Shown one piece after another: positions 1 through 64,000 of a stretch of 64,000 nucleotides of DNA (position 1 is the first letter of the stretch; each line of letters begins with the position of its first letter). The notes below the pieces were generated by a model that was not told the DNA's origin, ran no database searches, and saw nothing but the letters and a program-made list of their open reading frames with translations. The translations under genes were made by a program, and so were the position numbers. Origin of the DNA: a virus; IMG/VR virus record IMGVR_UViG_3300030117_006323, positions 1-64,000 of that record; one strand, given 5' to 3'.

Positions 1-2
1 GT

Positions 3-119
3 TACATCGAGTTCTTGGAAGACAAGTTTGGCAACCATTGGGATGAGTTTGTGCAAGCCGGACTATCGGTACGGGAATCATCTGACGAAGAAGCAAAGCA
101 TTGGGAGGCGAGTGAATGA
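3..119 (+). CDS. C-terminal end of an unidentified protein (cut by window edge)
   Basis: An open frame enters from the left edge and ends at TGA 117-119. The last 38 residues are acidic (they end EAKHWEASE) and look like real coding sequence. Its stop overlaps the ATG of the next gene as ATGA. The final codons carry the sequence GGAGGCGAG, which serves as the ribosome-binding site of the next gene. The same 17-base junction recurs at 17104-17120. Too little is visible to name a family. Confidence 0.6.
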   Translation, partial: YIEFLEDKFGNHWDEFVQAGLSVRESSDEEAKHWEASE

Positions 120-622
120 ACATATTCGTATTAGACAAGCACCCGTCAGCAGCAGCACGTATGCACTGTGACAAGCACGTTCCCAAGATGTGTGTAGAAG
201 CAGCACAGATGATGGCATCAGCCCTGCGCCGACACGGTGCTACTGATGACATTATGCCACTCACCAAAGCAGGTAAGCCCTACAAGGGAGGCTATGCTCA
301 CCATCCATGTACAGTATGGGCTGGTGACAGTCGCGCCAATTTCATGTGGCTCGCTCTACACGCAATCTCTTTGTGTAGCGAATACAGGAAACGCTTCGGT
401 AAGGTCCATGCTTGCTACGAACCTATCGTGTACATGGAAAAGCACTACCTTCTCATAGATGACTCACCTTTGACACCATTCGCGCAGGCCATGCCTGACG
501 AGTATCGTGATGATAATGTGGTCAAGGCATACCGAGCCTACTATCATTCCAAGACATTCGCCAAGTGGGAGAAGGGAACACCTGCTCCTCTTTGGTGGCA
601 AGGCGTGGAGGTGACGGCGTGA
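116..622 (+). CDS. Conserved phage-type protein of unknown function, 168 aa
   Basis: The N-terminus (MNIFVLDKHPSAAARMHCDKHVPKM) with an HCDKHVPKM core, followed by aromatic-rich stretches (HPCTVWAGDS, PAPLWWQ), resembles a short protein family I know from marine phages, usually annotated as hypothetical. I cannot assign a reaction. The conserved Cys, His and Asp near the N-terminus could form a metal or active site, but that is inference. A distant resemblance of the N-terminus to pyrimidine-dimer glycosylases is too weak to use. It overlaps both neighbours by four bases. Its last residues, GVEVTA, are encoded by the first copy of a 21-base repeat that also carries the start site of the next gene. 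Confidence 0.8.
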   Translation: MNIFVLDKHPSAAARMHCDKHVPKMCVEAAQMMASALRRHGATDDIMPLTKAGKPYKGGYAHHPCTVWAGDSRANFMWLALHAISLCSEYRKRFGKVHACYEPIVYMEKHYLLIDDSPLTPFAQAMPDEYRDDNVVKAYRAYYHSKTFAKWEKGTPAPLWWQGVEVTA

Positions 623-729
623 AGGAATTTCCTTTGTCACTACTGTTGTGCAAGGTGGGTAAGTGTGATGGTAAGAATGCTATTGCACCCGAACTCCCCT
701 GTCCTCATTGCGTGGAGGTGACGGCGTGA
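619..729 (+). CDS. Zinc-binding microprotein, 36 aa
   Basis: Starts with GTG at 619, overlapping the previous stop as GTGA, with GGAGGTGA six bases upstream as a strong ribosome-binding site. The 36 residues contain four cysteines in two pairs (CKVGKC and CPHC), as in a small zinc ribbon. It ends in VEVTA, like three other proteins of this cluster. No family is recognised. A nucleic-acid or protein adaptor role is only a guess from the zinc-ribbon-like pattern. The support is the repeated junction architecture and the cysteine spacing, since the length alone would not be convincing. Confidence 0.55.
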   Translation: MKEFPLSLLLCKVGKCDGKNAIAPELPCPHCVEVTA

Positions 730-857
730 AGTGTGAATTGTGCGACGAGCCAATGATGATGACTAAGTTAATTCGTGGCCCTAATCCAGAAAGGGGTTTG
801 GACAAAGGTGAGTGGGCCTGTTCATACAAATGTGAATGCGTGGAGGTGACGGCGTGA
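726..857 (+). CDS. Zinc-binding microprotein, 43 aa
   Basis: GTG start at 726 overlaps the previous stop. Starts MKCELCDEPM and ends with a second cysteine group (ACSYKCECVEVTA), so two CxxC-like knuckles could bind one zinc. The upstream ribosome-binding site GGAGGTGA is part of the second copy of the 21-base repeat (710-730). Function unknown. It belongs to a run of consecutive small proteins built the same way between 619 and 1194. Confidence 0.55.
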   Translation: MKCELCDEPMMMTKLIRGPNPERGLDKGEWACSYKCECVEVTA

Positions 858-1009
858 ACGCATATTCAAAGTGCGAGTGTTTCGGTGATGTGGGAACTCG
901 TATATTCCTCAAGGGATTCGATGAATACAGTGGTCAGTTTGTCCACATAACCCCTTCCTTTTGTCCTTACTGTGGTGAGAGCACGACGTATGGGGAGGTG
1001 AAGTCGTGA
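854..1009 (+). CDS. Zinc-binding microprotein, 51 aa
   Basis: GTG start at 854 inside the third copy of the 21-base repeat. Contains an N-terminal CEC and a C-terminal CPYCGE, a typical zinc-ribbon knuckle. It ends GEVKS, and the junction here (GGGGAGGTGAAGTCGTGA) is a diverged version of the repeat. A 150-residue open frame on the opposite strand (866-1318) crosses several of these genes and is judged to be a shadow. Function unknown. Confidence 0.55.
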   Translation: MNAYSKCECFGDVGTRIFLKGFDEYSGQFVHITPSFCPYCGESTTYGEVKS

Positions 1010-1194
1010 GAAATACAAATAACAGTTGTGAACATGATTTTGAGTTATCATACTACGATGACGTTGATGGCGCATACGTGGTATTTGAGTGTAAGAACTG
1101 CGGTATGGTTGTATCATGTGATGTAGAAAGCCCCTATGAAAATGCAAAGATGGACCGTGGTATTGTGGAAGAAGGCGTGGAGGTGACGGCGTGA
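1006..1194 (+). CDS. Zinc-binding small protein, 62 aa
   Basis: GTG start at 1006 overlaps the previous stop, with GGGGAGGTGA upstream. The sequence has CEHDFELSYYDD, then FECKNCGMVVSC, so a Cys-x(n)-CxxCG zinc ribbon with an acidic patch between. The last residues, GVEVTA, come from the fourth copy of the 21-base repeat. The pattern CKNCGM resembles generic zinc ribbons of transcription-related proteins, but no specific family can be claimed. Confidence 0.65.
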   Translation: MRNTNNSCEHDFELSYYDDVDGAYVVFECKNCGMVVSCDVESPYENAKMDRGIVEEGVEVTA

Positions 1195-1448
1195 AAGCGG
1201 CTACAAGGAGGCAACGCCTGAACAAAGCGTTGACTGAAATGCCTACGGGAATTGAATTCACGGCAGCGGATGTACAGGAAATAATGGCGAAACAATACAA
1301 GCGTGGGGAGTTGTCCACGCGAGCAATCGGATTTCTTCTAGCGAAAACGGATGGTGTGTCAAGAATGCGAAAACGCTCTTGGATAAAATCCGATTCCTTT
1401 AAGAACCAACAACAAAAAAAGAAAATGAACCGAGGTGAAAATATATGA
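1191..1448 (+). CDS. Small basic protein, possible DNA-binding helix-turn-helix, 85 aa
   Basis: GTG start at 1191 overlaps the previous stop as GTGA. The protein is basic and predicted mostly helical (MKAATRRQRLNKALTEMP, then TAADVQEIMAKQYKRGELSTRAIGFLLAKTDGV). The second part, with LSTRAIGFLLAKTDGVSRMRKRSWI, looks like a winged-helix core of the kind that copies host-encoded regulators, but this is a visual impression only. Its last 15 codons overlap the TTTAAG promoter-like motif (1396-1407), so its C-terminus, SFKNQQQ, is shaped by that element. The RFC-like protein at 9876 ends in a similar SFKNHQQ for the same reason. Confidence 0.65.
   Translation: MKAATRRQRLNKALTEMPTGIEFTAADVQEIMAKQYKRGELSTRAIGFLLAKTDGVSRMRKRSWIKSDSFKNQQQKKKMNRGENI
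1396..1412 (+). promoter_or_regulatory. TTTAAG motif, copy A
   Basis: CCTTTAAGAACCAACAACA lies 49 bases before the ATG at 1445. The same core is found at 9846, 10816, 16856 and 20687, each time before a + strand gene. Spacing to the start and the A/T-rich TTTAA core fit an archaeal TATA-type element, but no transcript data are available. A GAGGTGA ribosome-binding site stands between the motif and the ATG. Confidence 0.45.
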
Positions 1449-3079
1449 CCGACGAAAGTAATGTGATTGTGATTGGCAAGGTTGATGATGCAAGTGGTTC
1501 ACGCTTGCTCATTCAATATGAAGCCCAATCGGGGACGCGGCACGAATGGGTGCCTAGAGATGCAGTAAAGAGACAAGAGCCTTTGTCCGATGGAAGGACG
1601 GCTTTTGTTCTGGGGTATGCCGAGACAGAAGCAGGTGAATACGAGCCAGATAGGCAATTCGTAGGGGCCGCTATGCCTATGGTGACCGAAGAGAACGACA
1701 TCATTGTCGTATCTGCGCTTGAGAACGACGAAGAATTGCCAGAATTGGCATTCGATGATAGCCGCCCAGTGTTTACACAGGGAGCGGACCAAGAAATACC
1801 GACTATCATTGCCATTGGTGAAGATGGCGAGGAGTTACCAGAGGATGTATGGGGCGGTGCACTTCTCACAGGAGGGAGGTTTGAGACTGTATGTGATTGG
1901 GATTTCGTGCCCACAGTCCTACCTGCCTATGTACCCGTGCAAGAAGAGTCCAGTGAGACTATGATGCCACGTATGCAACGTGTCAACGACAAGAAAGGAG
2001 AGGCAAATGTATTCCTCGCTTTCAACCCTAACTACCGTAGCGCACGTGAGCCTGCTGGGGCCCACTTGGGTACCTTCAGTAGTCGATACTTCGCTCTTGA
2101 TTACCCCACCGTGGCCCGGCCTCTTCTACAAAGAGCGGCCCAAAATGGTTGGCAAGCGAGTGTTCTTGCTTATGACCGAGGTAAGAAGATGCGAATTGAT
2201 TGTGATGTCATGGGTGCTATGCACGCAGGTGGCGGCGGTGCTGGGAGCCATGCTGATTTGATGCGTAAAGGTTGGACTAGTATGGCTCAATCTGACAGCG
2301 GATGGCTCATGGAAGAGACAATGAAGGATTTGCAGGAGCAAGTACATCGAGTCTGGCGCTATGGATTCAGTATCCACAATAGCCTTGACGGCAATGGCTC
2401 ATTCCGTGTCCAAGCGGTAGCCCGTCGAAATGCTTGCACGAATGCAGGTGTGATTGGTGGGCAACGGACACTCATGAGCATGAGACACACGAAGGGTGTG
2501 ATGGAACCCATTGATTGGGATGATTTCGCTGACACAATTGACGCTGTTATCACTGATGCTCAAAGAGGGTTGGGTCACGTTGAGGCACTCAAGTATATCC
2601 CTCTTGAGGAGCACATGTTTGAACGATTACTTACACTGTGCGAGCGCGCAGGTCTTGTGAGTTGGCCTCGTCAGAGTAAGGATGGGACTTTGCAGGGTAG
2701 CCACATGTGGCATCTATTCGGCCATGGTTGGACGACTCCTTCAGAGTCTTGGGTTCGCGTTGAGGGTGACTCAAAGAAGACACTCTACCATGCTTACCAA
2801 GTGCTGACTGGTGCAATCACTCACAAGCCTGAGTGGCGGACTAAGGGGCGCGTCCTCAAGGGACACACAGTCAATCTAGATACCTTTGACCGACGCTTGG
2901 CTAAGGTGGATGCACTACTCACTGGTTTGGGTGTGGATACCATGCAGAAGTATTCCTCCACTTTAGGACATCCTATCGGATTGACTGATTGGGATGGGCT
3001 ACGTGAATTCGGTGTGCCTGCTCTAGATGATGTGCCTACGGCCACAGAAGTCCTTCGTGTTCTCAATAACGAGGAGTGA
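1445..3079 (+). CDS. DUF932-like protein, 544 aa
   Basis: The central part (about residues 300-345) contains HNSLDGNGSFRVQ followed by RRNACTNAGVI and MRHTKG, the pattern of the DUF932 family of phage and plasmid proteins (Ser/Asp-Gly, then Arg-x-x-C-x-N, then a basic His segment). A later LYHAYQVLTGAITHK also fits the family. The function of DUF932 is unknown. It is often encoded by phages and plasmids next to DNA metabolism genes. The first 180 residues are acidic and not part of the domain. The ATG at 1445 follows a clear GAGGTGA. The N-terminus, MTDESN, matches that of the protein starting at 10866 (MSDESN), and the two upstream regions are also alike. Confidence 0.7.
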   Translation: MTDESNVIVIGKVDDASGSRLLIQYEAQSGTRHEWVPRDAVKRQEPLSDGRTAFVLGYAETEAGEYEPDRQFVGAAMPMVTEENDIIVVSALENDEELPELAFDDSRPVFTQGADQEIPTIIAIGEDGEELPEDVWGGALLTGGRFETVCDWDFVPTVLPAYVPVQEESSETMMPRMQRVNDKKGEANVFLAFNPNYRSAREPAGAHLGTFSSRYFALDYPTVARPLLQRAAQNGWQASVLAYDRGKKMRIDCDVMGAMHAGGGGAGSHADLMRKGWTSMAQSDSGWLMEETMKDLQEQVHRVWRYGFSIHNSLDGNGSFRVQAVARRNACTNAGVIGGQRTLMSMRHTKGVMEPIDWDDFADTIDAVITDAQRGLGHVEALKYIPLEEHMFERLLTLCERAGLVSWPRQSKDGTLQGSHMWHLFGHGWTTPSESWVRVEGDSKKTLYHAYQVLTGAITHKPEWRTKGRVLKGHTVNLDTFDRRLAKVDALLTGLGVDTMQKYSSTLGHPIGLTDWDGLREFGVPALDDVPTATEVLRVLNNEE

Positions 3080-3435
3080 TTATTCTGGAAGAGGAGGAGT
3101 ACACCGTCTATATTGACGGGCTAAGGGTCACCCCTGACAGCATCACCAGTGATGGTATGTGGATGGGGGAAGATGGCATGCAATGTGACATCAGGGAAAT
3201 GAAATTTAACGTACCTGAAGGCATCAAGGGTGGCCCTTACTCCCCACAATCTGTCATGGCGATTCTACCGATAAAGGAGGCGTACCAAGTGTGCCCTGAA
3301 TGCAAGTCTAACGTGTCGGATGATGGCATTTTGCTGATGATGGAAGTGTTCCACGTGTACCCCGCTTCTTGTTGCGATAGGATGGTGTGGTTACGTAATG
3401 GCGGTAGCCAAAATTGGGCACAGGAGTTGAGTTAG
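3076..3435 (+). CDS. Uncharacterised protein with cysteine pairs, 119 aa
   Basis: Starts with GTG at 3076 overlapping the previous stop (GTGA), with GAGGA upstream. The N-terminal half (LEEEEYTVYIDGLRVTP) is acidic and beta-like. The C-terminal half carries CPECKSNV and CCDRM, likely a zinc site. Not recognised as a known family. It ends immediately before the next gene, with only a single TAG between them. Confidence 0.65.
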   Translation: MIILEEEEYTVYIDGLRVTPDSITSDGMWMGEDGMQCDIREMKFNVPEGIKGGPYSPQSVMAILPIKEAYQVCPECKSNVSDDGILLMMEVFHVYPASCCDRMVWLRNGGSQNWAQELS

Positions 3436-6315
3436 ATGGGCGCAAGAAGAAGACCAAAACCGAGGAAAAAGAGGGCCGGTAAGAATAGGAAGTATGCCAA
3501 ATTCAAAGCCATAGAGAGAGCGTTTTACGATACTTTAATCAGGGGTGATTTTGTACCCGTGAGTCCTCTTATACTTGTCCATAATGAGCATCACACTTCT
3601 GAGGAATCGCGAGATTTTGCCCTAAAGTTATGGGCTCCCTTCATTAGATGGACGGAGCAAGAACATGTTCCCGGGGAGTTGTTATTTGGGGCTTGGTATT
3701 TCACTATGTGCCCCGACTTTAATCGCCGGGAAGAGGACTACTTTGCAAATTACATGAAGTACGCAGCGGAAATAGATGAAGCAGGTGAAAAACTTGTTTC
3801 CTTCGTTGAAGATTTTGGGGTTAAAGGCTTAATTTCTATGTGTCGAAGAGTCTTGGATAGGTTTCAAAAAGCGGCCCCTCTAAATGAGTCATTGGTTGCA
3901 TTCGCTTGGACAAGACACGAGGCAGGTCTAATCATCCCTGAATACTTGCTGAACCCAGCAACTGTCAATAGGATTGAAAGTGAGCCTGAATTATGGAGGT
4001 TGGGTAAAAATATTGAACGCTTGACAGTAGATAATTGTGCGTCTGTTTTGCAGAGTCGGTTATTGGAAAGCGCCCAAAACGTCATTGATTACGCAGCGGA
4101 AAATCACCTAGGTATAATTGTAAAATATTACAAACAAAAATTGGCAGATGCAGATGGTATAGATGATTGGGAAAGTGTTAGTCTGAAAGATTACAAAGAC
4201 CCGCCTCGTTTTTATCGAATAATTCCTGATGTAGATATAATCAAAGCAATAGTTGAATCAGGTGTCACACTTAATCCAATAAAAATACACGCTTATGCTA
4301 GCATTTTGACGCAAGGTGAATTCTTGATGGGTAATTTACATCTCCCGGAATATCAATACAATTGGGACGCAATGGGCTTTGATACAGAGGAAATTGAATC
4401 CTTCATAAAAGAAGGAAAGATAAATGAAGTAATGGGTTTGTTATGGGACAAGCACCAAGAGCAAGGTATGCAAGGTCAAATAAATACATCAGTGATGTAC
4501 CCATCGTCATGTAGGTTATCTGTTCCTGCATTTGAATCATTTAAGACATCAGCATTTAAGTTACACATGAGTGATGGAGGTGGTTCCTATAGAGAGAGGT
4601 CACTCGTTGAGGGGGATGTTTTAGACAGATTTTCATATTTCCCCACTCCTGAACAGAGTTCTCAATTCGCTGATTTCGATGAACAAGACATGCGTTGGGC
4701 TCATGCTAATCTCGCTTTACTCGGGCAATCTTATTGGCCTTCTCTCCGTGACTCTATTTTCCGTTTCACCATCGACCAATGCGAGAGAGATATAGACGGG
4801 TGGGATGATTATACTGCTAGAGGGCGCCAGCGAGACATCAACGAAATTATCTTATATTCACTTTATGGGAAGCCCAAGCATCTTTACTTACCGATGCTGA
4901 AGCAGTATTTGAAAGATGCTCAGGCAGTCCGCGAGAACTTATGGAAGAACGGAAAGGGTCCTGATTCCGACACGATACGAAATTATTACAAATCCCTTGA
5001 ACCTAAAGATTGGTTATTTTCAGACGAAATTCATTATTGGTCCACATTCATGAAAGAGGCAGTATATCCAACCATTCCTCAGTCTCTAGTGCCGTTTTTA
5101 TCTGGTAATTTGATACATCGTTGGCCTGATGTGAAGCAAATGTGGTCAGAGGAATACCGTAATCAATATCACATTCCTGAAGGAGGTATTGTACTGCATG
5201 ATAGGTATATAGAAGGAGACCAAATAGAAAGAGGCTATGAGTTAAGTTGGCGTGAAGCCTTTTGTCGTTGTCTCACAGAACAAGCCATGGCGTTCAACCC
5301 TGACATCCACACTAAATTGCGGGAAAATGCCGACATAATGAATGCAGATGGCATGGAGATAGAATACCTCCCTCTATTGGAACGTGGTATAATAACTCAT
5401 CACCTAGGTGAAGCAGAAGACCTGTATCTTTCTTCTCATGCCCCGCACCTAATGGCTTTGTTTGACAGTTTAGATGATGCTGTCAACTTCAAACTTGATT
5501 ATGACACACAAAAAATCATCTTACTCCAAGGGGAAAAGAGGAGCAAAATCAATCCCTTTTTCTTACAATTACCCTTCCCTTCAATCTTCATAGAGACAAG
5601 AATGCCGTTAGTGAACGGTATGCTTCTAGAGGGCATGTTGGTCAGAGAATTGGTCATTCCAGAAGGTTCGTCGGGGGACCCGCATTCAAGTATGTACTTC
5701 AATATCATGACAGGCGAGATTGAGTACATGAGAGATAGTGATTGGCACAGCCTTCAGAATACTATGCCACAACTTGTCCCATTCTGTAGAAGTCAATATC
5801 TTGGTGATAGAATTTGGCTCATGGTAGGTGTCGGGACAAACACGTATGGCGAAAGGGAGATACTGAAATACAGTTGGTGCCCAGACATAGGCGATGGTCT
5901 GCATCAAAGATTCCCAAGAAAAAGAGGCAATGAACGAGCAAGAGTGGCGAGACAGATGTTAGATTTACTCACAAGCATGGTGCTTTTCATTCAAATGTCA
6001 GGCGTGACTTACGTTGAGAGGAAACCCAGAGAGATTGACCAAGAAAAGCGGAAAAAGAGAGGCTTGCGTCCATTATCTTCATCCAATGTAATCGTCCTAA
6101 CGGGGGAAATGAAGCGATACGCTAATGACCTAAAGGCCGCTGCCTCTGGTGGGGGCAAACTGAGACTCCGGCACTCTGTTATCAAACATCCACGTTTGCT
6201 TATGAGTGATAGATACAAGAAATCAGGACTTCAAGGTACGACTATATTTGTGGATGCACATGAAAGAGGTGGGAGTCGAATTAAAGCACAGAAGGATTAT
6301 GAGGTGAAGAAATGA
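3436..6315 (+). CDS. Large uncharacterised protein, 959 aa
   Basis: The N-terminus is strongly basic (GARRRPKPRKKRAGKNRKYAK, in short runs). The bulk is rich in Tyr, Trp and acidic residues, with no P-loop or nuclease motif that I can identify. The last 100 residues have the shape R-H-x-V..., then SDRYKK..., then a VDAHERGG ending. This recalls a C-terminal motif (an R-G-H-x-R segment, then W-V-x-P-H-x-R-G) seen in many phage and plasmid proteins of unknown role. Base composition is more A/T-rich than in the flanking replication genes, with long stretches of AAT, ATT and AAA codons. It starts straight after the TAG of the previous gene and overlaps the next by ATGA. Confidence 0.75.
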   Translation: MGARRRPKPRKKRAGKNRKYAKFKAIERAFYDTLIRGDFVPVSPLILVHNEHHTSEESRDFALKLWAPFIRWTEQEHVPGELLFGAWYFTMCPDFNRREEDYFANYMKYAAEIDEAGEKLVSFVEDFGVKGLISMCRRVLDRFQKAAPLNESLVAFAWTRHEAGLIIPEYLLNPATVNRIESEPELWRLGKNIERLTVDNCASVLQSRLLESAQNVIDYAAENHLGIIVKYYKQKLADADGIDDWESVSLKDYKDPPRFYRIIPDVDIIKAIVESGVTLNPIKIHAYASILTQGEFLMGNLHLPEYQYNWDAMGFDTEEIESFIKEGKINEVMGLLWDKHQEQGMQGQINTSVMYPSSCRLSVPAFESFKTSAFKLHMSDGGGSYRERSLVEGDVLDRFSYFPTPEQSSQFADFDEQDMRWAHANLALLGQSYWPSLRDSIFRFTIDQCERDIDGWDDYTARGRQRDINEIILYSLYGKPKHLYLPMLKQYLKDAQAVRENLWKNGKGPDSDTIRNYYKSLEPKDWLFSDEIHYWSTFMKEAVYPTIPQSLVPFLSGNLIHRWPDVKQMWSEEYRNQYHIPEGGIVLHDRYIEGDQIERGYELSWREAFCRCLTEQAMAFNPDIHTKLRENADIMNADGMEIEYLPLLERGIITHHLGEAEDLYLSSHAPHLMALFDSLDDAVNFKLDYDTQKIILLQGEKRSKINPFFLQLPFPSIFIETRMPLVNGMLLEGMLVRELVIPEGSSGDPHSSMYFNIMTGEIEYMRDSDWHSLQNTMPQLVPFCRSQYLGDRIWLMVGVGTNTYGEREILKYSWCPDIGDGLHQRFPRKRGNERARVARQMLDLLTSMVLFIQMSGVTYVERKPREIDQEKRKKRGLRPLSSSNVIVLTGEMKRYANDLKAAASGGGKLRLRHSVIKHPRLLMSDRYKKSGLQGTTIFVDAHERGGSRIKAQKDYEVKK

Positions 6316-7040
6316 ACGAGGAATGGAAACCGAGCAAAGAAGATATTGAATGGACAGTAGGTCATTTGGAAACAATCCAAATAGGCGGCGTTTGGGCCCC
6401 CGGAGGGGCAGGGACAGAATACGAGAGAACAGGAGAGAGAGAACTCTCCTTGATGCGTATTGTACAACATCCAGACGCAGGTGAAATGCACAGCAGGATT
6501 TTGCGAACTTTGAGTGAAACTGACTGGATAGTAGTGGAAGAGAATGCCGAAATGGTTGTACCTCCACTGAATCCACAAGAAGCGCAATTTCAAGAGTTGC
6601 TAAGGCAACAAGAAATAGCAGCGGGCTGGATTTGTCAGGGCGAAGGTTGCGAGCAAAGACTAGTCAACATGCCACTGGAAGATGCACAATGGGTATCACA
6701 TGGCATGCAAGCGGCACTAGATTTGGAGGGTAAAGCGATTGAACAGGAGCGTTGGAGCGTTCTTGTTGTGTGTGATGCTTGTGGGACAGAGTTACATCTA
6801 GACCCGCAGAATTATGGCTTGTTAGGAGGGGATGAACTCTTCTTCCGCTGGGTCATGCCGAATGGGGTATATACTGTGCTCACAAGAGAACAAGTTGTAG
6901 AGATGGTGGACGGTGGTGTGGCCGATGATGTGTGCCTCCCTCTTGGCTCATCTTTGTACGAAAATAGCGGCATACCCGTCCCACCACACATGAGAGGGAC
7001 ATATTGCATGTTTACACCCACACATGGTGAGGAAGAGTGA
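6312..7040 (+). CDS. Uncharacterised zinc-ribbon-like protein, 242 aa
   Basis: ATG at 6312 overlaps the previous stop (ATGA), with GAGGTGA just before. The middle has CQGEGC and, about 50 residues later, CDACGTELHL, consistent with a four-cysteine zinc site. The C-terminus ends HGEEE, the first of three consecutive proteins ending in EEE, because those codons contain the ribosome-binding site GAGGAAGA of the following gene. No family recognised. Confidence 0.7.
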   Translation: MNEEWKPSKEDIEWTVGHLETIQIGGVWAPGGAGTEYERTGERELSLMRIVQHPDAGEMHSRILRTLSETDWIVVEENAEMVVPPLNPQEAQFQELLRQQEIAAGWICQGEGCEQRLVNMPLEDAQWVSHGMQAALDLEGKAIEQERWSVLVVCDACGTELHLDPQNYGLLGGDELFFRWVMPNGVYTVLTREQVVEMVDGGVADDVCLPLGSSLYENSGIPVPPHMRGTYCMFTPTHGEEE

Positions 7041-7480
7041 TGACCAAAAGACATCATGGTGCCATGGGGGGCCGCCGCTCTAGAGGCTCTGGGAAGAAAC
7101 TACATTGGGCCTCAATAAAACAGGCAGTTGCAAATGGATTGGAAGATTGGGAAGGTTCGCCGTTTTTCACTTTAGATGGGTTTATTGACTATATTCACAA
7201 GGATTATTGGCGCTTGGCCCGTAGTTCAGGCCATTATCGTGCTCGCGGTACATTTTGCATCAGGCGTCGTTTACGCAGCCAAGTGGCCATAATGTTGAAA
7301 CAGCATGGGATAGTTAGGAAGCAGTACAACAGAATCCAACCTAGAAGAGACAGATTTGGATATTTAATCGAAGCACCTTTTCGCTATTGGTCTTTACCGG
7401 GCCATGAATTGCCCAAGTCGGAGATACACAATACTTCGCGTTTATTGAATTTGAATCAATTGTGGGGTGAGGAAGAATGA
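7037..7480 (+). CDS. Small basic protein, possible nucleic-acid binding, 147 aa
   Basis: GTG at 7037 overlaps the previous stop, and an ATG follows at 7040, so either can be the start. The protein is very basic (TKRHHG, GGRRSRGSGKK, RRRLRSQV, RIQPRRDR). The middle (FFTLDGFIDYI then RRLRSQVAIMLKQHGIVRK) could be a winged helix. It ends WGEEE. No known family recognised. Confidence 0.65.
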   Translation: MMTKRHHGAMGGRRSRGSGKKLHWASIKQAVANGLEDWEGSPFFTLDGFIDYIHKDYWRLARSSGHYRARGTFCIRRRLRSQVAIMLKQHGIVRKQYNRIQPRRDRFGYLIEAPFRYWSLPGHELPKSEIHNTSRLLNLNQLWGEEE

Positions 7481-7704
7481 GCAAGCAACCGAGATGTGGA
7501 AAAATCATCTATCCGAATGCGCACATTGCCCATTTAGAAGCGAAAACCAAAAAGAAGTATCAAGGTGTATCACTGAACTATTATCATTGCGAATTATGTG
7601 AAGGGTATCATTTGACAAAAATGAGACCTAAAGAGCAAGAGGCATTTCGGCTATTATCCCAACTAGCATGGGAACGTAGAACCAAGAGGAGTGAGGAAGA
7701 ATGA
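7477..7704 (+). CDS. Phage-type zinc finger protein, 75 aa
   Basis: The pattern CGKIIYPN..A..EA, then YYHCELCEGYHLTK, is that of a small phage family: a first Cys with GK, an Ala-rich helix, then C-x-x-C followed by Gly-aromatic-His-Leu-Thr. It probably folds around one zinc and may bind nucleic acid. The molecular role is not known. ATG at 7477 overlaps the previous stop (ATGA). It ends RSEEE with the same junction type as its two upstream neighbours. Confidence 0.7.
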   Translation: MSKQPRCGKIIYPNAHIAHLEAKTKKKYQGVSLNYYHCELCEGYHLTKMRPKEQEAFRLLSQLAWERRTKRSEEE

Positions 7705-8024
7705 GTGGGCACTCTCAAAGGATGAGAAGAAAGGCAGAGACTTATCGTGGCTTCAGAGAAAAAGCCCGAGAGATGGGAGAAAGTATGGGGCGGGCTCTTG
7801 GTCTCTCCCCAGATATTATCGAAGGGGCTCTTCAATTGTATGAAGAGAATTGGCAAGATGCTCCGCGCACACCTCAAGGGACCATGGTTGATTGCTTGTA
7901 CGTTACAGCCAATCGTTACGGTGCGACTACGACAACAAGACAATTTTATCAGATGCTGAAAACAAAATACGGTGTAGGTACAGAGCCTCGCCCGAGTTGG
8001 TTACAGTGCGTCTTAGAGAACTAG
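7701..8024 (+). CDS. Helical protein with cyclin-fold/TFB-like look, 107 aa
   Basis: After a basic start (SGHSQRMRRKAETYRGF) the sequence ALGLSPDIIEGALQLYEEN, then VDCLYVTANRYGATTTTRQF, reads like the first helices of a TFIIB cyclin repeat (helix, Ala-rich LYxxA helix, then RT-x-x-E-like segment). It ends at TAG 8022-8024 while another frame, open from 7892, continues into the next gene. If the ribosome or the sequence shifted by -1 here, the product would continue without interruption (…CVLEN then LAKSAATLW…). No canonical slippery heptamer is present. The cyclin reading is tentative. Confidence 0.55.
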   Translation: MSGHSQRMRRKAETYRGFREKAREMGESMGRALGLSPDIIEGALQLYEENWQDAPRTPQGTMVDCLYVTANRYGATTTTRQFYQMLKTKYGVGTEPRPSWLQCVLEN

Positions 8025-9469
8025 CCAAGTCTGCGGCCACACTTTGGACCGCACCTTCGCATCTTGATAGCCGGATGGCTTTTGTCTCGGATATTTTACG
8101 CGCGTGTGAGATTTTTTTACACCCCCCCTCCCCCCACCATGAGGCAAAACCCCCTAAAGGTGGGGCGGAAAAAATTCTGGCTGTGTGTGAGTTCCTGTAC
8201 GATGGTCCTTACATCTCACCTAAGAACTTGCGATTGAAATTGTCTGAGGAAATCAACGTCTATCCGCACTCTATATCTCAGACGCTGGGGCACGAATCCC
8301 TTGCGGAGATGCTGGCATCCGAATCAGAGGGCTGCGAATCAAACGATTGGTCGGTCGAGAAAGCCCTTGCTATCTTGAAGAGTCTCTACTCCCATGACAT
8401 CATGGACCTCTGCTACAAGATGGATGAATTGGAGGCCATGCTATTCTGGAACGCTGCCTGTTCATCGAGTCCTGTACCCATGAGCAAACACTCTTTCTTG
8501 TGTTCCCTCGCTTGGTGTCTAGGTCTACGTGATAAAATAAGCCACGATGAAATTTACAGTGCGTATGCGACAACGCCGTTTAGTGAAGTAGTTCTGCGTT
8601 TGCTAAACGAACCAGAGTCAATTCCCCTCCTCATGCCACGGGCAGAGTGTGCTATGCGAGGTGGTCACTACCAACCTTGGACTCACAGTCAACTACCGGA
8701 GGATACTTTCCTTGACATTATTAGGGGCCCTCGTAGATTCTTACACATACATGACAAGAAAGCGACACTCAGAGGTAGAGATGGTAAGAGGGTAATCGGT
8801 TTGAAAACGATGTGGGATGGCCATAGGCCGCGTGGTAATTGGATTATTGAAGTGGAGTCAATGGACAACAGACTCTGGTGCGCCACAGATTGTTTATATC
8901 ACAATGAATCTATCATAGACTTACCATACGAAGAACGCTTGAGCCACCTTGAATCATGGGCTAAGGATGAAAAACGCCTAGATGTGATAGTGCCCTTTGC
9001 TTTATCTGGCCATGAGACTGTGGCTGAAATTTCAGGCATGTTAGAAGATAGCCACATGGCTCGTATCGTTTCAAGTGGGCCGTACAAACCGGGCGCAGAT
9101 TGCGGGTGGATAGTCGTACATCATGCATTCCAATTCCGTTTGTTGGTGACAGAGGTAAGACGTAATCAAGATGGCTTCATTGAATTAAAATTAGCCGCGC
9201 TTGATGGACATGACACGTATCCTGTTCACTTGCTGACACTTGATACAGACAAGAGCCAGAGTGCTCTTTTGATACTCAGCCAAAGAGGACATGTGCCTGA
9301 AGAGGATTGGGAGGATGTAGAGCAACTAGGCATTATCCTTGAAGGGACCTGTACAGATATTGAGCCCGGGACATATCGGTTCCTCAATTACCAACCTCTC
9401 TCCTTCAACGGTGAACTAGGTAGAGGGGACGCGAGTCAGTACACAGACATCATCGAGGTGGCTACATGA
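8006..9469 (+). CDS. ATP-dependent DNA ligase-like protein lacking the catalytic lysine
   Basis: The C-terminal 260 residues match the ligase adenylation and OB domains. After the position of motif I comes LRGRDGKRV, then CLYHNESIIDLPYEERLSHLE (compare the family pattern DLLYLDGexLxxLPLxeRxxxLE), then SGPYKPGADCGWIVV (compare SPYKPGxRSxxWLKVK). Motif I, normally K-x-D-G-x-R, reads IIRGPRR at about 8722-8742, so the nucleotide-accepting Lys and the Asp are gone. The motif IV Glu and motif V Lys are also gone. The first ~260 residues resemble the helical DNA-binding domain of archaeal ligases. It is therefore likely a pseudoenzyme, perhaps binding nicks or ends. The start is uncertain: the frame is open from TTG 7892, GTG 8006 is used here, and ATG 8075 is another option. 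Ends ATGA into the next gene. Confidence 0.7.
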   Translation: MRLRELAKSAATLWTAPSHLDSRMAFVSDILRACEIFLHPPSPHHEAKPPKGGAEKILAVCEFLYDGPYISPKNLRLKLSEEINVYPHSISQTLGHESLAEMLASESEGCESNDWSVEKALAILKSLYSHDIMDLCYKMDELEAMLFWNAACSSSPVPMSKHSFLCSLAWCLGLRDKISHDEIYSAYATTPFSEVVLRLLNEPESIPLLMPRAECAMRGGHYQPWTHSQLPEDTFLDIIRGPRRFLHIHDKKATLRGRDGKRVIGLKTMWDGHRPRGNWIIEVESMDNRLWCATDCLYHNESIIDLPYEERLSHLESWAKDEKRLDVIVPFALSGHETVAEISGMLEDSHMARIVSSGPYKPGADCGWIVVHHAFQFRLLVTEVRRNQDGFIELKLAALDGHDTYPVHLLTLDTDKSQSALLILSQRGHVPEEDWEDVEQLGIILEGTCTDIEPGTYRFLNYQPLSFNGELGRGDASQYTDIIEVAT

Positions 9470-9852
9470 CTGACCTATCCAAATCAGACAGAGTGGCGTT
9501 AGGCATGCTGACGCAATGCTTCAAAATACAAATCAGTTTAACGGATAGCGTATCTACAACGTGTGGGTACAATCTTACTACACATTGCGTGGTAGGTAAA
9601 GGGCGCAGTCAGGCAACAAAGGATGCCATACATGAGTTCCTTGCACGCAAAGACATCGCAGTTACAGATGCAGGTAGAATCTCAGGTAAAAATGACATGA
9701 TGCGATTACTGGATTTGATAGAGCCTTGGGCTGCGTATCTAGGTAAACCCCAACCATTTGACGCGGCCAGATATATTTTGGAAATGCCTGCCCCTACACA
9801 TGACGCAGAAGCATTCAGGGAGTATGTCACACAGGTCGATTCTTTCCTTTAA
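9466..9852 (+). CDS. Degenerate LAGLIDADG-endonuclease-like protein, 128 aa
   Basis: The order of segments follows a single LAGLIDADG domain: a first helix (LGMLTQCFKIQISL, where active enzymes read LAGLIDADGSI), then TTCGYNLTTHCVVGKG, then a helix AIHEFLARKDI, then GRISGKNDMMRLLDLIEPW and LGKPQPFD (compare the usual I-x-G-K-x-D and P-x-L-x-x-K-xxQ). The acidic metal ligand of the LAGLIDADG helix is absent, so cleavage activity is unlikely. A domesticated DNA-binding role is possible. It starts by ATGA overlap and sits between the ligase-like and clamp-loader genes. The family call is by eye only. Confidence 0.6.
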   Translation: MTDLSKSDRVALGMLTQCFKIQISLTDSVSTTCGYNLTTHCVVGKGRSQATKDAIHEFLARKDIAVTDAGRISGKNDMMRLLDLIEPWAAYLGKPQPFDAARYILEMPAPTHDAEAFREYVTQVDSFL

Positions 9853-9862
9853 GAACCATCAA
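9846..9862 (+). promoter_or_regulatory. TTTAAG motif, copy B
   Basis: CCTTTAAGAACCATCAACA overlaps the last codons and stop of the previous gene. The downstream RFC-like gene has no ribosome-binding site. Its preferred ATG (9876) lies 30 bases from the motif start, which fits a leaderless transcript if the motif is a TATA-type element. An earlier in-frame ATG lies at 9867. Confidence 0.45.
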
Positions 9863-9875
9863 CAAAATGAAAAGC

Positions 9876-10865
9876 ATGAATTGGACAGAAAAGCACCGGC
9901 CTAGCCATGTGTTGCAAATGGCTGGAGTCGAAGAACTCAAACGAGATTCGCGTAAATGGGCCGAAGCAAAGGGCACTGATGGATACCCACCTGCATTGTT
10001 GTTCACGGGTCCACCGGGTACAGGTAAGACAACAGCGGCTAGAGCACTCGCTATGGAGATGCATGGTGATGAACTCGATGGCCATTACATTGTCACTAAT
10101 GCTTCTGATGACAGAGGCATTTCATTTGTTCGGGATGAACTCAAACAGATAGCGAGAGTCAAGTCACCCACGGGAAGGCGCAAGGTCATCCTTCTTGATG
10201 AGGCAGATGGACTTACACCCACAGCGCAAGACGCATTGCGACAAGTCATAGAGACAACAAGCAAGAGCACACTCTTCATACTCACAGCCAACCGTGAGGA
10301 TAAACTCAAGGCTGCCATCAAGTCACGGTGTCAGCATTACAGGTTTGCTCCTGTTGGCTCTGACGACGGAGCCCGATACTTGCATGATATTATGTGCAAT
10401 TACGTAACGGGTGGTTTACCAAGGGAGCATCTGGTGCTTTTGGTTTCGGTATGTAATGGGGATATGCGTAAGGCCGTTACGGTGCTTGAGAGCATGCCTG
10501 ATTATAACGAAGCGACGTTCATGGATACAGTACGTGCGCAGAGTAGCGAATTAGATGATGCATCTTTGGCCGTTATGAGTGGAGACATGTCACTTGTATC
10601 CGTGAGAATTAATGGTGCATTAGAAAGAGGGCAAGACAGATTCGGCATCCTTAAAGGACTCCGTCATCGCCTCCGAGGTCTGTTGGATGACGAGGACTAC
10701 TTTGTATTCATGAGAGTGTGGGGAGAATTCATGCAGATGACAATGGAATGGCCAGCAGATGACCGCTCTTTCTTTGAGTATTTCGTGGCTGAACTAGCGC
10801 ATGTAACCAACTCTTCCTTTAAGAACCATCAACAAAATGAAAAGCAAACCGAAAGAGGTGAATAA
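9876..10865 (+). CDS. rfcS: RFC small-subunit-like clamp loader ATPase
   Basis: Clear AAA+ clamp-loader small subunit. It starts MNWTEKHRP, the family signature. It has Walker A GPPGTGKT (about residue 46), Walker B VILLDEADG, a sensor TANRED, the SRC arginine-finger motif (SRCQHYRF) and the helical collar at the C-terminus. It should load the PCNA-like clamp encoded at 13554. No large subunit was seen in this window. About 330 residues is the usual size. The start at 9876 gives the family N-terminus, and the ATG at 9867 would add three residues. The C-terminus, SFKNHQQNEKQTERGE, is a product of the overlapping TTTAAG motif copy C rather than of the family. Confidence 0.92.
   Translation: MNWTEKHRPSHVLQMAGVEELKRDSRKWAEAKGTDGYPPALLFTGPPGTGKTTAARALAMEMHGDELDGHYIVTNASDDRGISFVRDELKQIARVKSPTGRRKVILLDEADGLTPTAQDALRQVIETTSKSTLFILTANREDKLKAAIKSRCQHYRFAPVGSDDGARYLHDIMCNYVTGGLPREHLVLLVSVCNGDMRKAVTVLESMPDYNEATFMDTVRAQSSELDDASLAVMSGDMSLVSVRINGALERGQDRFGILKGLRHRLRGLLDDEDYFVFMRVWGEFMQMTMEWPADDRSFFEYFVAELAHVTNSSFKNHQQNEKQTERGE
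10816..10832 (+). promoter_or_regulatory. TTTAAG motif, copy C
   Basis: CCTTTAAGAACCATCAACA stands 50 bases before ATG 10866, inside the end of the clamp-loader gene. Almost the same distance and order (motif, A-rich stretch, GAGGTGA, ATG) as copy A. The downstream sequence AAAATGAAAAGC is shared with copy B. Confidence 0.45.
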
Positions 10866-12152
10866 ATGAGCGACGAAAGCAATGAAAGTGGTTGGCCCGA
10901 AGGGGTCGTTGAGCGCCTAACAGCGTATGCCGAGAGAGTGGGGATAACCCAAGACGAGGCCTTGCAGGAATTTACGAATTACCTGCTCAACGATTTCACT
11001 ATCGACAACCCAAGAGAAGAAGAAGAAGAAGTCCTAGTGGACTTGGCCGAAGGTTTCCTGTTGGAGACACGCCGTGCCCGTGGAGGCGGGAGTGGTGTTG
11101 AATACGTAGGTCATTTCACTGGTGTGAATGGCAAGTGGAGTGACCGCAGAGAGTCCATGCGAGGTAGGCTCGCACAGGCATACTCGACCAATCCTGATGC
11201 AGCCATCGAAAGTGGCGCAGTAGGTGTGTTCCGTGTGTCTGACGGCAAGTGGATGCTTGAGACCAAAGCAGGTGTCACAGACACAGGTGAAGAAGTCCGT
11301 GAAGGACAACTCCCTGAAAACTCATTCCGTACTGGCGACGCAATCCTTGCGGCACTGGTAAAGAACCCAGAATCTCCTAACTATGGTAAGCCATTTGGTG
11401 CTTACGATGAGAACAGATACATCTACTTCCTTGGGAACGAGAAAGGCTCCTTTGAGGATGAGATTGTCATGTGGCGCATCGCCGCTAACCCTCGTGATGA
11501 GGTACGGCTAGGTGTTCCTTGTAAGTTCAAAGGCAGACCCCCACGTGAGGATGCCGCTGAAGCATGGAGAGATGTCATCGAAGTATCCGATGGTTGGGTA
11601 CAGAACATCTCATACACTGACGATTTCGTTGACCCCGACCTGCGTGCAGACTTGCGTGCAGACCGCTTCTGGGTGAACGAGGATTTCCATGACTACTACG
11701 TAGAACTGGATGAACTTGTTGAATGCTACGAGGCCAAGAAGGAGGCACTCTCCAACGGTGAGGGTTACTTTGGGCCAATTGTTTTGACCAAGGGATTCGT
11801 TGTTCGTATGAGCACTGAGCCGGTAGCGAGTGAGCGAGACCAGACGGGTCGCAACTTCAGTATGGACCTGTCAAGTATGGCCCTCCAGCAGGCCTACGGT
11901 GATGACCGAGCGGAAGTCCGTCTATGGATTCCGGGTGCGGTCAGTGACCTTACACACCCATTTGAGTTCCACGATGGAGCAGGATGGGCTGAGTATGCAG
12001 AGCGCAGTACCATCATGGTCTGTGGTCGTATTGGGTTGCGGGCAAGTGGAGACCACTTCGTACCCAAGTTGAATGTACTGGGTGTCTATGCTCTACCCAA
12101 CCGAGCACGACGCCGACAAAGTGGAGGGGACACAAGTCTGTCTCAATTCTGA
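10866..12152 (+). CDS. Uncharacterised replication-block protein, possible ssDNA-binding protein, 428 aa
   Basis: ATG 10866 with GAGGTGA nine bases upstream. The protein is acidic at the N-terminus (REEEEE run near residue 42). Its C-terminal half has beta-rich segments, such as STIMVCGRIGL, then FVPKLNVLGVYALP, that look like an OB-fold barrel. It ends DTSLSQF, which faintly resembles a clamp- or partner-binding tail. Its position, between clamp loader and RecA-like ATPase, suits a single-strand-binding protein, but no RPA zinc finger is present and the call rests on context. The first residues, MSDESN, repeat those of the protein at 1445. Confidence 0.6.
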   Translation: MSDESNESGWPEGVVERLTAYAERVGITQDEALQEFTNYLLNDFTIDNPREEEEEVLVDLAEGFLLETRRARGGGSGVEYVGHFTGVNGKWSDRRESMRGRLAQAYSTNPDAAIESGAVGVFRVSDGKWMLETKAGVTDTGEEVREGQLPENSFRTGDAILAALVKNPESPNYGKPFGAYDENRYIYFLGNEKGSFEDEIVMWRIAANPRDEVRLGVPCKFKGRPPREDAAEAWRDVIEVSDGWVQNISYTDDFVDPDLRADLRADRFWVNEDFHDYYVELDELVECYEAKKEALSNGEGYFGPIVLTKGFVVRMSTEPVASERDQTGRNFSMDLSSMALQQAYGDDRAEVRLWIPGAVSDLTHPFEFHDGAGWAEYAERSTIMVCGRIGLRASGDHFVPKLNVLGVYALPNRARRRQSGGDTSLSQF

Positions 12153-12161
12153 GGTGATTAC

Positions 12162-12356
12162 ATGAGTGCGTTAGAAGATGCAGTGTGTGCCAAAATCAAG
12201 GCACGTGCCGACCGAGGGTGGCATAAGTACGGCAAATCAATGGAGCGCCGTGACTTGTCATTCATGGAATGGCTTGTACATCTGCAAGAGGAACTCATGG
12301 ATGCCACAGTTTACGTTGAGAAACTGATGACCATAGCAGAGGAGGAAGAAGTATGA
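12162..12356 (+). CDS. MazG-like nucleotide pyrophosphohydrolase fragment-sized protein, 64 aa
   Basis: The sequence RADRGWHKYGKSMERRDLS followed by EWLVHLQEELMDATVYVEKL matches the core of phage MazG-like proteins, which hydrolyse NTPs or dNTPs. The EE-x-x-DA-x-x-Y helix carries the metal-binding acidic residues. At 64 residues it is shorter than most members and may need to dimerise or use only one helix pair. ATG 12162 follows GAGGTGATTAC. It overlaps the next gene by ATGA and would be expected to act on the nucleotide pool during replication. Confidence 0.65.
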   Translation: MSALEDAVCAKIKARADRGWHKYGKSMERRDLSFMEWLVHLQEELMDATVYVEKLMTIAEEEEV

Positions 12357-13342
12357 GTGGATTCGGAGCAAAGAAGGGAGCCGTAGTGGCTAAGAAAAAG
12401 GAGGAGCAAGCGCAGGCTGAGAAGTCTGTGATGATGAAAGAAGCAGGCGCGAAGCCCTCCAACACATTTGAGAATCTTGAACAAGAGTTGGCGTTGCTCG
12501 CTGACCACGGCCCTAAGAGTCACATTTTCTGTGGTGTCGTGGGGCATGAGAACACAACCAAGACAGGCACAGTCATGGATGCTTTCATGACAGGTATCGG
12601 TCAGGACAGTGAGAACATGTTATGGGTGCTTGACTTCGATGGTGGTGCGGCGGCATGTCGTGCTGCTCATTGGGGCAACACACCTCAAGTCAGATGTTGG
12701 GACCCATACGTCATGCAGACAGATGACAGAACTGCCTATGACTATCCCGGCACGCACCAACGTGTCATGGATATTGGCCAGTTCGCTGTACAGCAATCTG
12801 TCAAGCAGATGCAACCGGGGTACACAGGCCCTCGACTCACATACTTCATGGTCACCAGCGTTGACTCATGGGACAGCGTCTGTGTGAACAATATGAAGAT
12901 TACAGATATGGGTATCGCTAAGGACGGTATCGAAGCGAGTGACCCTACCAAGACAGTGGGTAACCAATGGAACTGGAGCATCAGGACTACTCGATTCCAT
13001 CAACTCACAGCACTGTGCCGCAGACTTGTGGCTAATGGTGTGGCTGTGTTCTGGGAAACTCACATCAAGCCAGAGGTATTCCGCGACCAAGAAACTGGTG
13101 GTTGGAAACCTGACTGGGAAAAACACACAAGCAATTACTTGAACCAGATTCTCTGGTTCCGCAAGAAGAAAGTACGGGAGGCTGATGGCAGTCCCACAGG
13201 TGAGACACATTACACTGTGGAATTCCATAAGTGCAAGACGAACCCTACGCTGCAAGGGCAGGAAAGGGTCATCTTCAGCACAGCCAAAGGGCGTGAGCCT
13301 ATTTGGAATGGCCTCCCAGAACTACGGGAGGGCGTAATGTGA
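12353..13342 (+). CDS. RecA-fold ATPase (RadA/Sak4/AAA_24-like), 329 aa
   Basis: A Lys/Ala-rich leader (about 30 residues) precedes an ATPase core. GVVGHENTTKTGTV sits where Walker A is expected, but the usual Gly before Lys is Thr (G-H-E-N-T-T-K-T). MLWVLDFDGGAA follows, as in phage AAA_24/Sak4-type recombination ATPases. TYFMVTSVDSWD fits a Walker B strand. A later WNWSIRTTRFHQL and VFWETHIKP are typical of the sensor and DNA-loop region in that group. Role is likely recombination or strand annealing during replication. Exact subfamily is uncertain. It is followed by the non-coding repeat region at 13343. Confidence 0.7.
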   Translation: MSGFGAKKGAVVAKKKEEQAQAEKSVMMKEAGAKPSNTFENLEQELALLADHGPKSHIFCGVVGHENTTKTGTVMDAFMTGIGQDSENMLWVLDFDGGAAACRAAHWGNTPQVRCWDPYVMQTDDRTAYDYPGTHQRVMDIGQFAVQQSVKQMQPGYTGPRLTYFMVTSVDSWDSVCVNNMKITDMGIAKDGIEASDPTKTVGNQWNWSIRTTRFHQLTALCRRLVANGVAVFWETHIKPEVFRDQETGGWKPDWEKHTSNYLNQILWFRKKKVREADGSPTGETHYTVEFHKCKTNPTLQGQERVIFSTAKGREPIWNGLPELREGVM

Positions 13343-13402
13343 CGCAGTCCTTATTACACTCGCTGAATATCGCAACAAAAGTCGAGGGCCGAGGGGGTTC
13401 GG

Positions 13403-13444
13403 CGAGGAGGTTTTTTCATGTTTGACCTAGACATTGCCTCCTCG
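13403..13444. repeat. Inverted repeat 1 of the non-coding region
   Basis: Arms of 8 bases, CGAGGAGG and CCTCCTCG, separated by 26 bases that begin with six T. Transcribed, this would form a stem followed internally by a T run. Confidence 0.7.
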
Positions 13445-13487
13445 GTTCTCGCAACTTATTTTCCTCGGAACTCCGTAAAAAGTCGAG

Positions 13488-13538
13488 GAGTGAGGGGGCC
13501 GAGGAACCCGTTTCAGGTAGGACTATCCCCCCTCACTC
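13488..13538. repeat. Inverted repeat 2 of the non-coding region
   Basis: Perfect 11-base arms (GAGTGAGGGGG and CCCCCTCACTC) around a 29-base spacer. It lies 15 bases before the clamp gene start, so it could act on that gene's expression. Confidence 0.75.
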
Positions 13539-13553
13539 TTCGCAAACGGAGCG

Positions 13554-14360
13554 ATGGATATGGTAGCATTAACGGTTAGCCGGAAGGGCTTACAGCAACT
13601 CATAGATGGGTTTGGTACAGGCATAGGCGACCTCCGCTTGAGAGTAAAACACTCAGGTGTGATTGGAGGTGAAGGCAATGGTGCTGTCCTTGTGGCATCT
13701 GTAGGGTACTACACCCACTACTTACGTTTGACTACGATTGTCAATGATGTAGAAGAGCCGGGCTCAATAGCAATCAGTGACATCAATGCAGTCCGTGCTT
13801 TCCTGAAATCAGGGAAGGATACAGATGTGCATTTACAACAGGATGGTGAAAACAAGATGCTTTACCTCACCTGCGGGAGAGCCAAGATTCATCTACCCGG
13901 CACAGGCAAAGTGGAATCCTTTTCACACGTACCTATGATTGAGCGCATCATCAAAGAGGCCGAGGAGAATCATTGGACTCAATGGAGTGACCGACCTCTA
14001 TCTTGTTCGGGTACGCTGCAAACATCTGACACACAGGAAGCCATTGCTATACATTCTGTGTTGGGAGAGAACCCGCTGTACACGGTCGAGTTCTGGGCCA
14101 ATCAATCAGAGATGAAAGTCAAGGCCGGGAAGAAGAGCAAGGGGCGTATGTTTGTAACTGCGCCCATCGAAAATGCCAAAGGTCCTGAACATAAATGCAC
14201 CTCTGTGTATGGGGCTAACTTCCCTGTCAATCTCAAGTGCTTACCAGCGGGGGAACTCAACATGTACATGGGGGATGACACCCCTATTGTATTCTATCAC
14301 GATGCCACAGCCTCTTACCTGATTATCTTTGACTGTGACTATGAGGAGGGCTGGCAATGA
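13554..14360 (+). CDS. pcn: PCNA-like sliding clamp, 268 aa
   Basis: Length and order of segments fit a PCNA: an early helix (RKGLQQLIDGFG), alternating beta strands and a central linker (about residues 115-135, LPGTGKVESFSHVP). A closing strand pattern (LNMYMGDDTPIVFYHD then SYLIIFDCDY) corresponds to the C-terminal strand pair of clamps, where archaeal PCNA reads L-x-x-G-x-x-x-P-x-x-x. Sequence divergence is high, so the call leans on context: the clamp loader at 9876 and polymerase at 14458. Start may be ATG 13554 or ATG 13560. GGAG at 13548 is better spaced for 13560. Confidence 0.72.
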   Translation: MDMVALTVSRKGLQQLIDGFGTGIGDLRLRVKHSGVIGGEGNGAVLVASVGYYTHYLRLTTIVNDVEEPGSIAISDINAVRAFLKSGKDTDVHLQQDGENKMLYLTCGRAKIHLPGTGKVESFSHVPMIERIIKEAEENHWTQWSDRPLSCSGTLQTSDTQEAIAIHSVLGENPLYTVEFWANQSEMKVKAGKKSKGRMFVTAPIENAKGPEHKCTSVYGANFPVNLKCLPAGELNMYMGDDTPIVFYHDATASYLIIFDCDYEEGWQ

Positions 14361-14470
14361 GAATCCAGAAATGTTTCTGCGGTTGGATAGGCCCTACGGA
14401 TGGGCTTACTGCTTGTCCCACATGCAACCGCCCCTTCACCAATTACAAGTGTGAGGGGTGTGGGGATTGA
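14357..14470 (+). CDS. Zinc-binding microprotein, 37 aa
   Basis: ATG 14357 overlaps the clamp stop (ATGA) with GAGGAGGGC upstream. The 37 residues hold three cysteine knuckles (CFC, CPTC and CEGC), enough for a double zinc ribbon. It ends at TGA 14468, where TTG 14467 in the polymerase frame overlaps it as TTGA. Located between clamp and polymerase, it might be a replisome adaptor, but no family is known to me. Confidence 0.6.
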   Translation: MRIQKCFCGWIGPTDGLTACPTCNRPFTNYKCEGCGD

Positions 14471-16854
14471 TTGTTGACCAATATTACCCAGACCATGATG
14501 GCCGGGCATGGATTTACACACGTTGGCGTGACGAAGAAGGCCATCTTGTAGAGCGCCATGTTCCACCCAAAGAGTTTGAACCGTACTTTTGGATACCCGC
14601 TAAAACAAGACCGGCTCTTGTGGAGCGTGTCATTTCACGTTACCCGGGTTCGCGTGTAGTGTGGGAGGACAGAGCCGTATCAGTACCTGACCCTGTAGAT
14701 GGAAGTACGCAACTGGTGAAGGTCATTGCACACAAACCATCTGAGATAGGGTCGATGAAGGATGAATTTCCACGGACCTATGAAGCCGATGTTCGATTCC
14801 AAGACCGATACTTGATTGACACATTCAGGGACTTCCCCAAATGGACACCTAGAGTCTGGCACTTTGATATTGAAGCCGTCTATGTAGGTACAAGACAAGA
14901 GATGTGTACTGTCATTTGCGTCAATGATTCCGTGCTCGGGTACCCCGTAGTGTTCGCTTGGAATCGGGAACAAGAAGAACTCAAGGAAAGAGGGCAGCCT
15001 TGCGCCGAGACTATGTGGGTAGAGCGGGTCGATGGATATGAACTCAGGCTCTTTGGTAGCGAAGGCGCTACGTTAGAAGCATTCCTTCAATTCATGGAGG
15101 AGTGTGACCCCGACATCCTTGTCGCACATGGTGCTAATTACTTCGACGTACCTCATCTCATTCGACGGTTAGGTGATGACTTCCGTCGCCTCTCTCCTAT
15201 TCACAAAGTCCGTAGACCCCCCAAGACCAAAGGCTACTACGGCGATACAGACCAGCCAATCCTAGGCCGCATTGTATTCGACAGTGCTTGTCGTGGTTCC
15301 ATGGGGGGCGGCTTTGAGCGCGTTTGGATGGACAGTGGGCGCGGTCAATTGCCCAATCGCAAGTTGGATACCATCGCTAGAGAGTTAGGCTTGGAGGGCA
15401 AGTTCGATGTTGATGCTAGCGATTGGTCTATCTGGGAGGGCAACCATCCTGAAATTTCTTTCTGGGACTATGTGGACTATTGTGTACAGGACGTAATCCT
15501 GCTCCGAGATATTGACAAGAGGTTGCACGCATTGGACTTCTTCCTCGCATTGCAGAGATTGTGTGGTGTCATGTTTGAATCAACACACAACGTCACCAAG
15601 TTTGCCCGTGGATTACTCAGTCGGCGAACAGATTGGAAAGCACCTACTAGGGACAAGTCAGACCGCCCGCCTCTCAAAGGGGCATACATCCCTCCACCTA
15701 CACCCGGTCGATACGAAGGGGTAGCAGTAGTGGATTACAAGGGTCTGTATCCATCTATTATTCTCAGCCACAATTTATCCTACGAGACATACTTCCATGG
15801 CCAACCCACACCCGGGCAGATAGAGTCAGGGGAAATCCATGTCTTGCCTAATGGGACAGCATGGTTACAGACGGAGAAGGGTTTACTCCCCACTATCATT
15901 GAGGAAATGTTTGCTTTACGCGATGAACTCAAAGCCAACATGAAAAACTCACAGACAGATGAAGAGAGGGATGGCTGGGATATTTTCCAGAAAGCGGTCA
16001 AACGTGTCATGGCCAGCCTGTACGGTATGTGTGGAAGCGCTGGTTATGGATGGGGCTCTTACGAAGTGGCTAGTAGTATCACGGCTGTGGGTCGTGAGAG
16101 CATCCATTTCCTATTGAATGAAGCAGAGGCCCAAGGATACAAAGCGCTCTATGGGCACACAGATAGTAGTATGATTCAGGTGCCTCTTGATGAGGCCGAA
16201 ACGCTCGCTAAGCATTTGACAGCGAGGGTGCAACAGGAATTGAATGCACCTCAACTGTTCGTAGAACTTGAAGCCTACTTCCCCTTCTGGACTGTAGCCA
16301 AAAAGAATAGGTACTTTGGGATTAAATCTTGGCCAGAAGAGGAGGCCGGGCAGATGAAAGTAGCCGGTTACGAATACAAGGCTAGTCACTCTGCTCCTCT
16401 CACCAAGGAGGTGCAACGCATTATTTTCACTCACATTAGCGAGGGCCAGAATGAACAGGAGGTATCCTCTGCGTTACGACCCTTGGCCAAGGCGGTGCTC
16501 ACGGGTGAGGTCGAATTAGACATCCTCTCATCTTGGGCTAGACTTGGTAAAGACCCTGAGAAATACAATCCATCACACACACCCAATGGGGCAAAGGCTG
16601 CTCTGTTCTTCAACAAGCACATGTCTGATGGAGTCAAGTTCAGACAGGGGGATAGTGTGCCATGGGTCTATGTGGACCACCCTGATACAAACGTAGTCGC
16701 TTACATGGATGAGTCCGATTTAGATGGATTTCAATTGGACTACCCTACGATGGTTGAGAAGTTAATCCTCTCTAAAATCACAGTATTCGATGAGGCCATG
16801 GGGTGGGACCCGAAAAGAGCGGTGGGTAAACCAGCACCGAAAAGATACTGGTGA
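14458..16854 (+). CDS. polB: Family B DNA polymerase, 798 aa
   Basis: Exonuclease motifs: Exo I FDIEAV (about residue 140), Exo II HGANYFDVPHL and Exo III YCVQDV. Polymerase motifs: A DYKGLYPSI (about residue 425), B KRVMASLYG and C YGHTDSS (about residue 564). Motif C normally reads YGDTDS. Here the first Asp is His, and motif B has Ala where Asn is usual. The catalytic Asp of motif A and the second Asp of motif C remain. It replicates the viral genome with the clamp and loader encoded nearby. Start: GTG 14458, or TTG 14467, which would overlap the upstream stop in the style of this genome. Length is normal for a compact archaeal or viral PolB. Confidence 0.95.
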   Translation: MWGLIVDQYYPDHDGRAWIYTRWRDEEGHLVERHVPPKEFEPYFWIPAKTRPALVERVISRYPGSRVVWEDRAVSVPDPVDGSTQLVKVIAHKPSEIGSMKDEFPRTYEADVRFQDRYLIDTFRDFPKWTPRVWHFDIEAVYVGTRQEMCTVICVNDSVLGYPVVFAWNREQEELKERGQPCAETMWVERVDGYELRLFGSEGATLEAFLQFMEECDPDILVAHGANYFDVPHLIRRLGDDFRRLSPIHKVRRPPKTKGYYGDTDQPILGRIVFDSACRGSMGGGFERVWMDSGRGQLPNRKLDTIARELGLEGKFDVDASDWSIWEGNHPEISFWDYVDYCVQDVILLRDIDKRLHALDFFLALQRLCGVMFESTHNVTKFARGLLSRRTDWKAPTRDKSDRPPLKGAYIPPPTPGRYEGVAVVDYKGLYPSIILSHNLSYETYFHGQPTPGQIESGEIHVLPNGTAWLQTEKGLLPTIIEEMFALRDELKANMKNSQTDEERDGWDIFQKAVKRVMASLYGMCGSAGYGWGSYEVASSITAVGRESIHFLLNEAEAQGYKALYGHTDSSMIQVPLDEAETLAKHLTARVQQELNAPQLFVELEAYFPFWTVAKKNRYFGIKSWPEEEAGQMKVAGYEYKASHSAPLTKEVQRIIFTHISEGQNEQEVSSALRPLAKAVLTGEVELDILSSWARLGKDPEKYNPSHTPNGAKAALFFNKHMSDGVKFRQGDSVPWVYVDHPDTNVVAYMDESDLDGFQLDYPTMVEKLILSKITVFDEAMGWDPKRAVGKPAPKRYW

Positions 16855-16855
16855 C

Positions 16856-16872
16856 CCTTTAAGAAGCAATAA
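16856..16872 (+). promoter_or_regulatory. TTTAAG motif, copy D
   Basis: CCTTTAAGAAGCAATAAG directly after the polymerase stop, about 30 bases before ATG 16886. It is the least conserved of the five copies (AAGAAGC instead of AAGAACC). Confidence 0.4.
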
Positions 16873-16885
16873 GATAGGTGATAGC

Positions 16886-17119
16886 ATGATGAAAGATAAA
16901 GACGATATTGTTCAGGACGTTAGCCCATGGGGTGGTACGTTCAAGGCAAAAGAACCTAACCCATTGACCTGTAATTCGTGGGAGAAGGCATTCTGCTTAG
17001 AGCAGAGATTAGATACAGACCCAGAGAGCATGCTTACCGCAGACCCAAACATATTGCAATGCCCACTCTGTGGATTCACGATACCACTTGAACCTGTAGA
17101 AGAGGAGGCGAGTGAATGA
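16886..17119 (+). CDS. Small cysteine-containing protein, 77 aa
   Basis: Starts at ATG 16886 with AGGTGA upstream. The frame is also open further back into the polymerase gene, but that extension lacks a ribosome-binding site and would overlap polB. Acidic, with C-terminal NILQCPLCGFTIPLEP, a C-x-x-CG zinc knuckle, and two more cysteines upstream (CNSWEKAFC). Ends EEEASE, whose codons hold the ribosome-binding site of the next gene (same junction as at 104-120). Function unknown. Confidence 0.65.
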   Translation: MMKDKDDIVQDVSPWGGTFKAKEPNPLTCNSWEKAFCLEQRLDTDPESMLTADPNILQCPLCGFTIPLEPVEEEASE

Positions 17120-17337
17120 AATGGCTTGACAAATTTAGGAAGAAGCCAGAAGTATCTAAACGCCGTTACTACTGCCAGTGTGGTGGTATCGAAACAAGGC
17201 AAACGACTCTAGACGAATGGGACCCACACATGTTCCGCCCAGAAAAACAACAAGTCATCTGGGAATACATACCATCTGAAACAACGGAACGAGTAGGTAT
17301 GAAAAGCGATAAGCGTAGATACAGGGGGAACATTTGA
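17116..17337 (+). CDS. Small basic protein with PCNA-binding-like motif, 73 aa
   Basis: ATG 17116 overlaps the previous stop. Basic N-terminus (KWLDKFRKKPEVSKRRYYCQC) and a short segment RQTTLDEW at 17197-17220, close to the PCNA-interacting peptide Q-x-x-L-x-x-aromatic-aromatic. A near copy, RQTTLDEYY, is in the protein at 18375. Two cysteines (CQC) only. A role as a clamp-associated protein is inferred from this motif alone. Ends GGNI, overlapping the next gene by one base (TGATG). Confidence 0.6.
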   Translation: MKWLDKFRKKPEVSKRRYYCQCGGIETRQTTLDEWDPHMFRPEKQQVIWEYIPSETTERVGMKSDKRRYRGNI

Positions 17338-17450
17338 TGAAGTGCGAAGTTGAATCTTGTCGCGCTCAGAGACATCCGGGCAAGCGTAGATGCCTAAGTT
17401 GCTTTGTCATGGGAAGGAGGGGTGATGTTGGACACAGCCAAACAAAGTAA
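17337..17450 (+). CDS. Zinc-binding microprotein, 37 aa
   Basis: ATG 17337 shares one base with the stop of the previous gene (TGATG). Sequence MKCEVESC then KRRCLSCFVMG gives two cysteine pairs with a basic spacer, like a minimal zinc ribbon. It overlaps the following nuclease gene by 26 bases, which is more than usual here, so it may be only a translational coupling frame. It is the sixth cysteine-pair microprotein in the window. Confidence 0.45.
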   Translation: MKCEVESCRAQRHPGKRRCLSCFVMGRRGDVGHSQTK

Positions 17451-18378
17451 AATCTCTACATACGCATGGTCCCCGGATGATGACTCCGGTATGATTCTCC
17501 GTGTCACCAAGTCCGCTTTGGGTACTTTCAATTGGTGTAAGAAACAGTATGAGTTTGAGAAAATGATGGGCCTGCGGGGTCTAACTCAGCCTCATCATAT
17601 CCGTGGAGTTAATTTACACAACGCACTAGAAGAATTCTATGAGCGCATTGACACCGATGTAGTGCTTGAAGCATTAGATGCCGGGCTAAAGCAGAAGGCC
17701 TTGGCTCTCGTCTATGCTGCGTTCCCACCTCCTGAAGAATTACATCGACACGAAGAGGATGAAGCATCTGGAACCACTGTGTTACAGTATGGTGAAGGAG
17801 ATGGTATCAGGACACTAGCAGAGTGGGAACTGGAACGAATAGAAATCACCAGAGGTGAAGAGTTCATGCCGGTCGGGAACGAACAGTGGGTCGATGTAGT
17901 CACTGAAATCGAAGTGGATGGTCAAGTAGTACCTATCGAAATTCGTGGGTTCATTGACCGCATCTTCCGCGATGAGGCTGGTGGTCTTGCGTTGATGGAA
18001 TTAAAGAGCGGTAAGTGGAAGGGCAGCAAGGTGTCCAGCATGCGACAAGAATTAGCCGTGTACAAATTCCTGCTCGATGAGAAACGCAAAACACCCGAAG
18101 GGAAATTGTGGTTAGCGGAACGTGGTTTGGATGCACCAGTCACGCATTGGGGCTGGAGGTTCCCTATGGGTGACATCAATGGAGGCGATGGACCGCACTG
18201 GGACTATGAGCCTGTGAAGAAGCAGAGCATGAATGCAATGATGAAGAGGTTGAAAGACCTCATTCGTGCTCACTTGAAACAAGAGTTCCCCCCTGTGGCT
18301 GATGCATTCAAGTGTTCATTCTGTGACCAAATGTCTTACTGCCCAGCGTGGGCCCATGAAATGGAGGAAGGATTATGA
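17425..18378 (+). CDS. RecB/Cas4-like PD-(D/E)XK nuclease, 317 aa
   Basis: Motifs in order: GVNLHNALEEFY (the G-x-x-x-H motif of RecB/AddB nucleases), GFIDRIF (catalytic Asp), ALMELKSGKWKG (E-x-K) and MRQELAVYKFLL (the Q-x-x-x-Y helix). Cysteines at FNWCKKQYEFE and C-terminal CSFCDQMSYCPAW are positioned like those that hold a 4Fe-4S cluster in Cas4/AddB nucleases. Role is likely end resection or genome processing. ATG 17425 follows GGAAGGAGGGGTG, a very strong ribosome-binding site. The frame is open further back but without signals. Overlaps the next gene by ATGA. Confidence 0.88.
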   Translation: MLDTAKQSKISTYAWSPDDDSGMILRVTKSALGTFNWCKKQYEFEKMMGLRGLTQPHHIRGVNLHNALEEFYERIDTDVVLEALDAGLKQKALALVYAAFPPPEELHRHEEDEASGTTVLQYGEGDGIRTLAEWELERIEITRGEEFMPVGNEQWVDVVTEIEVDGQVVPIEIRGFIDRIFRDEAGGLALMELKSGKWKGSKVSSMRQELAVYKFLLDEKRKTPEGKLWLAERGLDAPVTHWGWRFPMGDINGGDGPHWDYEPVKKQSMNAMMKRLKDLIRAHLKQEFPPVADAFKCSFCDQMSYCPAWAHEMEEGL

Positions 18379-18707
18379 CGCTAGAAAGCACAAAGACATC
18401 TATTGAAACCACTCTTAATTTTCTGCTAGAGTGTGGCTCTCTTCAATTGAAAATTATGCCATTGAAATCTGGAGTTACGTGGCAAGGATTCATCGAAAGA
18501 CAAACAACATTGGATGAATACTATGACGTACTCGATTATCCAGACAGTCTACAAGGTCCCCCTGAAATCACCATCCACCTCAATAGCAAACTGCTGAAAG
18601 AGAAGGAAGAATTGAGTGAGGCCATACGTGAGATGTGTGAGTATGTCCAAGTCATCAATGGTAAAGGATGGTGTGAGCCAGTTCAGAGAGGGCGGTATTT
18701 CGCATGA
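18375..18707 (+). CDS. Uncharacterised protein with PCNA-binding-like box, 110 aa
   Basis: Contains IERQTTLDEYYDV (the eight-residue core at 18501-18524), a full match to the archaeal PCNA-interacting consensus Q-x-x-L-x-x-aromatic-aromatic. The remainder is a mix of beta (LQLKIMPLKSGVTWQGF) and helix (LNSKLLKEKEELSEAIREM, then YVQV). No enzyme motif. It lies between nuclease and primase, so it may be an adaptor that brings one of them to the clamp. This is inference from motif and context. Confidence 0.65.
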   Translation: MTLESTKTSIETTLNFLLECGSLQLKIMPLKSGVTWQGFIERQTTLDEYYDVLDYPDSLQGPPEITIHLNSKLLKEKEELSEAIREMCEYVQVINGKGWCEPVQRGRYFA

Positions 18708-19942
18708 GTTTTTTCACATGGGATTTCCCAAGAGAAGTCTTAGACATTCAGGCTTCAGGTGCTAAAGGCTTCAGAAGATTAGTGGCTAATTCATCTGCAC
18801 TTGAAAGATACTGGGCAGGTAAGAATGGTTTAGCCAACGCTTACATGACAGTCTATGGGTACCGGGCAACACGCCCTCCTAAGCACCACCGCTGTGATTA
18901 CAACACACCAATCATACGCCACTTTGTTATGGATTTTGATTGCAAAGACTTCCGTACACACAAACCTGTCGAGATGGATGTCCCGCTTTCACAGGTCAGA
19001 GAATTACATACCTTTCTCATGGAGGCCGACATTAAACATGCCGTCTGGTTCAGCGGCGGGGGATTCCATGTTTGGGTAATGCTCGATGAATCACACATGC
19101 CTATGAGTGGCAGAGAAGTATCTCGCGTCAAAGAAGCAGGTCGTCGTGTGCTCTCTCTTTGGGAGTCCAAGTTTGGTTTGACCTGCTCTGACCCTGCTGT
19201 TCCATTTGATACATCCGGGATGATTCGTATCCCTAATTCTTACAACGACAAGAAGGGACTTTGGTCTATCCCATTGACAAGCAAGGAAATCATGGAATGC
19301 GAACCAGAGCAGATTATGGAAATCGCTCTTAATCCTAGGCGGGGTGTATTCTCATACGGTGAGAAAGGAGTTGAGTTACAAATCAGAGAAGTCGCTCCTA
19401 CACCGTTCAAATCAAGCACACCTAAGTTGGACATTGCGACAGCCCAAATGGATGGTGTCAAAATCCTGCCCTGTCTAAATGCAGTCGCGTGCCAAGAGGG
19501 GAATCCTGACCACTTCCCTCGCGTTTATCTCGCTCAGTTCTTATTGCACAGATTACGTTGGTTCCATCCTAGGACTAGCCAGAGTCCAGAGGAAAGGAGG
19601 AAGGCCGTGGAAAAGGTGGTTCAATTCATGGGCTCCCTAGGTTGGGCTGATTGGGATGAGGCGGTGACAACCAAGCATGTTCAACACATCGCAGAGAAAT
19701 ATGATGAGCACCCTACCTGCGCCACATTGTTCTCCAAGGGCTATTGTTTAGGCAAATGTCAATACCACGATGGGACAGGCATCGGACATGCGGCTCACAT
19801 TGAAGGGAGTGTTGGAGGGGAGCGCAGTATTATCTCTTCTAGCAATGGCTCTTCTATGGTGGGGGGCCCTGTGGGCACTACTAGTTATCCTGTGGCCCTT
19901 GGAACGCGCTTACCTTTGGTGGAAGGGGGCTTGAGACAATAG
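18704..19942 (+). CDS. priS: Archaeal-type primase, PriS fused to a PriL-like Fe-S domain, 412 aa
   Basis: N-terminal archaeo-eukaryotic primase core: VMDFDCKD (the D-x-D metal site, residues ~75-82), WFSGGGFHVWV (the S-G-x-G-x-H motif, ~105-115) and a MIRIPNSYNDKKGLW segment carrying the third motif. The C-terminal part (~260-365) has PCLNAV, PTCATL, YCLGKC, four cysteines in the arrangement that holds the 4Fe-4S cluster of PriL. Both activities in one chain is known for some archaeal plasmids and viruses. The last ~45 residues are Ser/Gly-rich and look disordered. It overlaps the next gene by ATAG. Confidence 0.88.
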   Translation: MSFFTWDFPREVLDIQASGAKGFRRLVANSSALERYWAGKNGLANAYMTVYGYRATRPPKHHRCDYNTPIIRHFVMDFDCKDFRTHKPVEMDVPLSQVRELHTFLMEADIKHAVWFSGGGFHVWVMLDESHMPMSGREVSRVKEAGRRVLSLWESKFGLTCSDPAVPFDTSGMIRIPNSYNDKKGLWSIPLTSKEIMECEPEQIMEIALNPRRGVFSYGEKGVELQIREVAPTPFKSSTPKLDIATAQMDGVKILPCLNAVACQEGNPDHFPRVYLAQFLLHRLRWFHPRTSQSPEERRKAVEKVVQFMGSLGWADWDEAVTTKHVQHIAEKYDEHPTCATLFSKGYCLGKCQYHDGTGIGHAAHIEGSVGGERSIISSSNGSSMVGGPVGTTSYPVALGTRLPLVEGGLRQ

Positions 19943-20646
19943 TCCGAGCGCCCGTTCTGTTCATAGATTCAAATGAACGCGGACCCCTCTGCAATGCAGT
20001 CGAAAGAAGCGCCGAAAAACAAGGCATCACAATCGTCAGAAAGAATCTACCTGTAGGTGATTATCTCTCAGGTAATTCTGTTATCGAAGCGAAGAGCATT
20101 GGTGACTTATTCCAATCATCGCATTCAGGTCATCTATGGAGGCAACTGGATAACATGGATGCGAACTATGACCGATTCTTCTTGGTTGTCCATGGGACCA
20201 TATCCAAATATCTAGCCATGGCTAAAAATAATGGTAAGAAAACATCCTATTCTAGAGTGCAGAGTGAACTCACAGGGACACTAGCGAGAATCATGGCTGA
20301 CTTTGATTGCCAAGTATTCTGTACAGCGACACACAGTGAAGCCGCTATGTTCATCACCAAATTACACAGTAAGACACACAAGTCTGCCAGTAGACATGGG
20401 GCTAAGGCATTGCGGAGGGTGTCCACAAATGATGTACGAGCAGACATGCTACTCACGATACCCGGATTCGGGCCTGACCTCGTAGATAAGTTGCTAGACA
20501 GATGTGGCTCTATTGAAGAGATGATGCATGAGAAATCACTGAAGGAAGTACGTGGGCTCGGAGGTACGTTGCGGGCTAGGCTGATTGATGTCTTGACCAA
20601 AGAGGAACCTGTTCTCATTGAGCGTAAAACACGCTTGAAATCATAG
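19939..20646 (+). CDS. ERCC4/XPF-type nuclease with HhH tail; apparent AUA start, 235 aa
   Basis: The nuclease domain is complete only if read from about 19939: FIDSNERGPL, then LPVGDYLSGNSVIEAKSIGDLF (compare the XPF family GD-x-x-x-x-ERK), LWRQLDNMDANYDRFFLVVHG, then a double helix-hairpin-helix (LTIPGFGPDLVDKLL and VRGLGGTLRARL). The ERK motif reads EAK. The first ATG, at 20155, would remove the catalytic half. No ATG, GTG or TTG exists in the frame between stop TAG 19882 and 20152. ATA at 19939-19941 overlaps the primase stop as ATAG, with GGAAGGGGG upstream, exactly like the ATGA junctions elsewhere. Confidence 0.8.
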   Translation: MVRAPVLFIDSNERGPLCNAVERSAEKQGITIVRKNLPVGDYLSGNSVIEAKSIGDLFQSSHSGHLWRQLDNMDANYDRFFLVVHGTISKYLAMAKNNGKKTSYSRVQSELTGTLARIMADFDCQVFCTATHSEAAMFITKLHSKTHKSASRHGAKALRRVSTNDVRADMLLTIPGFGPDLVDKLLDRCGSIEEMMHEKSLKEVRGLGGTLRARLIDVLTKEEPVLIERKTRLKS

Positions 20647-20647
20647 G

Positions 20648-20684
20648 TAGGTTTATGTATTGCCTCCGCCGCGAGGCAAACCTA
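20648..20684. repeat. Hairpin after the nuclease gene
   Basis: TTGCCTC (20660-20666) pairs with GAGGCAA (20673-20679) around the loop CGCCGC, extended by TAGGT (20648-20652) with ACCTA (20680-20684) after a seven-base bulge. It sits between a gene end and a TTTAAG motif, so a terminator or a binding site is likely. Confidence 0.65.
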
Positions 20685-20686
20685 AC

Positions 20687-20703
20687 CCTTTAAGAACCGA
20701 CAA
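20687..20703 (+). promoter_or_regulatory. TTTAAG motif, copy E
   Basis: CCTTTAAGAACCGACAACA directly after the hairpin and 41 bases before ATG 20728, 26 before the alternative TTG 20713. This is the only copy lying fully outside coding sequence, which supports a regulatory role. Confidence 0.5.
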
Positions 20704-20727
20704 CAGAAATAATTGCGAGTTGAGAAA

Positions 20728-22152
20728 ATGGTAAAACACTACACAGATTACGCAGTTGTTCAGAAGTACCCTGTCATTAAGGGTTACCTAGACCACTACC
20801 GAAGGGTATCCAAAAACAATGACATCCCGGGCTTCCTATCCTTCTTCTTTGTCCAAGGTCAATTGACTGCACCTTTCGTGCGCATTCCTATGGACGACAT
20901 ACATCTAGACACACGCATCCATGTGTTTTGGATTCAGGGCAGTCGTACTGGTAAATCTATCTCATGGGGTTTCGTGGCTAAGATGCTACGTGAACTCGAC
21001 TTAACACCTGAAGTGTACACAGAAGGCACAGATGCAGGTCTGATTGGTGGATGGGATAGAGAGGAGACTGACGAAGGAATCCAACTGACAATTAAAGAAG
21101 GCTTGCTCGCAGGGCATAAAGCCCTCAATTTTGACGAGGGTAGCGTGTTGCTGAAGCCGGGTAAGTTTAGCCAGAACACAGTCCTGTACCTACAGACAGC
21201 ATGTAACCCGATTGGGAGCGAAGAGAACACGCTCAAAAAACACACGAAGGATGGTCCTATCGAATTGGAATCCATGGTGTCTTTATGGATTACAACTTAT
21301 CCTCCTAACGGGGTAAAGGAGTATGTTTTGAACAAAGGTATCTTTCAGCGAGTCCTCTTGTTCTGGCGGAACTGGACAATGGACATGCGAAAGGGCATTA
21401 GCGAAGAGCGCGCTATCCTACCGTGGGGTGAGTCTAGTGAAGCCACAATGGAACTGACAGACATCGTTGAATATTTCAAAGAACTCCAAGGTGCTCTGAC
21501 TAGTCGCGTGCTTTCATTCCCTTACGAAGGTGAGGGTGATTTGAAAGGCACGAAGTTGGATATTCTTCAATGGGAAGGATTGGACAGGAGTGAGCAAGAA
21601 AAGCATGTCCAACGCATCGCACGAAAACTCTTCACCAAGGATGAGACTTTCAACGGAAGTATGCTCGATGCTGTAGACGCTTACTATTCAATGGTACGAG
21701 GCATGGACCCAAAACTGGGCGAGGTTGTTGCCTCTTTCATTCCCGGTGTAGTCAACTATACCATCATCCTCTCTACGCATTTGGCTATGGTCGAAGGCGT
21801 CTGGAAGGTAACGGGTGACCACGTACACATGGCTACTGAAATTTTGTATGACCTGTTCCAGAATCTTATCCTCTGGTTGGAGGAAGAGGTTGAAGTAGGG
21901 GCGAAGGCCGGAGAGCGCCGTAGCAGAGAAGCCGCATGGAAGGAAGGCTTCGCTAAGTGTGAGAAGTATGACTTGGATGATAGGCGTGGAGATGGCTGGG
22001 TCCGCAAAAGTCAATTGCTTGAAAAGTATGGGCAAGCACAGAACCTATCGAGGAACTCTTGCTTTACGCACTTTGAAAGAGGTGGATACATGTTCAATGT
22101 CACAAGAGAAGGGCCTTCGATATACGTCCGTCTGAAGGAGGATTATTCATGA
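20728..22152 (+). CDS. P-loop ATPase, candidate replicative helicase, 474 aa
   Basis: Walker A is WIQGSRTGKSIS (G-x-x-x-x-G-K-S) near residue 75. A Walker B-like ALNFDEGSVLL follows about 60 residues later, then a sensor-like stretch VSLWITTYPPNG and an arginine in GIFQRVLLFWRNW. The C-terminal 60 residues read like a winged helix (VRKSQLLEKYGQAQNLSRNSCFTHFERGG). This layout fits DUF3987- or MCM/D5-type helicases encoded beside primases. It may therefore be the viral replicative helicase, but the exact family is not certain. TTG 20713 gives five more residues. Overlaps the next gene by ATGA. Confidence 0.7.
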   Translation: MVKHYTDYAVVQKYPVIKGYLDHYRRVSKNNDIPGFLSFFFVQGQLTAPFVRIPMDDIHLDTRIHVFWIQGSRTGKSISWGFVAKMLRELDLTPEVYTEGTDAGLIGGWDREETDEGIQLTIKEGLLAGHKALNFDEGSVLLKPGKFSQNTVLYLQTACNPIGSEENTLKKHTKDGPIELESMVSLWITTYPPNGVKEYVLNKGIFQRVLLFWRNWTMDMRKGISEERAILPWGESSEATMELTDIVEYFKELQGALTSRVLSFPYEGEGDLKGTKLDILQWEGLDRSEQEKHVQRIARKLFTKDETFNGSMLDAVDAYYSMVRGMDPKLGEVVASFIPGVVNYTIILSTHLAMVEGVWKVTGDHVHMATEILYDLFQNLILWLEEEVEVGAKAGERRSREAAWKEGFAKCEKYDLDDRRGDGWVRKSQLLEKYGQAQNLSRNSCFTHFERGGYMFNVTREGPSIYVRLKEDYS

Positions 22153-22763
22153 GTAAGGTAATGGCAATAGACATCGAGACAAGTAACTATTCACACGAAA
22201 TCGGTGGGTGGGATAACACATCCATGTTCGACCCTACAGTGGTGACCACATACGATGGGGAGGTGGGGACTGTTTATTGCAACAAGGCTCTTGACCCATC
22301 TGGATTCCCTGAAGGGACTCTCTTCAAAGAATTGCACCCAAAAGTGTTAGGCGAGGACCTTGATGAGTTCGTACAAAAAGGCGGGCGCATCCTCGGACAC
22401 AACATCATTGGGTTCGATTTGCCTGTATTGCGCGATGCACTTGATTGTTGGACAGCAGGTGATTTGTTGCAGAAAAAAGATAGCCTTCTAGTGGATACAT
22501 CACGACTCAGCAAACAGGCTAAGATTCATTTCCATGACTTGAATACACTCTCACGGCACACCCTAGACGATGTGAAAAGCCAGTCTAGCGCAGATGCTCC
22601 CATCATGTGGAAGCAAGGGCGCTACAATGAAGTGGCTGCATATTGTCTGAAGGACAGCCAATTGACACACCGCCTATGGTCACACGGATGTGAGCATGGC
22701 ATCATCAAGTCACGCTGCAAAGATACTGGCAGCGTCATAGAAATCGAGGTGGAATGGAATTGA
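22149..22763 (+). CDS. DEDD 3'-5' exonuclease (RNase H fold), 204 aa
   Basis: AIDIETS (Exo I, D-x-E), GHNIIGFDLPVL (Exo II with Asp) and YNEVAAYCLKDSQLT (Exo III of the DEDDy type) are all present in the right order. Proofreading or DNA-processing role, separate from the exonuclease domain inside the polymerase. ATG 22149 overlaps the previous stop. The last ten bases overlap the start of the chaperonin gene (ATG 22754). Family-level assignment is firm, substrate is not. Confidence 0.85.
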   Translation: MSKVMAIDIETSNYSHEIGGWDNTSMFDPTVVTTYDGEVGTVYCNKALDPSGFPEGTLFKELHPKVLGEDLDEFVQKGGRILGHNIIGFDLPVLRDALDCWTAGDLLQKKDSLLVDTSRLSKQAKIHFHDLNTLSRHTLDDVKSQSSADAPIMWKQGRYNEVAAYCLKDSQLTHRLWSHGCEHGIIKSRCKDTGSVIEIEVEWN

Positions 22764-24307
22764 CCGAAGAACAGCAAAGAGTAGTAGTGGTGCGCGACGA
22801 GCAGCCACAAAAAGGAAGAGAGGCACAGATGCACAACATCCGTGCGGCCAAAGCGGTGGCAGACACAGTGCGTAGCACACTCGGCCCTGCTGGTATGGAC
22901 AAGATGATGGTGGATGGACACGGCAATGTCATTGTAACCAATGATGGAGCGACCATCCTCCGCGAATTAGACGTAGCACACCCGGGTGCAAAGATGGTCA
23001 TTGATATGGCTAAGACCCAAGAGAGCGTATGCTACGATGGAACGACCAGTACAGTAGTGCTCGGTGGACAACTTCTAGGGAACAGTGAACAACTATTCCA
23101 GAAGGGTCTGCACCCTAACGTAGTGTGTCGTGGTTTCCATCAAGCATCGCGCTGGGCTGTAGAACATGCCCAGAGCCTACCCACAGGTAGTGTGAGCCTC
23201 AATGATGTGGCGCGCACAGCGATGACAGGCAAGACAGTTGAGCACGCAATTGACAAAGCGGCTGACCTGTGTGTCTCTGCGGTCACAGACGCGCAAGGAG
23301 ACCCCAAGAAGGTCCGTGTTGTCTGTCAACCCGGTGGTTCTATGGAAGAATCTCATTTGTTCCCCGGTATTATTTTGCAAAAGGAGTTCGTATTCCCAAG
23401 CACAGGTGTGAAGAACGCCTGTCTATTGGTGAATACTGGTTTTGAACCAGAGAAGGGACAGCCGGGACCCGGCATTCAGTTCTCTTCAGCAAAAGAAGCC
23501 AAACAATTCTACACTGACCAAACACGCAATGTGTTGTTAGATTCAGCCAAGACTGTCATCGAAGCAATGCCGGACGGTGGTGTTCTATTCGCTCGTGACG
23601 GTGTTCATGAACTGATTGCTAAGCATCTGTCAGATGCAGGAATTGATGTGGTACGCCGCGTCATGGAGAGTGATATGATTGCACTATCCAATATGTTGGC
23701 CATGCCTATTGCTCATGAGCCCTCCGATATACCTGCATCAGTAGCCACTGGTATTGGTGAGTTCAAAATAAGCATCCGAGAGGATACGATTGGGGATATG
23801 AAGTTCGTTGTTGTCGAAGGTTCACCTGAACATGTATCCACCCTCGTCCTACGTGGGGCTACACGTGCTACACTCGATGAGTATGAGAGAGCCTTTGAAG
23901 ATGCGATTGGTGTAACCAGTTTGGCCTTCAAGGATGGCAAGGTGGTGTCCGGTGGAGGAAGCGCTTACATCTCTATGGCCCATCATCTACGTACACGTGC
24001 AGCAGATATGGGAGGGCGTGAGCAGATGGCTGTAGAAGCCTTCGCAGAGGCGCTAGAGATTATCCCTGCTACTATCGCAGAGAATGCAGGACACGACCCA
24101 TTGGACACAATTCTCGCACTACGTAACGACCACGCAAATGGCCAAATAGAATCTGGCCCTGATGTAGAGAATGGTGGTACATGCTCAATGGCTGATAAAT
24201 CAGTCTTTGAACCATTATCGGTAGTCACACAGTCCGTGCAGAGTGCAACTGAGGTAGCCATCAGCATCCTACGTATTGATGACATCATCAGTAAGAGGGC
24301 TGCATGA
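22754..24307 (+). CDS. ths: Group II chaperonin (thermosome) subunit, 517 aa
   Basis: Full-length thermosome: REAQMHNIRAAKAVADTVRSTLGPAGMDKMMVDGHGNVIVTNDGATIL and later CYDGTTSTVVL are the ATP-binding segments (here cited as key motifs TLGPAGMDK, TNDGATIL, DGTTSTVV). VVSGGGSAYISMA is the C-terminal equatorial motif, and the end PLSVVTQSVQSATEVAISILRIDDII is typical. The usual GDGTT reads YDGTT, the first Gly only. It probably folds viral structural proteins. Chaperonin genes are a hallmark of magroviruses. The gene sits in the replication arm rather than near the capsid genes, beside TFIIB. Confidence 0.95.
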   Translation: MELTEEQQRVVVVRDEQPQKGREAQMHNIRAAKAVADTVRSTLGPAGMDKMMVDGHGNVIVTNDGATILRELDVAHPGAKMVIDMAKTQESVCYDGTTSTVVLGGQLLGNSEQLFQKGLHPNVVCRGFHQASRWAVEHAQSLPTGSVSLNDVARTAMTGKTVEHAIDKAADLCVSAVTDAQGDPKKVRVVCQPGGSMEESHLFPGIILQKEFVFPSTGVKNACLLVNTGFEPEKGQPGPGIQFSSAKEAKQFYTDQTRNVLLDSAKTVIEAMPDGGVLFARDGVHELIAKHLSDAGIDVVRRVMESDMIALSNMLAMPIAHEPSDIPASVATGIGEFKISIREDTIGDMKFVVVEGSPEHVSTLVLRGATRATLDEYERAFEDAIGVTSLAFKDGKVVSGGGSAYISMAHHLRTRAADMGGREQMAVEAFAEALEIIPATIAENAGHDPLDTILALRNDHANGQIESGPDVENGGTCSMADKSVFEPLSVVTQSVQSATEVAISILRIDDIISKRAA

Positions 24308-25233
24308 TGACTGAGGAAGTCGAGCATATCACAAAATGCCCTGAATGTTTGAGCCGAAATATCGACACCGATATGACGCGAGGAGAGACAACGTGCATAG
24401 ATTGTGGCCTTGTTTTAGATGACAATCTCATAGACCCGGGCGCAGAGTGGCGCATCCACACGATGGAACAAGGACAAGACAGGTCTAGAACAGGTGCACC
24501 GATGAATACGATGCTACACGATAAAGGCCTGAGCACAGACATTGATTGGCAGAACAGAGATTACTCTGGAAAGAAAATCAATGACAGTAGAACACGTTCA
24601 CAACTGTATAGGATGCGTAAGTGGCAAAAGCGTGCGCGTATCGGCAATTCCCAAGAGCGTAATCTGGCTGTTGCTCTCGCTGAAATCGACAGAATGTCAA
24701 GCAAATTAGGTTTGCCTAAGATGGTGAGGGAGGCAAGCGCGGACTTGTACCGTAAGTGCGTTGAAGCCAACCTCATCCGTGGGCGTTCAATTGATGCTGT
24801 AACTGCTGCATCATTGTATGTGGCGTGCAGACAGTGCAACATTCCAAGAACACTTGGTGAAATCGGAAGTGCTGCTCGGGCCGGTAGAAAAGAAATAGGC
24901 AGAACTGAGAGGTTCATCAAACGCGAATTGAAGATTCGTTTACCTGTGCAAAGGGCCGCTGATTATCTGGCTAGGTTTTCTAGCATGCTAGGTCTCGATG
25001 CACAGACAGAACTTGTGGCTAGGCGCATGTGTGATGAATTAGAACTGAGGGAACTAGATAGTGGCCGTGGGCCCATGGGTATTGCAGCCGCTACCTTGTA
25101 CATCGCAAGCGTGCAAACGGGACGCAGGAGGACACAGAAGGATGTCGCTGATGTCTGCGGTGTCACCGAAGTGACCATTCGTAATCGCTACAAGGAGATT
25201 GTGAACTCACTCAACCTCGATTTGACTATCTAG
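24304..25233 (+). CDS. tfb: Transcription initiation factor TFIIB (TFB), 309 aa
   Basis: N-terminal zinc ribbon CPECLSRNID...CIDCGLVLDD, B-finger region PGAEWRIHTMEQGQDRSRTGAPM, then two cyclin repeats (LAVALAEIDRMSSKLGLP… and FSSMLGLDAQTELVARRMCDELELREL…). The second ends ADVCGVTEVTIRNRYKEIV, the DNA-binding helix that reads the BRE. Complete and standard in length. A virus-encoded TFB could direct host RNA polymerase to viral promoters such as the TTTAAG motif. It is the last + strand gene and overlaps the first - strand gene tail to tail by 27 bases. Starts by ATGA overlap with the chaperonin. Confidence 0.95.
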   Translation: MMTEEVEHITKCPECLSRNIDTDMTRGETTCIDCGLVLDDNLIDPGAEWRIHTMEQGQDRSRTGAPMNTMLHDKGLSTDIDWQNRDYSGKKINDSRTRSQLYRMRKWQKRARIGNSQERNLAVALAEIDRMSSKLGLPKMVREASADLYRKCVEANLIRGRSIDAVTAASLYVACRQCNIPRTLGEIGSAARAGRKEIGRTERFIKRELKIRLPVQRAADYLARFSSMLGLDAQTELVARRMCDELELRELDSGRGPMGIAAATLYIASVQTGRRRTQKDVADVCGVTEVTIRNRYKEIVNSLNLDLTI

Positions 25234-25461
25234 AACTCGGCCCCAATTCTGGCTACGAAGGATAGCATATTCTTTGGCGTTCTCGACTGCCTTGGGGTAC
25301 TCCTTCCCATCCTTCCAGATGTGGCTACAACTAAGACACTCCCATAGGAAAATGCGAGTACGTGCATGGTCCGCGTAATGACCTGTGATGCGCTTAGGGA
25401 AATCAACCACTCGGCACTGTGGGCATTTGCGCTTGAGTTTATCGAGCAAAGCGCCCATCAT
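25207..25461 (-). CDS. Small zinc-ribbon protein, 84 aa
   Basis: KRKCPQCRVVDFP then LWECLSCSHIWKDGK form a classic four-cysteine zinc ribbon of the type found in phage and archaeal small proteins, some related to transcription elongation factors. ATG 25461 overlaps the stop of the upstream tail gene (ATGA), a second ATG is at 25458. It is the last gene of the - strand arm, and its 3' end overlaps the end of TFB. Function unknown. Confidence 0.75.
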   Translation of the reverse strand: MMGALLDKLKRKCPQCRVVDFPKRITGHYADHARTRIFLWECLSCSHIWKDGKEYPKAVENAKEYAILRSQNWGRVLDSQIEVE

Positions 25462-26861
25462 ACCACCACTTGTTTGACCCACGCAGAGCCAGTGTACACG
25501 AAGCGACCATACTTGCCATTGGTGATGGCTACACCGATTCCACTGCTGTCAAATGTAATCGTATTAGACCCGCCTGTGTGAGTGACTTCGACAGTGTGTC
25601 CCGGAGGGAATGTACCACTAGGGTTCAGATTGAGATTGCCGCTTGCATTGATTAGCCAGATGTCAAAACCATCGAAGGTGAAGGTTTGAGCAGAGCCAGT
25701 TGTGAGAGCGTTCACTTTGCTCGGCCCTAGCCTCCATGTGTGCCTCCCGCCACCAGTAGCAGTCACAATCAATTTGGCGTTACTGCCACCGCCTGATACA
25801 GTAAGAATGTCACCTACTTGGTAATTAGTGCCACCAGCCGCTACAGCAGTGATTGCATTGATAGCCCCAGAATTGACCGTATAGGTCACTGTACAGCCAC
25901 TACCGGGCCCAGCCCCTACCGAGGTAGCAACGCCAGAGCCAGCGCTGTATCCTGAGCCTGCACTGCCCGTTACGATTGCTACAGCGGTCACAGCCCCTGC
26001 TTGCTTTGCTGAGAAGTATAGATTCTGGCCACCTGTGACAGCATCATGACTCAACCAAAGGGCACCGAAGTCACAATCCGAATCAGCGAGAGAGCCAACT
26101 GCATCTCCGCCCCCGTGTAAGTTGTTTAGGTCGGTTACACTATCTACTGAAGCGGCAGTGGTGACTGCTTTCATGGGGTGTAAGTACATCGGGCCACCAT
26201 TGAGGAAATGCCTCTTGTCATTACCTTCAGCCAAGGTGATTTTATCACTTCCACCACCAGCATTGTATGTAGCACGTACAACCGCTAGAACGACAGATTG
26301 CATGTTGCTGAGAGTATCATTGTGTGGGTCTGATAGATAGTCCGAAGGACTGTCGGCATAGGATGCTATGGAAGTAGTCACAGGAGTGCCTTGCATGTAA
26401 CAAATGTGACCCGTAGCACCACCACCAGTACCGCTAGTATCTCCGTCTGCGCAAATATAGATGGTGTACAGCACTTCTTGCCCTGACTCTAGAGCGACAC
26501 TACCTCCATTTGTTCTATCGTATTTGTATCCGTTTTGTCCTGTCCCTCCTGAAGCGTTAAGACCGAATGTGAGTTGATTACCGGGGCCATTAGCGAATGA
26601 ATAAACAAGCCCGTCAAGTACACAAAAACCACCTTGGATGGTGACATCGGTCCCAGATACAGTCACTGCTCCCGGTAATTTCTCAGGAGTATTACGGTCC
26701 GCATGAGCAGCGTTTCCATCAGATTGGAGAAGTATGCCATTGCCGTGCACACCTTCATACGGATTGGTGATAGAAGCACTCAAAATATGGTCTCCATCTC
26801 GCAAGCCGTCAATTGTATTTGTCAAGACAGCGTCGGTGTGCCCAGAGAGTGGATTAGGCAT
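25458..26861 (-). CDS. Virion/tail-tip type protein, 467 aa
   Basis: Rich in Gly, Ser, Thr and Asn with beta-strand repeats, as in fibre or baseplate proteins. Segments AGSGYSAGSGVATSVGAG and VAAGGTNYQVGDILTVSGGG match a repeat (G-x-G-Y-x-x-G-D-x-[IL]-T-[IV]) common in phage structural proteins, which also occurs in the hub protein at 27208. The C-terminus, NASGNLNLNP...GKYGRFVYTGSAWV, has the W-x-x-V ending usual for fibre caps. Starts at ATG 26861 by TAATG overlap. Confidence 0.7.
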   Translation of the reverse strand: MPNPLSGHTDAVLTNTIDGLRDGDHILSASITNPYEGVHGNGILLQSDGNAAHADRNTPEKLPGAVTVSGTDVTIQGGFCVLDGLVYSFANGPGNQLTFGLNASGGTGQNGYKYDRTNGGSVALESGQEVLYTIYICADGDTSGTGGGATGHICYMQGTPVTTSIASYADSPSDYLSDPHNDTLSNMQSVVLAVVRATYNAGGGSDKITLAEGNDKRHFLNGGPMYLHPMKAVTTAASVDSVTDLNNLHGGGDAVGSLADSDCDFGALWLSHDAVTGGQNLYFSAKQAGAVTAVAIVTGSAGSGYSAGSGVATSVGAGPGSGCTVTYTVNSGAINAITAVAAGGTNYQVGDILTVSGGGSNAKLIVTATGGGRHTWRLGPSKVNALTTGSAQTFTFDGFDIWLINASGNLNLNPSGTFPPGHTVEVTHTGGSNTITFDSSGIGVAITNGKYGRFVYTGSAWVKQVVV

Positions 26862-27208
26862 TATGCTACCTCCATGATAATTTGTATCACATATTCATTT
26901 AAGGCTGTTTTGGTGAGATTAGGCATATTGAATCTAGCGATGGGTGTGTAAGTCCCATCTGTGGCCCGATGCTGGAGAAAAACTTCTGAAATGGATTCAT
27001 CGAACTCATACTGTGTCCCCATCTTTGCTTCCACTAGTAACATGGTGTCGTTGAAAATTTTGACAGTCGGAGTCAACTTGGTGACGGGCCTTCCTGCTGC
27101 TGTATCGTCCGCTGTGGCAAAGGATGAATCAAATCCTAGTACCATTTCATTGATATTATTGGCTAAAGTTTCAATCAGTAATCTTTTGGCTCGATTTACG
27201 ATGGGCAT
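26861..27208 (-). CDS. Small structural protein, 115 aa
   Basis: ATG 27208 overlaps the TAA of the hub gene (TAATG). Sequence starts MPIVNRAKRLLIETLANNINEMVLGFDSS, with a beta-rich remainder and no motif I recognise. By position between the hub and a tail-tip protein it may be a baseplate or tail accessory protein. Confidence 0.65.
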   Translation of the reverse strand: MPIVNRAKRLLIETLANNINEMVLGFDSSFATADDTAAGRPVTKLTPTVKIFNDTMLLVEAKMGTQYEFDESISEVFLQHRATDGTYTPIARFNMPNLTKTALNEYVIQIIMEVA

Positions 27209-28926
27209 TACGCAATACCTCCTTGTTTGACATTTATTGATTTAGATGACCCAATCTCTTCTGCTATTGTGTTGAGGCCATGTGGCTTAGTTGGGATGGA
27301 GCATTGGAATCCTGAACCTCCAGAAGGGGATACAGCATGTTGAGTTAGATTGGCACCTAAAGTGTAGAGCGTACCAGCGACAGTAATTACTGCTTTCTCA
27401 ACTGCACCGGAGCCATCCACATCTTTCACTTTGACTTGCATTTTAGTGGAACTAGAGGCGGCGTTTGTCAATGTGATAACATCATTTACAGAATAACCAG
27501 ACCCACCTGCTGTGATTGTAATTAAACCACAACCGCCTTCGGGTGGTGTTGCTATGTAGATATTTTTCCTCCCGATAACTGACCTTGTGCCACTTCCAAT
27601 CAATTTCTTCCGATTAGATACTAATCTCCCTGAAGCGAGGATATATACACCAGTAAATATGTTACCGTCGAAAGATAAAACTTCTTGAGAAGTACCTGAA
27701 GTCACATCTTCAATTAACTTTTCATCATTAAATACACCATCTTCTATGAATTGATTATACATTTCATGTGTTGAAAAACCATCTGTAATAACAAGGTCTG
27801 TTGTCCGGTTTTTTAACTTATGTGTCACTTTAGAGACCATTTTTGTTTGGTTGTTTATTTTAATTAAATCACCTGCGTTTAGCGATTGGTTGTCTATTGA
27901 ATTCGTGACTATGACTGATGATTCACTCTTATTATTTTGCGATAAAATTTCTCTACCAATTCGTCGTGCTGATGACATATTTTTGATGGTCGGGTCCACA
28001 ATAATACCTCCATCTTTTGTCGAAGTAGAGCCATCTCTATTGTATTGATTAACCGGATTGCTAACTGTTGATTGTACATTGAAATTTAAACCCCTCTGTT
28101 TACCTACAATGGTCACACGGTCCATAGAAGGGGTTTTGTGAACTTGCTGTATTCTTGCATCCAAAATGTTCAAAGTTTTAGGCTCTTCTCCAGATTGAAT
28201 TTTAGTATATGACAGATTACCAAATTTATCGTGTTTGACCATTCTCTTGTCATGCTTTCCGATAAAACGTAAAGCCGATATGAGATTGGTTTTGTAAAAA
28301 TCATGGGCCAAGAAAGTTTGACTGTGGCTAATTTTCTCTTGGATTACAGCGTAAGGTGTTGTTTTACGTGAGAGATTGATTGAAGTTAAAACGTCATCAA
28401 TAGCGGTGACTGCTAATTTCATAGCAAGGTCAGTAGTTCTGAGACCTACATCTATCTCATGCCCTAAACGGACAGAGCCTTCTTCAAAACCAATTGTCTG
28501 CAATGTCTGCCCTTTCATATTGGGTAGAGTCAATCGGCTCCCGAGGTTGGTGGATTCGACAGAATCAGCGACGATTCTTTCGCTGTAATCTTCAGAACCA
28601 TACATCACAACAGGCAAAGTGGCACCAGTGCTCAATTTCTCCCCTGCGAAATATACATCGCCTTCATAGAAATGACCGGGTTTTTGTGTGTGTACTAAGC
28701 GGACAGCGCTTTCCTCTTCGACGACTTGATAAGTGCGCTCTGAGGCTACTTGGAATGAATTCTTCGCAGCAGGTGTAACAGCCATCTTTTGGCTAGAATT
28801 ACCAGTCGCGTAGATGGCGTGATGTACACAGTTATCTACGAACACGGGAGTGCGGGCTACCTTCATGATAGTAGGTTGGTCGGCATCCGACCTCCCAGTT
28901 CTCCCGTTTGACACTACGTTGCCCAT
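27208..28926 (-). CDS. Tail hub/baseplate-like protein, 572 aa
   Basis: The start is ATG 28926, five bases after the end of the giant gene, with GGAGAGTGA upstream. The frame is open further back but that overlaps the giant. Middle segments RRIGREILSQNNKSES and SLNAGDLIKINNQTKMV resemble tail hub proteins of the gpD/late-control type (a G-D-x-I-x-I motif near the C-terminal barrel). A Gly-rich tail contains GSGYSVNDVITLTN, the repeat also seen at 25458. Structural role is inferred from position and this resemblance. Confidence 0.6.
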   Translation of the reverse strand: MGNVVSNGRTGRSDADQPTIMKVARTPVFVDNCVHHAIYATGNSSQKMAVTPAAKNSFQVASERTYQVVEEESAVRLVHTQKPGHFYEGDVYFAGEKLSTGATLPVVMYGSEDYSERIVADSVESTNLGSRLTLPNMKGQTLQTIGFEEGSVRLGHEIDVGLRTTDLAMKLAVTAIDDVLTSINLSRKTTPYAVIQEKISHSQTFLAHDFYKTNLISALRFIGKHDKRMVKHDKFGNLSYTKIQSGEEPKTLNILDARIQQVHKTPSMDRVTIVGKQRGLNFNVQSTVSNPVNQYNRDGSTSTKDGGIIVDPTIKNMSSARRIGREILSQNNKSESSVIVTNSIDNQSLNAGDLIKINNQTKMVSKVTHKLKNRTTDLVITDGFSTHEMYNQFIEDGVFNDEKLIEDVTSGTSQEVLSFDGNIFTGVYILASGRLVSNRKKLIGSGTRSVIGRKNIYIATPPEGGCGLITITAGGSGYSVNDVITLTNAASSSTKMQVKVKDVDGSGAVEKAVITVAGTLYTLGANLTQHAVSPSGGSGFQCSIPTKPHGLNTIAEEIGSSKSINVKQGGIA

Positions 28927-28930
28927 TGTA

Positions 28931-31900
28931 TCACTCTCCGCTGTGGTCTCCTGTGTTATAAGATGCAGTCCCTTCTTCACCCTTAGCGTGTAGAGTTTGG
29001 CTGTGTCTAGGTTGAACACTGTAATCTCTACGTGTGATGCTAGAACCATCGGCATCTGTCGAGTAGAATCGTCGCCGTGGAGCGTCACTACGGAAATGCT
29101 CTAGTGTGTTTTCTGTGATAAGAATACGCGCTACTGTTTTGTCAAGAGCCACGCTGTAACCACTCACATCAGCACCGGGGATATTGGGGCCACTCGATAG
29201 ACTGAGAGTTGGGGCAGCCGAATCAATTGTGTAAGATGGTGAATAGGGTGGGCTGACTGGTGTAACAGTACCTGTGCGAGCATTCGGCATATCATAATTG
29301 AACAGACCGTATTTACCACCAGATGTTGAACGATAAGCATCATTCCCATCTTGGGGTGTGCTACTCTTTGTGACAGAATCAGCCCGGAATATTTCTACGT
29401 GTCTGTTGTCTAACACTCGGCTTGGCCTCAATAGGAATCTCACCGTCTTGTCAAAGTAATTCATCTGTGTCCCAGATACCGCATTGTGTGTACCTGCTGT
29501 GCTACTTACTACAGGTCCATCTTGATACGGGTTAGAAGGATTCCATGATTTGAATGTGGATGTGCTGCCAATGCCGTATTTTGAAGCAAGATATGCTTCG
29601 ACTTGTTCAATTTCAGTTGTGGATAGAGCGCGATTGTATTGAATGATTTCAGCCATATCGCCATTCAATTGATATGACGATGTAGCATTCGTTCCTAATT
29701 GCGATGCATCTGCTGTAGATTTGTAGAAGTTGGCGCTTTGTGTACCAACTTGTACGCCATCTACTCTGAATAATTGTGTAGCAGATGCGCCAGCCCCATT
29801 TCCTCCACTCACTTGACCGACTAGTATGGAAGGTACTCCGCTAGTAGAAGCACTGTCACCACTTGCCGACAATGCCTTCCAAGAAGAGTCAGCGCCCACC
29901 CAGAATTCCCAATTGTTATTGCCGCCAGTATTTCTCATATCAGCGTAGAAGTTGAAGCCAGAGCGAGTAACTGGACTACTACTTCGGCTGTCAATAATTG
30001 CTTCAATGGCGTCAGTGTCGGAACTTACGGCTGTAACAATGAAAACAGTGAATTCGTTAGTATTCAAACCAGCGTCAAAGTTGAGTGCGAGTTTATCTGA
30101 ACCGTCGAAATTGACTACAGGCTTGCTGTTGAAATCTGAATCAGATGCTACATACGAAGGTTGTAAACTGCTAGTTGATTGTGTGAAGTGTCTTGAATTG
30201 CCGGACAAATCGTCCCATTGTGTCACCGCTGCTCCGCCAGCCAAATCGAGAGAATCAGATTTTAGCCACAATGCCAAGCCACTCAACGGCATTTGTTGCC
30301 CCCAACCTGAGTCATCGAATGGTTGAGCGTAGTTACGAACTTCCAACACATACGTTCCACCCAGTGGCCACATAGCATGCGCGTTGGATAAACGGACAAC
30401 CGCAGCATCTGGCTGTGTAGCCCATGTAGGAGTGGTGAGGTCGAAGTGAGTCAATGTTGTACTACCTGCATTGAATGCTCCTCTTAGCGAGAGTCGTTGC
30501 CCGACCTCCTTGTCTGTGTGTAGGCTATGTGCTTGCGTGGACATGGCGATATGGTCAGTTTCTTGGCCACCCGAAATCGCTTCAATAGTTTCAACATCCA
30601 AACCAATACGAGGGGCGCTTCTAGACATTGGGTCAGCCAATGTGACACCGCCAATAGTGAATGTACCTGAGACAGTTTCGACCTTTTCGCTAACGTTTGC
30701 TTCCGGCTTGAGTAAACCATCTTGGGCTACACCTAATCTAGCGCTGATACCTCTAGGTATTTCTGTTGATGCAGGTGCCGAATTAGCAGGTCTGAGATAA
30801 CCAGTAGTGAAGGGAGGTTCGGCTGTGCTATGTGATAGAACTAGACCTGCTGGTAGTAAATCTTCAGAGATGTCATGCAACAAACTCTCATTGAATACAG
30901 TTGGCCAACGCATGCCCCGGCCATCACCACGGTCTCCAATACGTTGCGCTCTCTTTGGATTGAACCAATCAACCCGGGTCATATCTGAATTGTTAGTTGA
31001 ATTGGTTGTTCCTTCTTGCTCTGTTTTGTAAGAAGCGCCGTCATCATGCCATAAGTCAGTTGCACTTGGTTTGAGATTAGCATAGGCGTCGTCGGTGTAT
31101 GCTTCTTCTGGGTCCCAAGCCGGACGAATTCCGAACCCACGTGCAGGGAATCTACGGACATCTTCACCGCGAGTGTTACCCCACCAATCGACAAGATAGA
31201 ATCTGTGGGCTTCTGCAATTTCATCAATGCCTAGTCCAGAATCATCGCCGGGATATTTTTTGCGGACAGTAGATGCATTTCTGACTGTTCTAGTAGGACA
31301 ACCGAAAGGTCGTGTCATACGCCTACCGTGACTGTATCTCACTTGACGCATTGTCTGGTCATTACCAAGCATAGCGGTGGCTTGTGTTTGCCTTTCTAAG
31401 ATGCCAGCGTTAGTGGCATTCCAAACGATGTCCGCAGCCCCACTTAAGCCAGCGTCTGCGTTTTCTTTCCAACCACCCGAAGCCTGAGTCCGGCTGTCTT
31501 GAGCGACAAACGGGCCATGGGAGTATCCTGTCATATTGTACTCGGCTGAAGAACTGTGCCCGCCTGTGAAAGAGGTGTGTGTTGTGTTGTCCAATGTTGA
31601 TACAATGACAGTATTACCCGCAGAACCAGCGACATTTTGAGTGAACGTCAGAGTGCCAGCCCCATCATCAGCGACTAAGATTTTGCCATTATGACCAGAT
31701 GCATGTTCAACAGCGCCCTTCAGAGAAGTAGCATTTGCGGCAGCGCCTCCATTGGCGTCGAATTGATTTGAAGCAAACGCCGCTGTGTTTTTGGCTGTGT
31801 ATGTTTTGGTCGTCCCGTCTGTTGAGATGAGGATGATTGTTCTGTCTGTAGTCGGGTCACCTGTGAATGTGATACTGGCTGTTGCCGCTGTCTCTTCTAC

Positions 31901-34900
31901 TTCATCTATGCCACGAATACCGGGTGACCAACGAGGTCGATTAAAAGGCGGACGGACGGCGAATCTATAACCAAAGCAATATTGACGGTCATGCTCTAAA
32001 GTGGATAGCAAAGTGTGTGTGCCTGAGAATTGTGTGACAGTAGTGTTGGCCAAGTTAGACACTATCAAAGATTGATTCTTTACTTCTGAAGGAGTATCCG
32101 TCAAAGTCAATACACCCGAGGCTCTTGTTACATCAATCTCGCCGTTGTGCCCAGAAGCGTGCTTAATTGCCAATAACAATGATTCGGCGACATCAGCATT
32201 GGTGTTATCAACACTAAACTGATTCGATGTTATCGTGGCGCTACCTGATACCGCAGTGTATGTTTTGGTTGTTTTCGCTGCTGACGTAATTACAATTGTG
32301 TTACCAGCACTAGGTTTACTGGCTCCTATGTTAATCGAAGCGAGTAGCAACTGGTCAATACCTCCAGTCGATGTATCATACGAATATGGAGTACATTCCA
32401 TCCCGTAATCATTGTCACCCCAACCTGCCTTGATGTACCCATAGCCATCTAATCTGCTACCAGCAGGGCCACCACGACTACCACCGGGCCAGAACCCAAC
32501 GTATTGCCTTGAGCCATCTCCTTGGTGGTTAGTCAAATCACTAGCATTTTGTGCGGTACCATCGCTTGCAGGTGCTTGTCCTTTCATATCAAACGAGAAT
32601 GGCCCCTTACTGATACTGTAAAGGAAATCGTGATAATGGATTGTCTCAAAATGTTCTGGGATGTGATTGAGCCCTTTCTTATCTTGCGGTGTATCAGCGG
32701 CCCCTGTGTTCGTGTAGAAGGTGCGTCCTGTGTCACTGTAGAAAGTGTAAGGACGGCCTAAATTTGGATGCCAGAGGCACAAGAAAGCATCTGCTTGATG
32801 CAAACTGTTAGTGTCTCTGCTACCGTGGTATGTTTGGGGTAGAACACGAGTAATAGCACTGGTTGTAGATGCTTGGAAAATTGAACCTGCCGGAGTAGTA
32901 TCGTAAGGCCGTGAAAGACGTAGGATTTCGGCTGCCGCCAATTTAGTCCAAAACGCAGGAGTCACAGCAATGACATTCTCAAATTTAGTCGGACCTACTT
33001 CCAATGAATGGCTTTTCGTGCCAGTTCGATGTGTGTAAGTAGCCGTTTGTCGGGACCCTTCGTTGTCAATGTATTCTAGAACTTCCCCATAGAAGGAATC
33101 TACTGGGAATAATTCGTTATTATCTACGGTGATAGTTCGGTTTGTCGAACTCAAAGACAGTACAACACAATGTGGGTTTAGGCTACGGGCACGGAAATGG
33201 TTTTCGTAGATGTCAGGATAAATTGAGGGATAGCCCGCCAATGTAATTTGACATCCGACAGCCCCGTAAGTTGCTCTACAAAATTGATAATAGTCATCTG
33301 GCTTATGCCATTCATTGAACACATAACCAGACGCTATACTACTAGTCGGTTTGGAACGATGGAGAATAGCCCACCATGGCACAGTAAGAGTGTAACCGGG
33401 AGTTGCTCTTTCAAATGTTCCCGGTCGATAAGGCAAACTCCGCCTACTGAATGGTGGAGAAGTATTTTCGTTGACTCCAATTGGATTATACAGACCTAAT
33501 GTAGGGATGTTTGTGAATTGACTGCCGGGGTCAGGGTCTAAATCTAGCATGACCTCATTGATGAAAATTTCACATCCTCGCGTATCTGCCATTGTTGCTT
33601 CTGCCAACAACAAACCAACAGCCCCTGTCGAACCCGCTGCATCATGCTCTAATCCGATGACCAAATTGACTTGTTGCCCGGTCAACTCAACAGCCGAACC
33701 ATCAGGTAAAGCAGTAGCCGCTCCATTTCGATGGAATCCGCTAAATTGTTGTTTGTGCAAATTAGGCTGTATGATAATTTGGTAGGCTCCGACTTCAATG
33801 GGGTCAGGGAAATGTGGTTTGAGACTGTAAGTCCCAGCCGCTTCTAGATAGATAATGTGTTTACCAGCCGCATTGGCAGTACCTGCTGCTCCTTTAGAGG
33901 CAGCAATGCCGTATCCATCATAAGCAACTTTTGTCTCTGTGAGTAAGGTAAACGCACCACCGTGAATATCACTTGGGCGCAAAGCACTGCTTGGAGTGGA
34001 GAACCAAACCAGTGGGTCTCTTACAGGTATGTTTGTAATGGCCAATGAAGTATCATCATCAATTGCTGTTTTGCTTGAAGAGCGGCAACCATAGTGGAGA
34101 TTGAATGCTCTCTCATAAGCAGGGTGGGAGAAATGTCCGGGCATAACCATCATACTTGGAGTGACATAATGATGGCCCATGCGGGGAATAGGCATTGGTG
34201 TAAGTTTTGGTTTAGTCAGAAGAGTCACTGGATTAGTCTCTGTCCAATCTAATCGTTTAGCGTCAGGGCTGTTTCCTGAAATTTCACTGTGGTCACGTAA
34301 ACGTCGAGCAGCGAAAAACCGATTAGAGCCCGCTGGAATATACCACGAAGGTTTGATGACTAAGCCTGTTTTACCGCTGATGAAGGTACTGAAATCTGGG
34401 TCGAAAACTACACCTGTGAAATTAGCACTTGAAATATTGGTGTATGAAAATAAAGCACCTTGACCTGTAGCATCTTCTACTCTAGCGAACCATCTACCAT
34501 CAGCCGTTTTCTCGCTGTCAATTTTCCAAACAGCCGCATTTGGAGATGAGCCCGCTGTAACCGTGTTAGTTCCACTGGAAGAGAAGGTTAGTGGGTCGGA
34601 TACAATAGAGCCAGAAGAAATTGCAGTAGGATTTCTACTTGAGCCAGTATGCCCCATCTTGGTAACATGGAAGAACAAAGTGCGGTCATGTTGTTCATAC
34701 GCAGTTTCTAATGGGTTACCATCAGTATGGTCATCCCAACCTTTGCTGTGTTGGTCAGGGAAAGCCAGTCTTGTTTCACCTGCTGTTAAAGAAGAGTCGT
34801 CAGCATCTTGGGAAATATGTTCCCAACCTTTGTTTTCCCAAGTAGGCCATCCTCTCGGTCCTTTAGCCGAATCCGTGAAAGTATCTGTAATACCTTGGAC

Positions 34901-37900
34901 GGGTTGAGCAGGATGCATCATGCCTCCACTGCCTAGAGTTTCATTTTGGTAAGACTGGATTCGGTCAAACCCACTACGAACAATGATGTTACCCGGTATT
35001 GTATCGGGGTCAGGCAAACGAATTCGCATGTTGGGTGCTAAACCACTGTTAGCCAATGTCGGTGAAAGCCCTTCTGAAGAACGGTCGCTGACTAATTCAA
35101 AATCACGGATAATTGTACCAAACGGAGACCCTCCTTCAATCACATGAATTTGACCTGTGTCGTCCATTACTTCTACACTTTCAAATTGAGTTTCTTCATT
35201 TGGAATAGTCAATACATTTTGCAACTCACTACCTACGGGTTGCTCTGCCAATTGAGGATGTGACAATTCTTGGGCTTGAATGATTGGGAACATGGCACTG
35301 TTAGTTGATTCAAAGGAGAAGCGGCAATTGCCGTAAATGGTTTCACCCATTGTGTAAGCATTGACACCCGACACTCTCGTAGTGAAAGGTACTGCTCCAA
35401 GCCCACGAGCATTGCAAGCAGGCATAGTAAGATTTCCACCATCCATACGTTTCCATACAATGTGCTCAATCGTGAAGTTACGGGCCGGAGAGCGAGCCGC
35501 CCAATAATTCCAAGGCTCCAAATCATCAGGCGGAGTGGCTGTTGTCCCTGATACATTACAATTTACAGAGAGGCTGTTTTTATCTGCATGTAAGCGATTA
35601 CTGTAAACGCTGCTTTCATCCCAAAATAAATCGCCTGTCGGTACTGCACAAGATGTCAATAACGACATCTGGCTCGCTGCTGTGACACGACTGTGCCAAT
35701 GTGATTCAGTACCTACGTTATTGTAACTAGCCGTGTTGGTGGGTTGTGTTTGCCCTGTGACAATTTGTGCCTCTACGTTAGGACCGGCGTTAGCAGGGGC
35801 CACATAACGGTCTAGGTTGAATACTTGGTCTGCCACTGCAATAGTACCACCAAACTCTTGAGTGTTCGATACACCACTCTTCACTTGTGCTGCATATAAC
35901 CAATCGCCTACACCCTTGGTACCATCTCTATCTGCTTTAGCAATCAACGCCAACTCTGATTCATACGTGACAGCCACTAAATGGCGAGGCGAAAGTCCTT
36001 GTGGGCAAACTGAATTGTATGTGTAATTCATAGTGCCTGATTCTCTGGATACAGGGATGACCGAACCTTGGCAAGTCGATGAAGCACCGTAAGGCGAGAA
36101 GCCCAAATATGGATGCCATGCACCCAAACCGGCTGCGTAAACCGCAGTAGATGCATCATCAGGATTTCTGAGGTCTAAACTGTTGAGGTAAGAATATCGT
36201 TCTCCGTGCCAACCGATTGCTCCGACCGCGCGAGTTCGGTCAATTGCATCCATCAATCCATTGAAATGAACTTGGCACATGTGATTTTGACTATTTGCTC
36301 CACTATTGGTTCTACCATTGTTGAAAATATGGGCACCTGCTTTTGTCCAAATGTAAACAGTTGCCTCAGCCTTAACCGCATTTACAGTAGAAGCAGTTGC
36401 TGCTGTGGCAGTATCTACAACACTTTCCTCCAGTTGTTTTGTGCCACCACGATTAACATCCAATGTCACTTGGAGATGGCCGGGGTTAGGCACAGTCATA
36501 GTATGGTACGGGGCATAAACAGCAGTAGCGCCTACACTATACGAAGCGACTCTTGCGGCACCGGAGCCATTGTCATTGCCACCTATTCCTACTCTCAACC
36601 AACCATAACGAGGTAATGGGGGTAAATCTGCTCCGTATGGATTCAGAAGGTTCAATCTGTAATTTGTCCCACTACCTCCAATCTGTTCATAGAAATCTGG
36701 GTTCCCACCTTCGCCAGCCATTTCCATTGCTGTGAATGCCTGCCAACCATAACGGTCTTGTTTGTGCCCTGTTTGGAAAGATGGTAAAAACGTACCACCG
36801 ATTGCTTTCAATGGGTCTCGGCCCGGCCATTCGTTGATTGAACAAGATAGAACAGCGGCCAACTCTTCTGCATTTTGTACTCTTGTGGCGTCTACAATGA
36901 CGAACTCTTCGGTAGAGTATGCACTTGTTGCACCATAGGAAGCAGCCAACAAACCGCTTACACGGAATGCACTAGGGTGTGATTTTGCAGTTCCATTGTG
37001 TGTCACTGTCCCGCTGTCTTTGTAATGAGGTGCATTGATGAGTACGTGTCTATCAAGGAAATGCCCACCGGGATGATACCCTCCATCCATGTGCCAGATA
37101 AAACCTGCATGCCGTAGTGAACTACCGATTAAAGAAGTGGGAGCGTAATCAAATGGGTGGGCGTATGGTGGCGGTGCATAACTGCCACTAGTGAAATGAG
37201 AACCGTAATACAATCCATCGTAAGGAGTTTGGTCGTATCCATGCACTGAAGCAGCAGACCGAACATTCGGTTTTCCTTGTGCAGGTTCCCAATTGTCAAC
37301 ATAATTCCAACCTTTTGCATTTCCAATTTGGAAATTAGCAGAAGGAGGTGTCAAAGTACCACCGCTGTGACGCCCATTAACATCACCGCTGGTCAAAGTG
37401 TTTGGTGTGAATTCACCAGCAGCACCTGACAATGTCTTAACTGTGTCTTTGCCTAAATTTGGTTGAATTGCTGCATTGTTGTGAGGGAAGGCTTGACCGG
37501 GGCCGAACACAATGTAAGTTGTTTTTCCACTGCTAGATGCATCGTGGCTGTACCTAGAATGAGAATGTGCAAATCTTAGAATCACAGGGCTGGGTATTGT
37601 GACCTTTGTGATATTGGCTCCTGCCCCGTATCCGTAATCAGAGTCCGAAGCCATGCCTGTTGTACCTGTTCTTGAGTTGTTACCCGCATCTAAATCGGGA
37701 GACAGAATACCATCTTGATTGTAGAAAGGTGGATTGTTTTCACCCTTGTGGTTATCGAGATAAGGTGTCCCGGGGAACATAGCCAACATGGCCGCACAAT
37801 CTACCAAACAATAGGAAGTAGATTTCTCCCCGATATTTTGTAGCCCCGCGCTACCTGTCGGCCCCTCTGAATACGGATGAGTGTAGAAATCACTGTAATC

Positions 37901-40900
37901 ATTCTGTGTGCCGTCATTGACATCCATAACTACACCACTGAATCCACCACCGAAATAGACAGGGACGCTGTGGTCAGGGCTATCTCGCCCGCCCCTGAAG
38001 TAAACTAGAGGTTCACCGTATGAATTACCGGACCTTCTTATCCCATCGAATGCAATTGTATCTGCAACAGAGCCGTAAGTCGAAATGACACAATCGTTGT
38101 TTGCGGTTTCAAAGGCTTCAATATTCGCCTCAAAGTTATCAGATACAGCACCACCTGTTGCGCGTGATTTCCACATTAGGAATAATTCCGGGTCTGTGGC
38201 ATTTCGTGTACTTTCAGCAATAACCCAATCCTTATCGTTTAGCCAATATCTACGGCGCTCACCCCAAGAATCAGCATTAGCGGAAGCAGGAATAGCCATG
38301 TGCCAAAGATAACCTGTGCCACTGGCTGCTCCAACTTTGATTGTCCGTGGATTAGAACTGGTATCAATTGTCGTAGAATCGCCGTCAATCAGTGCAGTTC
38401 GATTTTCAATCATAGGCAAGATGTAATCTCCGGGCTTGTCCACATAACGTGCTCCTCGTAGATTCTGCCTCCATGTGGTCACATCAACAGCATTGTTCAT
38501 CGTATCGACTAAAATGGGTGTGGCTGTATTCGCGTTGGTTCCTCTCGATTTGGTACGGAGGTGTAATACTGTCTCAGGTAAATACCCACATGCAGTACGC
38601 TCACCGGCTGTCAATTGATTAACTGACATAATTGCAGCATTTGTGCTACCACTGATACCCCAGTCTTTGGATAGTGAAGATTCAAACAAACAACGCAGTG
38701 GTGTAATATCGTGGTTTTGGCTATGTGCGCGCACACGGATGGCACCCGCATCCACGCCCCACTCACCGAGTGTGCGACCATCTGCTGCTCTCATATTGGT
38801 ACAATCAAATGTTGTGGCACTATCAGAATTAGGGTCATCCATATTGATAGCGAAATTAACAGCCGCTGCTATGACCTCATCTGTAAGTAATGTGGTCCAC
38901 CCAATCCGAGGGCTGATAATCAAACCACTATCACCGTTCGGTAAAGCAGTATTCCCGGTTACACCGTAGAACTTGTGTGTCCCACTTTTACTACTATGAG
39001 TACGACCTGTGTAAGAAAACGTCAATCCAGTTTCCGCTGCTGTTCCGGGTTTACTGGTTTGGAAAACACCGGCATCGGGGAATCCTAGATAGCCCAAAAT
39101 ATCATCGTGGCTGTGGGTGCCACCACTATGATATGGGTCTGGTAATTCGATTGTCACTGTTGTTCCGCTAACACTGACGTTATCAATTTCAATTCCTACA
39201 TTCGGGCAAGGGAATGGTTGCCATTTGTTCCCAACCCAAGTCGCAGTGCCTACCATAGACTCTGTTTCCAACAATCGCCCTGTGGCTTCTCCAATGCCCC
39301 ACATGTGTTTCCCGATTGTGAATCCACCTGACCCACAATCACGGTCATCGAACCAAATACACACTTCTTGGTCGATTGTAGGAGGTAGTGTACTGTTGTC
39401 GTAGGAGAAAGATTCGCCGAATTCAGAATAAATAAAGCGCAATGTGTGGGCTCGCCCAAGATGGTCAGTCAAACGAAGACCATACAATTGATTGCCAATA
39501 GCATCATCTTGTATTTCAGCAGAAGGAACATGTCCTTTCTCCACACCTGTATCATCAGGTGTAGTGTAATCTACTTCTGTCAAAGTGCCATTTTTACCAT
39601 AAGCATGTAAGTATCGAGTATTACCTTCTTTGCCCATGCCCCAAGGTCCTGCTCTAGGGCTAAACCCGGGCACACCAGAAGCAACTAAACCACCAAAATT
39701 GATGCGTGCTTGGGCTCTAGTTCCTAGCCGTAACCCTTGTGTCAACACAGAATCCGGGCTTTGGCTTTCATAGGAATCTTGGTAAACAGTGTTCTTGGAA
39801 TAACCACTAACACCCATGTTGTTCGCATTGGTGATAGCCGCATCTGTTTTTGAGCCATAATTCAGATTGTTCATGAATACATCTTCTGGCTCTTCTGGAG
39901 GTAGATATTCATTGAGAGTTGTAATCGGAGCAAAGGGCCTGCCATCTTTGTTGATAGGCATAGGTGCTGGATGCATATTTTCCATTAACACTTCATCCGG
40001 TCGGCACCAGAAATTACGGAATCGGCCACCATGTCCAATCAAGAATTTCGGTCGATAGGTACTCTGACCTTTGGAATTGTCTAACCATAGGCAGAAATTG
40101 CGCCCACTAGCACCGGGGACTGTACTATGGATGACAATGCTGAACCCTTCGTTTCCGTTTCCTTCAGCATCTTCTACTACACGGCCTAAGTGAGCACGCA
40201 CATAACCCATGTGTGACCCTCTATCGTGACTAGCAAATGCTTTGTCGATGTCCCAAAATGGAGCAGGGTCGTGTGTGCTACCCGTAGGAGAGAAATCGGC
40301 AGACAAGTGGGGTGCACTTGCATCAATCAAAGAGGGCTTGATGTTATCTCTCGGACCTTGAAGCACTTTGGAATGGCCGCCATCTTGGAAGATGCCGACT
40401 TTTTCTAAGCCCAATCGAGCGCTTTCACTTGGGTATTGGTTGGCAGGTCGGCGTGCATGAGTCCTCCCTTTAGGTGCTCCCGCTTGATTGATTAGACGGA
40501 CGACTTCTTGAGCCGCCGCTTGGATGTCCGTCACACCTTCCTTCACGCCAACTTCACCGAGGTCGATGGTCAGTCTTCGGACAAAATCCATTTGTGTCCA
40601 GTGGGATAGATGTTGCAAACGTGCCTCTTTGTGTGAGGTCAAATCTAGTGTTTCAGTTCTCTTGCCTTTGAGGCACAAGAATGCAGGTATAGCACGAGTC
40701 CCCTCCGGTGTATCAAAGAATGTGGCGTATTCTGCTTCGACTGCTTCACCAAGTGCTTGGAAGTGCCGATGTTTGAGAACAGCACTAGATGGACAACATG
40801 TCTCTTCATGTGTCCTAGGGGGTGAGCCGTCACCTACACAACCCCCTGCTTGAGGATGGTGGCCGTGGTCACCGTGTGCTTCAGTAGCAGCCCGATAATT

Positions 40901-43900
40901 CCATTCAGAATCATGGCTAAATGCTGCTTCCATAAATTCTGATGCTGCTGTAGGTGCCACGCTTTTATCTTCTGAAGGTTGGCCATTCTGTACATCTAAT
41001 TGGGTAGAATGATTCGCACTTGTAGGAGAGCCGTTAAAAGCGGCTGGGCCACTGACAAGATAACTGGCTGGAGTCCCAAACTTAGGTGTAGCGGGAGAAG
41101 ATTGTACTTGCATGTGAATATCATGCATAGCGATGAACTCTCTATCATGCGCAGTATCGTAGAGCAAAACGCGGGCAAATCCCGCTGTGGCTTGGTACGG
41201 GTCAACAAATGCGACAACAGGGGCACTATCATCACGCCCTAATTCTGCCCAATTCAATTCAATTGTTTTGTTGATGTGTTGTACAAAGTTGGTAGCGGTT
41301 TCTAAACAATCATTGCCAATCAAGAAGTTCTCCATTGGGATACTGTCTCTTGGTCTGTTAGCCAACGCTCCTTCGCCACCATTGAAATGCCGAGCAACTA
41401 ATGCTTCGTTGAATGTACCTCTGCTCTTGCAGAAGAGTCCTTCAACGGCATGAGGATTAGTGTAGTGCATGTTCATCCAAACTGTGTCGCCATCACGCAA
41501 ACCACCAGCCGCATACGGATGCAGCCAAGATGCATTTAGAGCGACATCTTCTTGCACTTGCGGATAAGCACTTGCAGAAATATTCCGGTAATCTTTGATG
41601 AACACTTCATCTCCAGCAGCAGGTCCCCAACCGCCAGATTTGGATGAGGCTATAATTGTCAATGTGTTTCCGTTAATGGTTTCGTATTGAGCGGTTTGTT
41701 CAGTGCCTGAAGAATCAATATACGCAACACGATACCGATATTGATAGGTCCCGCCTACTTTGTACAAGTCATCCATACCTGTCAGTGGGAAATCAGAAGC
41801 ATCTGTAAGAAGTAATGATGTACCACTCCAACTAATTACAGTTGAACGTGCTCTTCTGTTCTTCGTGCGTGGAAGGTGTGGGTTCTCTCTTGGGCCTGCT
41901 TTGAATTCTACTGCACTAACGTACTGTCTGAGACCGTAGTCAATGTTACCACCTTGTGTTTGGACATTTGCCCGGTCATAGTAGTAAGGCCGCCGTCCTT
42001 CATAGGCTGCACTCAGAATAGTAGGATGATTGCGGATGGCAGGGAAATTTTCATCGAATACACCGGGCCCCGGATACAATGCCATACCAACTTCATGTGT
42101 AGCCAAGAAATTTTCAGACATGCATTGGTCTAACAAATCATCATCGACAATTAAATCGTTCCCGCTAATCGAAGAATAGAGAATCCACTCTCCGTTGGGT
42201 AAGAATGCCCGTTGGTAAATTACAGCACCCGGTCTAGCACTGGCGGTTGCCCCAGTGTCTGTGTAATTGTTGAGTGCTGCCGCAGTAGTAGTCGAAGTTT
42301 CAAACATCCCTCCTTCTTCTACAGCCAGATAACCATGTGTGTCAATTCTGAAAAGTTGCTTGATATGTGTTCCTTTTCTCAAAGCGTTTTGGCCCTTGTT
42401 ATTTGCATGTGCACCGTAAATAGTACGGTCTGTCGGCGTATTGTCATCACAACGTCGCCCCACAGGATTTGGGGCCCATGTATGAGCAGTGTACGTACAA
42501 TCAACGTGAATTTTGAGCGAATTGTCAGGACCGGGTGAAATACAGGCTTCTTTGTTTTCAAAGAACAAATTTGGGAAAAGTGGTATTTCGACAAGAGCGC
42601 GAGTACCAGCATATTGAGTCCCTAATTGGTAATCGTGACTTACACTATCCATACGTTGGAACATACGGTCATTGATAGTAGAGCCATCATTACAGACAGA
42701 ACTCTCGCCAAACTCACCATCAACAAATAACAGAGTACCTGCGACAACACCGTTGTTAGCGACCCAATCGGCGAAGGTATCTGATTCAGTACCATTTCCA
42801 TTTAAGAAAGCAGCCGTTCCACCAGCACTAGAGCCACTGAATGTGAATACTGTGCCGCTTTTTGACGCATACAGAGCACTAGCCCCGTTCTCTAGATACA
42901 CTCGACCGACTTTCGGGAAGCAATACGTGCCCCAAGAAGCCAAATCACTTGAGTCGTTGTTGAGCGGTATAACCGTCAGAGTAGTAGAAGCAGTTGCAGA
43001 TATTTGCACCGCACAATCGCGCCGCGTATTCCATCCTAGGCGCGTGAATGGTGATGGGTCATAAGTCGGCTTTGTATTGATTGCACCTTGGCCGGGACCA
43101 CCTAGAGTCACAGTAACAACAGGAGAGCCGGGCATGACCTCTTTGACAACGTGTGAATCAGGGGCCCCTGAGCCAATGAAATCTACAGTTTTAGAAGAGG
43201 CATCTTCTGTAAGACCGACACAAGTCATTACAAGTGAATCTTCTCCATCAGAATCAGAATATGATTGTACGCGCATTTTAGAGACCAAATTACTGATACG
43301 GAATGTTGTCGATATATCCATTGTAGAGAGATTTTCTCCAACTGGCCATACTTTCAACAATTGCGTTGTTCTTGAACGGTCTGTTGGTTGGATGACTATT
43401 TTACTTGTTTCTTTCAATTTTCTATTCGCCAATGGACCTAATTCACCCGCAATGATGTCGAATGTTTCGTAAAGGTGGGATGAAATATCAGGGTCAGCAA
43501 TATCAAAAACACCAGCCCCCGTGTTACTTACAAAGGGCTGAAGATTATACACACCATATTCAGTGCGTTCCCCATAATTGTTGCCCGAGATTGTATCTGG
43601 AGTCATTTCTAGTAAATGGAAAACTGATGTTTTGGTTGAATCAGTGTGTTGAGCGGCAATTACTTGTGGCCCTCTGTTTGGAGGGTCGGTGGAAGTAAGT
43701 GGTGTGTAATTAACAGGTGTACGGCTTTCATCCAATTCATCTTCAAAATCAGAGCCTTCGTGGCCACTTGATTCAATGCTTTCTATCAAACCAGCAGGAT
43801 GATTACCACTATGTATTTCTCTAAATTCTAAAACCCCACCGGGTGAATACAAGAATGTCTCTTTCGCAGCATTGGCTAAATCAGAAGCAACCACATCATA

Positions 43901-45976
43901 CAAACGATTACCAGAGACTGGGAGTGTAATATCAAGAGATGGGACTGTTTTTTCTACAATTAGACATGGGGCCGTTAAACCCATACTTGCGCCTGTAATA
44001 TCAATTGCGTTGTAATACACATGAATAAAGGGAGCCATATTATCGTCGGCTAACGTAGGGACAGCCAAAACAGCAATGCGGCTTTCGCTAATTGGGCGAA
44101 GATGGGACTTTCGGATTGCATCAGTAGTCCCTTTTAAATTTGAAGGATATGGGCCTTTGAGCAAAAATGGCAAACAATCAAATTCTCTTTCTGTAATGGG
44201 TTCGCCCAAAAGTACAGAAGTCAAAACTTTGTCACTAGTAGATAAGCCACCGATGGCTAACATCTCGCGTCCATTGCCTGCACTCAAACCGTTACTTACC
44301 ATTTGGAAAGCAAAAGAGCCTGCTGTGAATTTAGCGACGGGAGCATTACATACATGCTGATACATATCAACTCGTGATTGCAATGGGACCGATTGTACTT
44401 CGGTGCGACTAGAAAAATCATAATAGAATTCTGATAAATCAGCGGAACCATCTGTCGATTGATGGACTATTTCTTCATTGGCAGGAGGCAATACAGATAA
44501 TGCAGAATGCCCTTTCACGGCCATAACACAATGTCTTGCTGTATGACCAATTTGAAAACCTGTATCTAGTGAAGCAGGCCAAACAGCAGCGAAAGGATTC
44601 TTTGGGTCTGTTGCTGTTGTCGCCATGCGTTTTGAATAAACTAAACCGTGTGAACCAATGGCTTCGTTCAAAACCATTTGACCTGTTCTATCGACAACTT
44701 GAGAACCATAATGAGGAGGTTGGTAAGGTTTTCCAGTCCCGCTGTCTAACAGTATATCTCCGACAACCAATACAAAATGGTCATCTGTATTTGCTGTCCG
44801 GCTGTGTAATACTCCTCTACGTGCGCCACCTATACCAAAATCCAAATGAATACTTTCGACACCAATGACTCCTGATGTCCCATTTACAGAAAGTAAGCGC
44901 AAACGCTCAGGTGGTTTGGCATTTGGTGTTTTGTTCAACGGATTTAGACCATCAGGGTTGAACAAAATATTGTACGGAGTATGAGGGATGAGTAAAGTCC
45001 CTGCCGTTCCCGGTGTAGACACATAGTCTGCCACTTCATAATTGCCACTAGAGTAGGGACCAGATGTATCTATCAAATTGATTTGAGAATTCGTAGATGC
45101 ATCGTATGCCTTCCCAGTAATGCTGGCTAAAATTGCTTGAGCACTAGCAGCAGGAATGGTAATTGTCTTAGTTGTTCCATCGCTAGCAGCCGAAAAAGCG
45201 CCACTTTGGTAAATTGTCTGATGGACATCTACGGGCTCTTCAAAACGATATTGAGCAATTAAATTAGTAGATTCAGGCGGGCTGACGGGTGACAGAATGT
45301 TATCTGTAAAACGAGAATACAATCTGATTTGCTCAATGGTACCTCTAAATTCTCCTCCTTTACCGCCAATATGGAAATCACCTGCATTATCTCTTAACAA
45401 CATTCTTGCATCAGCGGCGAATGTTTTTTTGGCGACAAGATTCCCATTGATGTAAATTGCCAACTGTTGAGATTGCATTACTGCTACAACATGTAATAAT
45501 TCTCGATGATTGATATTTAGTCCCGTGGCATCGGTTGATGATGTGTATGTGTTGTATGAACCATGGATGTCAGCCCCATGTCGTGGGAATACAAGCCCCG
45601 ACCATCGTGTAGGGCTTGCATCTGAGTCTTGAGATGCAGTCGTAAGATGCTCTAAAGTCCCATCAACGGTTTCGACAACTAATTTGGCAGGACCGGGTTG
45701 TTCAACAGAGCCTACTTTAAACTCAAAAACACCATCTTGCGAAAGAATAACACCACCACAATCTGGTCGTATCCAAGCGCTAACAACCAATTGCCTGTGT
45801 CTTAATTCATGCTGAGATGTTTTGTAACCATGTGCACTTTCACCTACGACAGAAAGCGATGATTTTCCACCGGGAACATCTACATAGGTTCGTGTGAAAG
45901 AAGCCTTTGGGATAACAATTGAGTCTGTAATTCCGTTAAAATACAACGCATGGTTTGTGTTTTTACGCAAAGACAA
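28931..45976 (-). CDS. Giant virion protein, 5,681 aa, lectin-like domains at both ends
   Basis: Single open frame of 17,046 bases without any stop. Residues 1-245 form a LamG/concanavalin-like domain (ALYFNGITDSI, RQLVVSAWI, HVVAVMQSQQLAIYINGN, GTIEQIRLYSR). A second one lies near the C-terminus at about 29560-30295 (GLALWLKSDSL, QWDDLSGNSRHF, MAEIIQYNRALSTTEIEQVEAYLASKYGI). Two copies of a ~100-residue module sit at about 31560-32325. The rest is low in Lys and rich in Gly, Ser, Thr, Asp, His and Pro. TTG start 45976 with GAGGTG upstream. It lies in the tail block, so a fibre, spike or surface adhesin is likely. It could also be cut into pieces after synthesis. Confidence 0.85.
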   Translation of the reverse strand: MSLRKNTNHALYFNGITDSIVIPKASFTRTYVDVPGGKSSLSVVGESAHGYKTSQHELRHRQLVVSAWIRPDCGGVILSQDGVFEFKVGSVEQPGPAKLVVETVDGTLEHLTTASQDSDASPTRWSGLVFPRHGADIHGSYNTYTSSTDATGLNINHRELLHVVAVMQSQQLAIYINGNLVAKKTFAADARMLLRDNAGDFHIGGKGGEFRGTIEQIRLYSRFTDNILSPVSPPESTNLIAQYRFEEPVDVHQTIYQSGAFSAASDGTTKTITIPAASAQAILASITGKAYDASTNSQINLIDTSGPYSSGNYEVADYVSTPGTAGTLLIPHTPYNILFNPDGLNPLNKTPNAKPPERLRLLSVNGTSGVIGVESIHLDFGIGGARRGVLHSRTANTDDHFVLVVGDILLDSGTGKPYQPPHYGSQVVDRTGQMVLNEAIGSHGLVYSKRMATTATDPKNPFAAVWPASLDTGFQIGHTARHCVMAVKGHSALSVLPPANEEIVHQSTDGSADLSEFYYDFSSRTEVQSVPLQSRVDMYQHVCNAPVAKFTAGSFAFQMVSNGLSAGNGREMLAIGGLSTSDKVLTSVLLGEPITEREFDCLPFLLKGPYPSNLKGTTDAIRKSHLRPISESRIAVLAVPTLADDNMAPFIHVYYNAIDITGASMGLTAPCLIVEKTVPSLDITLPVSGNRLYDVVASDLANAAKETFLYSPGGVLEFREIHSGNHPAGLIESIESSGHEGSDFEDELDESRTPVNYTPLTSTDPPNRGPQVIAAQHTDSTKTSVFHLLEMTPDTISGNNYGERTEYGVYNLQPFVSNTGAGVFDIADPDISSHLYETFDIIAGELGPLANRKLKETSKIVIQPTDRSRTTQLLKVWPVGENLSTMDISTTFRISNLVSKMRVQSYSDSDGEDSLVMTCVGLTEDASSKTVDFIGSGAPDSHVVKEVMPGSPVVTVTLGGPGQGAINTKPTYDPSPFTRLGWNTRRDCAVQISATASTTLTVIPLNNDSSDLASWGTYCFPKVGRVYLENGASALYASKSGTVFTFSGSSAGGTAAFLNGNGTESDTFADWVANNGVVAGTLLFVDGEFGESSVCNDGSTINDRMFQRMDSVSHDYQLGTQYAGTRALVEIPLFPNLFFENKEACISPGPDNSLKIHVDCTYTAHTWAPNPVGRRCDDNTPTDRTIYGAHANNKGQNALRKGTHIKQLFRIDTHGYLAVEEGGMFETSTTTAAALNNYTDTGATASARPGAVIYQRAFLPNGEWILYSSISGNDLIVDDDLLDQCMSENFLATHEVGMALYPGPGVFDENFPAIRNHPTILSAAYEGRRPYYYDRANVQTQGGNIDYGLRQYVSAVEFKAGPRENPHLPRTKNRRARSTVISWSGTSLLLTDASDFPLTGMDDLYKVGGTYQYRYRVAYIDSSGTEQTAQYETINGNTLTIIASSKSGGWGPAAGDEVFIKDYRNISASAYPQVQEDVALNASWLHPYAAGGLRDGDTVWMNMHYTNPHAVEGLFCKSRGTFNEALVARHFNGGEGALANRPRDSIPMENFLIGNDCLETATNFVQHINKTIELNWAELGRDDSAPVVAFVDPYQATAGFARVLLYDTAHDREFIAMHDIHMQVQSSPATPKFGTPASYLVSGPAAFNGSPTSANHSTQLDVQNGQPSEDKSVAPTAASEFMEAAFSHDSEWNYRAATEAHGDHGHHPQAGGCVGDGSPPRTHEETCCPSSAVLKHRHFQALGEAVEAEYATFFDTPEGTRAIPAFLCLKGKRTETLDLTSHKEARLQHLSHWTQMDFVRRLTIDLGEVGVKEGVTDIQAAAQEVVRLINQAGAPKGRTHARRPANQYPSESARLGLEKVGIFQDGGHSKVLQGPRDNIKPSLIDASAPHLSADFSPTGSTHDPAPFWDIDKAFASHDRGSHMGYVRAHLGRVVEDAEGNGNEGFSIVIHSTVPGASGRNFCLWLDNSKGQSTYRPKFLIGHGGRFRNFWCRPDEVLMENMHPAPMPINKDGRPFAPITTLNEYLPPEEPEDVFMNNLNYGSKTDAAITNANNMGVSGYSKNTVYQDSYESQSPDSVLTQGLRLGTRAQARINFGGLVASGVPGFSPRAGPWGMGKEGNTRYLHAYGKNGTLTEVDYTTPDDTGVEKGHVPSAEIQDDAIGNQLYGLRLTDHLGRAHTLRFIYSEFGESFSYDNSTLPPTIDQEVCIWFDDRDCGSGGFTIGKHMWGIGEATGRLLETESMVGTATWVGNKWQPFPCPNVGIEIDNVSVSGTTVTIELPDPYHSGGTHSHDDILGYLGFPDAGVFQTSKPGTAAETGLTFSYTGRTHSSKSGTHKFYGVTGNTALPNGDSGLIISPRIGWTTLLTDEVIAAAVNFAINMDDPNSDSATTFDCTNMRAADGRTLGEWGVDAGAIRVRAHSQNHDITPLRCLFESSLSKDWGISGSTNAAIMSVNQLTAGERTACGYLPETVLHLRTKSRGTNANTATPILVDTMNNAVDVTTWRQNLRGARYVDKPGDYILPMIENRTALIDGDSTTIDTSSNPRTIKVGAASGTGYLWHMAIPASANADSWGERRRYWLNDKDWVIAESTRNATDPELFLMWKSRATGGAVSDNFEANIEAFETANNDCVISTYGSVADTIAFDGIRRSGNSYGEPLVYFRGGRDSPDHSVPVYFGGGFSGVVMDVNDGTQNDYSDFYTHPYSEGPTGSAGLQNIGEKSTSYCLVDCAAMLAMFPGTPYLDNHKGENNPPFYNQDGILSPDLDAGNNSRTGTTGMASDSDYGYGAGANITKVTIPSPVILRFAHSHSRYSHDASSSGKTTYIVFGPGQAFPHNNAAIQPNLGKDTVKTLSGAAGEFTPNTLTSGDVNGRHSGGTLTPPSANFQIGNAKGWNYVDNWEPAQGKPNVRSAASVHGYDQTPYDGLYYGSHFTSGSYAPPPYAHPFDYAPTSLIGSSLRHAGFIWHMDGGYHPGGHFLDRHVLINAPHYKDSGTVTHNGTAKSHPSAFRVSGLLAASYGATSAYSTEEFVIVDATRVQNAEELAAVLSCSINEWPGRDPLKAIGGTFLPSFQTGHKQDRYGWQAFTAMEMAGEGGNPDFYEQIGGSGTNYRLNLLNPYGADLPPLPRYGWLRVGIGGNDNGSGAARVASYSVGATAVYAPYHTMTVPNPGHLQVTLDVNRGGTKQLEESVVDTATAATASTVNAVKAEATVYIWTKAGAHIFNNGRTNSGANSQNHMCQVHFNGLMDAIDRTRAVGAIGWHGERYSYLNSLDLRNPDDASTAVYAAGLGAWHPYLGFSPYGASSTCQGSVIPVSRESGTMNYTYNSVCPQGLSPRHLVAVTYESELALIAKADRDGTKGVGDWLYAAQVKSGVSNTQEFGGTIAVADQVFNLDRYVAPANAGPNVEAQIVTGQTQPTNTASYNNVGTESHWHSRVTAASQMSLLTSCAVPTGDLFWDESSVYSNRLHADKNSLSVNCNVSGTTATPPDDLEPWNYWAARSPARNFTIEHIVWKRMDGGNLTMPACNARGLGAVPFTTRVSGVNAYTMGETIYGNCRFSFESTNSAMFPIIQAQELSHPQLAEQPVGSELQNVLTIPNEETQFESVEVMDDTGQIHVIEGGSPFGTIIRDFELVSDRSSEGLSPTLANSGLAPNMRIRLPDPDTIPGNIIVRSGFDRIQSYQNETLGSGGMMHPAQPVQGITDTFTDSAKGPRGWPTWENKGWEHISQDADDSSLTAGETRLAFPDQHSKGWDDHTDGNPLETAYEQHDRTLFFHVTKMGHTGSSRNPTAISSGSIVSDPLTFSSSGTNTVTAGSSPNAAVWKIDSEKTADGRWFARVEDATGQGALFSYTNISSANFTGVVFDPDFSTFISGKTGLVIKPSWYIPAGSNRFFAARRLRDHSEISGNSPDAKRLDWTETNPVTLLTKPKLTPMPIPRMGHHYVTPSMMVMPGHFSHPAYERAFNLHYGCRSSSKTAIDDDTSLAITNIPVRDPLVWFSTPSSALRPSDIHGGAFTLLTETKVAYDGYGIAASKGAAGTANAAGKHIIYLEAAGTYSLKPHFPDPIEVGAYQIIIQPNLHKQQFSGFHRNGAATALPDGSAVELTGQQVNLVIGLEHDAAGSTGAVGLLLAEATMADTRGCEIFINEVMLDLDPDPGSQFTNIPTLGLYNPIGVNENTSPPFSRRSLPYRPGTFERATPGYTLTVPWWAILHRSKPTSSIASGYVFNEWHKPDDYYQFCRATYGAVGCQITLAGYPSIYPDIYENHFRARSLNPHCVVLSLSSTNRTITVDNNELFPVDSFYGEVLEYIDNEGSRQTATYTHRTGTKSHSLEVGPTKFENVIAVTPAFWTKLAAAEILRLSRPYDTTPAGSIFQASTTSAITRVLPQTYHGSRDTNSLHQADAFLCLWHPNLGRPYTFYSDTGRTFYTNTGAADTPQDKKGLNHIPEHFETIHYHDFLYSISKGPFSFDMKGQAPASDGTAQNASDLTNHQGDGSRQYVGFWPGGSRGGPAGSRLDGYGYIKAGWGDNDYGMECTPYSYDTSTGGIDQLLLASINIGASKPSAGNTIVITSAAKTTKTYTAVSGSATITSNQFSVDNTNADVAESLLLAIKHASGHNGEIDVTRASGVLTLTDTPSEVKNQSLIVSNLANTTVTQFSGTHTLLSTLEHDRQYCFGYRFAVRPPFNRPRWSPGIRGIDEVEETAATASITFTGDPTTDRTIILISTDGTTKTYTAKNTAAFASNQFDANGGAAANATSLKGAVEHASGHNGKILVADDGAGTLTFTQNVAGSAGNTVIVSTLDNTTHTSFTGGHSSSAEYNMTGYSHGPFVAQDSRTQASGGWKENADAGLSGAADIVWNATNAGILERQTQATAMLGNDQTMRQVRYSHGRRMTRPFGCPTRTVRNASTVRKKYPGDDSGLGIDEIAEAHRFYLVDWWGNTRGEDVRRFPARGFGIRPAWDPEEAYTDDAYANLKPSATDLWHDDGASYKTEQEGTTNSTNNSDMTRVDWFNPKRAQRIGDRGDGRGMRWPTVFNESLLHDISEDLLPAGLVLSHSTAEPPFTTGYLRPANSAPASTEIPRGISARLGVAQDGLLKPEANVSEKVETVSGTFTIGGVTLADPMSRSAPRIGLDVETIEAISGGQETDHIAMSTQAHSLHTDKEVGQRLSLRGAFNAGSTTLTHFDLTTPTWATQPDAAVVRLSNAHAMWPLGGTYVLEVRNYAQPFDDSGWGQQMPLSGLALWLKSDSLDLAGGAAVTQWDDLSGNSRHFTQSTSSLQPSYVASDSDFNSKPVVNFDGSDKLALNFDAGLNTNEFTVFIVTAVSSDTDAIEAIIDSRSSSPVTRSGFNFYADMRNTGGNNNWEFWVGADSSWKALSASGDSASTSGVPSILVGQVSGGNGAGASATQLFRVDGVQVGTQSANFYKSTADASQLGTNATSSYQLNGDMAEIIQYNRALSTTEIEQVEAYLASKYGIGSTSTFKSWNPSNPYQDGPVVSSTAGTHNAVSGTQMNYFDKTVRFLLRPSRVLDNRHVEIFRADSVTKSSTPQDGNDAYRSTSGGKYGLFNYDMPNARTGTVTPVSPPYSPSYTIDSAAPTLSLSSGPNIPGADVSGYSVALDKTVARILITENTLEHFRSDAPRRRFYSTDADGSSITRRDYSVQPRHSQTLHAKGEEGTASYNTGDHSGE
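31560..32325 (-). repeat. Two related ~100-residue modules inside the giant protein
   Basis: Both copies share the order TKTYTA, SNQF, a helix with HASGHNG, then LTLT or LTFTQ, and a [ST]xLxNTTxTxF-like end (VSNLANTTVTQF and VSTLDNTTHTSF). Copy 1 is about 31985-32325, copy 2 about 31560-31885. This is a domain known from phage tail fibres and adhesins, here as an imperfect tandem. Confidence 0.65.
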
Positions 45977-45985
45977 AATAGCACC

Positions 45986-47539
45986 TCAGACGATAAAATT
46001 GATTGGCAAGAACGTAAGTTGGTATCTATACACACTTTCACCAGCATCGTAATTAACAACAAATTGTTTGATAGTTCCTTTGATGAAATTAGTGGGCGTA
46101 AAGTCAGTAGCATCAATTTCTTTATCGTAAGCAGTGATGTTATTTTCAGGTCGCTTCAAACGGTGAATATAGGATGATGCTGAGTTAAAAAACTGCGCAG
46201 GATTGCCTGTAGGGGCCAAGAAAGACCTTTGAGTATATTTTTGACCTGATGCTGCTGTTACCATGGATTGATATGGAACTTGGATTCCAGTGATATACGA
46301 ATCAGAATCTTGTCTACTCTGCATGTTATTCATTATGTTCTGAGTTAAAAGAGTCCCTCCTACGCCAGCGAGCATGCCCAAGCCCGCCATACCCAAACTC
46401 AGTGTGAGCATAATTGAGAATGCTGGAGTCGTCGCGAAACGCGCCATAATGTGATTTATAGCAGCCACTGCCGATGCCGTATCAGCATGACCATCGTTAT
46501 TCATGTTGTTACACAAAGCCCAAATTTCATACACTTTGTCGCCAGCAGACAAGTCATTACCCCCAGCACCAGTCGCCGTAACTGGTCTAGGTCCTGAAAT
46601 AGAAGAGCCGCCGCCAGTAAATGTTGTAATGTCAGGTTCTTGTAATGGGCCGAAAATGCCCGGGGGTCTAGGATTCAGAATATTTTGCCAAGTGGGTGAG
46701 CCTCTACCCCAAGCCCCTGTGTCCTTAAATTCGACATTTAGAATGCCACCGACACCATGGCTACCCTTTGAAGTTTCATTTGAAGTTGTAGCGACAAAAT
46801 GACTCCCCGGCCTTTCTGCTTCACTTATTGTACTCGGATGTGTTGTCGAGTTGATAGCAGATGCAATTTTCGTTGTAATTTGCGCAACTGTTGTAGCACC
46901 TTTGATACCGACTAAAATCCACTTTTTACAAAGACCGCCCTGATAGGAAGCGCTGACTGGATAAGTTTTCACCGCAGTGCCAATTAAATGGTCATCTGCA
47001 TGCCCATTTCCATCAGCGTAAATGTAAGCACTTGAGGAAAAATCAACACCAGCCACTAGATGAATAAAATGTGTGCCCCCGTTTTTGTCTATAAATCGGA
47101 GTCGTTGATGAAAAACATCTTGGCCATTTACCTGTCTCAACACATTGTTGGCAGGATTTGATGCCCCCCAATTATTGCCAGTATCAGCCGCGAAATCAAG
47201 TGCCGCAGTCTCACCGTTATGCCGAGTGTAATTTGGACTACCAGTCCACCATTCGCCGCCTGATGCCCCAATAGAGAAATTGATAGATGCTTTCGCTTTA
47301 GGTTCAGCAGCGGCTATAGTTGTAGTCGATGTAGTCGTATCATCGGCAAAAAATCCTTCTATTACCAGTGCGGCAGTAGCCATGTTCAAATCCATACCAA
47401 CTCTTGTGTTTTCTGAAAATGGTAAAGGCACACCTCCAACTGTGCGGTCCACGCTCATGACCATTGATTCACCCATCAACGGAATTTTATCACCGTTAGA
47501 TTGTACCAAGTAAATTGGGAAGCCGCTGCCCTGTGTCAT
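45986..47539 (-). CDS. Virion protein with one membrane-like segment, 517 aa
   Basis: Starts MTQGSGFPIYLVQSNGDKIPLMG, a beginning typical of tail distal or baseplate proteins. The C-terminal third has a hydrophobic stretch (FSIMLTLSLGMAGLGMLAGVGGTLL) that could be a membrane-penetrating or membrane-inserting segment. Ends RYQLTFLPINFIV. It lies between the tape-measure-like and giant genes, so tail tip or penetration is plausible. ATG 47539 overlaps the previous stop by ATGA. Confidence 0.7.
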   Translation of the reverse strand: MTQGSGFPIYLVQSNGDKIPLMGESMVMSVDRTVGGVPLPFSENTRVGMDLNMATAALVIEGFFADDTTTSTTTIAAAEPKAKASINFSIGASGGEWWTGSPNYTRHNGETAALDFAADTGNNWGASNPANNVLRQVNGQDVFHQRLRFIDKNGGTHFIHLVAGVDFSSSAYIYADGNGHADDHLIGTAVKTYPVSASYQGGLCKKWILVGIKGATTVAQITTKIASAINSTTHPSTISEAERPGSHFVATTSNETSKGSHGVGGILNVEFKDTGAWGRGSPTWQNILNPRPPGIFGPLQEPDITTFTGGGSSISGPRPVTATGAGGNDLSAGDKVYEIWALCNNMNNDGHADTASAVAAINHIMARFATTPAFSIMLTLSLGMAGLGMLAGVGGTLLTQNIMNNMQSRQDSDSYITGIQVPYQSMVTAASGQKYTQRSFLAPTGNPAQFFNSASSYIHRLKRPENNITAYDKEIDATDFTPTNFIKGTIKQFVVNYDAGESVYRYQLTFLPINFIV

Positions 47540-48069
47540 ATATACCGACCTCGCGCTTTCCCTGTACCCATATTCAAACGAGTCTCTTGCTGGATAAGTC
47601 CCGCAATTTCTTTCGCTAGGGCTCTCTTATCCGTTCTATCAGTCATACCGTTAAGATTGAATGTCATGTTAAACACGCTACCACCACCTCCCATTTTGTG
47701 GTTAGGAGTGATAGAACCACTACTACTAGGAGTAAACATTTCTGGTCCTTTTTCACCTACAATGTAAGGCGTATGAGCAGAAACTGGCCCACCAGCGGCG
47801 CGCTTTCCCGGGATTATGCTACTTACACCGCCGGTAAATGCATCCCATTTATCGCCTACTGCATCCTCAAATTCTTGCCACTTCTCTTTGAGTGCATCAA
47901 TTTCATTCCCAATAGAGATAAAAATGTTCTCAATTTCCGCTACAACATTCCCGACGAACGATGTAACCCCTTCAATTGCACTTTGGATACCTGAAACCAT
48001 TCCAGCAGCAGCCTCAGCGGCTCCTTGGAAAAAACCAGCAATAGCCGATGCTGCGGCAACAGTGACCAT
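47536..48069 (-). CDS. Tape-measure-like protein, unusually short, 177 aa
   Basis: The C-terminal half has AAGGPVSAHTPYIVGEKGPEMFTPSSSGSITPN, the VGE-x-GPE-x-F-x-P pattern of phage tape-measure C-termini, followed by FNMTFNLNG and a helix EIAGLIQQETRL. The N-terminal ~75 residues are hydrophobic and helical (IAGFFQGAAEAAAGMVSGIQ, FVGNVVAEIENIF). It sits just after the tail chaperones, the standard tape-measure position, but at 177 residues is far shorter than tape measures of long-tailed viruses. ATG 48069 overlaps the chaperone stop by TGATG. Confidence 0.72.
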   Translation of the reverse strand: MVTVAAASAIAGFFQGAAEAAAGMVSGIQSAIEGVTSFVGNVVAEIENIFISIGNEIDALKEKWQEFEDAVGDKWDAFTGGVSSIIPGKRAAGGPVSAHTPYIVGEKGPEMFTPSSSGSITPNHKMGGGGSVFNMTFNLNGMTDRTDKRALAKEIAGLIQQETRLNMGTGKARGRYI

Positions 48070-48673
48070 CAAATATCCTCTCCTTCAAACCAAGCAGAAT
48101 AGTCGAGGCTTACAGTCTCTCCGCTTTTCGATGGGGTTGCTTCATCGCGCACTCTTTTTCGTTCATCTTGGATGGCCGTTACCCATCCGTGTAATTTTTC
48201 TACAATATTCGGTGGCATGTTCCATACTTCCATTGGTGAGATGTGAAAATGTTGTGCTATGATAATCACTATTGATTCAAAGTAAAGTTCAATATTTATT
48301 TTGTCTTTTTTGGCTTTACCCGAGAGGAACCTTTTGACCCGGTTTTTGTAGTATCCCGAAACCCCAAGCCTTCTCCTACCATTTCATCTGGCCTAGGGAG
48401 AATATTTGCGATTTGGTCACCAATGTAAGAGTCTAAATTTAACAACTCTTCAATTGTGAGAGAAGGATTAGTATCGACAATCCAATGTGTAAAAGCGTGC
48501 TTCCAGTATGCTTCAAATTGGAAAACGGCTTCTCCTTTGACGAACTGTAGCATTTCTTGCATTGCTCTTTGAATGTCAAAAAATGTAAGACTCTTCACAG
48601 TAACTTCCATTACAACATCAGGGTCATCAGGATTCACCTGAATTTGATGCTTGGTCTTACTCTGTTGATTCAT
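48069..48673 (-). CDS. Tail assembly chaperone, long form made by -1 frameshift (about 201 aa)
   Basis: The frame of the 48296-48673 gene reaches a slippery heptamer A-AAA-AAG (48311 to 48305). Slipping back one base there leads without a stop into the next frame (GAC AAA ATA AAT ATT GAA ... GTG), which continues to TGA 48071-48069 and encodes IIIAQHFHISPMEVWNMPP and WVTAIQDERKRVRDE. This is the classic lambda G/GT arrangement of tail chaperones, in the right place between tail tube and tape measure. A separate start at GTG 48269 has no ribosome-binding site. Frameshifting itself is predicted, not measured. Confidence 0.75.
48296..48673 (-). CDS. Tail assembly chaperone, short form, 125 aa
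   Basis: Begins MNQQSKTKHQIQVNPDDPDVVMEVTVKSLTFFDIQRAMQEML (ATG 48673, overlapping the SAP gene end by 17 bases) and ends SRVKPKKTK. The size, the mixed beta-alpha start and the basic end fit the short form of phage tail chaperones. In the product, the final KPKKTK codons carry the slippery A-AAA-AAG. Both forms would be needed in a fixed ratio for tail assembly, as in known phages. The open frame extends upstream, but no better start was seen. Confidence 0.8.
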   Translation of the reverse strand: MNQQSKTKHQIQVNPDDPDVVMEVTVKSLTFFDIQRAMQEMLQFVKGEAVFQFEAYWKHAFTHWIVDTNPSLTIEELLNLDSYIGDQIANILPRPDEMVGEGLGFRDTTKTGSKGSSRVKPKKTK

Positions 48674-49064
48674 TATCTGGCTCTTGTCCACTATTCTCCT
48701 CTGACTCACTTACTGCTGCCTCCTCTAGGGGCGTGTCGGTAACAGCCGCATCAGCGGGGGCTACCTCTTCTTCATCGGTAGCCGCATCAGCGGGGACCTC
48801 TTCAGAAGTTACTGGGTCTGCATCGTCTAAACGCAAACGCTGGATAAGTTCGGCTTTCTTGCCATTCGTAGATAGATTGCGGTGTTTTAGGGCCGCTTTG
48901 AGTTCTACTACAGTCATATCATCATAACCATCATGTTCTACTTGAAAAGGGTTTCTAGACAAAGGATTTTCAGGATTGAAAATTTCATCTTCAATGGCCT
49001 TAGATGCGTACACTCTAGTGTGCACTTCTTTGGCTGCTCCCGGATTCATGTAAGTTCTAGCCAT
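48657..49064 (-). CDS. SAP-domain virion protein with acidic repeated tail, 135 aa
   Basis: Residues ~50-78, MTVVELKAALKHRNLSTNGKKAELIQRLR, are a clear SAP motif, a DNA-binding helix-extension-helix. The C-terminal 55 residues are Glu/Asp/Ala-rich, with two related units (EVPADAATDEEE, VAPADAAVTDTP) encoded by a tandem repeat at 48745-48795. A SAP protein beside the tail tube gene could bind DNA in the connector or act in packaging, but this is inference. Confidence 0.8.
   Translation of the reverse strand: MARTYMNPGAAKEVHTRVYASKAIEDEIFNPENPLSRNPFQVEHDGYDDMTVVELKAALKHRNLSTNGKKAELIQRLRLDDADPVTSEEVPADAATDEEEVAPADAAVTDTPLEEAAVSESEENSGQEPDNESTE
48745..48795 (-). repeat. Tandem repeat in the SAP protein gene
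   Basis: GCCGCATCAGCGGGG is found at 48745-48759 and again at 48781-48795, 36 bases (12 codons) apart, so the reading frame is kept. The flanking bases also match (CTACCTCTTC and ACCTCTTC). Confidence 0.8.
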
Positions 49065-49073
49065 AGTCTCATC

Positions 49074-51359
49074 TCAATATGTAAACATGGCGTCACGGGC
49101 CAAAATACGTACATGTTTAGGCATAATTTTCAAAGAAGCACGCAAAACGCCTTTATCTTCAGGAATGGGCAATGGGGCTTCAGAGATGAAGAAATCATCT
49201 ACTACAATAGTCATGGCTTCATAGTAAGGTGTACCAGTGAGACCAGTTTTACCTGAACCTTGTTTGACAAATTTCAAGACAACGCCGTCAGCATTAGCCC
49301 CTGTGGTTGTGTTGAACTCTTCTGCTGTGCGCATGTAATGCCAAAAGATAGGGTCATCAATGAGGATTTCCATGTTCATATCAAAAGATTGTTTTCCTTC
49401 GACAGCGCATCTCGGGTTACGTGTTCCTGCAAAAGGTATCTGTTCTGTTGAAAATGTATGACCTGCTGCTCCAGACATACCTGTGCTCTGTGGAAGAGGA
49501 GCCCCATTGATGACATGGTAATACTCTACTCCAGTGGTTCCGCTCAAAGTAAAGTTTGTCACTTGAGCGACTGTAGTCCCTCCGATTGTGATTGTTCCAT
49601 TGTAGAAGAAATAGGGCTTTTCTCCATATTTGATGATGCCAGATTCTTTTCGCCCTAACTCAGTGTTAGCCGTGTTTTCAAACATACGGTGCGCTTTGAG
49701 CCGGTCACCTCTACTGGCCGCAGTAGCGTGTAAACGACCAGTATCTGTGTAACACATAGCCGCATTAAAATTGACAGACAATTTGAGAGCAGCATCTGTA
49801 TCAGCAGACATTGACCAATTGGTGACTTTACATCCTTTGAAAACTCGCGTCAAAACTTTGGAATCAGTAGCAGAGCCGGGGACAAAGGTCGCATCTTCTG
49901 AACTGTAAGAGCCTGCTTCACGTGTACGTATAGAAGTTTCAAGACAAAAAGAAGGGGTTGTATCTCGGCTGAAAATAACGTGGTCCACCGCATCTGCCAC
50001 GTATCTATCGCTCGTAATGTGGGGGCTCATCATTGCGTACAAATCAGTAGGATTGGCTAAATCTACCAAAGTACCTCCGCCAATTGTGATTGTGTTTGGC
50101 CCCGCAGTCGTTGCTGTGACTTTACCAATTCTTGTGCCATCAGATTTGTACAATTCAGTGCCATCTGAAATAATCGCAGTTGGGTCTGTGCTAACTGCTA
50201 TTGTACCCGTGTGTCCCGCTGAAGGAGCGGCGGCTGTGTTAATCCCTGTGTCATAAACCGAATTACGATATTCAAGGAAGTGCACTGCTCTACCTGAGTC
50301 GTGAGGGAAATCGAGAGGACCATCTAGCCACAATATGTCACTTGCTGTATCGACTGCTACAATACGTCTAATTTCAGAACGGACTGTGGCATCAGCATGA
50401 GGAGTATCTATCGTGACATTCAATAGAGCACCGGCACTTTTCTTACCGAAATACAAATTGCTACTATCTGCTACACTCAAATCATCTTCTCTGTGCTGAT
50501 GCAAAGGCACTAAATTGTCACCAGAAGAGCCCGCTGGCTCTTGGATATACACATAATGACCGGCGGCAACTGCACCAGTGTCAAATGTCGTTTTTGAGCC
50601 CAATTCAACTAGAATATGTGATTGTCCTGCTGCGGTCTCTGATGATAGCGTACTTTTCATATTCGCGCCTTTGTGGTAAGATGTGGGTTCGCTTGCCATT
50701 TTACCCAAGCAATAGTACAACCAACGAGGACTATGCAGAATTAAATCTATTGACCCGCCTTCATTTGTTATTCTACTAGGTGCTTGTACAACTGTATCGC
50801 GCCCAATGCCGACCACATGGTATCTTTTGATTTCCATTCTTGTTTCAGGTAAATTTACAGTCCCAGCGATTCCTACAAATTGGTCTGTTAAAGTAGATTC
50901 TTGTGTGGTTTTAGGGGTAGTATTGAAAATTGTATTTGCGACATCGGCGGATGGTACTAAAAATGGCCCAATCGTAATAGAATCACTTGCTCCAGAATTT
51001 GTAGAGGCTGCTGTTTTCAAACGAGGGGTTACTGTGATTGTATTCGATGTATTGCCTATAATAGAAAATTCTCTTTTCGTACTGATGCTATCATCGTCGC
51101 CATAATTAGTGCCACCATTGATACGCAATGTCGTTCCGACTAACATATTTTCAGGGACTTTGAGTCGATGCGATGAGTCAAACAACCAATGAGTCGTTGT
51201 GCCTGATACACCTGTGAATGTAAGAATGGATGTATCATCGGTGCTACCATTTGTTACTTGGAATTGCAAACCACCAAATGTGCCATGGGGTAGGTATAAT
51301 GCTGATTCACGGCCAAATGTGACTTCGGCTAAATCGCCCTTGTAAACTGTGGATGGCAT
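49074..51359 (-). CDS. Major tail (tube) protein, 761 aa, unusually large
   Basis: ATG 51359 follows AGGTGAAAAAAAT. The region just before the tail chaperones, and the segments DQFVGIAGTVNLPETRMEIKRYHVVGIGRD (short forms VGIAGTVNLPE, RYHVVGIGRD), match tube proteins, which often read this way in their first half. C-terminal pieces VTNFTLSGTTGVEYYHVING and FSTEQIPFAGTRNPR, MEILIDDP and MTIVVDDFFISEAPLPI are beta-sandwich like. Known tubes of this group are 200-450 residues, so there is probably a large insert (about residues 30-140 and 240-450) that would decorate the tail. Confidence 0.75.
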   Translation of the reverse strand: MPSTVYKGDLAEVTFGRESALYLPHGTFGGLQFQVTNGSTDDTSILTFTGVSGTTTHWLFDSSHRLKVPENMLVGTTLRINGGTNYGDDDSISTKREFSIIGNTSNTITVTPRLKTAASTNSGASDSITIGPFLVPSADVANTIFNTTPKTTQESTLTDQFVGIAGTVNLPETRMEIKRYHVVGIGRDTVVQAPSRITNEGGSIDLILHSPRWLYYCLGKMASEPTSYHKGANMKSTLSSETAAGQSHILVELGSKTTFDTGAVAAGHYVYIQEPAGSSGDNLVPLHQHREDDLSVADSSNLYFGKKSAGALLNVTIDTPHADATVRSEIRRIVAVDTASDILWLDGPLDFPHDSGRAVHFLEYRNSVYDTGINTAAAPSAGHTGTIAVSTDPTAIISDGTELYKSDGTRIGKVTATTAGPNTITIGGGTLVDLANPTDLYAMMSPHITSDRYVADAVDHVIFSRDTTPSFCLETSIRTREAGSYSSEDATFVPGSATDSKVLTRVFKGCKVTNWSMSADTDAALKLSVNFNAAMCYTDTGRLHATAASRGDRLKAHRMFENTANTELGRKESGIIKYGEKPYFFYNGTITIGGTTVAQVTNFTLSGTTGVEYYHVINGAPLPQSTGMSGAAGHTFSTEQIPFAGTRNPRCAVEGKQSFDMNMEILIDDPIFWHYMRTAEEFNTTTGANADGVVLKFVKQGSGKTGLTGTPYYEAMTIVVDDFFISEAPLPIPEDKGVLRASLKIMPKHVRILARDAMFTY

Positions 51360-51369
51360 ATTTTTTCAC

Positions 51370-51819
51370 CTATGGGATTAATTCTGCGAATGTAATGATT
51401 TCGACTTGGAACGTGAAGCGCCACAAGAGTTTGGTCCGGTCACTCAAATCAGTCCGTACTTTGAAAAGTAATCGGTCATAATTCACTCCGTCACCTTTGC
51501 GCTTCAGGTGGATGACTCTCCTCAATTCATTCTCCATTTTGTAAAGATGCTCACGACTTTTAACCGTGCGCATATCTACTGTTAGATTGACACGAGTAGT
51601 AACAAAATCATAGAATAATTCAGGGGCTTCTTCGTTGTGAGCAGTCTCATAGATAAGAACATAATCGTGCTTGTTCAAGTCAAGACGCTTACCTCTCTCG
51701 CCTGTAATAGATGAAATATCTTGGACAATGGGCTTAATGTTGTCAGTGTTGGCGCGATTCCAATTATCACCTATGATGCTTTCCAGCAAGGGAATGGTTT
51801 CGGTCCACGTGGCTACCAT
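51370..51819 (-). CDS. Tail terminator/completion-like protein, 149 aa
   Basis: ATG 51819 with GGAG upstream (GTG 51828 is an alternative). Small alpha/beta protein starting MVATWTETIPLLESIIGDNWNRANTD, with DYVLIYETAHNEEAPELFYDF and VNLTVDMRTVKSREHLYKMENELRRVI. Size and place immediately upstream of the tube gene fit the tail terminator of siphoviruses. Not a motif-based call. Confidence 0.6.
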   Translation of the reverse strand: MVATWTETIPLLESIIGDNWNRANTDNIKPIVQDISSITGERGKRLDLNKHDYVLIYETAHNEEAPELFYDFVTTRVNLTVDMRTVKSREHLYKMENELRRVIHLKRKGDGVNYDRLLFKVRTDLSDRTKLLWRFTFQVEIITFAELIP

Positions 51820-51820
51820 A

Positions 51821-52237
51821 TTAAGCACGCTCCATTATTGCTTTTTTTGCGTATTCAGGGAATTGGTCTAATTGTGGATTGCGGATAACCATCAATTTTC
51901 CCACTGTTTTCTCAAGTTGTTTTTTGACTGCGTCTGATGCTTCAGAGCCATCTGCATTTCGGATAGTGTCTGTCATGTCATCGTAAGACAAACCTGCGGC
52001 TTCTGCTTCTATTCTCATGAATCGTTCAAATAAATCATGGGGTTTAGTCCTCAATTCTTTCAAGACATCATCCATCATTTCTGCGTTCATGCTAATATCG
52101 TATTCTTCACGCCACTCTCCAACAGCCATTTTTTGAGTAGCATCTTCTCTGAGCATTTCTTGTTCCCAATCATCAGGGTCAAAATTAGGGTCTAAGCGTT
52201 GGCGCTTACCTTTGATGTTGATGTATCTTTTCGACAT
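51821..52237 (-). CDS. Small head-tail joining protein, 138 aa
   Basis: ATG 52237 overlaps the stop of the previous gene (TAATG). Basic start MSKRYINIKGKRQRLDPNFDPDDWEQEM, then helical and acidic. Lies between the connector-like protein and the terminator-like protein, so it belongs to the neck. No known family is certain. Confidence 0.6.
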   Translation of the reverse strand: MSKRYINIKGKRQRLDPNFDPDDWEQEMLREDATQKMAVGEWREEYDISMNAEMMDDVLKELRTKPHDLFERFMRIEAEAAGLSYDDMTDTIRNADGSEASDAVKKQLEKTVGKLMVIRNPQLDQFPEYAKKAIMERA

Positions 52238-54066
52238 TAATCGAACACCACCATTTGTCGGTATCGGCCCAAGGTAGTGTCTATGTCGCGTTGCCACAAT
52301 TGAATCTTAGAGGTTAAATCTACATTCTGTGTTCCTTCTGGAATGAGTACACTGCGGTCATCTGACATGAGAAGTTCAATGGCCACCATCTTGGTGCATA
52401 CATCTTGAATTGCTTTTTCCAAATAACGCTCTCCATAGATGTAAGAGGCTTTGATTGCGTTCCACTCAAAGAACGGATAGGAATTGTTGAAGAAGATAAT
52501 ACCATCTTGGTGGTCTAACCAAAGGTCACGTAATCGAGCGTGGTCGCCTACACTAGAGCCACCTTGGTAATCTATTCTGAGCAAATATTGATACAAAGCC
52601 GTGCCGCCTGTATTCAATGTCGTAAGAGGTGAACCAGATTTATTCAGACAACCTGTGAAAGATGTCGCAGTTTTTCCGGTGTATGACATAACTTCAATAT
52701 TATTCCCTGTGCCAATCATAACAAGCCCATACGATGCAAATCCATCAGTGCTTGCGACGTTTACGGTATCACTGGATACACTTGTGCTTGTTGTAGTTTC
52801 TTCTTTGATTTGGCTGATACTGAGATTGGTCAAATCAGTCGATGCAATAGAACAGGTTTCACCTGAATCTGCGTGTCTCATACTTGTAATTTTGACAATG
52901 CCGCCGCCATAATCAGCATTGGCTGTGGCTAAAAATTCGTCACTTACATTCATAGCACGTAACCCTGTAGATGATGAAGAATCTTCTAAATCGTATGAAG
53001 TGTCTGCCGATTTAGCACTTTTTCCGCTTTGTGCATCTTTATTGATGAGATGGGCCAATTGATAGGCTGTTGCTACAGCATCGAATTGTGCTATCCAACT
53101 ACTCATAGCATTTGCACTAGCATACGTAGCGGCTGGTAAAGAGAATATTCCTCCTCCTCCGGGACATAGGAATATCTGTGAACTACCCAATTGCGAATGG
53201 TCAATAATTTTTACACGTGCTTCTGCTGCTCCCACTTCTCTGTAATCGTCACCTTGCCATAATTCTACACGGAGCAATTGCTGTGTGTTTTGGAACATCA
53301 AAGGTGCAGTCCCCACGTAATCTGTATAGTATCGTCGTCTATATGGCTTGTAGGTATCAAAATTGATGTACTCTCCTACAACTAGATAAGGACGCCAAGC
53401 ATTGTGTGTCTTGTTGTCAATGATGTCCTGAGCACGAAGAATCAATTCTTCGACCTTACCGCGTGTTACCCCGTGTCCTGTACGATTGGTGAAAGAAGAT
53501 TGATTCTGAACATAAGTGTTTTTCGCAGTAGTGAGAAACGGAGTGTAAGAGAAAGTCAGTTCTTGGCTACTCAAAGCGCCCCCAGTTGTAGATGCTGATA
53601 ATTCAAATTCATGTTTGGTTGTAATACTCGCTATTGTCGCCCCATCAGGAATACCAGTACCAGAGACTGTCATACCTACTCTCAAATTTGACGTTTTATC
53701 AAATCCAGTTGAAGTGATAGTCGTACTATTGTTGTAAGAAGCAGTCGTAAAAGTGACTACATCGCTAGAATGCTCTAATTTGACTCCACTTGAACCACCT
53801 TCTGAGATAGCAGTAATTGTATGGGTTCGGCCCATTGCGATGTCGTCACTATAAACGAGAATACTGTCACCTGTAGAAAAACCAGAATTACGATAATCGC
53901 TACCTGTGACATATACTCCAGTAGATTCAGAGTTCGCAGACACTGCTACGGGCTCAGGATACCCAATTTCCAAAAGATTGGCTATTTTCTGCGCTGTTGT
54001 ATATACAACTTCTTCAGGGCGAAGAGGGCGTACTTCGGTTTCACCGGGTGTAAATACTGCTGGCAT
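52237..54066 (-). CDS. Head-tail connector-like protein, 609 aa, with inserted beta domains
   Basis: Starts MPAVFTPGETEVRPLRPEEVVYTTAQKIANLLEIG, then Ser/Thr-rich strands. The last part (YLEKAIQDVCTKMVAIELLMSDDRSVLIPEG and KIQLWQRDIDTTLGRYRQM) is helical as in head-completion adaptors of the gp6 type. The middle contains segments such as STTITSTGFDKTSNLRVGMTVSGTGIPDGATI that look like an added Ig- or fibre-like domain. SD GGTGAGGG. Function by position. Confidence 0.6.
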   Translation of the reverse strand: MPAVFTPGETEVRPLRPEEVVYTTAQKIANLLEIGYPEPVAVSANSESTGVYVTGSDYRNSGFSTGDSILVYSDDIAMGRTHTITAISEGGSSGVKLEHSSDVVTFTTASYNNSTTITSTGFDKTSNLRVGMTVSGTGIPDGATIASITTKHEFELSASTTGGALSSQELTFSYTPFLTTAKNTYVQNQSSFTNRTGHGVTRGKVEELILRAQDIIDNKTHNAWRPYLVVGEYINFDTYKPYRRRYYTDYVGTAPLMFQNTQQLLRVELWQGDDYREVGAAEARVKIIDHSQLGSSQIFLCPGGGGIFSLPAATYASANAMSSWIAQFDAVATAYQLAHLINKDAQSGKSAKSADTSYDLEDSSSSTGLRAMNVSDEFLATANADYGGGIVKITSMRHADSGETCSIASTDLTNLSISQIKEETTTSTSVSSDTVNVASTDGFASYGLVMIGTGNNIEVMSYTGKTATSFTGCLNKSGSPLTTLNTGGTALYQYLLRIDYQGGSSVGDHARLRDLWLDHQDGIIFFNNSYPFFEWNAIKASYIYGERYLEKAIQDVCTKMVAIELLMSDDRSVLIPEGTQNVDLTSKIQLWQRDIDTTLGRYRQMVVFD

Positions 54067-54077
54067 GCTTCAAACCC

Positions 54078-54662
54078 TCACCAACCCAATTTGGCTCTGA
54101 CTGCTTTCAGCATCATTTCGCCGGGTTGAGGGTCAAAAGAAGTCTTTTTCTCCGATGTGAAATCAAGCAAAGTTGTTTGCCCGGATGGGACTTCTGAAGT
54201 CTGAGCACTTTCAGGTGCCGCTTCAACTTCAGGCTCTTCTTCTACGGGTGTTGGGGCTCCCGGTTGTTTTAGATTACCTTGTGCATCAAAGAGTTCTGAC
54301 CCCGGTGCCTCTTCCTCTTTAGGTGCAAACTCCCCTGATAATCCTCCACCTTTGATACGAGGCATTTGGGGGTCTGCCTCTGGTTCAGGGGCTTCTTCTT
54401 CAGGTCCACTGAGAGGAATGGGGTCATCCATGAATGTGATACCGTGACTCTTCCCGGCGTCTGCAATTGCTTCTTGCATAAGTTGGTCACGCATTGCCTC
54501 AAACTCTGGACCAGATGCCATTTTACCTTGTTCTCGTAGCATTGCGGCTGCTTTCTGGTTAGCCCACTTATTCAGGCGTATCTCTTTTTCAGAGCCCTCT
54601 TCTCCAATGAGAACCTTTTGCCGGTGAGGCTTGACGGGCATTTTGATTAAAATCAAACTCAT
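54078..54662 (-). CDS. Acidic head protein with PCNA-box-like motif, 194 aa
   Basis: Basic start (KPHRQKVLIGEEGSEKEIRLNKWANQKAAAMLREQ) and a long disordered middle rich in Glu, Pro and Ala (EEEAPEPEADPQMP). Near the end, GQTTLLDF (54159-54182) resembles a clamp-binding peptide (Q-x-x-L-x-x-aromatic). The arrangement helical head plus acidic linker fits head scaffolding or connector adaptors. The last ten residues, MLKAVRAKLGW, form a second helix. Confidence 0.6.
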   Translation of the reverse strand: MSLILIKMPVKPHRQKVLIGEEGSEKEIRLNKWANQKAAAMLREQGKMASGPEFEAMRDQLMQEAIADAGKSHGITFMDDPIPLSGPEEEAPEPEADPQMPRIKGGGLSGEFAPKEEEAPGSELFDAQGNLKQPGAPTPVEEEPEVEAAPESAQTSEVPSGQTTLLDFTSEKKTSFDPQPGEMMLKAVRAKLGW

Positions 54663-54952
54663 AGGCGCGCCTCCTCATTACGTGTGCCGAGGTTAAAGTT
54701 CATAGCCTTACCGCATGCACTGCAAGTTTCGGCCCAACAAAAGTAGAGTAAACCACAATGTGTGCACCGTGTCCCAGAGCCAATATTGAGAATGTCACGT
54801 GCTTCTGCGTTACGCTTTCTCTGACGATGTGTAACACCTTTCAGAGGGCGGTCTGTTTCTGTGACACTACTAGCGCCAAGAGATTCAGCCGCACTGAAGC
54901 CACGCTTCGATAGACGGAGCATGTCAGTCATATCGAGTTGCATCTTCTCCAT
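54659..54952 (-). CDS. Zinc-ribbon head-module protein, 97 aa
   Basis: CTHCGLLYFCWAETCSACGKAM gives a four-cysteine zinc ribbon at residues ~63-84. Basic THRQRKRNAEARD just before. The start, MEKMQLDMTDMLRLSKRGFSAAESLG, is helical. Small, positioned among head genes, function unknown. ATG 54952. Confidence 0.65.
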   Translation of the reverse strand: MEKMQLDMTDMLRLSKRGFSAAESLGASSVTETDRPLKGVTHRQRKRNAEARDILNIGSGTRCTHCGLLYFCWAETCSACGKAMNFNLGTRNEEARL

Positions 54953-54961
54953 AGTATCACA

Positions 54962-55159
54962 TCATGGTTTTTGATAAACGACTAAGTAGACGTTACCTAA
55001 AACAACAACTGGTTCTACTGACACAACTTTAGAACCATCGTAACTGTCTAATCCTTCAATATCAGCAGTCATAGCGACACTTAGAGTGCCGTTATTGCCA
55101 GCACCACTGAAGGCTTGCGGTGAATAAGGACCGATGACTTGGATGTCTTTTGCTGCCAT
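54962..55159 (-). CDS. Small head-module protein, 65 aa
   Basis: ATG 55159 follows GGGGTGAAACCCT. Sequence (IQVIGPYSPQAFSG, LSVAMTADIEGLDSYDGS, VVVLGNVYLVVYQ) is beta-rich and resembles a small structural protein. No recognised family. Confidence 0.6.
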   Translation of the reverse strand: MAAKDIQVIGPYSPQAFSGAGNNGTLSVAMTADIEGLDSYDGSKVVSVEPVVVLGNVYLVVYQKP

Positions 55160-55174
55160 AGGGTTTCACCCCTA

Positions 55175-55462
55175 TCAGCGCTGTCCAATTGCGAAGAACT
55201 TACCCGCAGTACCTGCTACATCACCATTGCCGATTGTTTTGAACCGTAGGGTTGTTCCGTCAATTTCAATGTTAGGGGTGTGCCTGAAAGCGGTCCCACC
55301 TACATCAATTCCTGTAAGGTCTGCGGTTGCATTACAACCTGCAAACATAACATTGCTTAGATGGTCACTCAAGTCAATGCTCGCATCACTTGCTGCAAAT
55401 GTTCCTGTAACTACCATCATGTCGCCTGCAACGTGTACTCGTGTATCAAATGTAATTGCCAT
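55175..55462 (-). CDS. Small head-module protein, possible decoration, 95 aa
   Basis: Starts MAITFDTRVHVAGDMMVVTGTFAASDASIDL, beta-rich with many Gly and Thr, the type of small trimeric cement or decoration protein often coded beside capsid genes. GAGAGTGATTAAGA before the ATG. Assignment by position and composition only. Confidence 0.6.
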   Translation of the reverse strand: MAITFDTRVHVAGDMMVVTGTFAASDASIDLSDHLSNVMFAGCNATADLTGIDVGGTAFRHTPNIEIDGTTLRFKTIGNGDVAGTAGKFFAIGQR

Positions 55463-55464
55463 TC

Positions 55465-55905
55465 TTAATCACTCTCTTGTTCTACTTGAGCGGGGGCCGC
55501 CTCTTCAATGTTTTCCTCAATCATAGGTTCATCGGTCACATCTGCTACTTCTTCAATCAAATCTGGGTTCATCAAAGTGTTGACGATTACCAATAATTGT
55601 GTCTTTGTAGCATACCGACTTGGATTCGCATCGTATTTAGTCAACCAGTTCATGATGTCTTTGCGTGTCCAACCTGAATCAGGGACACCATCGGCCCCTG
55701 CATCAACAGTTTCGACTTCAACGTGTTCATCGCCGTCAATTAACCAATGACTATCAGGTAGAGCCCTACGCCATTGGTCGAGCCAAGCCTGTGTGACCTC
55801 TCTGGGGATTCCACGAAAGAAATCCTCAGAGCGTCCACAAGGTGACCTACGGACGTTATAAGGTCCGAGGAACTTCACTGTAGGCAGATTAACCACCTCA
55901 AACAA
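55465..55905 (-). CDS. Head-module protein with HeH/LEM-like C-terminus, 146 aa
   Basis: Residues ~75-110, SGWTRKDIMNWLTKYDANPSRYATKTQLLVIVNTLM, look like the helix-extension-helix domain of phage head proteins. An acidic tail (EEVADVTDEPMIEENIEEAAPAQVEQE) follows. Starts with TTG 55905, overlapping the previous gene end by eight bases. A GTG at 55896 is also possible. Confidence 0.6.
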   Translation of the reverse strand: MFEVVNLPTVKFLGPYNVRRSPCGRSEDFFRGIPREVTQAWLDQWRRALPDSHWLIDGDEHVEVETVDAGADGVPDSGWTRKDIMNWLTKYDANPSRYATKTQLLVIVNTLMNPDLIEEVADVTDEPMIEENIEEAAPAQVEQESD

Positions 55906-56524
55906 TCAAAAGCATCAATACAACTGATTCTGTGCCGCCACTGACGTTCTTGAGAATTAGTGGTGTACGCTTGTATAGTTCTGTGTTGTCGTTGCTCTGA
56001 AGCGGTGTATTCGCTGTTGTTGTAATCAAGTTTGCTGCTACTGTCTCAACGGTTCCAAGATGGTGACCTTCAAGATTAGTGATTACATCACCAATGCTGA
56101 ACTGTGTTGTCGCATCAACTGTATCTACTGCAACTGAACTCTCGCTCGTTAACCAGTGTGAACCATCATTCACCAATACGCCTGTTGCGACTGATTGCAT
56201 GATTGTTGGGTCAAGACTACCTGTGTCTCCAAGCCACTGAGAACCAGTGAATAGAATATCAGAACAATCTCCTGAAAGTGTTAGTGTTGCGTTATCGGTT
56301 GAACCAGACCACTTTAGAACAACCAATCGTGGATTGAAAACGTTGCTACCATCGGTCTGTCGTGGTTGGAATGCTGTCAAAGCACCGGGGTATCCAGATG
56401 CTGCACCAGCAAGCCATACTGTGCTGTCTTGGTCTACGCCACCCTGTAGAGGCAAATCCATCATCATGTGGACATGTCCTGCGGACGGTGTGTAAGTAAT
56501 TCCTCTTTGTGTTACTGCTGCCAT
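55898..56524 (-). CDS. Head-module protein, 208 aa
   Basis: ATG 56524 with AAGGAGAGTGAAAAATT before it. Beta-rich, with a repeated G-D/G-T theme (YPGALTAFQPRQTDGSNVFNPRL, LGDTGSLDPTIMQSVATGVL). It sits directly downstream of the major capsid gene, a usual place for a decoration protein. No certain family. Confidence 0.65.
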   Translation of the reverse strand: MAAVTQRGITYTPSAGHVHMMMDLPLQGGVDQDSTVWLAGAASGYPGALTAFQPRQTDGSNVFNPRLVVLKWSGSTDNATLTLSGDCSDILFTGSQWLGDTGSLDPTIMQSVATGVLVNDGSHWLTSESSVAVDTVDATTQFSIGDVITNLEGHHLGTVETVAANLITTTANTPLQSNDNTELYKRTPLILKNVSGGTESVVLMLLIV

Positions 56525-56561
56525 AATTTTTCACTCTCCTTGTATATTCCTACCCTAAGCC

Positions 56562-57701
56562 TCAACTGAGGTCACGAATGCTCCCTTGTGCTCCGAAGAA
56601 AGAGCACCACATTTCACCCATAGTTCGGTAAAGACCTTCCTGACCAAGTCGGTTGATACCGAATGGGTCACCAGTCTCAATACCACTCTCAAAGTATTGG
56701 GTCGGAATTGCTGTGCTGAACCAGACATAGTCTGTGTCCAAGTAGTAGATACGGCTGATACCGTCAGTTGGCATATCCTTGGTTGGGATGATTGGCACAC
56801 CGTTGTAGGTTGCGACAATAAATCCTGCCTCGATACCGGGTACGCCCTTTACACCGTTGAAGGTTGGGACGACTCGCTTCTCTTCCATGAATCGCTGTTG
56901 GCTCTGGAGGAGTTGCTGGATACGCATTAGTGTGTCATAGCCAGTTAGCATAACCTTGGGGTTACCACCACGAACCCAAATCTGTTGGAAGAGGGCGTCA
57001 AGGTGGTCAAGGCTAAGGGTTCGGTTGGTTCCCTTTGTGCCACTGCTGCTGGTCTCAGCACTGTGGAAGTCTGCACTACCATCGCGCGTAATGGAATACA
57101 TATCGTTGTCCGTGGTTGCGCTACAGTAGGAATTACCACTGGTGTGAGTATCTGGGTTCGTAGTGATACGGTCCAGAGATTCGTAATCGTTGCCCGCAGT
57201 TGTGTCGAAGTCCGTTAGGAGCATTCGGTTTACGTGGTCTGCGTGGTGCTTACCCATTTCCTCCTTGAGGATTTGGCGGATGTCACCAAGGCCATCGTCC
57301 TTGTCAGCAAGGAAAATTGCTGTCTCGGACATGTCAAAGGTGTGAGCCACCGTCTTGGGCTTTGCAGCCACGTGTAGGAAGGTAGGCTTGGTGGTGTCTG
57401 GCAGGGTTGCGTTTTCAGCAACACCGCCGCCCTTGGTGAACGAAGGCTTGGCGGTAATGATTCTCCAACCGCTTCGGTCCCATGGCTTCTTGGGTAGAAT
57501 GCTGAATGCGTTGAATTCTTGGTTCAACTGGCTCCAGACCTTGCGACCATAAATCGCTTGGTATGTGCCGGCAGTGGTGCTCATCAACGGAGCATCAGCC
57601 TTCAATAGTTCAGAGCCACTGTATGAGTAGCCCATTGCGTTACCAGCGCCATAGTAATAGCGCTCTAAATCAGTTACTGTTCGGATATAATCTCGTGCCA
57701 T
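56562..57701 (-). CDS. Major capsid protein, HK97 fold, 379 aa
   Basis: Begins MARDYIRTVTDLERYYYGAGNAMGY, with an N-arm and long spine helix. Segments TYQAIYGRKVWSQLNQEFNAFSILPKKPW and TAKPSFTKGGGVAENATLPDT are the P-domain/E-loop region, and IEAGFIVATYNGVPIIPTKDMP then a closing FGINRLGQEGLYRTMGEM are A-domain like. The protease gene stands immediately upstream and SD GGAGAGTGA is six bases before ATG. Length is usual for this fold. No separate delta domain visible inside it; that role would be taken by the scaffold domain in the protease gene. Confidence 0.9.
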   Translation of the reverse strand: MARDYIRTVTDLERYYYGAGNAMGYSYSGSELLKADAPLMSTTAGTYQAIYGRKVWSQLNQEFNAFSILPKKPWDRSGWRIITAKPSFTKGGGVAENATLPDTTKPTFLHVAAKPKTVAHTFDMSETAIFLADKDDGLGDIRQILKEEMGKHHADHVNRMLLTDFDTTAGNDYESLDRITTNPDTHTSGNSYCSATTDNDMYSITRDGSADFHSAETSSSGTKGTNRTLSLDHLDALFQQIWVRGGNPKVMLTGYDTLMRIQQLLQSQQRFMEEKRVVPTFNGVKGVPGIEAGFIVATYNGVPIIPTKDMPTDGISRIYYLDTDYVWFSTAIPTQYFESGIETGDPFGINRLGQEGLYRTMGEMWCSFFGAQGSIRDLS

Positions 57702-57706
57702 TTATT

Positions 57707-58552
57707 TCACTCTCCTTGGTGCCAAACTGTTCCGGCGAGGTTGTGCACCTCATTCCAATCCATGTTGGCTAGTTCTTCAGTTGTTGGGATTGCCACGCTG
57801 CTAGATGCAGGCGCGGACTTCTGAAGTGTGGTTCCGGTTTGTCCACCGGATAGGGTGTCAATGCGCTCATTGAGTTGCTCGATAGCCTTCATGACTTCTG
57901 TCATAGGTCCGCGTGCATCGTATGCATGCTTCTCGGCTTCTGCCTTCTCAACTGCTTGCTCTTGACCCAAGCGGGCCTCAAAGACATCACCAAGGCTTTC
58001 CTTGAACTGCTGCTCAAGTGCTGCTGCCTTGTAAACTTGGTATGCTGCTTCTACATCAGCAGGGTTCACAGAGTCAGGGTGTAGGAACTCTGACTTGTTC
58101 ATGGTAGAGGCTTTGCCCTTTCCACCAGTGCCGTAATTGGCCTTGGGTACTTCTGGCTTTCCTTCAACCTGTGTGTGCCCCTTGGCTTGACCTGTGCGCT
58201 GGGTTTCATTACCAGCCAACTGCTCAGGTGTTGAGCCAAGGTTTGCCTTGTTCATCTGGTCGAAGTGGTTACGTGCTGCCGCTGTGTCCACACCAGCGCT
58301 CTTGACTGTGCTTTCTAGCCAATCAAGATATTCACTGGTGATAACATCTGAATACTGCGATTTCTCCATGTCATCATCTTCCTTTTCGTCTTTCTTTTCG
58401 TCTTTCTTTTCGTCTGAATCTTTGGATTCTTTCTTATCTTCCATGAAAGGAGGCATTTCTCCCTTTTCCATGGAATCAATTCTAGTTTCCAAACGGTTCA
58501 AAACACTCGATAGTTGGTCGAGTGTATCCATATTACTGCTTTCACTTGTCAT
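57707..58552 (-). CDS. Nested scaffold protein from internal in-frame start, 281 aa (predicted)
   Basis: Within the protease gene, ATG 58552 is preceded by AAAGGAGGACACAACA, GGAGG eight bases before the ATG. It would give a protein starting MTSESSNMDTLDQLSSVLNRLE, with a coiled-coil-like helix, the acidic KDEKKDEK stretch and the C-terminal capsid-facing helices, without the protease. The same gene-in-gene layout is known for lambda C/Nu3. Whether it is used cannot be told from the sequence. Confidence 0.6.
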   Translation of the reverse strand: MTSESSNMDTLDQLSSVLNRLETRIDSMEKGEMPPFMEDKKESKDSDEKKDEKKDEKEDDDMEKSQYSDVITSEYLDWLESTVKSAGVDTAAARNHFDQMNKANLGSTPEQLAGNETQRTGQAKGHTQVEGKPEVPKANYGTGGKGKASTMNKSEFLHPDSVNPADVEAAYQVYKAAALEQQFKESLGDVFEARLGQEQAVEKAEAEKHAYDARGPMTEVMKAIEQLNERIDTLSGGQTGTTLQKSAPASSSVAIPTTEELANMDWNEVHNLAGTVWHQGE

Positions 58553-59074
58553 TGTTGTGTCCTCCTTTAGGATTCTGAATTGAGCCTCTGGGTTTATTCC
58601 TTTTTCACAAATGGTTACTTCGTGGAGTTCAAGTTTACTGATTTCGGTGTAATCTCCGTGTTCTTTGTCGCTTTTGTTCATTCTTTTGAATGCTTGACCA
58701 CCGATACTAAATCCACGTAAATTGCCTTTTCTAATTTCGGCTGCGACTTCACGTGCTTTTTCGATGTCACTTCGGAGTTTGACTACTACAAACATCCCGA
58801 CATCATCAACTTCGCTTTTCCAGACCCTCCCATTGCTATCTGTGTGTTTGCTAACTACTTCTCCAACTTGTATATTTGAGTGAGCCAATTGAACATTCTG
58901 AAATCCGGGGTTTTCCATAAATTTCCCGAATGCGTCTTTCAATGCCTCCTTTGTAATTAAGTCACCTTGTTTATCGACTAATTCGACGCTAGCATACCCA
59001 GCGACGACCAGTTCACTACCCTTGAGGATAGAGATACCCCCACGGGGCAACCGGAGTCTTGGTTCAGCCAACAC
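57707..59074 (-). CDS. Prohead protease fused to scaffold, 455 aa
   Basis: N-terminal ~170 residues are a U35-type serine protease: VAGYASVELVDKQGDLI, then VQLAHSNIQVGEV (catalytic His), then LRGFSIGGQAFKR (Ser), and closing ELHEVTICEKGINPEAQF. Residues ~175-455 are helical, with acidic Lys-Glu repeats (KKDEKKDEKEDDD), and look like a scaffold. GTG 59074 or a start near 59096 is possible; no ATG is in frame. An internal ATG at 58552 with a strong ribosome-binding site would give the scaffold alone. The genes before and after match the standard order protease, capsid. Confidence 0.88.
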   Translation of the reverse strand: MLAEPRLRLPRGGISILKGSELVVAGYASVELVDKQGDLITKEALKDAFGKFMENPGFQNVQLAHSNIQVGEVVSKHTDSNGRVWKSEVDDVGMFVVVKLRSDIEKAREVAAEIRKGNLRGFSIGGQAFKRMNKSDKEHGDYTEISKLELHEVTICEKGINPEAQFRILKEDTTMTSESSNMDTLDQLSSVLNRLETRIDSMEKGEMPPFMEDKKESKDSDEKKDEKKDEKEDDDMEKSQYSDVITSEYLDWLESTVKSAGVDTAAARNHFDQMNKANLGSTPEQLAGNETQRTGQAKGHTQVEGKPEVPKANYGTGGKGKASTMNKSEFLHPDSVNPADVEAAYQVYKAAALEQQFKESLGDVFEARLGQEQAVEKAEAEKHAYDARGPMTEVMKAIEQLNERIDTLSGGQTGTTLQKSAPASSSVAIPTTEELANMDWNEVHNLAGTVWHQGE

Positions 59075-59091
59075 ACAATCACCATCACATT

Positions 59092-59110
59092 TGTAGACCT
59101 ATATAATACC
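59092..59110 (-). promoter_or_regulatory. TATA-like promoter candidate before the protease gene
   Basis: On the - strand the 43-base gap between 59118 and 59074 contains TATTATATAGG (59108-59098), close to an archaeal TATA box. If a transcript starts ~25 bases downstream, at about 59077, it begins almost at GTG 59074, so the protease/capsid operon may be read from a nearly leaderless message. No such box was noticed at the tail genes. Confidence 0.4.
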
Positions 59111-59117
59111 AATAGTT

Positions 59118-62100
59118 TCAGATAACAAGTGAAGCCTCGTCGCTATCGACAGTCAATTGGCCTTCTTCTCCTTCTTCTGTTTCCAATTTTTCTTCGATTT
59201 TATTCTTATCTTTACTGTTTTTGGATTGTTGTTGCCAAGTTTTCTCTGGGTCAGTCATTGGTCGTTCACGCATATCCCAATCAGGAATAGTAGATTCACT
59301 TACCAAATCAGTCGGACCTCGTGGTGAAGAGCCCGGTGTCCCATAATCCATACCCATGCCTCTAGCGCCAGTCCAAGTTGTACGTTCTTTGCTAATGACT
59401 TCTAAAGCACGCAATGCGACTTCTAATGCCTTGGTTACAGTAGGTTTGTGAAATGTATCTTTGATTTTCTTGGGTTCAATCAAAGGCTCTGCATCCTCAC
59501 TACTTTCGTGTACCTCTTCTTTTTTCTCGGTATCTTCGTATTCTAATCCTTTCAGCAAGGCTGCTGCTACAGGAGACCAAAACGGCCTCACACTTTCTGA
59601 CAAACGAATAGAATAGGAATTGTCACTCATATCGCCCATGAGCGCTTGAGGTGAATGAATAAGCCATCCTTCAGGCCACTCATCAATTTTGTAAAGCACT
59701 TCATCATTGAGGGCAGGAAGAGTTACAGCAACTTGGTTGCCACGAATAGTAACACCGTGTGGCCATTGGATTGGAGCGTAAGATTTTGTCAATAGAGACA
59801 GAGTTTCAAGACTCGCTGGGCCTTCACCGAATCCTTCTCCTTCAATATCTTGGGCTTGGATTGTATATACATCGCGCCCGTTACGTGTAGATTGTGTCAC
59901 ACTGTCAATTCCGACATTGACAATATCTCCAATATTGAACGGCTTTTGGCTACGTACAATTGTACCAATATCCATGTACGGTTTCTCATCATGGCTCTTG
60001 GCTCTGTTCCCTAATCCTTCATTATCAATCAAAGGACCTGCACCTAACCTGTAGGAATAAGGACCCTTGCCCTTTCTATCCAATACAATAAAGTTCAATT
60101 CTTTAGGTGAGCGCAATAGAATCCACTTTGGATGTCTGCGTTCTCCTTTCATGTAGGTAGATTGCGCGTCACGTAGCAGATACATAGAATCATTTTCTTG
60201 TAAATTCTCTAACGCTTTGGCTAAATTTTCTTCATCTGCTGTGCGTGTATTGTGAGGTGCTGGCAGTTCTACATGTTCGTTGCTTGAATAATGAGCGCGC
60301 AACAATTTGACTCTTTCATGTGAATTCAAATCACTCACATCATCCTTTTGATGTTTGAGAATATCAAGAATTTGGAAATTATCACCAGACAAAATACCGT
60401 CGATGACGTAATCATCGTCAGAAATACTCTTGAGAGAACCGGGAAGTCCTGTGTCTAAAGATTTGGTTTTCCCGTTTTCATCATACACTGTGACTTTACC
60501 ATCTTCTTTGGAGACAATCAAACGCTCTCCTTGAGGGATTCTTGAAATGACCCAATCACCACTAAAGCCCTTGAGAGCAGCCAAATCATCTTGGTCAAAG
60601 ATACGATGCATAGGTCGTATCGGTGGAGCCCAATTTTCTGATGCTTCTTTGAGTAAAATATCAGGATTCATCAGACTAGTAATGGGCAAATCTTCTGATG
60701 CTGTGAAAATATTCGGGTCATCTAAGGGGTCGCTACCCATTGGAGACATTGTCATGAAATTAGGAGCAGCCAAATGTAATTCAGAGCCCATGTGTGGTTC
60801 CAATTGTGGGAATGCACTCAACAAATATGGCGCAGGGACGCTGTGTAAACGAGTAGGAACAGGTACTGAAGAACGAGCAATTTGGCTACTACCATCTGTC
60901 GCATTAAATCTTGGCCAGAAATCAGGAGCCATCAACCAACCTGATTCTAAACGGCCAGCCTCTAACAAATCTAACACTGAATTATGATTAGGTCCAACTG
61001 GACCAAGTGGCATTTGAATCCATTGTGCTTTTTGCTGTTCAGGAGGTTGATATTCTGAAGGAGATTCTACTTCAGGGTCATGGAGAACAAAAGAGTTCAA
61101 TCTTTCCATTGCGTCAAGGCGATTGTTGTGTCTTTTGATTGGAGCGCGACCGCTTCCGCCCGTGTTAGGCATATCTTTTCTGTCACCATAAGAAGCACCG
61201 GGCACCCATGTGAGCCCATGAGCAGAGGCTTCATCGCCTGTGAATCTGAATAAATTATTCAATTGACGCAAACCACCATGTACGTAAGGGTCATGAGAAT
61301 TTACCAATTCTTCCATATCCCCGGAAATAGGCTCTACATTGGGTATCATACCTGCATTGTAAATTTCAGATGCACGCAAAGCAACTTGTGGTTTCCCGCC
61401 CAGTGCATTCAAAATTTCTTGAGCATGTTTTTTCTGCATAGAATCAGAGGAATCCAGTCCTAATTTTTCCATAACTTGTTCAGGTGTGTCATCAGGTTGT
61501 ATAGTCCTACCAGAGGCTAGGCCCTTCGCTCCTCCTGCCATTTGCGCGAAAGGATTGTTTTGGATACGAGGCATATCTTTGGTCGCTACTTGTTCAACTG
61601 GTGCTACATCATAACCTAAACCAGTTTGCCCATGATGCTCATGAGGCATTTCCATCATGTAACGCTGAGCGAATCTAAACGCTTGCAGAGCATTTGAAAG
61701 TAGTCTTTGTGGGTCATCGTCAGGGAATAAATCTGGGTGTTCTTTTGTCCATTGAGGTATGAGTTGTTTGACTACATTAGTGATAGCGTCAAAATGACTG
61801 CCCATCATTTCATTGTGTTTGTCAGAAAACCAAGTGGCTCTGTCATCTTGTGCAACTCCTGCTCGTGTAGGCATTGCGTCGAGACTTACTTCTAAATCAC
61901 GCAAATCTTCATTCATAGCCCTGAAGTGCTCAATTTTATTCTGTGCGCGCTGGCGCATATCATCATCGACCCAATTGCCATTTTCATCCGTACCTCTTTG
62001 ATGAAGATGGGCAATCTCTTCTTCCATGACATTCAATCTGTGTAAAATTTCATCTGCTCGACCGTGCAAAGCCTGTTCTTCAGGAGTAGGAACCATTTCA

Positions 62101-64000
62101 GGCAATTGTTTCATTTGTGCTCTTGTGTTTTGTGTGATTTCTTCTACCTGCGCGACCCAATTTTCGTGTTGTTCTGTGTATGCATCTTCGGCAACCTTTC
62201 TCTCTTCTGCACTTAATTCTTCTAATTGTTTAGGCGTATATTGCATCACAGGTTCTGGTGGGATTAAGCCCATTTTGTCGGCTACTTTGTGTGGGTCTTG
62301 ACCATCTAATTGACCAAGTTCTCTCATTGTTCTAACCATGTCAAGAGTTTGGGCATCCATTACCTGCATTCCTTCCATAGGATAATTGGTCAAACCTTGG
62401 TGGTCTGAAAACGCACGAGTGCTCGCGTAAGGAATTTTACTTACATCGACTAAATCTTTCGTGATGTCACTAAATTTCAATACCTTGGAACCCATAGGTG
62501 AACCCGGAGGGTGCATTCTACCCAGAAGTGCAATCATGCGCTTTTTGAGAACATCGCCCATTCTCGGATTGATATGTCCTTCTGTTGAAGATTCCATTCT
62601 TGTAAATGGGTCGTATGTGTGTAATTGACGGCCACCCATGTAACGATTTGTAGTAACACCCAATTCTTTTTTCCGTTGCGTGTCATGAATACGCATGGCT
62701 TTGTCTGTAAAAACTGGATGACTAGAAGATGCTGTTAGAGTGAAATTGTTTTTGGAAGTTCTAGGCTCTTCGTGTGGTGTATGGTCCTCTGCGACAGTTG
62801 TACCTGATTTGTCCCACATATTGAGAATAGAGGCAAGTCGAGATTCACTACGCGACAAATCATCAGAAGTGTGAACTCCACTAGGGGGCATAACAGATGC
62901 AAAAACACCTAGCATGTCTGGACGAATTTCCAATGATTCTAACTCTCCAGTTACAGGATTGTGTTTCCCAGTACCGAGGAATGAATGAGACAAGTGGTCC
63001 GTCGAACTACCTGTTTTGATTTTTTGGCCATCAACATCTACACCCCCGCTATCTTTAGTGATTCCTGTAGTAAGGAAATTGTGCATCTTTTCTAGATAAG
63101 ACATCAAAGAACGATTGGCCCCTCCTTTGGAAAATGCTCTGTGCCAATGAGAAGCAAAAGTATCACTGTGCCCACCTGTTGTGTCTGTATGGTAAATATC
63201 AGGTATGCCCAGTTTTTCAATATCTGCTTTACTAGGCCCACGTGCTCCTCTTTGGGCTAGTGCTGCATTTCTGATGCTTTTTTCACGATTGTCTAAATCT
63301 TCCAATTTCAACGATTCTTTGATTACACCCATGTATTGGTCAGGAGTGAGTAAAGGACCTTCCCAATCTGGGAACAAAGGATGTTCACCTGCTTCAATGG
63401 GGTCACCATCTTCATCGTAACCGGCTAGAAGATTGAATACATGTGCACTCAAAGAAGGAGGAGTGCCCTCTTTCGTTCTTTGGCGTTTGATTTTGTGTGG
63501 TTCGCCATCTTTCCGAGGAATAAGGAAAGGCATTTCTGTGTGTTCTTTGTCATCCTCATAATCCATGTAATCGTTAAAACTTTCAAGCAAAAAATCATGT
63601 GCGTTTCTGCCATCTAAATCTAAATTTTTCAAAGCCTTGTTCAAATTCCGTTGCCCTCTATATTCTCCTTTGTACGGTTTCTCAAGAATTTGGTTTTTAT
63701 TGGGCCCAACCATGTGTGGATAACGATAGTACCACAAATATTCTGGGAACATACGACGCATCATATTCCGCTTAAAACGACCTATTGACATGTGAGGGCT
63801 GTTTTGATTGTAATCTGAGCCATTTTCCATGACATGTGTGAGAAATTCAGTTCGCTGTTGAGGTGTTAAAAATTCTAAACCACCCATATAACCTAGCCAT
63901 CCTAATTTAGAAGAATGAGATTTACCCTCGCTATCAATAAAATCCTCACCACTTGTCCATTCTTTGGCCATTTCTCTGAAATGCTGCTGCCTAGCATTCC
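59118..64000 (-). CDS. Very large head-module protein with degenerate ligase-like domain (partial at right edge)
   Basis: A frame of at least 1,617 residues from ATG 63971 to TGA 59118. Upstream of that ATG the frame stays open to the window edge (…HFRE before MAKEW) and there is no ribosome-binding site, so the true start may lie outside. Residues ~1115-1345 resemble an ATP-dependent DNA ligase core: FSGDWVISRIPQGERLIVSK (motif I lacks Lys; K-x-D-G-x-R reads I-P-Q-G-E-R), DYVIDGILSGDNFQILDILK, SHERVKLLR, YLLRDAQSTYMKGERRHPKWILLR, LDRKGKGPYSYRLGAG. The rest (long helical, Met/His/Pro-rich) is unknown. The place between presumed portal and protease is where phages often code MuF-like capsid-internal proteins. 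Confidence 0.7.
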   Translation of the reverse strand, partial: NARQQHFREMAKEWTSGEDFIDSEGKSHSSKLGWLGYMGGLEFLTPQQRTEFLTHVMENGSDYNQNSPHMSIGRFKRNMMRRMFPEYLWYYRYPHMVGPNKNQILEKPYKGEYRGQRNLNKALKNLDLDGRNAHDFLLESFNDYMDYEDDKEHTEMPFLIPRKDGEPHKIKRQRTKEGTPPSLSAHVFNLLAGYDEDGDPIEAGEHPLFPDWEGPLLTPDQYMGVIKESLKLEDLDNREKSIRNAALAQRGARGPSKADIEKLGIPDIYHTDTTGGHSDTFASHWHRAFSKGGANRSLMSYLEKMHNFLTTGITKDSGGVDVDGQKIKTGSSTDHLSHSFLGTGKHNPVTGELESLEIRPDMLGVFASVMPPSGVHTSDDLSRSESRLASILNMWDKSGTTVAEDHTPHEEPRTSKNNFTLTASSSHPVFTDKAMRIHDTQRKKELGVTTNRYMGGRQLHTYDPFTRMESSTEGHINPRMGDVLKKRMIALLGRMHPPGSPMGSKVLKFSDITKDLVDVSKIPYASTRAFSDHQGLTNYPMEGMQVMDAQTLDMVRTMRELGQLDGQDPHKVADKMGLIPPEPVMQYTPKQLEELSAEERKVAEDAYTEQHENWVAQVEEITQNTRAQMKQLPEMVPTPEEQALHGRADEILHRLNVMEEEIAHLHQRGTDENGNWVDDDMRQRAQNKIEHFRAMNEDLRDLEVSLDAMPTRAGVAQDDRATWFSDKHNEMMGSHFDAITNVVKQLIPQWTKEHPDLFPDDDPQRLLSNALQAFRFAQRYMMEMPHEHHGQTGLGYDVAPVEQVATKDMPRIQNNPFAQMAGGAKGLASGRTIQPDDTPEQVMEKLGLDSSDSMQKKHAQEILNALGGKPQVALRASEIYNAGMIPNVEPISGDMEELVNSHDPYVHGGLRQLNNLFRFTGDEASAHGLTWVPGASYGDRKDMPNTGGSGRAPIKRHNNRLDAMERLNSFVLHDPEVESPSEYQPPEQQKAQWIQMPLGPVGPNHNSVLDLLEAGRLESGWLMAPDFWPRFNATDGSSQIARSSVPVPTRLHSVPAPYLLSAFPQLEPHMGSELHLAAPNFMTMSPMGSDPLDDPNIFTASEDLPITSLMNPDILLKEASENWAPPIRPMHRIFDQDDLAALKGFSGDWVISRIPQGERLIVSKEDGKVTVYDENGKTKSLDTGLPGSLKSISDDDYVIDGILSGDNFQILDILKHQKDDVSDLNSHERVKLLRAHYSSNEHVELPAPHNTRTADEENLAKALENLQENDSMYLLRDAQSTYMKGERRHPKWILLRSPKELNFIVLDRKGKGPYSYRLGAGPLIDNEGLGNRAKSHDEKPYMDIGTIVRSQKPFNIGDIVNVGIDSVTQSTRNGRDVYTIQAQDIEGEGFGEGPASLETLSLLTKSYAPIQWPHGVTIRGNQVAVTLPALNDEVLYKIDEWPEGWLIHSPQALMGDMSDNSYSIRLSESVRPFWSPVAAALLKGLEYEDTEKKEEVHESSEDAEPLIEPKKIKDTFHKPTVTKALEVALRALEVISKERTTWTGARGMGMDYGTPGSSPRGPTDLVSESTIPDWDMRERPMTDPEKTWQQQSKNSKDKNKIEEKLETEEGEEGQLTVDSDEASLVI

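Follow-up and report, generated by a model that had tools for sequence, protein, structure and literature searches.

A tandem array of single-gene cassettes sharing one translational junction, probably exchanged by recombination, in a virus resembling the magroviruses

A row of short genes near the beginning of a viral genome record is divided by a repeated DNA junction that unites a Shine-Dalgarno sequence, a stop codon and a start codon, and it is highly probable that this row represents an integrase-free array with one gene per cassette, whose cassettes are exchanged by recombination through the junction. The junctions, the cassettes shared between arrays, the changed neighbours of these cassettes, the positions at which identity breaks off and the horizontal spread are all shown by the sequences. 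The stretch of DNA analysed, hereafter the window, comprises the first 64,000 bases of the 91,170-base record IMGVR_UViG_3300030117_006323.

The first-pass annotation of the window had described four identical 21-base units holding a ribosome-binding site, a stop and a start, separated by genes of 36-62 codons with cysteine pairs, and both observations were confirmed, since four exact copies are present and the genes between the units have 36, 43, 51 and 62 codons, followed by an 85-codon gene after the last unit (Table 1). A search allowing up to three mismatches returned no additional copy of the 21-mer, and 100 dinucleotide shuffles returned zero. A fifth, diverged copy retains the GGAGGTGA core, the 4-base length of the spacer and the GTGA. 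In the whole 91,170-base record there are five GGAGGTGANNNNGTGA sites, all of them in the array, and no match to the reversed control pattern. The unit is composed of the Shine-Dalgarno sequence GGAGGTGA, the final codons GTG GAG GTG ACG GCG TGA and a GTG start overlapping this stop; the junction thereby encodes the end of the upstream protein, usually ...VEVTA followed by the stop, and its GTGA corresponds to the stop/start overlap. A different stop/start junction, the exact 16-base GGAGGCGAGTGAATGA, precedes the anchor gene and recurs 17 kb away ahead of a small gene, against an expectation of 0.06.

Table 1. Features of the array and its surroundings, in positions of the window
Feature	Position	Strand	Remarks
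Second-type junction GGAGGCGAGTGAATGA, precedes the anchor gene	104..119	+	Recurs exactly at 17104-17119
Anchor gene, 168 aa, PF03013 / phrog_624, C-terminus ...WWQGVEVTA	116..622	+	Library scans
Junction 1, exact 21-mer	603..623	+	
Cassette 1, 36 aa, cysteine pairs	619..729	+	Without relative in the array set
Junction 2, exact	710..730	+	
Cassette 2, 43 aa, cysteine pairs	726..857	+	Without relative in the array set
Junction 3, exact	838..858	+	
Cassette 3, 51 aa	854..1009	+	Body DNA 82% identical to cassette 1 of L179/L035
Junction 4, diverged	990..1009 (core 994-1009)	+	
Cassette 4, 62 aa	1006..1194	+	Body DNA 86% identical to cassette 1 of L150/L020
Junction 5, exact	1175..1195	+	
85-aa gene after the last junction	1191..1448	+	Distant relative in L234, 51% DNA identity
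DUF932 protein, 3' of the array	1445..3079	+	

The 16-base core was found clustered in further viral contigs, and the 20-mer was present in 45 stretches. Of 50 records, 39 had the motif, for the most part in a single cluster, and none matched the reversed control. Merging of the loci reduced at least 96 raw clusters to at least 52 distinct arrays with at least 177 junctions, and the removal of three arrays whose upstream genes were of another kind (L039, L059 and L120) left at least 49 arrays with at least 162 junction-started genes. At least 35 arrays start at one anchor gene family, PF03013/phrog_624. The array counts are lower bounds drawn from partial public virus collections, and they exclude as background the single 16-mer matches in other contigs and nine of the ten genome-contig stretches that carry the 20-mer. 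The remaining stretch is a cluster of six junctions in a 9.3-kb contig of a Maricaulis bin (L147/L236). The anchor of this contig shares 96% identity with the anchor of virus contig L178, and the binned contig is probably a mis-binned virus fragment. Two separate arrays were observed in each of two virus records, namely L239 (about 1988-2573 and 5090-5665) and, on the reverse strand, L058 (1586-2240 and 5555-5821). Related viruses also display another repeated start junction, GGAGGAATGAAYATG, whose proteins begin MNM (L182 at 2388, 7124, 7460 and 7794; L181 at 1971, 3044 and 3453; L162 at 2115, 2243 and 2338), and another junction word, AGGAGGAATGAAYATG, showed mostly single occurrences among the matches listed. 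The DUF932 protein, used as a query, yielded no relatives.

A second sample was built on the anchor protein, independently of the junction; 80 of 148 loci were kept, and 55 were examined. The junction was found at the end of the anchor in 32 of the 37 loci with an anchor identity of at least 64%, versus 0 of 18 at 44-62%. Some junction-free anchors of this latter range terminate in ...PSWW, which suggests that the GVEVTA tail is the trace, in the protein-coding sequence, of a junction gained by the anchor. Among 28 non-duplicate junction-bearing loci, a count that omits the near-duplicates L157, L168, L172 and L176, 26 different genes occupied the first place behind the same upstream gene; the locus-by-locus gene comparison skipped 17 loci, made up of near-duplicates and 11 distant junction-free ones. 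The first-pass annotation had held that its cassette proposal would fall if all relatives kept the same genes in the same order while the repeats drifted, and the opposite was seen, with gene order identical in no two of the 49 arrays.

Clustering revealed 38 families of junction-started genes that recur between arrays. When same-family cassettes in different arrays were compared, each side being counted where it carried a junction, the left neighbour was unlike in 98 of 107 pairs and the right one in 63 of 64; 23 families contributed 56 pairs to the two-sided comparison, and in 49 of these both neighbours were unlike. The pairs share members and are not independent, and the arrays were partly gathered by junction search. 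A 34-aa cassette, for instance, is 100% identical at the DNA level between L173 and L180, while its flanks are 29% and 16% identical (random left flanks average 30%), and a 64-aa cassette maintains 97-99% DNA identity across L158, L173 and L179. As for the window, relatives in other arrays and other contexts were found for three of the five genes that start at its junctions. The cassette reading of the first-pass annotation is thus supported, in that the microgenes recur beside unrelated neighbours and, as described below, their identity stops at the junction edges.

Two other origins of this pattern were considered. A series of tandem duplications, in which one microgene was copied together with its junction and the copies diverged in place, would account for the tandem repetition of the junction and for the similar size of the genes, but it is hardly credible, given that the genes within one array belong to different families and that those families recur in other arrays at other positions. 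The relatives are all metagenome assemblies with a repeated word, which could have favoured assembly chimeras at the short repeat, or false gene calls. However, most cassettes common to several arrays have diverged by some percent, with identities often of 80-98% and not 100%, which is not expected from chimeras, and near-identical arrays were found in contigs of different IMG/VR samples (L171/L172 and L175/L176). Moreover, the mismatches were concentrated at third codon positions (409 versus 110 and 90), with a third-position excess in 22 of 25 families, and therefore the cassette genes code; an artefact of either kind is extremely improbable.

The positions at which the identity of shared cassettes ends coincided with the junction. 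For the 37 left breaks (range 16-25) the mode was 20 nt, counted outward from the start, and for the 28 right breaks (range 11-26) it was 19 nt; both values correspond to the junction edge. Within the junction, positions -16 to -13 tracked the upstream gene, an association reached by 0 of 200 permutations versus 97 of 200 for the downstream gene, and the start codon tracked the downstream gene (1 of 200, versus 103 of 200 for the upstream gene), which places the exchange between them. Since the core is invariant by the definition of the junction, the exchange point is assigned to the core or its vicinity, without base resolution. In cassettes placed last in an array the tail can differ, as in the changes from KEVTA to KEMKE and from LWEVTA to LWEAKE, which makes it improbable that this terminal peptide is of importance. 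It had been proposed in the first-pass annotation that a new small gene can be inserted between two copies by homologous recombination; the break positions do lie at the junction, and from them we infer the recombination itself.

Breaks at gene edges are also predicted by selection for intact genes. According to an explanation by selection only, illegitimate recombination would occur anywhere, the intact and well-translated products would survive, and the junction would be the best ribosome-binding and coupling signal for the host. The core is indeed a strong Shine-Dalgarno sequence, gene content varies also where the junction is absent, and selection is the main alternative for phage mosaicism in the available text of PMC3233612. 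Against it, the upstream GCGT and the CGGC spacer, though dispensable for Shine-Dalgarno pairing, were conserved at 82-91% and 87-98%, respectively, among 129 junctions, and starts outside the array regions had mixed spacers, with CGGC in 7 of 35 (most of the seven in further clusters) versus 96 of 141 inside. This conservation beyond the Shine-Dalgarno sequence points to maintenance of the unit as a whole, whether through recombination, regulation or both, and selection only is considered unlikely.

The same conservation would be expected of a regulatory element, in which the repeat would act as a translational operator placing the accessory genes under one control, an explanation that is compatible with exchange at the repeat. 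A precedent exists in the SAS and ESAS elements described in Cluster K mycobacteriophages and some Microbacterium phages (PMC3203893, PMC7302621). In the accessible portions of these papers, the SAS resemble the junction in being short, asymmetric repeats in one orientation at the starts of non-structural genes, in including the Shine-Dalgarno sequence with conservation beyond it, in sometimes including the stop of the upstream gene and in accompanying genes of different families. By the same portions, their consensus is GGGATAGGAGCCC, whereas the junction repeat is another sequence; about half of the SAS genes add an inverted-repeat element (the ESAS), of which none was seen at the junction; SAS sites are scattered over the right half of the genome, whereas the junctions bound one compact row whose genes are exchangeable; and a role in translation, not in exchange, is proposed for them. 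In the record of the window, however, the motif is confined to the array and does not stand ahead of core genes, and no RNA structure was common to the five junctions, although a protein-binding site would still be compatible. A regulatory element is therefore regarded as rather unlikely.

Recombination through the junction remains the preferred reading, and the question of which machinery would perform it was approached by family searches. In integrons, single-gene cassettes follow one another behind a fixed head gene and share one boundary element, a form that the present array resembles, and a dedicated integrase acting on the junction could be imagined on this ground. Nevertheless, an integron needs a tyrosine recombinase integrase, and neither PF00589 nor PF00239, the tyrosine and serine recombinases, was found in any of 25 records, some of which may be partial, with positive search controls. 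Furthermore, integron cassettes each carry an attC hairpin, whereas the five junctions, folded as RNA, had no common structure, and the boundary here is a translational joint. Site-specific recombination of the integron kind is accordingly very improbable. A diversity-generating retroelement was also rejected: the 85-aa gene is weakly Avd-like (E 0.0026), but the reverse transcriptase family PF00078 was present in 0 of 8 records. Rad52 and Rad51 families were not found in the 25 records, and a PD-(D/E)XK exonuclease-like protein was present. As no recombinase or reverse transcriptase family was found, homologous or microhomology-driven exchange is favoured. The minimal pairing segment reported for Red-beta is 23-27 bp in the available part of PMC3945230; the 20-base unit falls a little short of this, an argument against an efficient reaction and not against a rare, selected one. 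Downstream of the arrays, genes without the junction vary as well, so gene turnover can occur without it.

The arrangement would operate as follows. A fixed anchor gene is followed by short genes, each bounded by the joint GCGT-GGAGGTGA-CGGC-[G/A]TGA of about 20 bases, which would couple neighbours translationally, with the Shine-Dalgarno sequence inside the upstream gene and its stop overlapping the next start. Owing to such coupling, a gene bearing the junction could be added, lost or replaced with expression intact. Co-infecting viruses would swap cassettes, or direct repeats would delete them, via recombination through the junction, most likely at a point in or near the GGAGGTGA core, and the exchange would be homologous or microhomology-driven, carried out by host enzymes or by viral enzymes that escaped recognition.

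Cassettes spread horizontally. Of 69 comparisons, 56 gave a higher DNA identity for the cassette than for the anchor, 39 of them with a margin above 0.1; in 5 of the 69 the anchor was the more similar by a margin above 0.1. L178 and L236, despite the 96% identity of their anchors, have no cassette in common, and their homology ends at the junction. Between L175 and either L166 or L178 the anchor gene is similar and the DNA on both its sides is dissimilar, so the anchor gene too may move.

Concerning the cargo, cassettes had a median length of 53 codons, with 153 of 162 not exceeding 120 codons. The scan of 92 genes against Pfam matched eight families, the firm matches being DNA methyltransferases (PF00145 twice, PF01555 and PF02086). 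In L175 (6543-8197), two C5 DNA methyltransferase genes occupy successive cassettes, and both have an exact junction. The genes of the window had been called zinc microproteins; their cysteine pairs are present, but library scans gave no confident zinc-family match for the four genes. A special zinc enrichment of cassettes was not significant, with at least two cysteine pairs in 33 of 91 small cassette types versus 17 of 65 neighbouring small genes (p=0.22). In view of this and of the DNA methyltransferases among the cassettes, the label is too narrow. The cargo would comprise accessory host-takeover or anti-defence (anti-restriction) genes. A 118-aa gene of L149 has the main junction fused ahead of an apparent relic of another start region, and its relative stands behind GGAGGAATGAAYATG in L182, an example that may represent gene capture from outside.

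The window encodes on its + strand a PolB (PF00136, 14458-16854), a clamp-loader-like AAA protein, TFIIB and a Cpn60 chaperonin, and on the - strand the structural genes; genes lie on the + strand up to about 25 kb and mostly on the - strand thereafter. All 11 records of the phage collection that matched the capsid protein are archaeal viruses, the best being HVTV/HCTV at about 34% identity, which we take to be Druskaviridae. Magrovirales are described as viruses of 90-110 kb with a PolB replisome, archaeal-type factors and oppositely transcribed replication and morphogenesis modules (PMC12999244, in its available text). The record agrees with this partial text in its 91 kb, its PolB, its opposed replication and morphogenesis halves, the lack of a detected integrase and a capsid protein related to those of tailed haloviruses; an array such as that of the record is not mentioned there. 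Judged by its sequence, the record fits the ICTV description of a magrovirus, that is, a tailed virus of Poseidoniales archaea. Its structural region contains, on the - strand (28931-45976), a single open frame of 5,681 aa. The replication region encodes a conserved 329-aa protein (12353-13342) without a Pfam or PHROG family match, a possible ATPase. A motif in it that we presumed to be P-loop-like had raised the suspicion of a RecA-like ATPase, which was abandoned, as there was neither a Pfam or PHROG match nor a significant PDB sequence match; the predicted model was poor (pLDDT 46.5), and its fold matches, methyltransferases at 11-21 A rmsd, were discarded.

Mobile regulatory cassettes of T4-type phages, which Arbiol et al. 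are said to have described in 2010, reportedly place repeated promoter and stem-loop elements at the borders of shuffled small-gene modules; those elements would be intergenic, whereas the junction is embedded in coding sequence and its copies have no stem-loop in common. In one of two models of phage mosaicism (PMC3233612), short conserved sequences at gene boundaries serve for homologous recombination. As far as the available text of that paper goes, the model shares with the junction a short conserved gene-boundary sequence where module breaks fall, and differs in that here one sequence is repeated within a genome, which makes single genes interchangeable whatever their position, and the junction doubles as the stop, Shine-Dalgarno and start joint. 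No description of an array of this kind was found in the openly licensed literature, and a term search of the accessible text of a magrovirus survey (PMC10160649) returned none of the terms cassette, repeat, recombination and hypervariable. Targeted exchange at boundary sequences was proposed earlier, and to our knowledge no tandem array built on a single shared translational seam has been described.

It may be, and we propose this tentatively and with somewhat less than even confidence, that the junction is a dedicated exchange seam, kept uniform across many magroviruses because it enables the trade of single genes from a common pool; the array would then be an integrase-free, recombination-based counterpart of the integron, with the ribosome-binding, stop and start signal as its recombination site. 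It is a long-standing question whether mosaicism of the phage type arises through targeted homology or through breaks made at random and then sifted by selection, and a 20-base seam repeated within single genomes and across many viruses, with about 100 gene types around it, makes both models quantitatively testable. The junction is also a searchable DNA word for the accessory gene pool, nearly all unannotated, of one group of marine archaeal viruses, and it suggests a simple rule by which viruses may add genes to an operon and leave the operon unbroken.

What the first reader, a model, noticed from the sequence alone, without database searches (positions are those of the whole stretch)
59930..60620. 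Ligase-like pseudoenzyme embedded in a very large head-module protein
Seen: the region carries, in order, a motif I position (ISRIPQGERLIV), a DGE-like IDGI, and a motif IV/V block LLRDAQSTYMKGERRHPKWILLR followed by GKGPYSYRLGAG. Known: ATP-dependent DNA ligases need the Lys of K-x-D-G-x-R, which is Ile here, and the Asp is Gln. Inference: a nucleotidyltransferase fold has been recruited into a virion-module protein, perhaps to hold DNA ends, nicks or a nucleotide in the capsid. I know of no described capsid protein of this kind.
Basis: partly seen in the sequence, partly recalled or inferred. Interest (0 to 1): 0.85.

Follow-up and report, generated by a model that had tools for sequence, protein, structure and literature searches.

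The report
Dead ligase domain in archaeal virus
A giant head-gene-cluster protein of a marine archaeal virus ends in a DNA ligase domain that has lost all its catalytic residues, while sister viruses carry an intact ligase at the same place; this looks like an enzyme turned structural part, and it is probably what papers call the magrovirus 'DNA ligase'.

Summary
Confirmed, extended and partly corrected. The window comes from a 91-kb magrovirus-like record (tailed virus of marine Poseidoniales archaea). The ORF runs past the window edge: 1949 aa, always between portal and prohead protease/major capsid genes. Its C-terminal part (aa ~1450-1730) is a genuine ATP-dependent DNA ligase nucleotidyltransferase-plus-OB module: confident AlphaFold2 model, Foldseek E 3e-12 to archaeal ligases. 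It is catalytically dead across the family: 139 of 139 relatives lack the motif I lysine; motif III, IV and V catalytic residues and a ~25-residue segment are also lost. Yet it is the best-conserved part of the protein. New here: a sister virus lineage carries, at the same place (portal - ligase - protease - capsid), an ~848-aa protein with all motifs intact (60 of 60 ORFs) plus a second normal ligase in its replication genes. So the ligase lost its active site in place in the magrovirus line, probably once. A published magrovirus 'ATP-dependent DNA ligase' beside the prohead protease is almost certainly this protein; 25 magrovirus records hold no recognisable intact ligase. What the dead domain does is unproven: a structural head/packaging role is likeliest; DNA holding is possible but the domain is net acidic.

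The parts
59118..63998 (-). Window part of the 1949-aa giant head-module ORF (whole ORF = record 59118-64967, L002:119-5968 -)
   Evidence: next to the protease in 149/149 relatives
60093..60620 (-). Degenerate ligase nucleotidyltransferase domain, about aa 1450-1625, starting with the ligase-like linker PIRPM
60513..60554 (-). Motif I place WVISRIPQGERLIV: Lys->Ile, Asp->Gln, Gly and Arg kept
60393..60407 (-). Motif III place VIDGI: catalytic Glu lost; followed by a deletion of about 25 residues relative to intact relatives
60357..60377 (-). Motif IIIa place FQILDIL
60111..60179 (-). Motif IV-V block LLRDAQSTYMKGERRHPKWILLR: EG..K -> ..LLRD, KW.K.K -> KW.LL; (S)TYM-GE-RHPKW nearly invariant
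59793..60092 (-). OB-fold domain, about aa 1626-1725 (contains GKGPYSYRLGAG)
59118..59792 (-). C-terminal part: small beta domain, helices and conserved tail (KE.T.TG..G..YGTP..SPRGPT...PD)
57707..59074 (-). Prohead protease (Peptidase_S78) gene directly downstream
56562..57701 (-). HK97-type major capsid protein

Best explanation
The region is the C-terminal nucleotidyltransferase-OB module of an ATP-dependent DNA ligase fused to a fast-evolving ~1400-aa N-terminal part, made from the head gene cluster of a magrovirus. Shown: fold, loss of every catalytic motif in the whole family, fixed place beside portal, protease and capsid genes, and an intact counterpart at the same place in a sister virus lineage. 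Inferred: an active head-cluster ligase (which may have sealed nicks before or during packaging) lost catalysis once in the magrovirus line and was kept as a structural, non-catalytic module, most likely working in head assembly or DNA packaging through contacts with a protein partner or with DNA; it should be unable to adenylylate itself or seal nicks. My odds: ligase-derived fold 0.97; catalytically dead 0.95; structural role in head assembly/packaging 0.6; DNA binding retained 0.3.
For: Fold. Catalytic loss: Lys column W 109, Y 21, I 6, S 2, M 1 of 139, never K; motifs III/IV/V also lost; ~25-residue segment absent. Selection: the domain is the most conserved part (mean column identity 0.50-0.67 against about 0.2 for most of aa 1-1400); pN 0.16-0.18 against saturated pS about 0.77 in the domain, pN about 0.35 in the N-terminal part. 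Place: 149/149 loci giant before protease, 91/91 portal before giant. Intact counterpart in the same order, with portal 45%, protease 39%, MCP 40% identical to the window's; KxDG, EGV[VIM]IKD and KW[IV]KxK intact in 60/60 full ORFs. The magrovirus profile hits the head ligase at E about 1e-50 and the replication ligase only at 0.003. Tree: dead forms one group (support 73), intact head ligases another (89), replication ligases outside (100).
Against: No virion proteomics: presence in particles is inferred from gene position only. Support that the dead forms are one clade is weak (73). The structural role is deduced from loss of catalysis plus conservation, not tested. The domain's net negative charge does not favour DNA binding. 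The N-terminal 1400 aa match nothing useful in Pfam or PHROGs, so the attachment point is unknown.
Confidence: 0.7

Rival explanations
1. In-capsid DNA clamp: the dead ligase kept its grip on nicked or ended DNA and holds the genome end or nicks near the portal, or is ejected with the DNA and shields ends.
For: Derived from a DNA-binding enzyme; gene lies next to the portal; Gly and Arg of motif I and a basic RHPKW block are kept.
Against: Net charge -11 (family mean -6.5) against -1.8 in intact head ligases; no DNA_ligase_A_N DNA-binding domain found in these records; motif I Arg is His in 21 of 139.
Confidence: 0.25
2. Ligand-binding pocket reused, as in snurportin, whose cap-binding domain is a nucleotidyltransferase-like fold without catalysis: the Trp/Tyr that replaces the Lys stacks on a nucleotide or other ligand.
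For: Best Pfam hit of the region is SPN1_m3Gcap_bd (E 7e-5, below its cut-off); aromatic residue at the Lys place in 130 of 139.
Against: The window itself has Ile there; Foldseek prefers DNA ligases; archaea have no m3G caps; an aromatic side chain may simply plug the empty pocket.
Confidence: 0.12
3. It is a working DNA ligase with unusual active-site residues, as the literature name implies.
For: Papers call the magrovirus gene next to the protease an ATP-dependent DNA ligase (PMC7318539) and list ligase among replication genes.
Against: All lysines and glutamates of motifs I, III, IV and V lost family-wide, plus a deletion next to the active site; no substitute Lys is conserved.
Confidence: 0.03
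4. Decaying relic: the domain has no function and is on its way out.
For: All catalytic motifs gone.
Against: It is the most conserved part of a large protein and is found in hundreds of contigs.
Confidence: 0.03

Closest known systems
Archaeal/eukaryal-type ATP-dependent DNA ligases (Thermococcus sibiricus 4eq5, Pyrococcus furiosus 2cfm, Archaeoglobus fulgidus 3gde; PF01068)
   Same: Nucleotidyltransferase plus OB fold, PxxPM linker, (S)TY--G-R--KW block, motif order
   Different: No motif I Lys/Asp, no catalytic residues in III, IV, V, about 25 residues deleted, no recognisable PF04675 N-terminal DNA-binding domain, fused to 1400 aa of unknown sequence
Intact head-cluster ligase of sister archaeal viruses (L210, L221, L226 and relatives; mostly about 848 aa)
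   Same: Same gene place, specific sequence kinship (E about 1e-50), same surroundings
   Different: All motifs intact, own 230-aa N-terminal and about 280-aa C-terminal parts, no giant N-terminal part
Snurportin-1 m3G cap-binding domain (1xk5; PF21974)
   Same: Nucleotidyltransferase-like fold without catalysis; weak sequence match
   Different: Eukaryotic nuclear import adaptor; ligand and context not shared
T4 RNA ligase 1 / tail-fibre attachment protein gp63 (from memory)
   Same: A ligase-superfamily protein with a role in virion assembly
   Different: gp63 keeps ligase activity and acts on tail fibres; not encoded between portal and protease

Membership tests
ATP-dependent DNA ligase (PF01068) | Nucleotidyltransferase fold of the ligase type | tested here: met
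   Foldseek E 3.4e-12 to archaeal DNA ligases; profile E 0.002; many relatives hit PF01068, several above its cut-off
ATP-dependent DNA ligase (PF01068) | Motif I KxDGxR with the nucleophilic Lys | tested here: not met
   0 of 139 relatives have Lys; window IPQGER
ATP-dependent DNA ligase (PF01068) | Catalytic Glu of motif III and Glu/Lys of motif IV | tested here: not met
   DGI/DAI/HAI and ..LLRD instead of D(A/G)E and EGVVIK
ATP-dependent DNA ligase (PF01068) | Motif V lysines (KWxKxK) | tested here: not met
   KWVLL/KWILL
ATP-dependent DNA ligase (PF01068) | OB domain after the nucleotidyltransferase domain | tested here: met
   AlphaFold2 strands aa about 1623-1711; 350-column alignments to ligases
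ATP-dependent DNA ligase (PF01068) | N-terminal DNA-binding domain PF04675 (of archaeal/eukaryal type) | tested here: not met
   No match in 17 records including the window's
ATP-dependent DNA ligase (PF01068) | Adenylylation and nick sealing | not testable with these tools
   Needs purified protein
Snurportin cap-binding domain (PF21974) | Match above the family's curated cut-off | tested here: not met
   23.3 bits against cut-off 27
Known minor head / portal-proximal proteins in Pfam or PHROGs | Sequence match of the N-terminal 1400 aa | tested here: not met
   No relevant hits for the 1626 aa inside the window, nor in PHROGs for two full-length relatives
Virion structural protein | Detected in particles | not testable with these tools
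   Gene position only
Magrovirus (order Magrovirales) | Archaeal replication genes (PolB, RFC small subunit), TFIIB, chaperonin, HMG-CoA lyase, HK97 head genes | tested here: met
   compared with PMC10768690

The most novel reading that the evidence does not exclude
A DNA ligase became a structural head component: the dead domain works inside the procapsid or virion as a clamp on the packaged genome's end or nicks, while the living sister version seals nicks during packaging; the two lineages together would record the change from packaging enzyme to capsid part.
Probability: 0.2. Interest if true: 0.85.

Novelty: new variant of a known kind. Interest (0 to 1): 0.66.

Why it matters
It documents an enzyme-to-pseudoenzyme change with both states preserved at the same gene place in related viruses, in one of the most abundant groups of marine archaeal viruses. 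It suggests that a ligase can belong to a head/packaging gene set, which makes a link between nick repair and packaging testable. It also warns that the 'ATP-dependent DNA ligase' quoted as evidence that magroviruses replicate almost without host factors is, at least in the lineages examined here, a dead head-cluster protein.

Tried and rejected
Single-sequence search of viral contigs and tblastn of the phage collection with the window domain found nothing; going through the major capsid protein opened the family. HVTV-1 and two methanogen-associated viruses share the capsid protein, and HVTV-1 has two large proteins between portal and protease (1048 and 1313 aa), but none matches the giant. 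NAD-dependent ligase (PF01653) and PF04675 searches were empty in 17 records. The giant's N-terminal part is not recognisably a fusion of the neighbouring 707-733-aa gene of the sister lineage. AlphaFold2 of the second ligase-like protein (window 7997-9466, three sequences) failed (mean pLDDT 38.5), so that case rests on weak sequence matches and gene position. A shifted catalytic Lys was considered: many relatives read SKWYDGKR, with Lys one place early, but it is not conserved (window Arg, others Ser/Ala/Leu) and motifs III-V are lost as well. One search ended in an error after printing the values quoted. Searches failed because of wrong coordinates.

Full report
WHAT THE WINDOW IS. The window is bases 1-64000 of a 91,170-base virus record. 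It carries PolB, an RFC small subunit, TFIIB, a chaperonin, an ERCC4-type nuclease, a PD-(D/E)XK nuclease, HMG-CoA lyase (just beyond the window), an HK97 major capsid protein and an S78 prohead protease. That set matches the published description of magroviruses, tailed viruses of marine Poseidoniales archaea (PMC10768690).

THE PROTEIN. The ORF runs past the window edge and is 1949 aa (record 59118-64967, minus strand). Upstream lie three small genes, the portal, a protein with a LAGLIDADG-like stretch, and the large terminase; downstream, after 43 bases, the prohead protease and then the capsid protein.

FOLD. The alignment of 29 relatives (A1) finds archaeal DNA ligases in the PDB (E 0.002), and NCBIfam's best matches for the window domain alone are all ATP-dependent DNA ligases, at weak E of about 0.01. 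The AlphaFold2 model of aa 1434-1949 is confident over the domain, and Foldseek lists archaeal and human DNA ligases with E from 3e-12 over about 350 columns. In the viral structure library the best match is an unnamed 827-aa viral protein, E 3e-24 over 563 columns, followed by viral DNA ligases. So the nucleotidyltransferase and OB folds are real. Global TM-scores are only 0.28-0.39, as expected if the two domains sit differently and the query has extra parts.

DEAD THROUGHOUT. A profile search of viral contigs confirmed 588 stretches as relatives, of which 80 were kept, besides the 80 loci found through the capsid protein. In 139 sequences with motif I covered, the Lys column is W 109, Y 21, I 6, S 2, M 1 and never K; Asp is kept in 71 (typically SKWYDGKR), Gly in 138, Arg in 117. 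Motif III has lost its Glu, motif IV reads LLRD where intact relatives have EGVVIKD, motif V reads KW(V/I)LL where they have KWIKxK, and a stretch of about 25 residues between motifs III and IIIa is gone. Despite this the domain is by far the best conserved part of the protein, and it evolves under strong constraint (pN 0.16-0.18 with saturated pS, against pN about 0.35 in aa 1-1400). It is neither an enzyme nor a relic.

A LIVING COUNTERPART. One match in the cellular genome collection (L210, a contig binned with a Maricaulis genome but carrying viral portal, protease and capsid genes) led to a sister virus group. There an ~848-aa protein between portal and protease has EKYDGIR, LDAE, SEGVVIKD and KWIKFK, that is, every ligase motif, and PF01068 at about 1e-30. 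Over two searches motifs I, IV and V were intact in 60 of 60 full ORFs; motif III was found by pattern in 47, and the others printed read FDAEI (several contigs appear in both searches). Portal (45%), protease (39%) and capsid protein (40%) are also shared with the window, in the same order. The two 96-kb records of that group also hold a second, conventional intact ligase of 516-520 aa among their replication genes. The dead magrovirus domain is kin to the head-cluster ligase (E about 1e-50), not to the replication ligase (E 0.003). A quick tree puts dead forms, intact head ligases and replication ligases in three groups, with modest support (73) for the dead forms being one clade. The simplest history: an intact ligase sat in the head cluster; the magrovirus line lost catalysis once and gained a giant N-terminal part.

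WHAT THE LITERATURE CALLS IT. [quoted passage not shown] Given the fixed neighbourhood (149/149 loci), that ligase is almost certainly this protein. In 25 magrovirus records (own record plus 24; many incomplete, several about 95-110 kb) PF01068 matches fall in the giant ORF only, apart from one very weak match to the protein described next. NAD ligase and PF04675 matches were absent in 17 records. So the statement that these viruses bring their own ligase (PMC12999244, PMC10768690, PMC10160649) is doubtful for the lineages seen here. I could not read the 2017 paper that first named the gene, so the identity of the annotated gene in other groups remains inferred.

A SECOND DEGENERATE LIGASE-LIKE PROTEIN. 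Window 7892-9469, directly before a 128-aa ORF and the RFC small-subunit gene, has weak ligase signals (PF01068 is its only Pfam match, E 0.13; a five-sequence profile finds one chain in the whole PDB, Archaeoglobus DNA ligase, E 0.24, in register) and no KxDG. In the sister genome the intact replication ligase also lies shortly before what reads as the RFC small subunit. It may be the dead remnant of the replication ligase. Its structure prediction failed, so this is a lead.

HOW IT MAY WORK. Shown: fold, catalytic loss, constraint, gene place, intact counterpart. Inferred: co-production with head proteins and a non-catalytic part in head assembly or packaging. That a ligase can matter for packaging is known from phage T4 (from memory: T4 DNA ligase is needed for encapsidation). 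Whether DNA binding survived is open; the acidic net charge (-11 against -1.8 in intact head ligases) speaks mildly against it. A snurportin-like reuse of the pocket is a lesser rival.

VERDICT.

Noticed in passing
window 7892-9469 (+): Second ligase-like protein without KxDG, just before the RFC small-subunit gene, where the sister lineage has an intact 516-520-aa ligase; possibly a dead replication ligase.
   Followed up: partly
window 28931-45976 (-): A 5681-aa ORF in the tail region, close to 19% of the whole record; no family assigned (too long for the scan used).
   Followed up: no
L002:9063-10421 (-), record 68062-69420: A 452-aa protein with a LAGLIDADG-like stretch (AGFLDADGYITITKRGEPRAGFIATGERG) lies between terminase and portal and is conserved at the same place in the distant sister lineage, unusual for a free homing endonuclease.
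   Followed up: no
L210 (NZMJ01000101.1): Contig filed under a Maricaulis genome is a marine archaeal-type virus (portal, ligase, protease, capsid), so the bin is contaminated.
   Followed up: partly
L085:2146-10480: Halovirus HVTV-1 has 1048-aa and 1313-aa ('zeta toxin') proteins in the same portal-to-protease slot; large unrelated proteins seem common there in this virus group.
   Followed up: partly
L221, last ~140 aa of ORF 8977-11499: Intact head ligases end in a conserved domain (WTIDIE..DIYNLFGKSGKFP..LLDSG.I..GVQRHGYHEYKL..WTG.KQKM) with no Pfam match.
   Followed up: no
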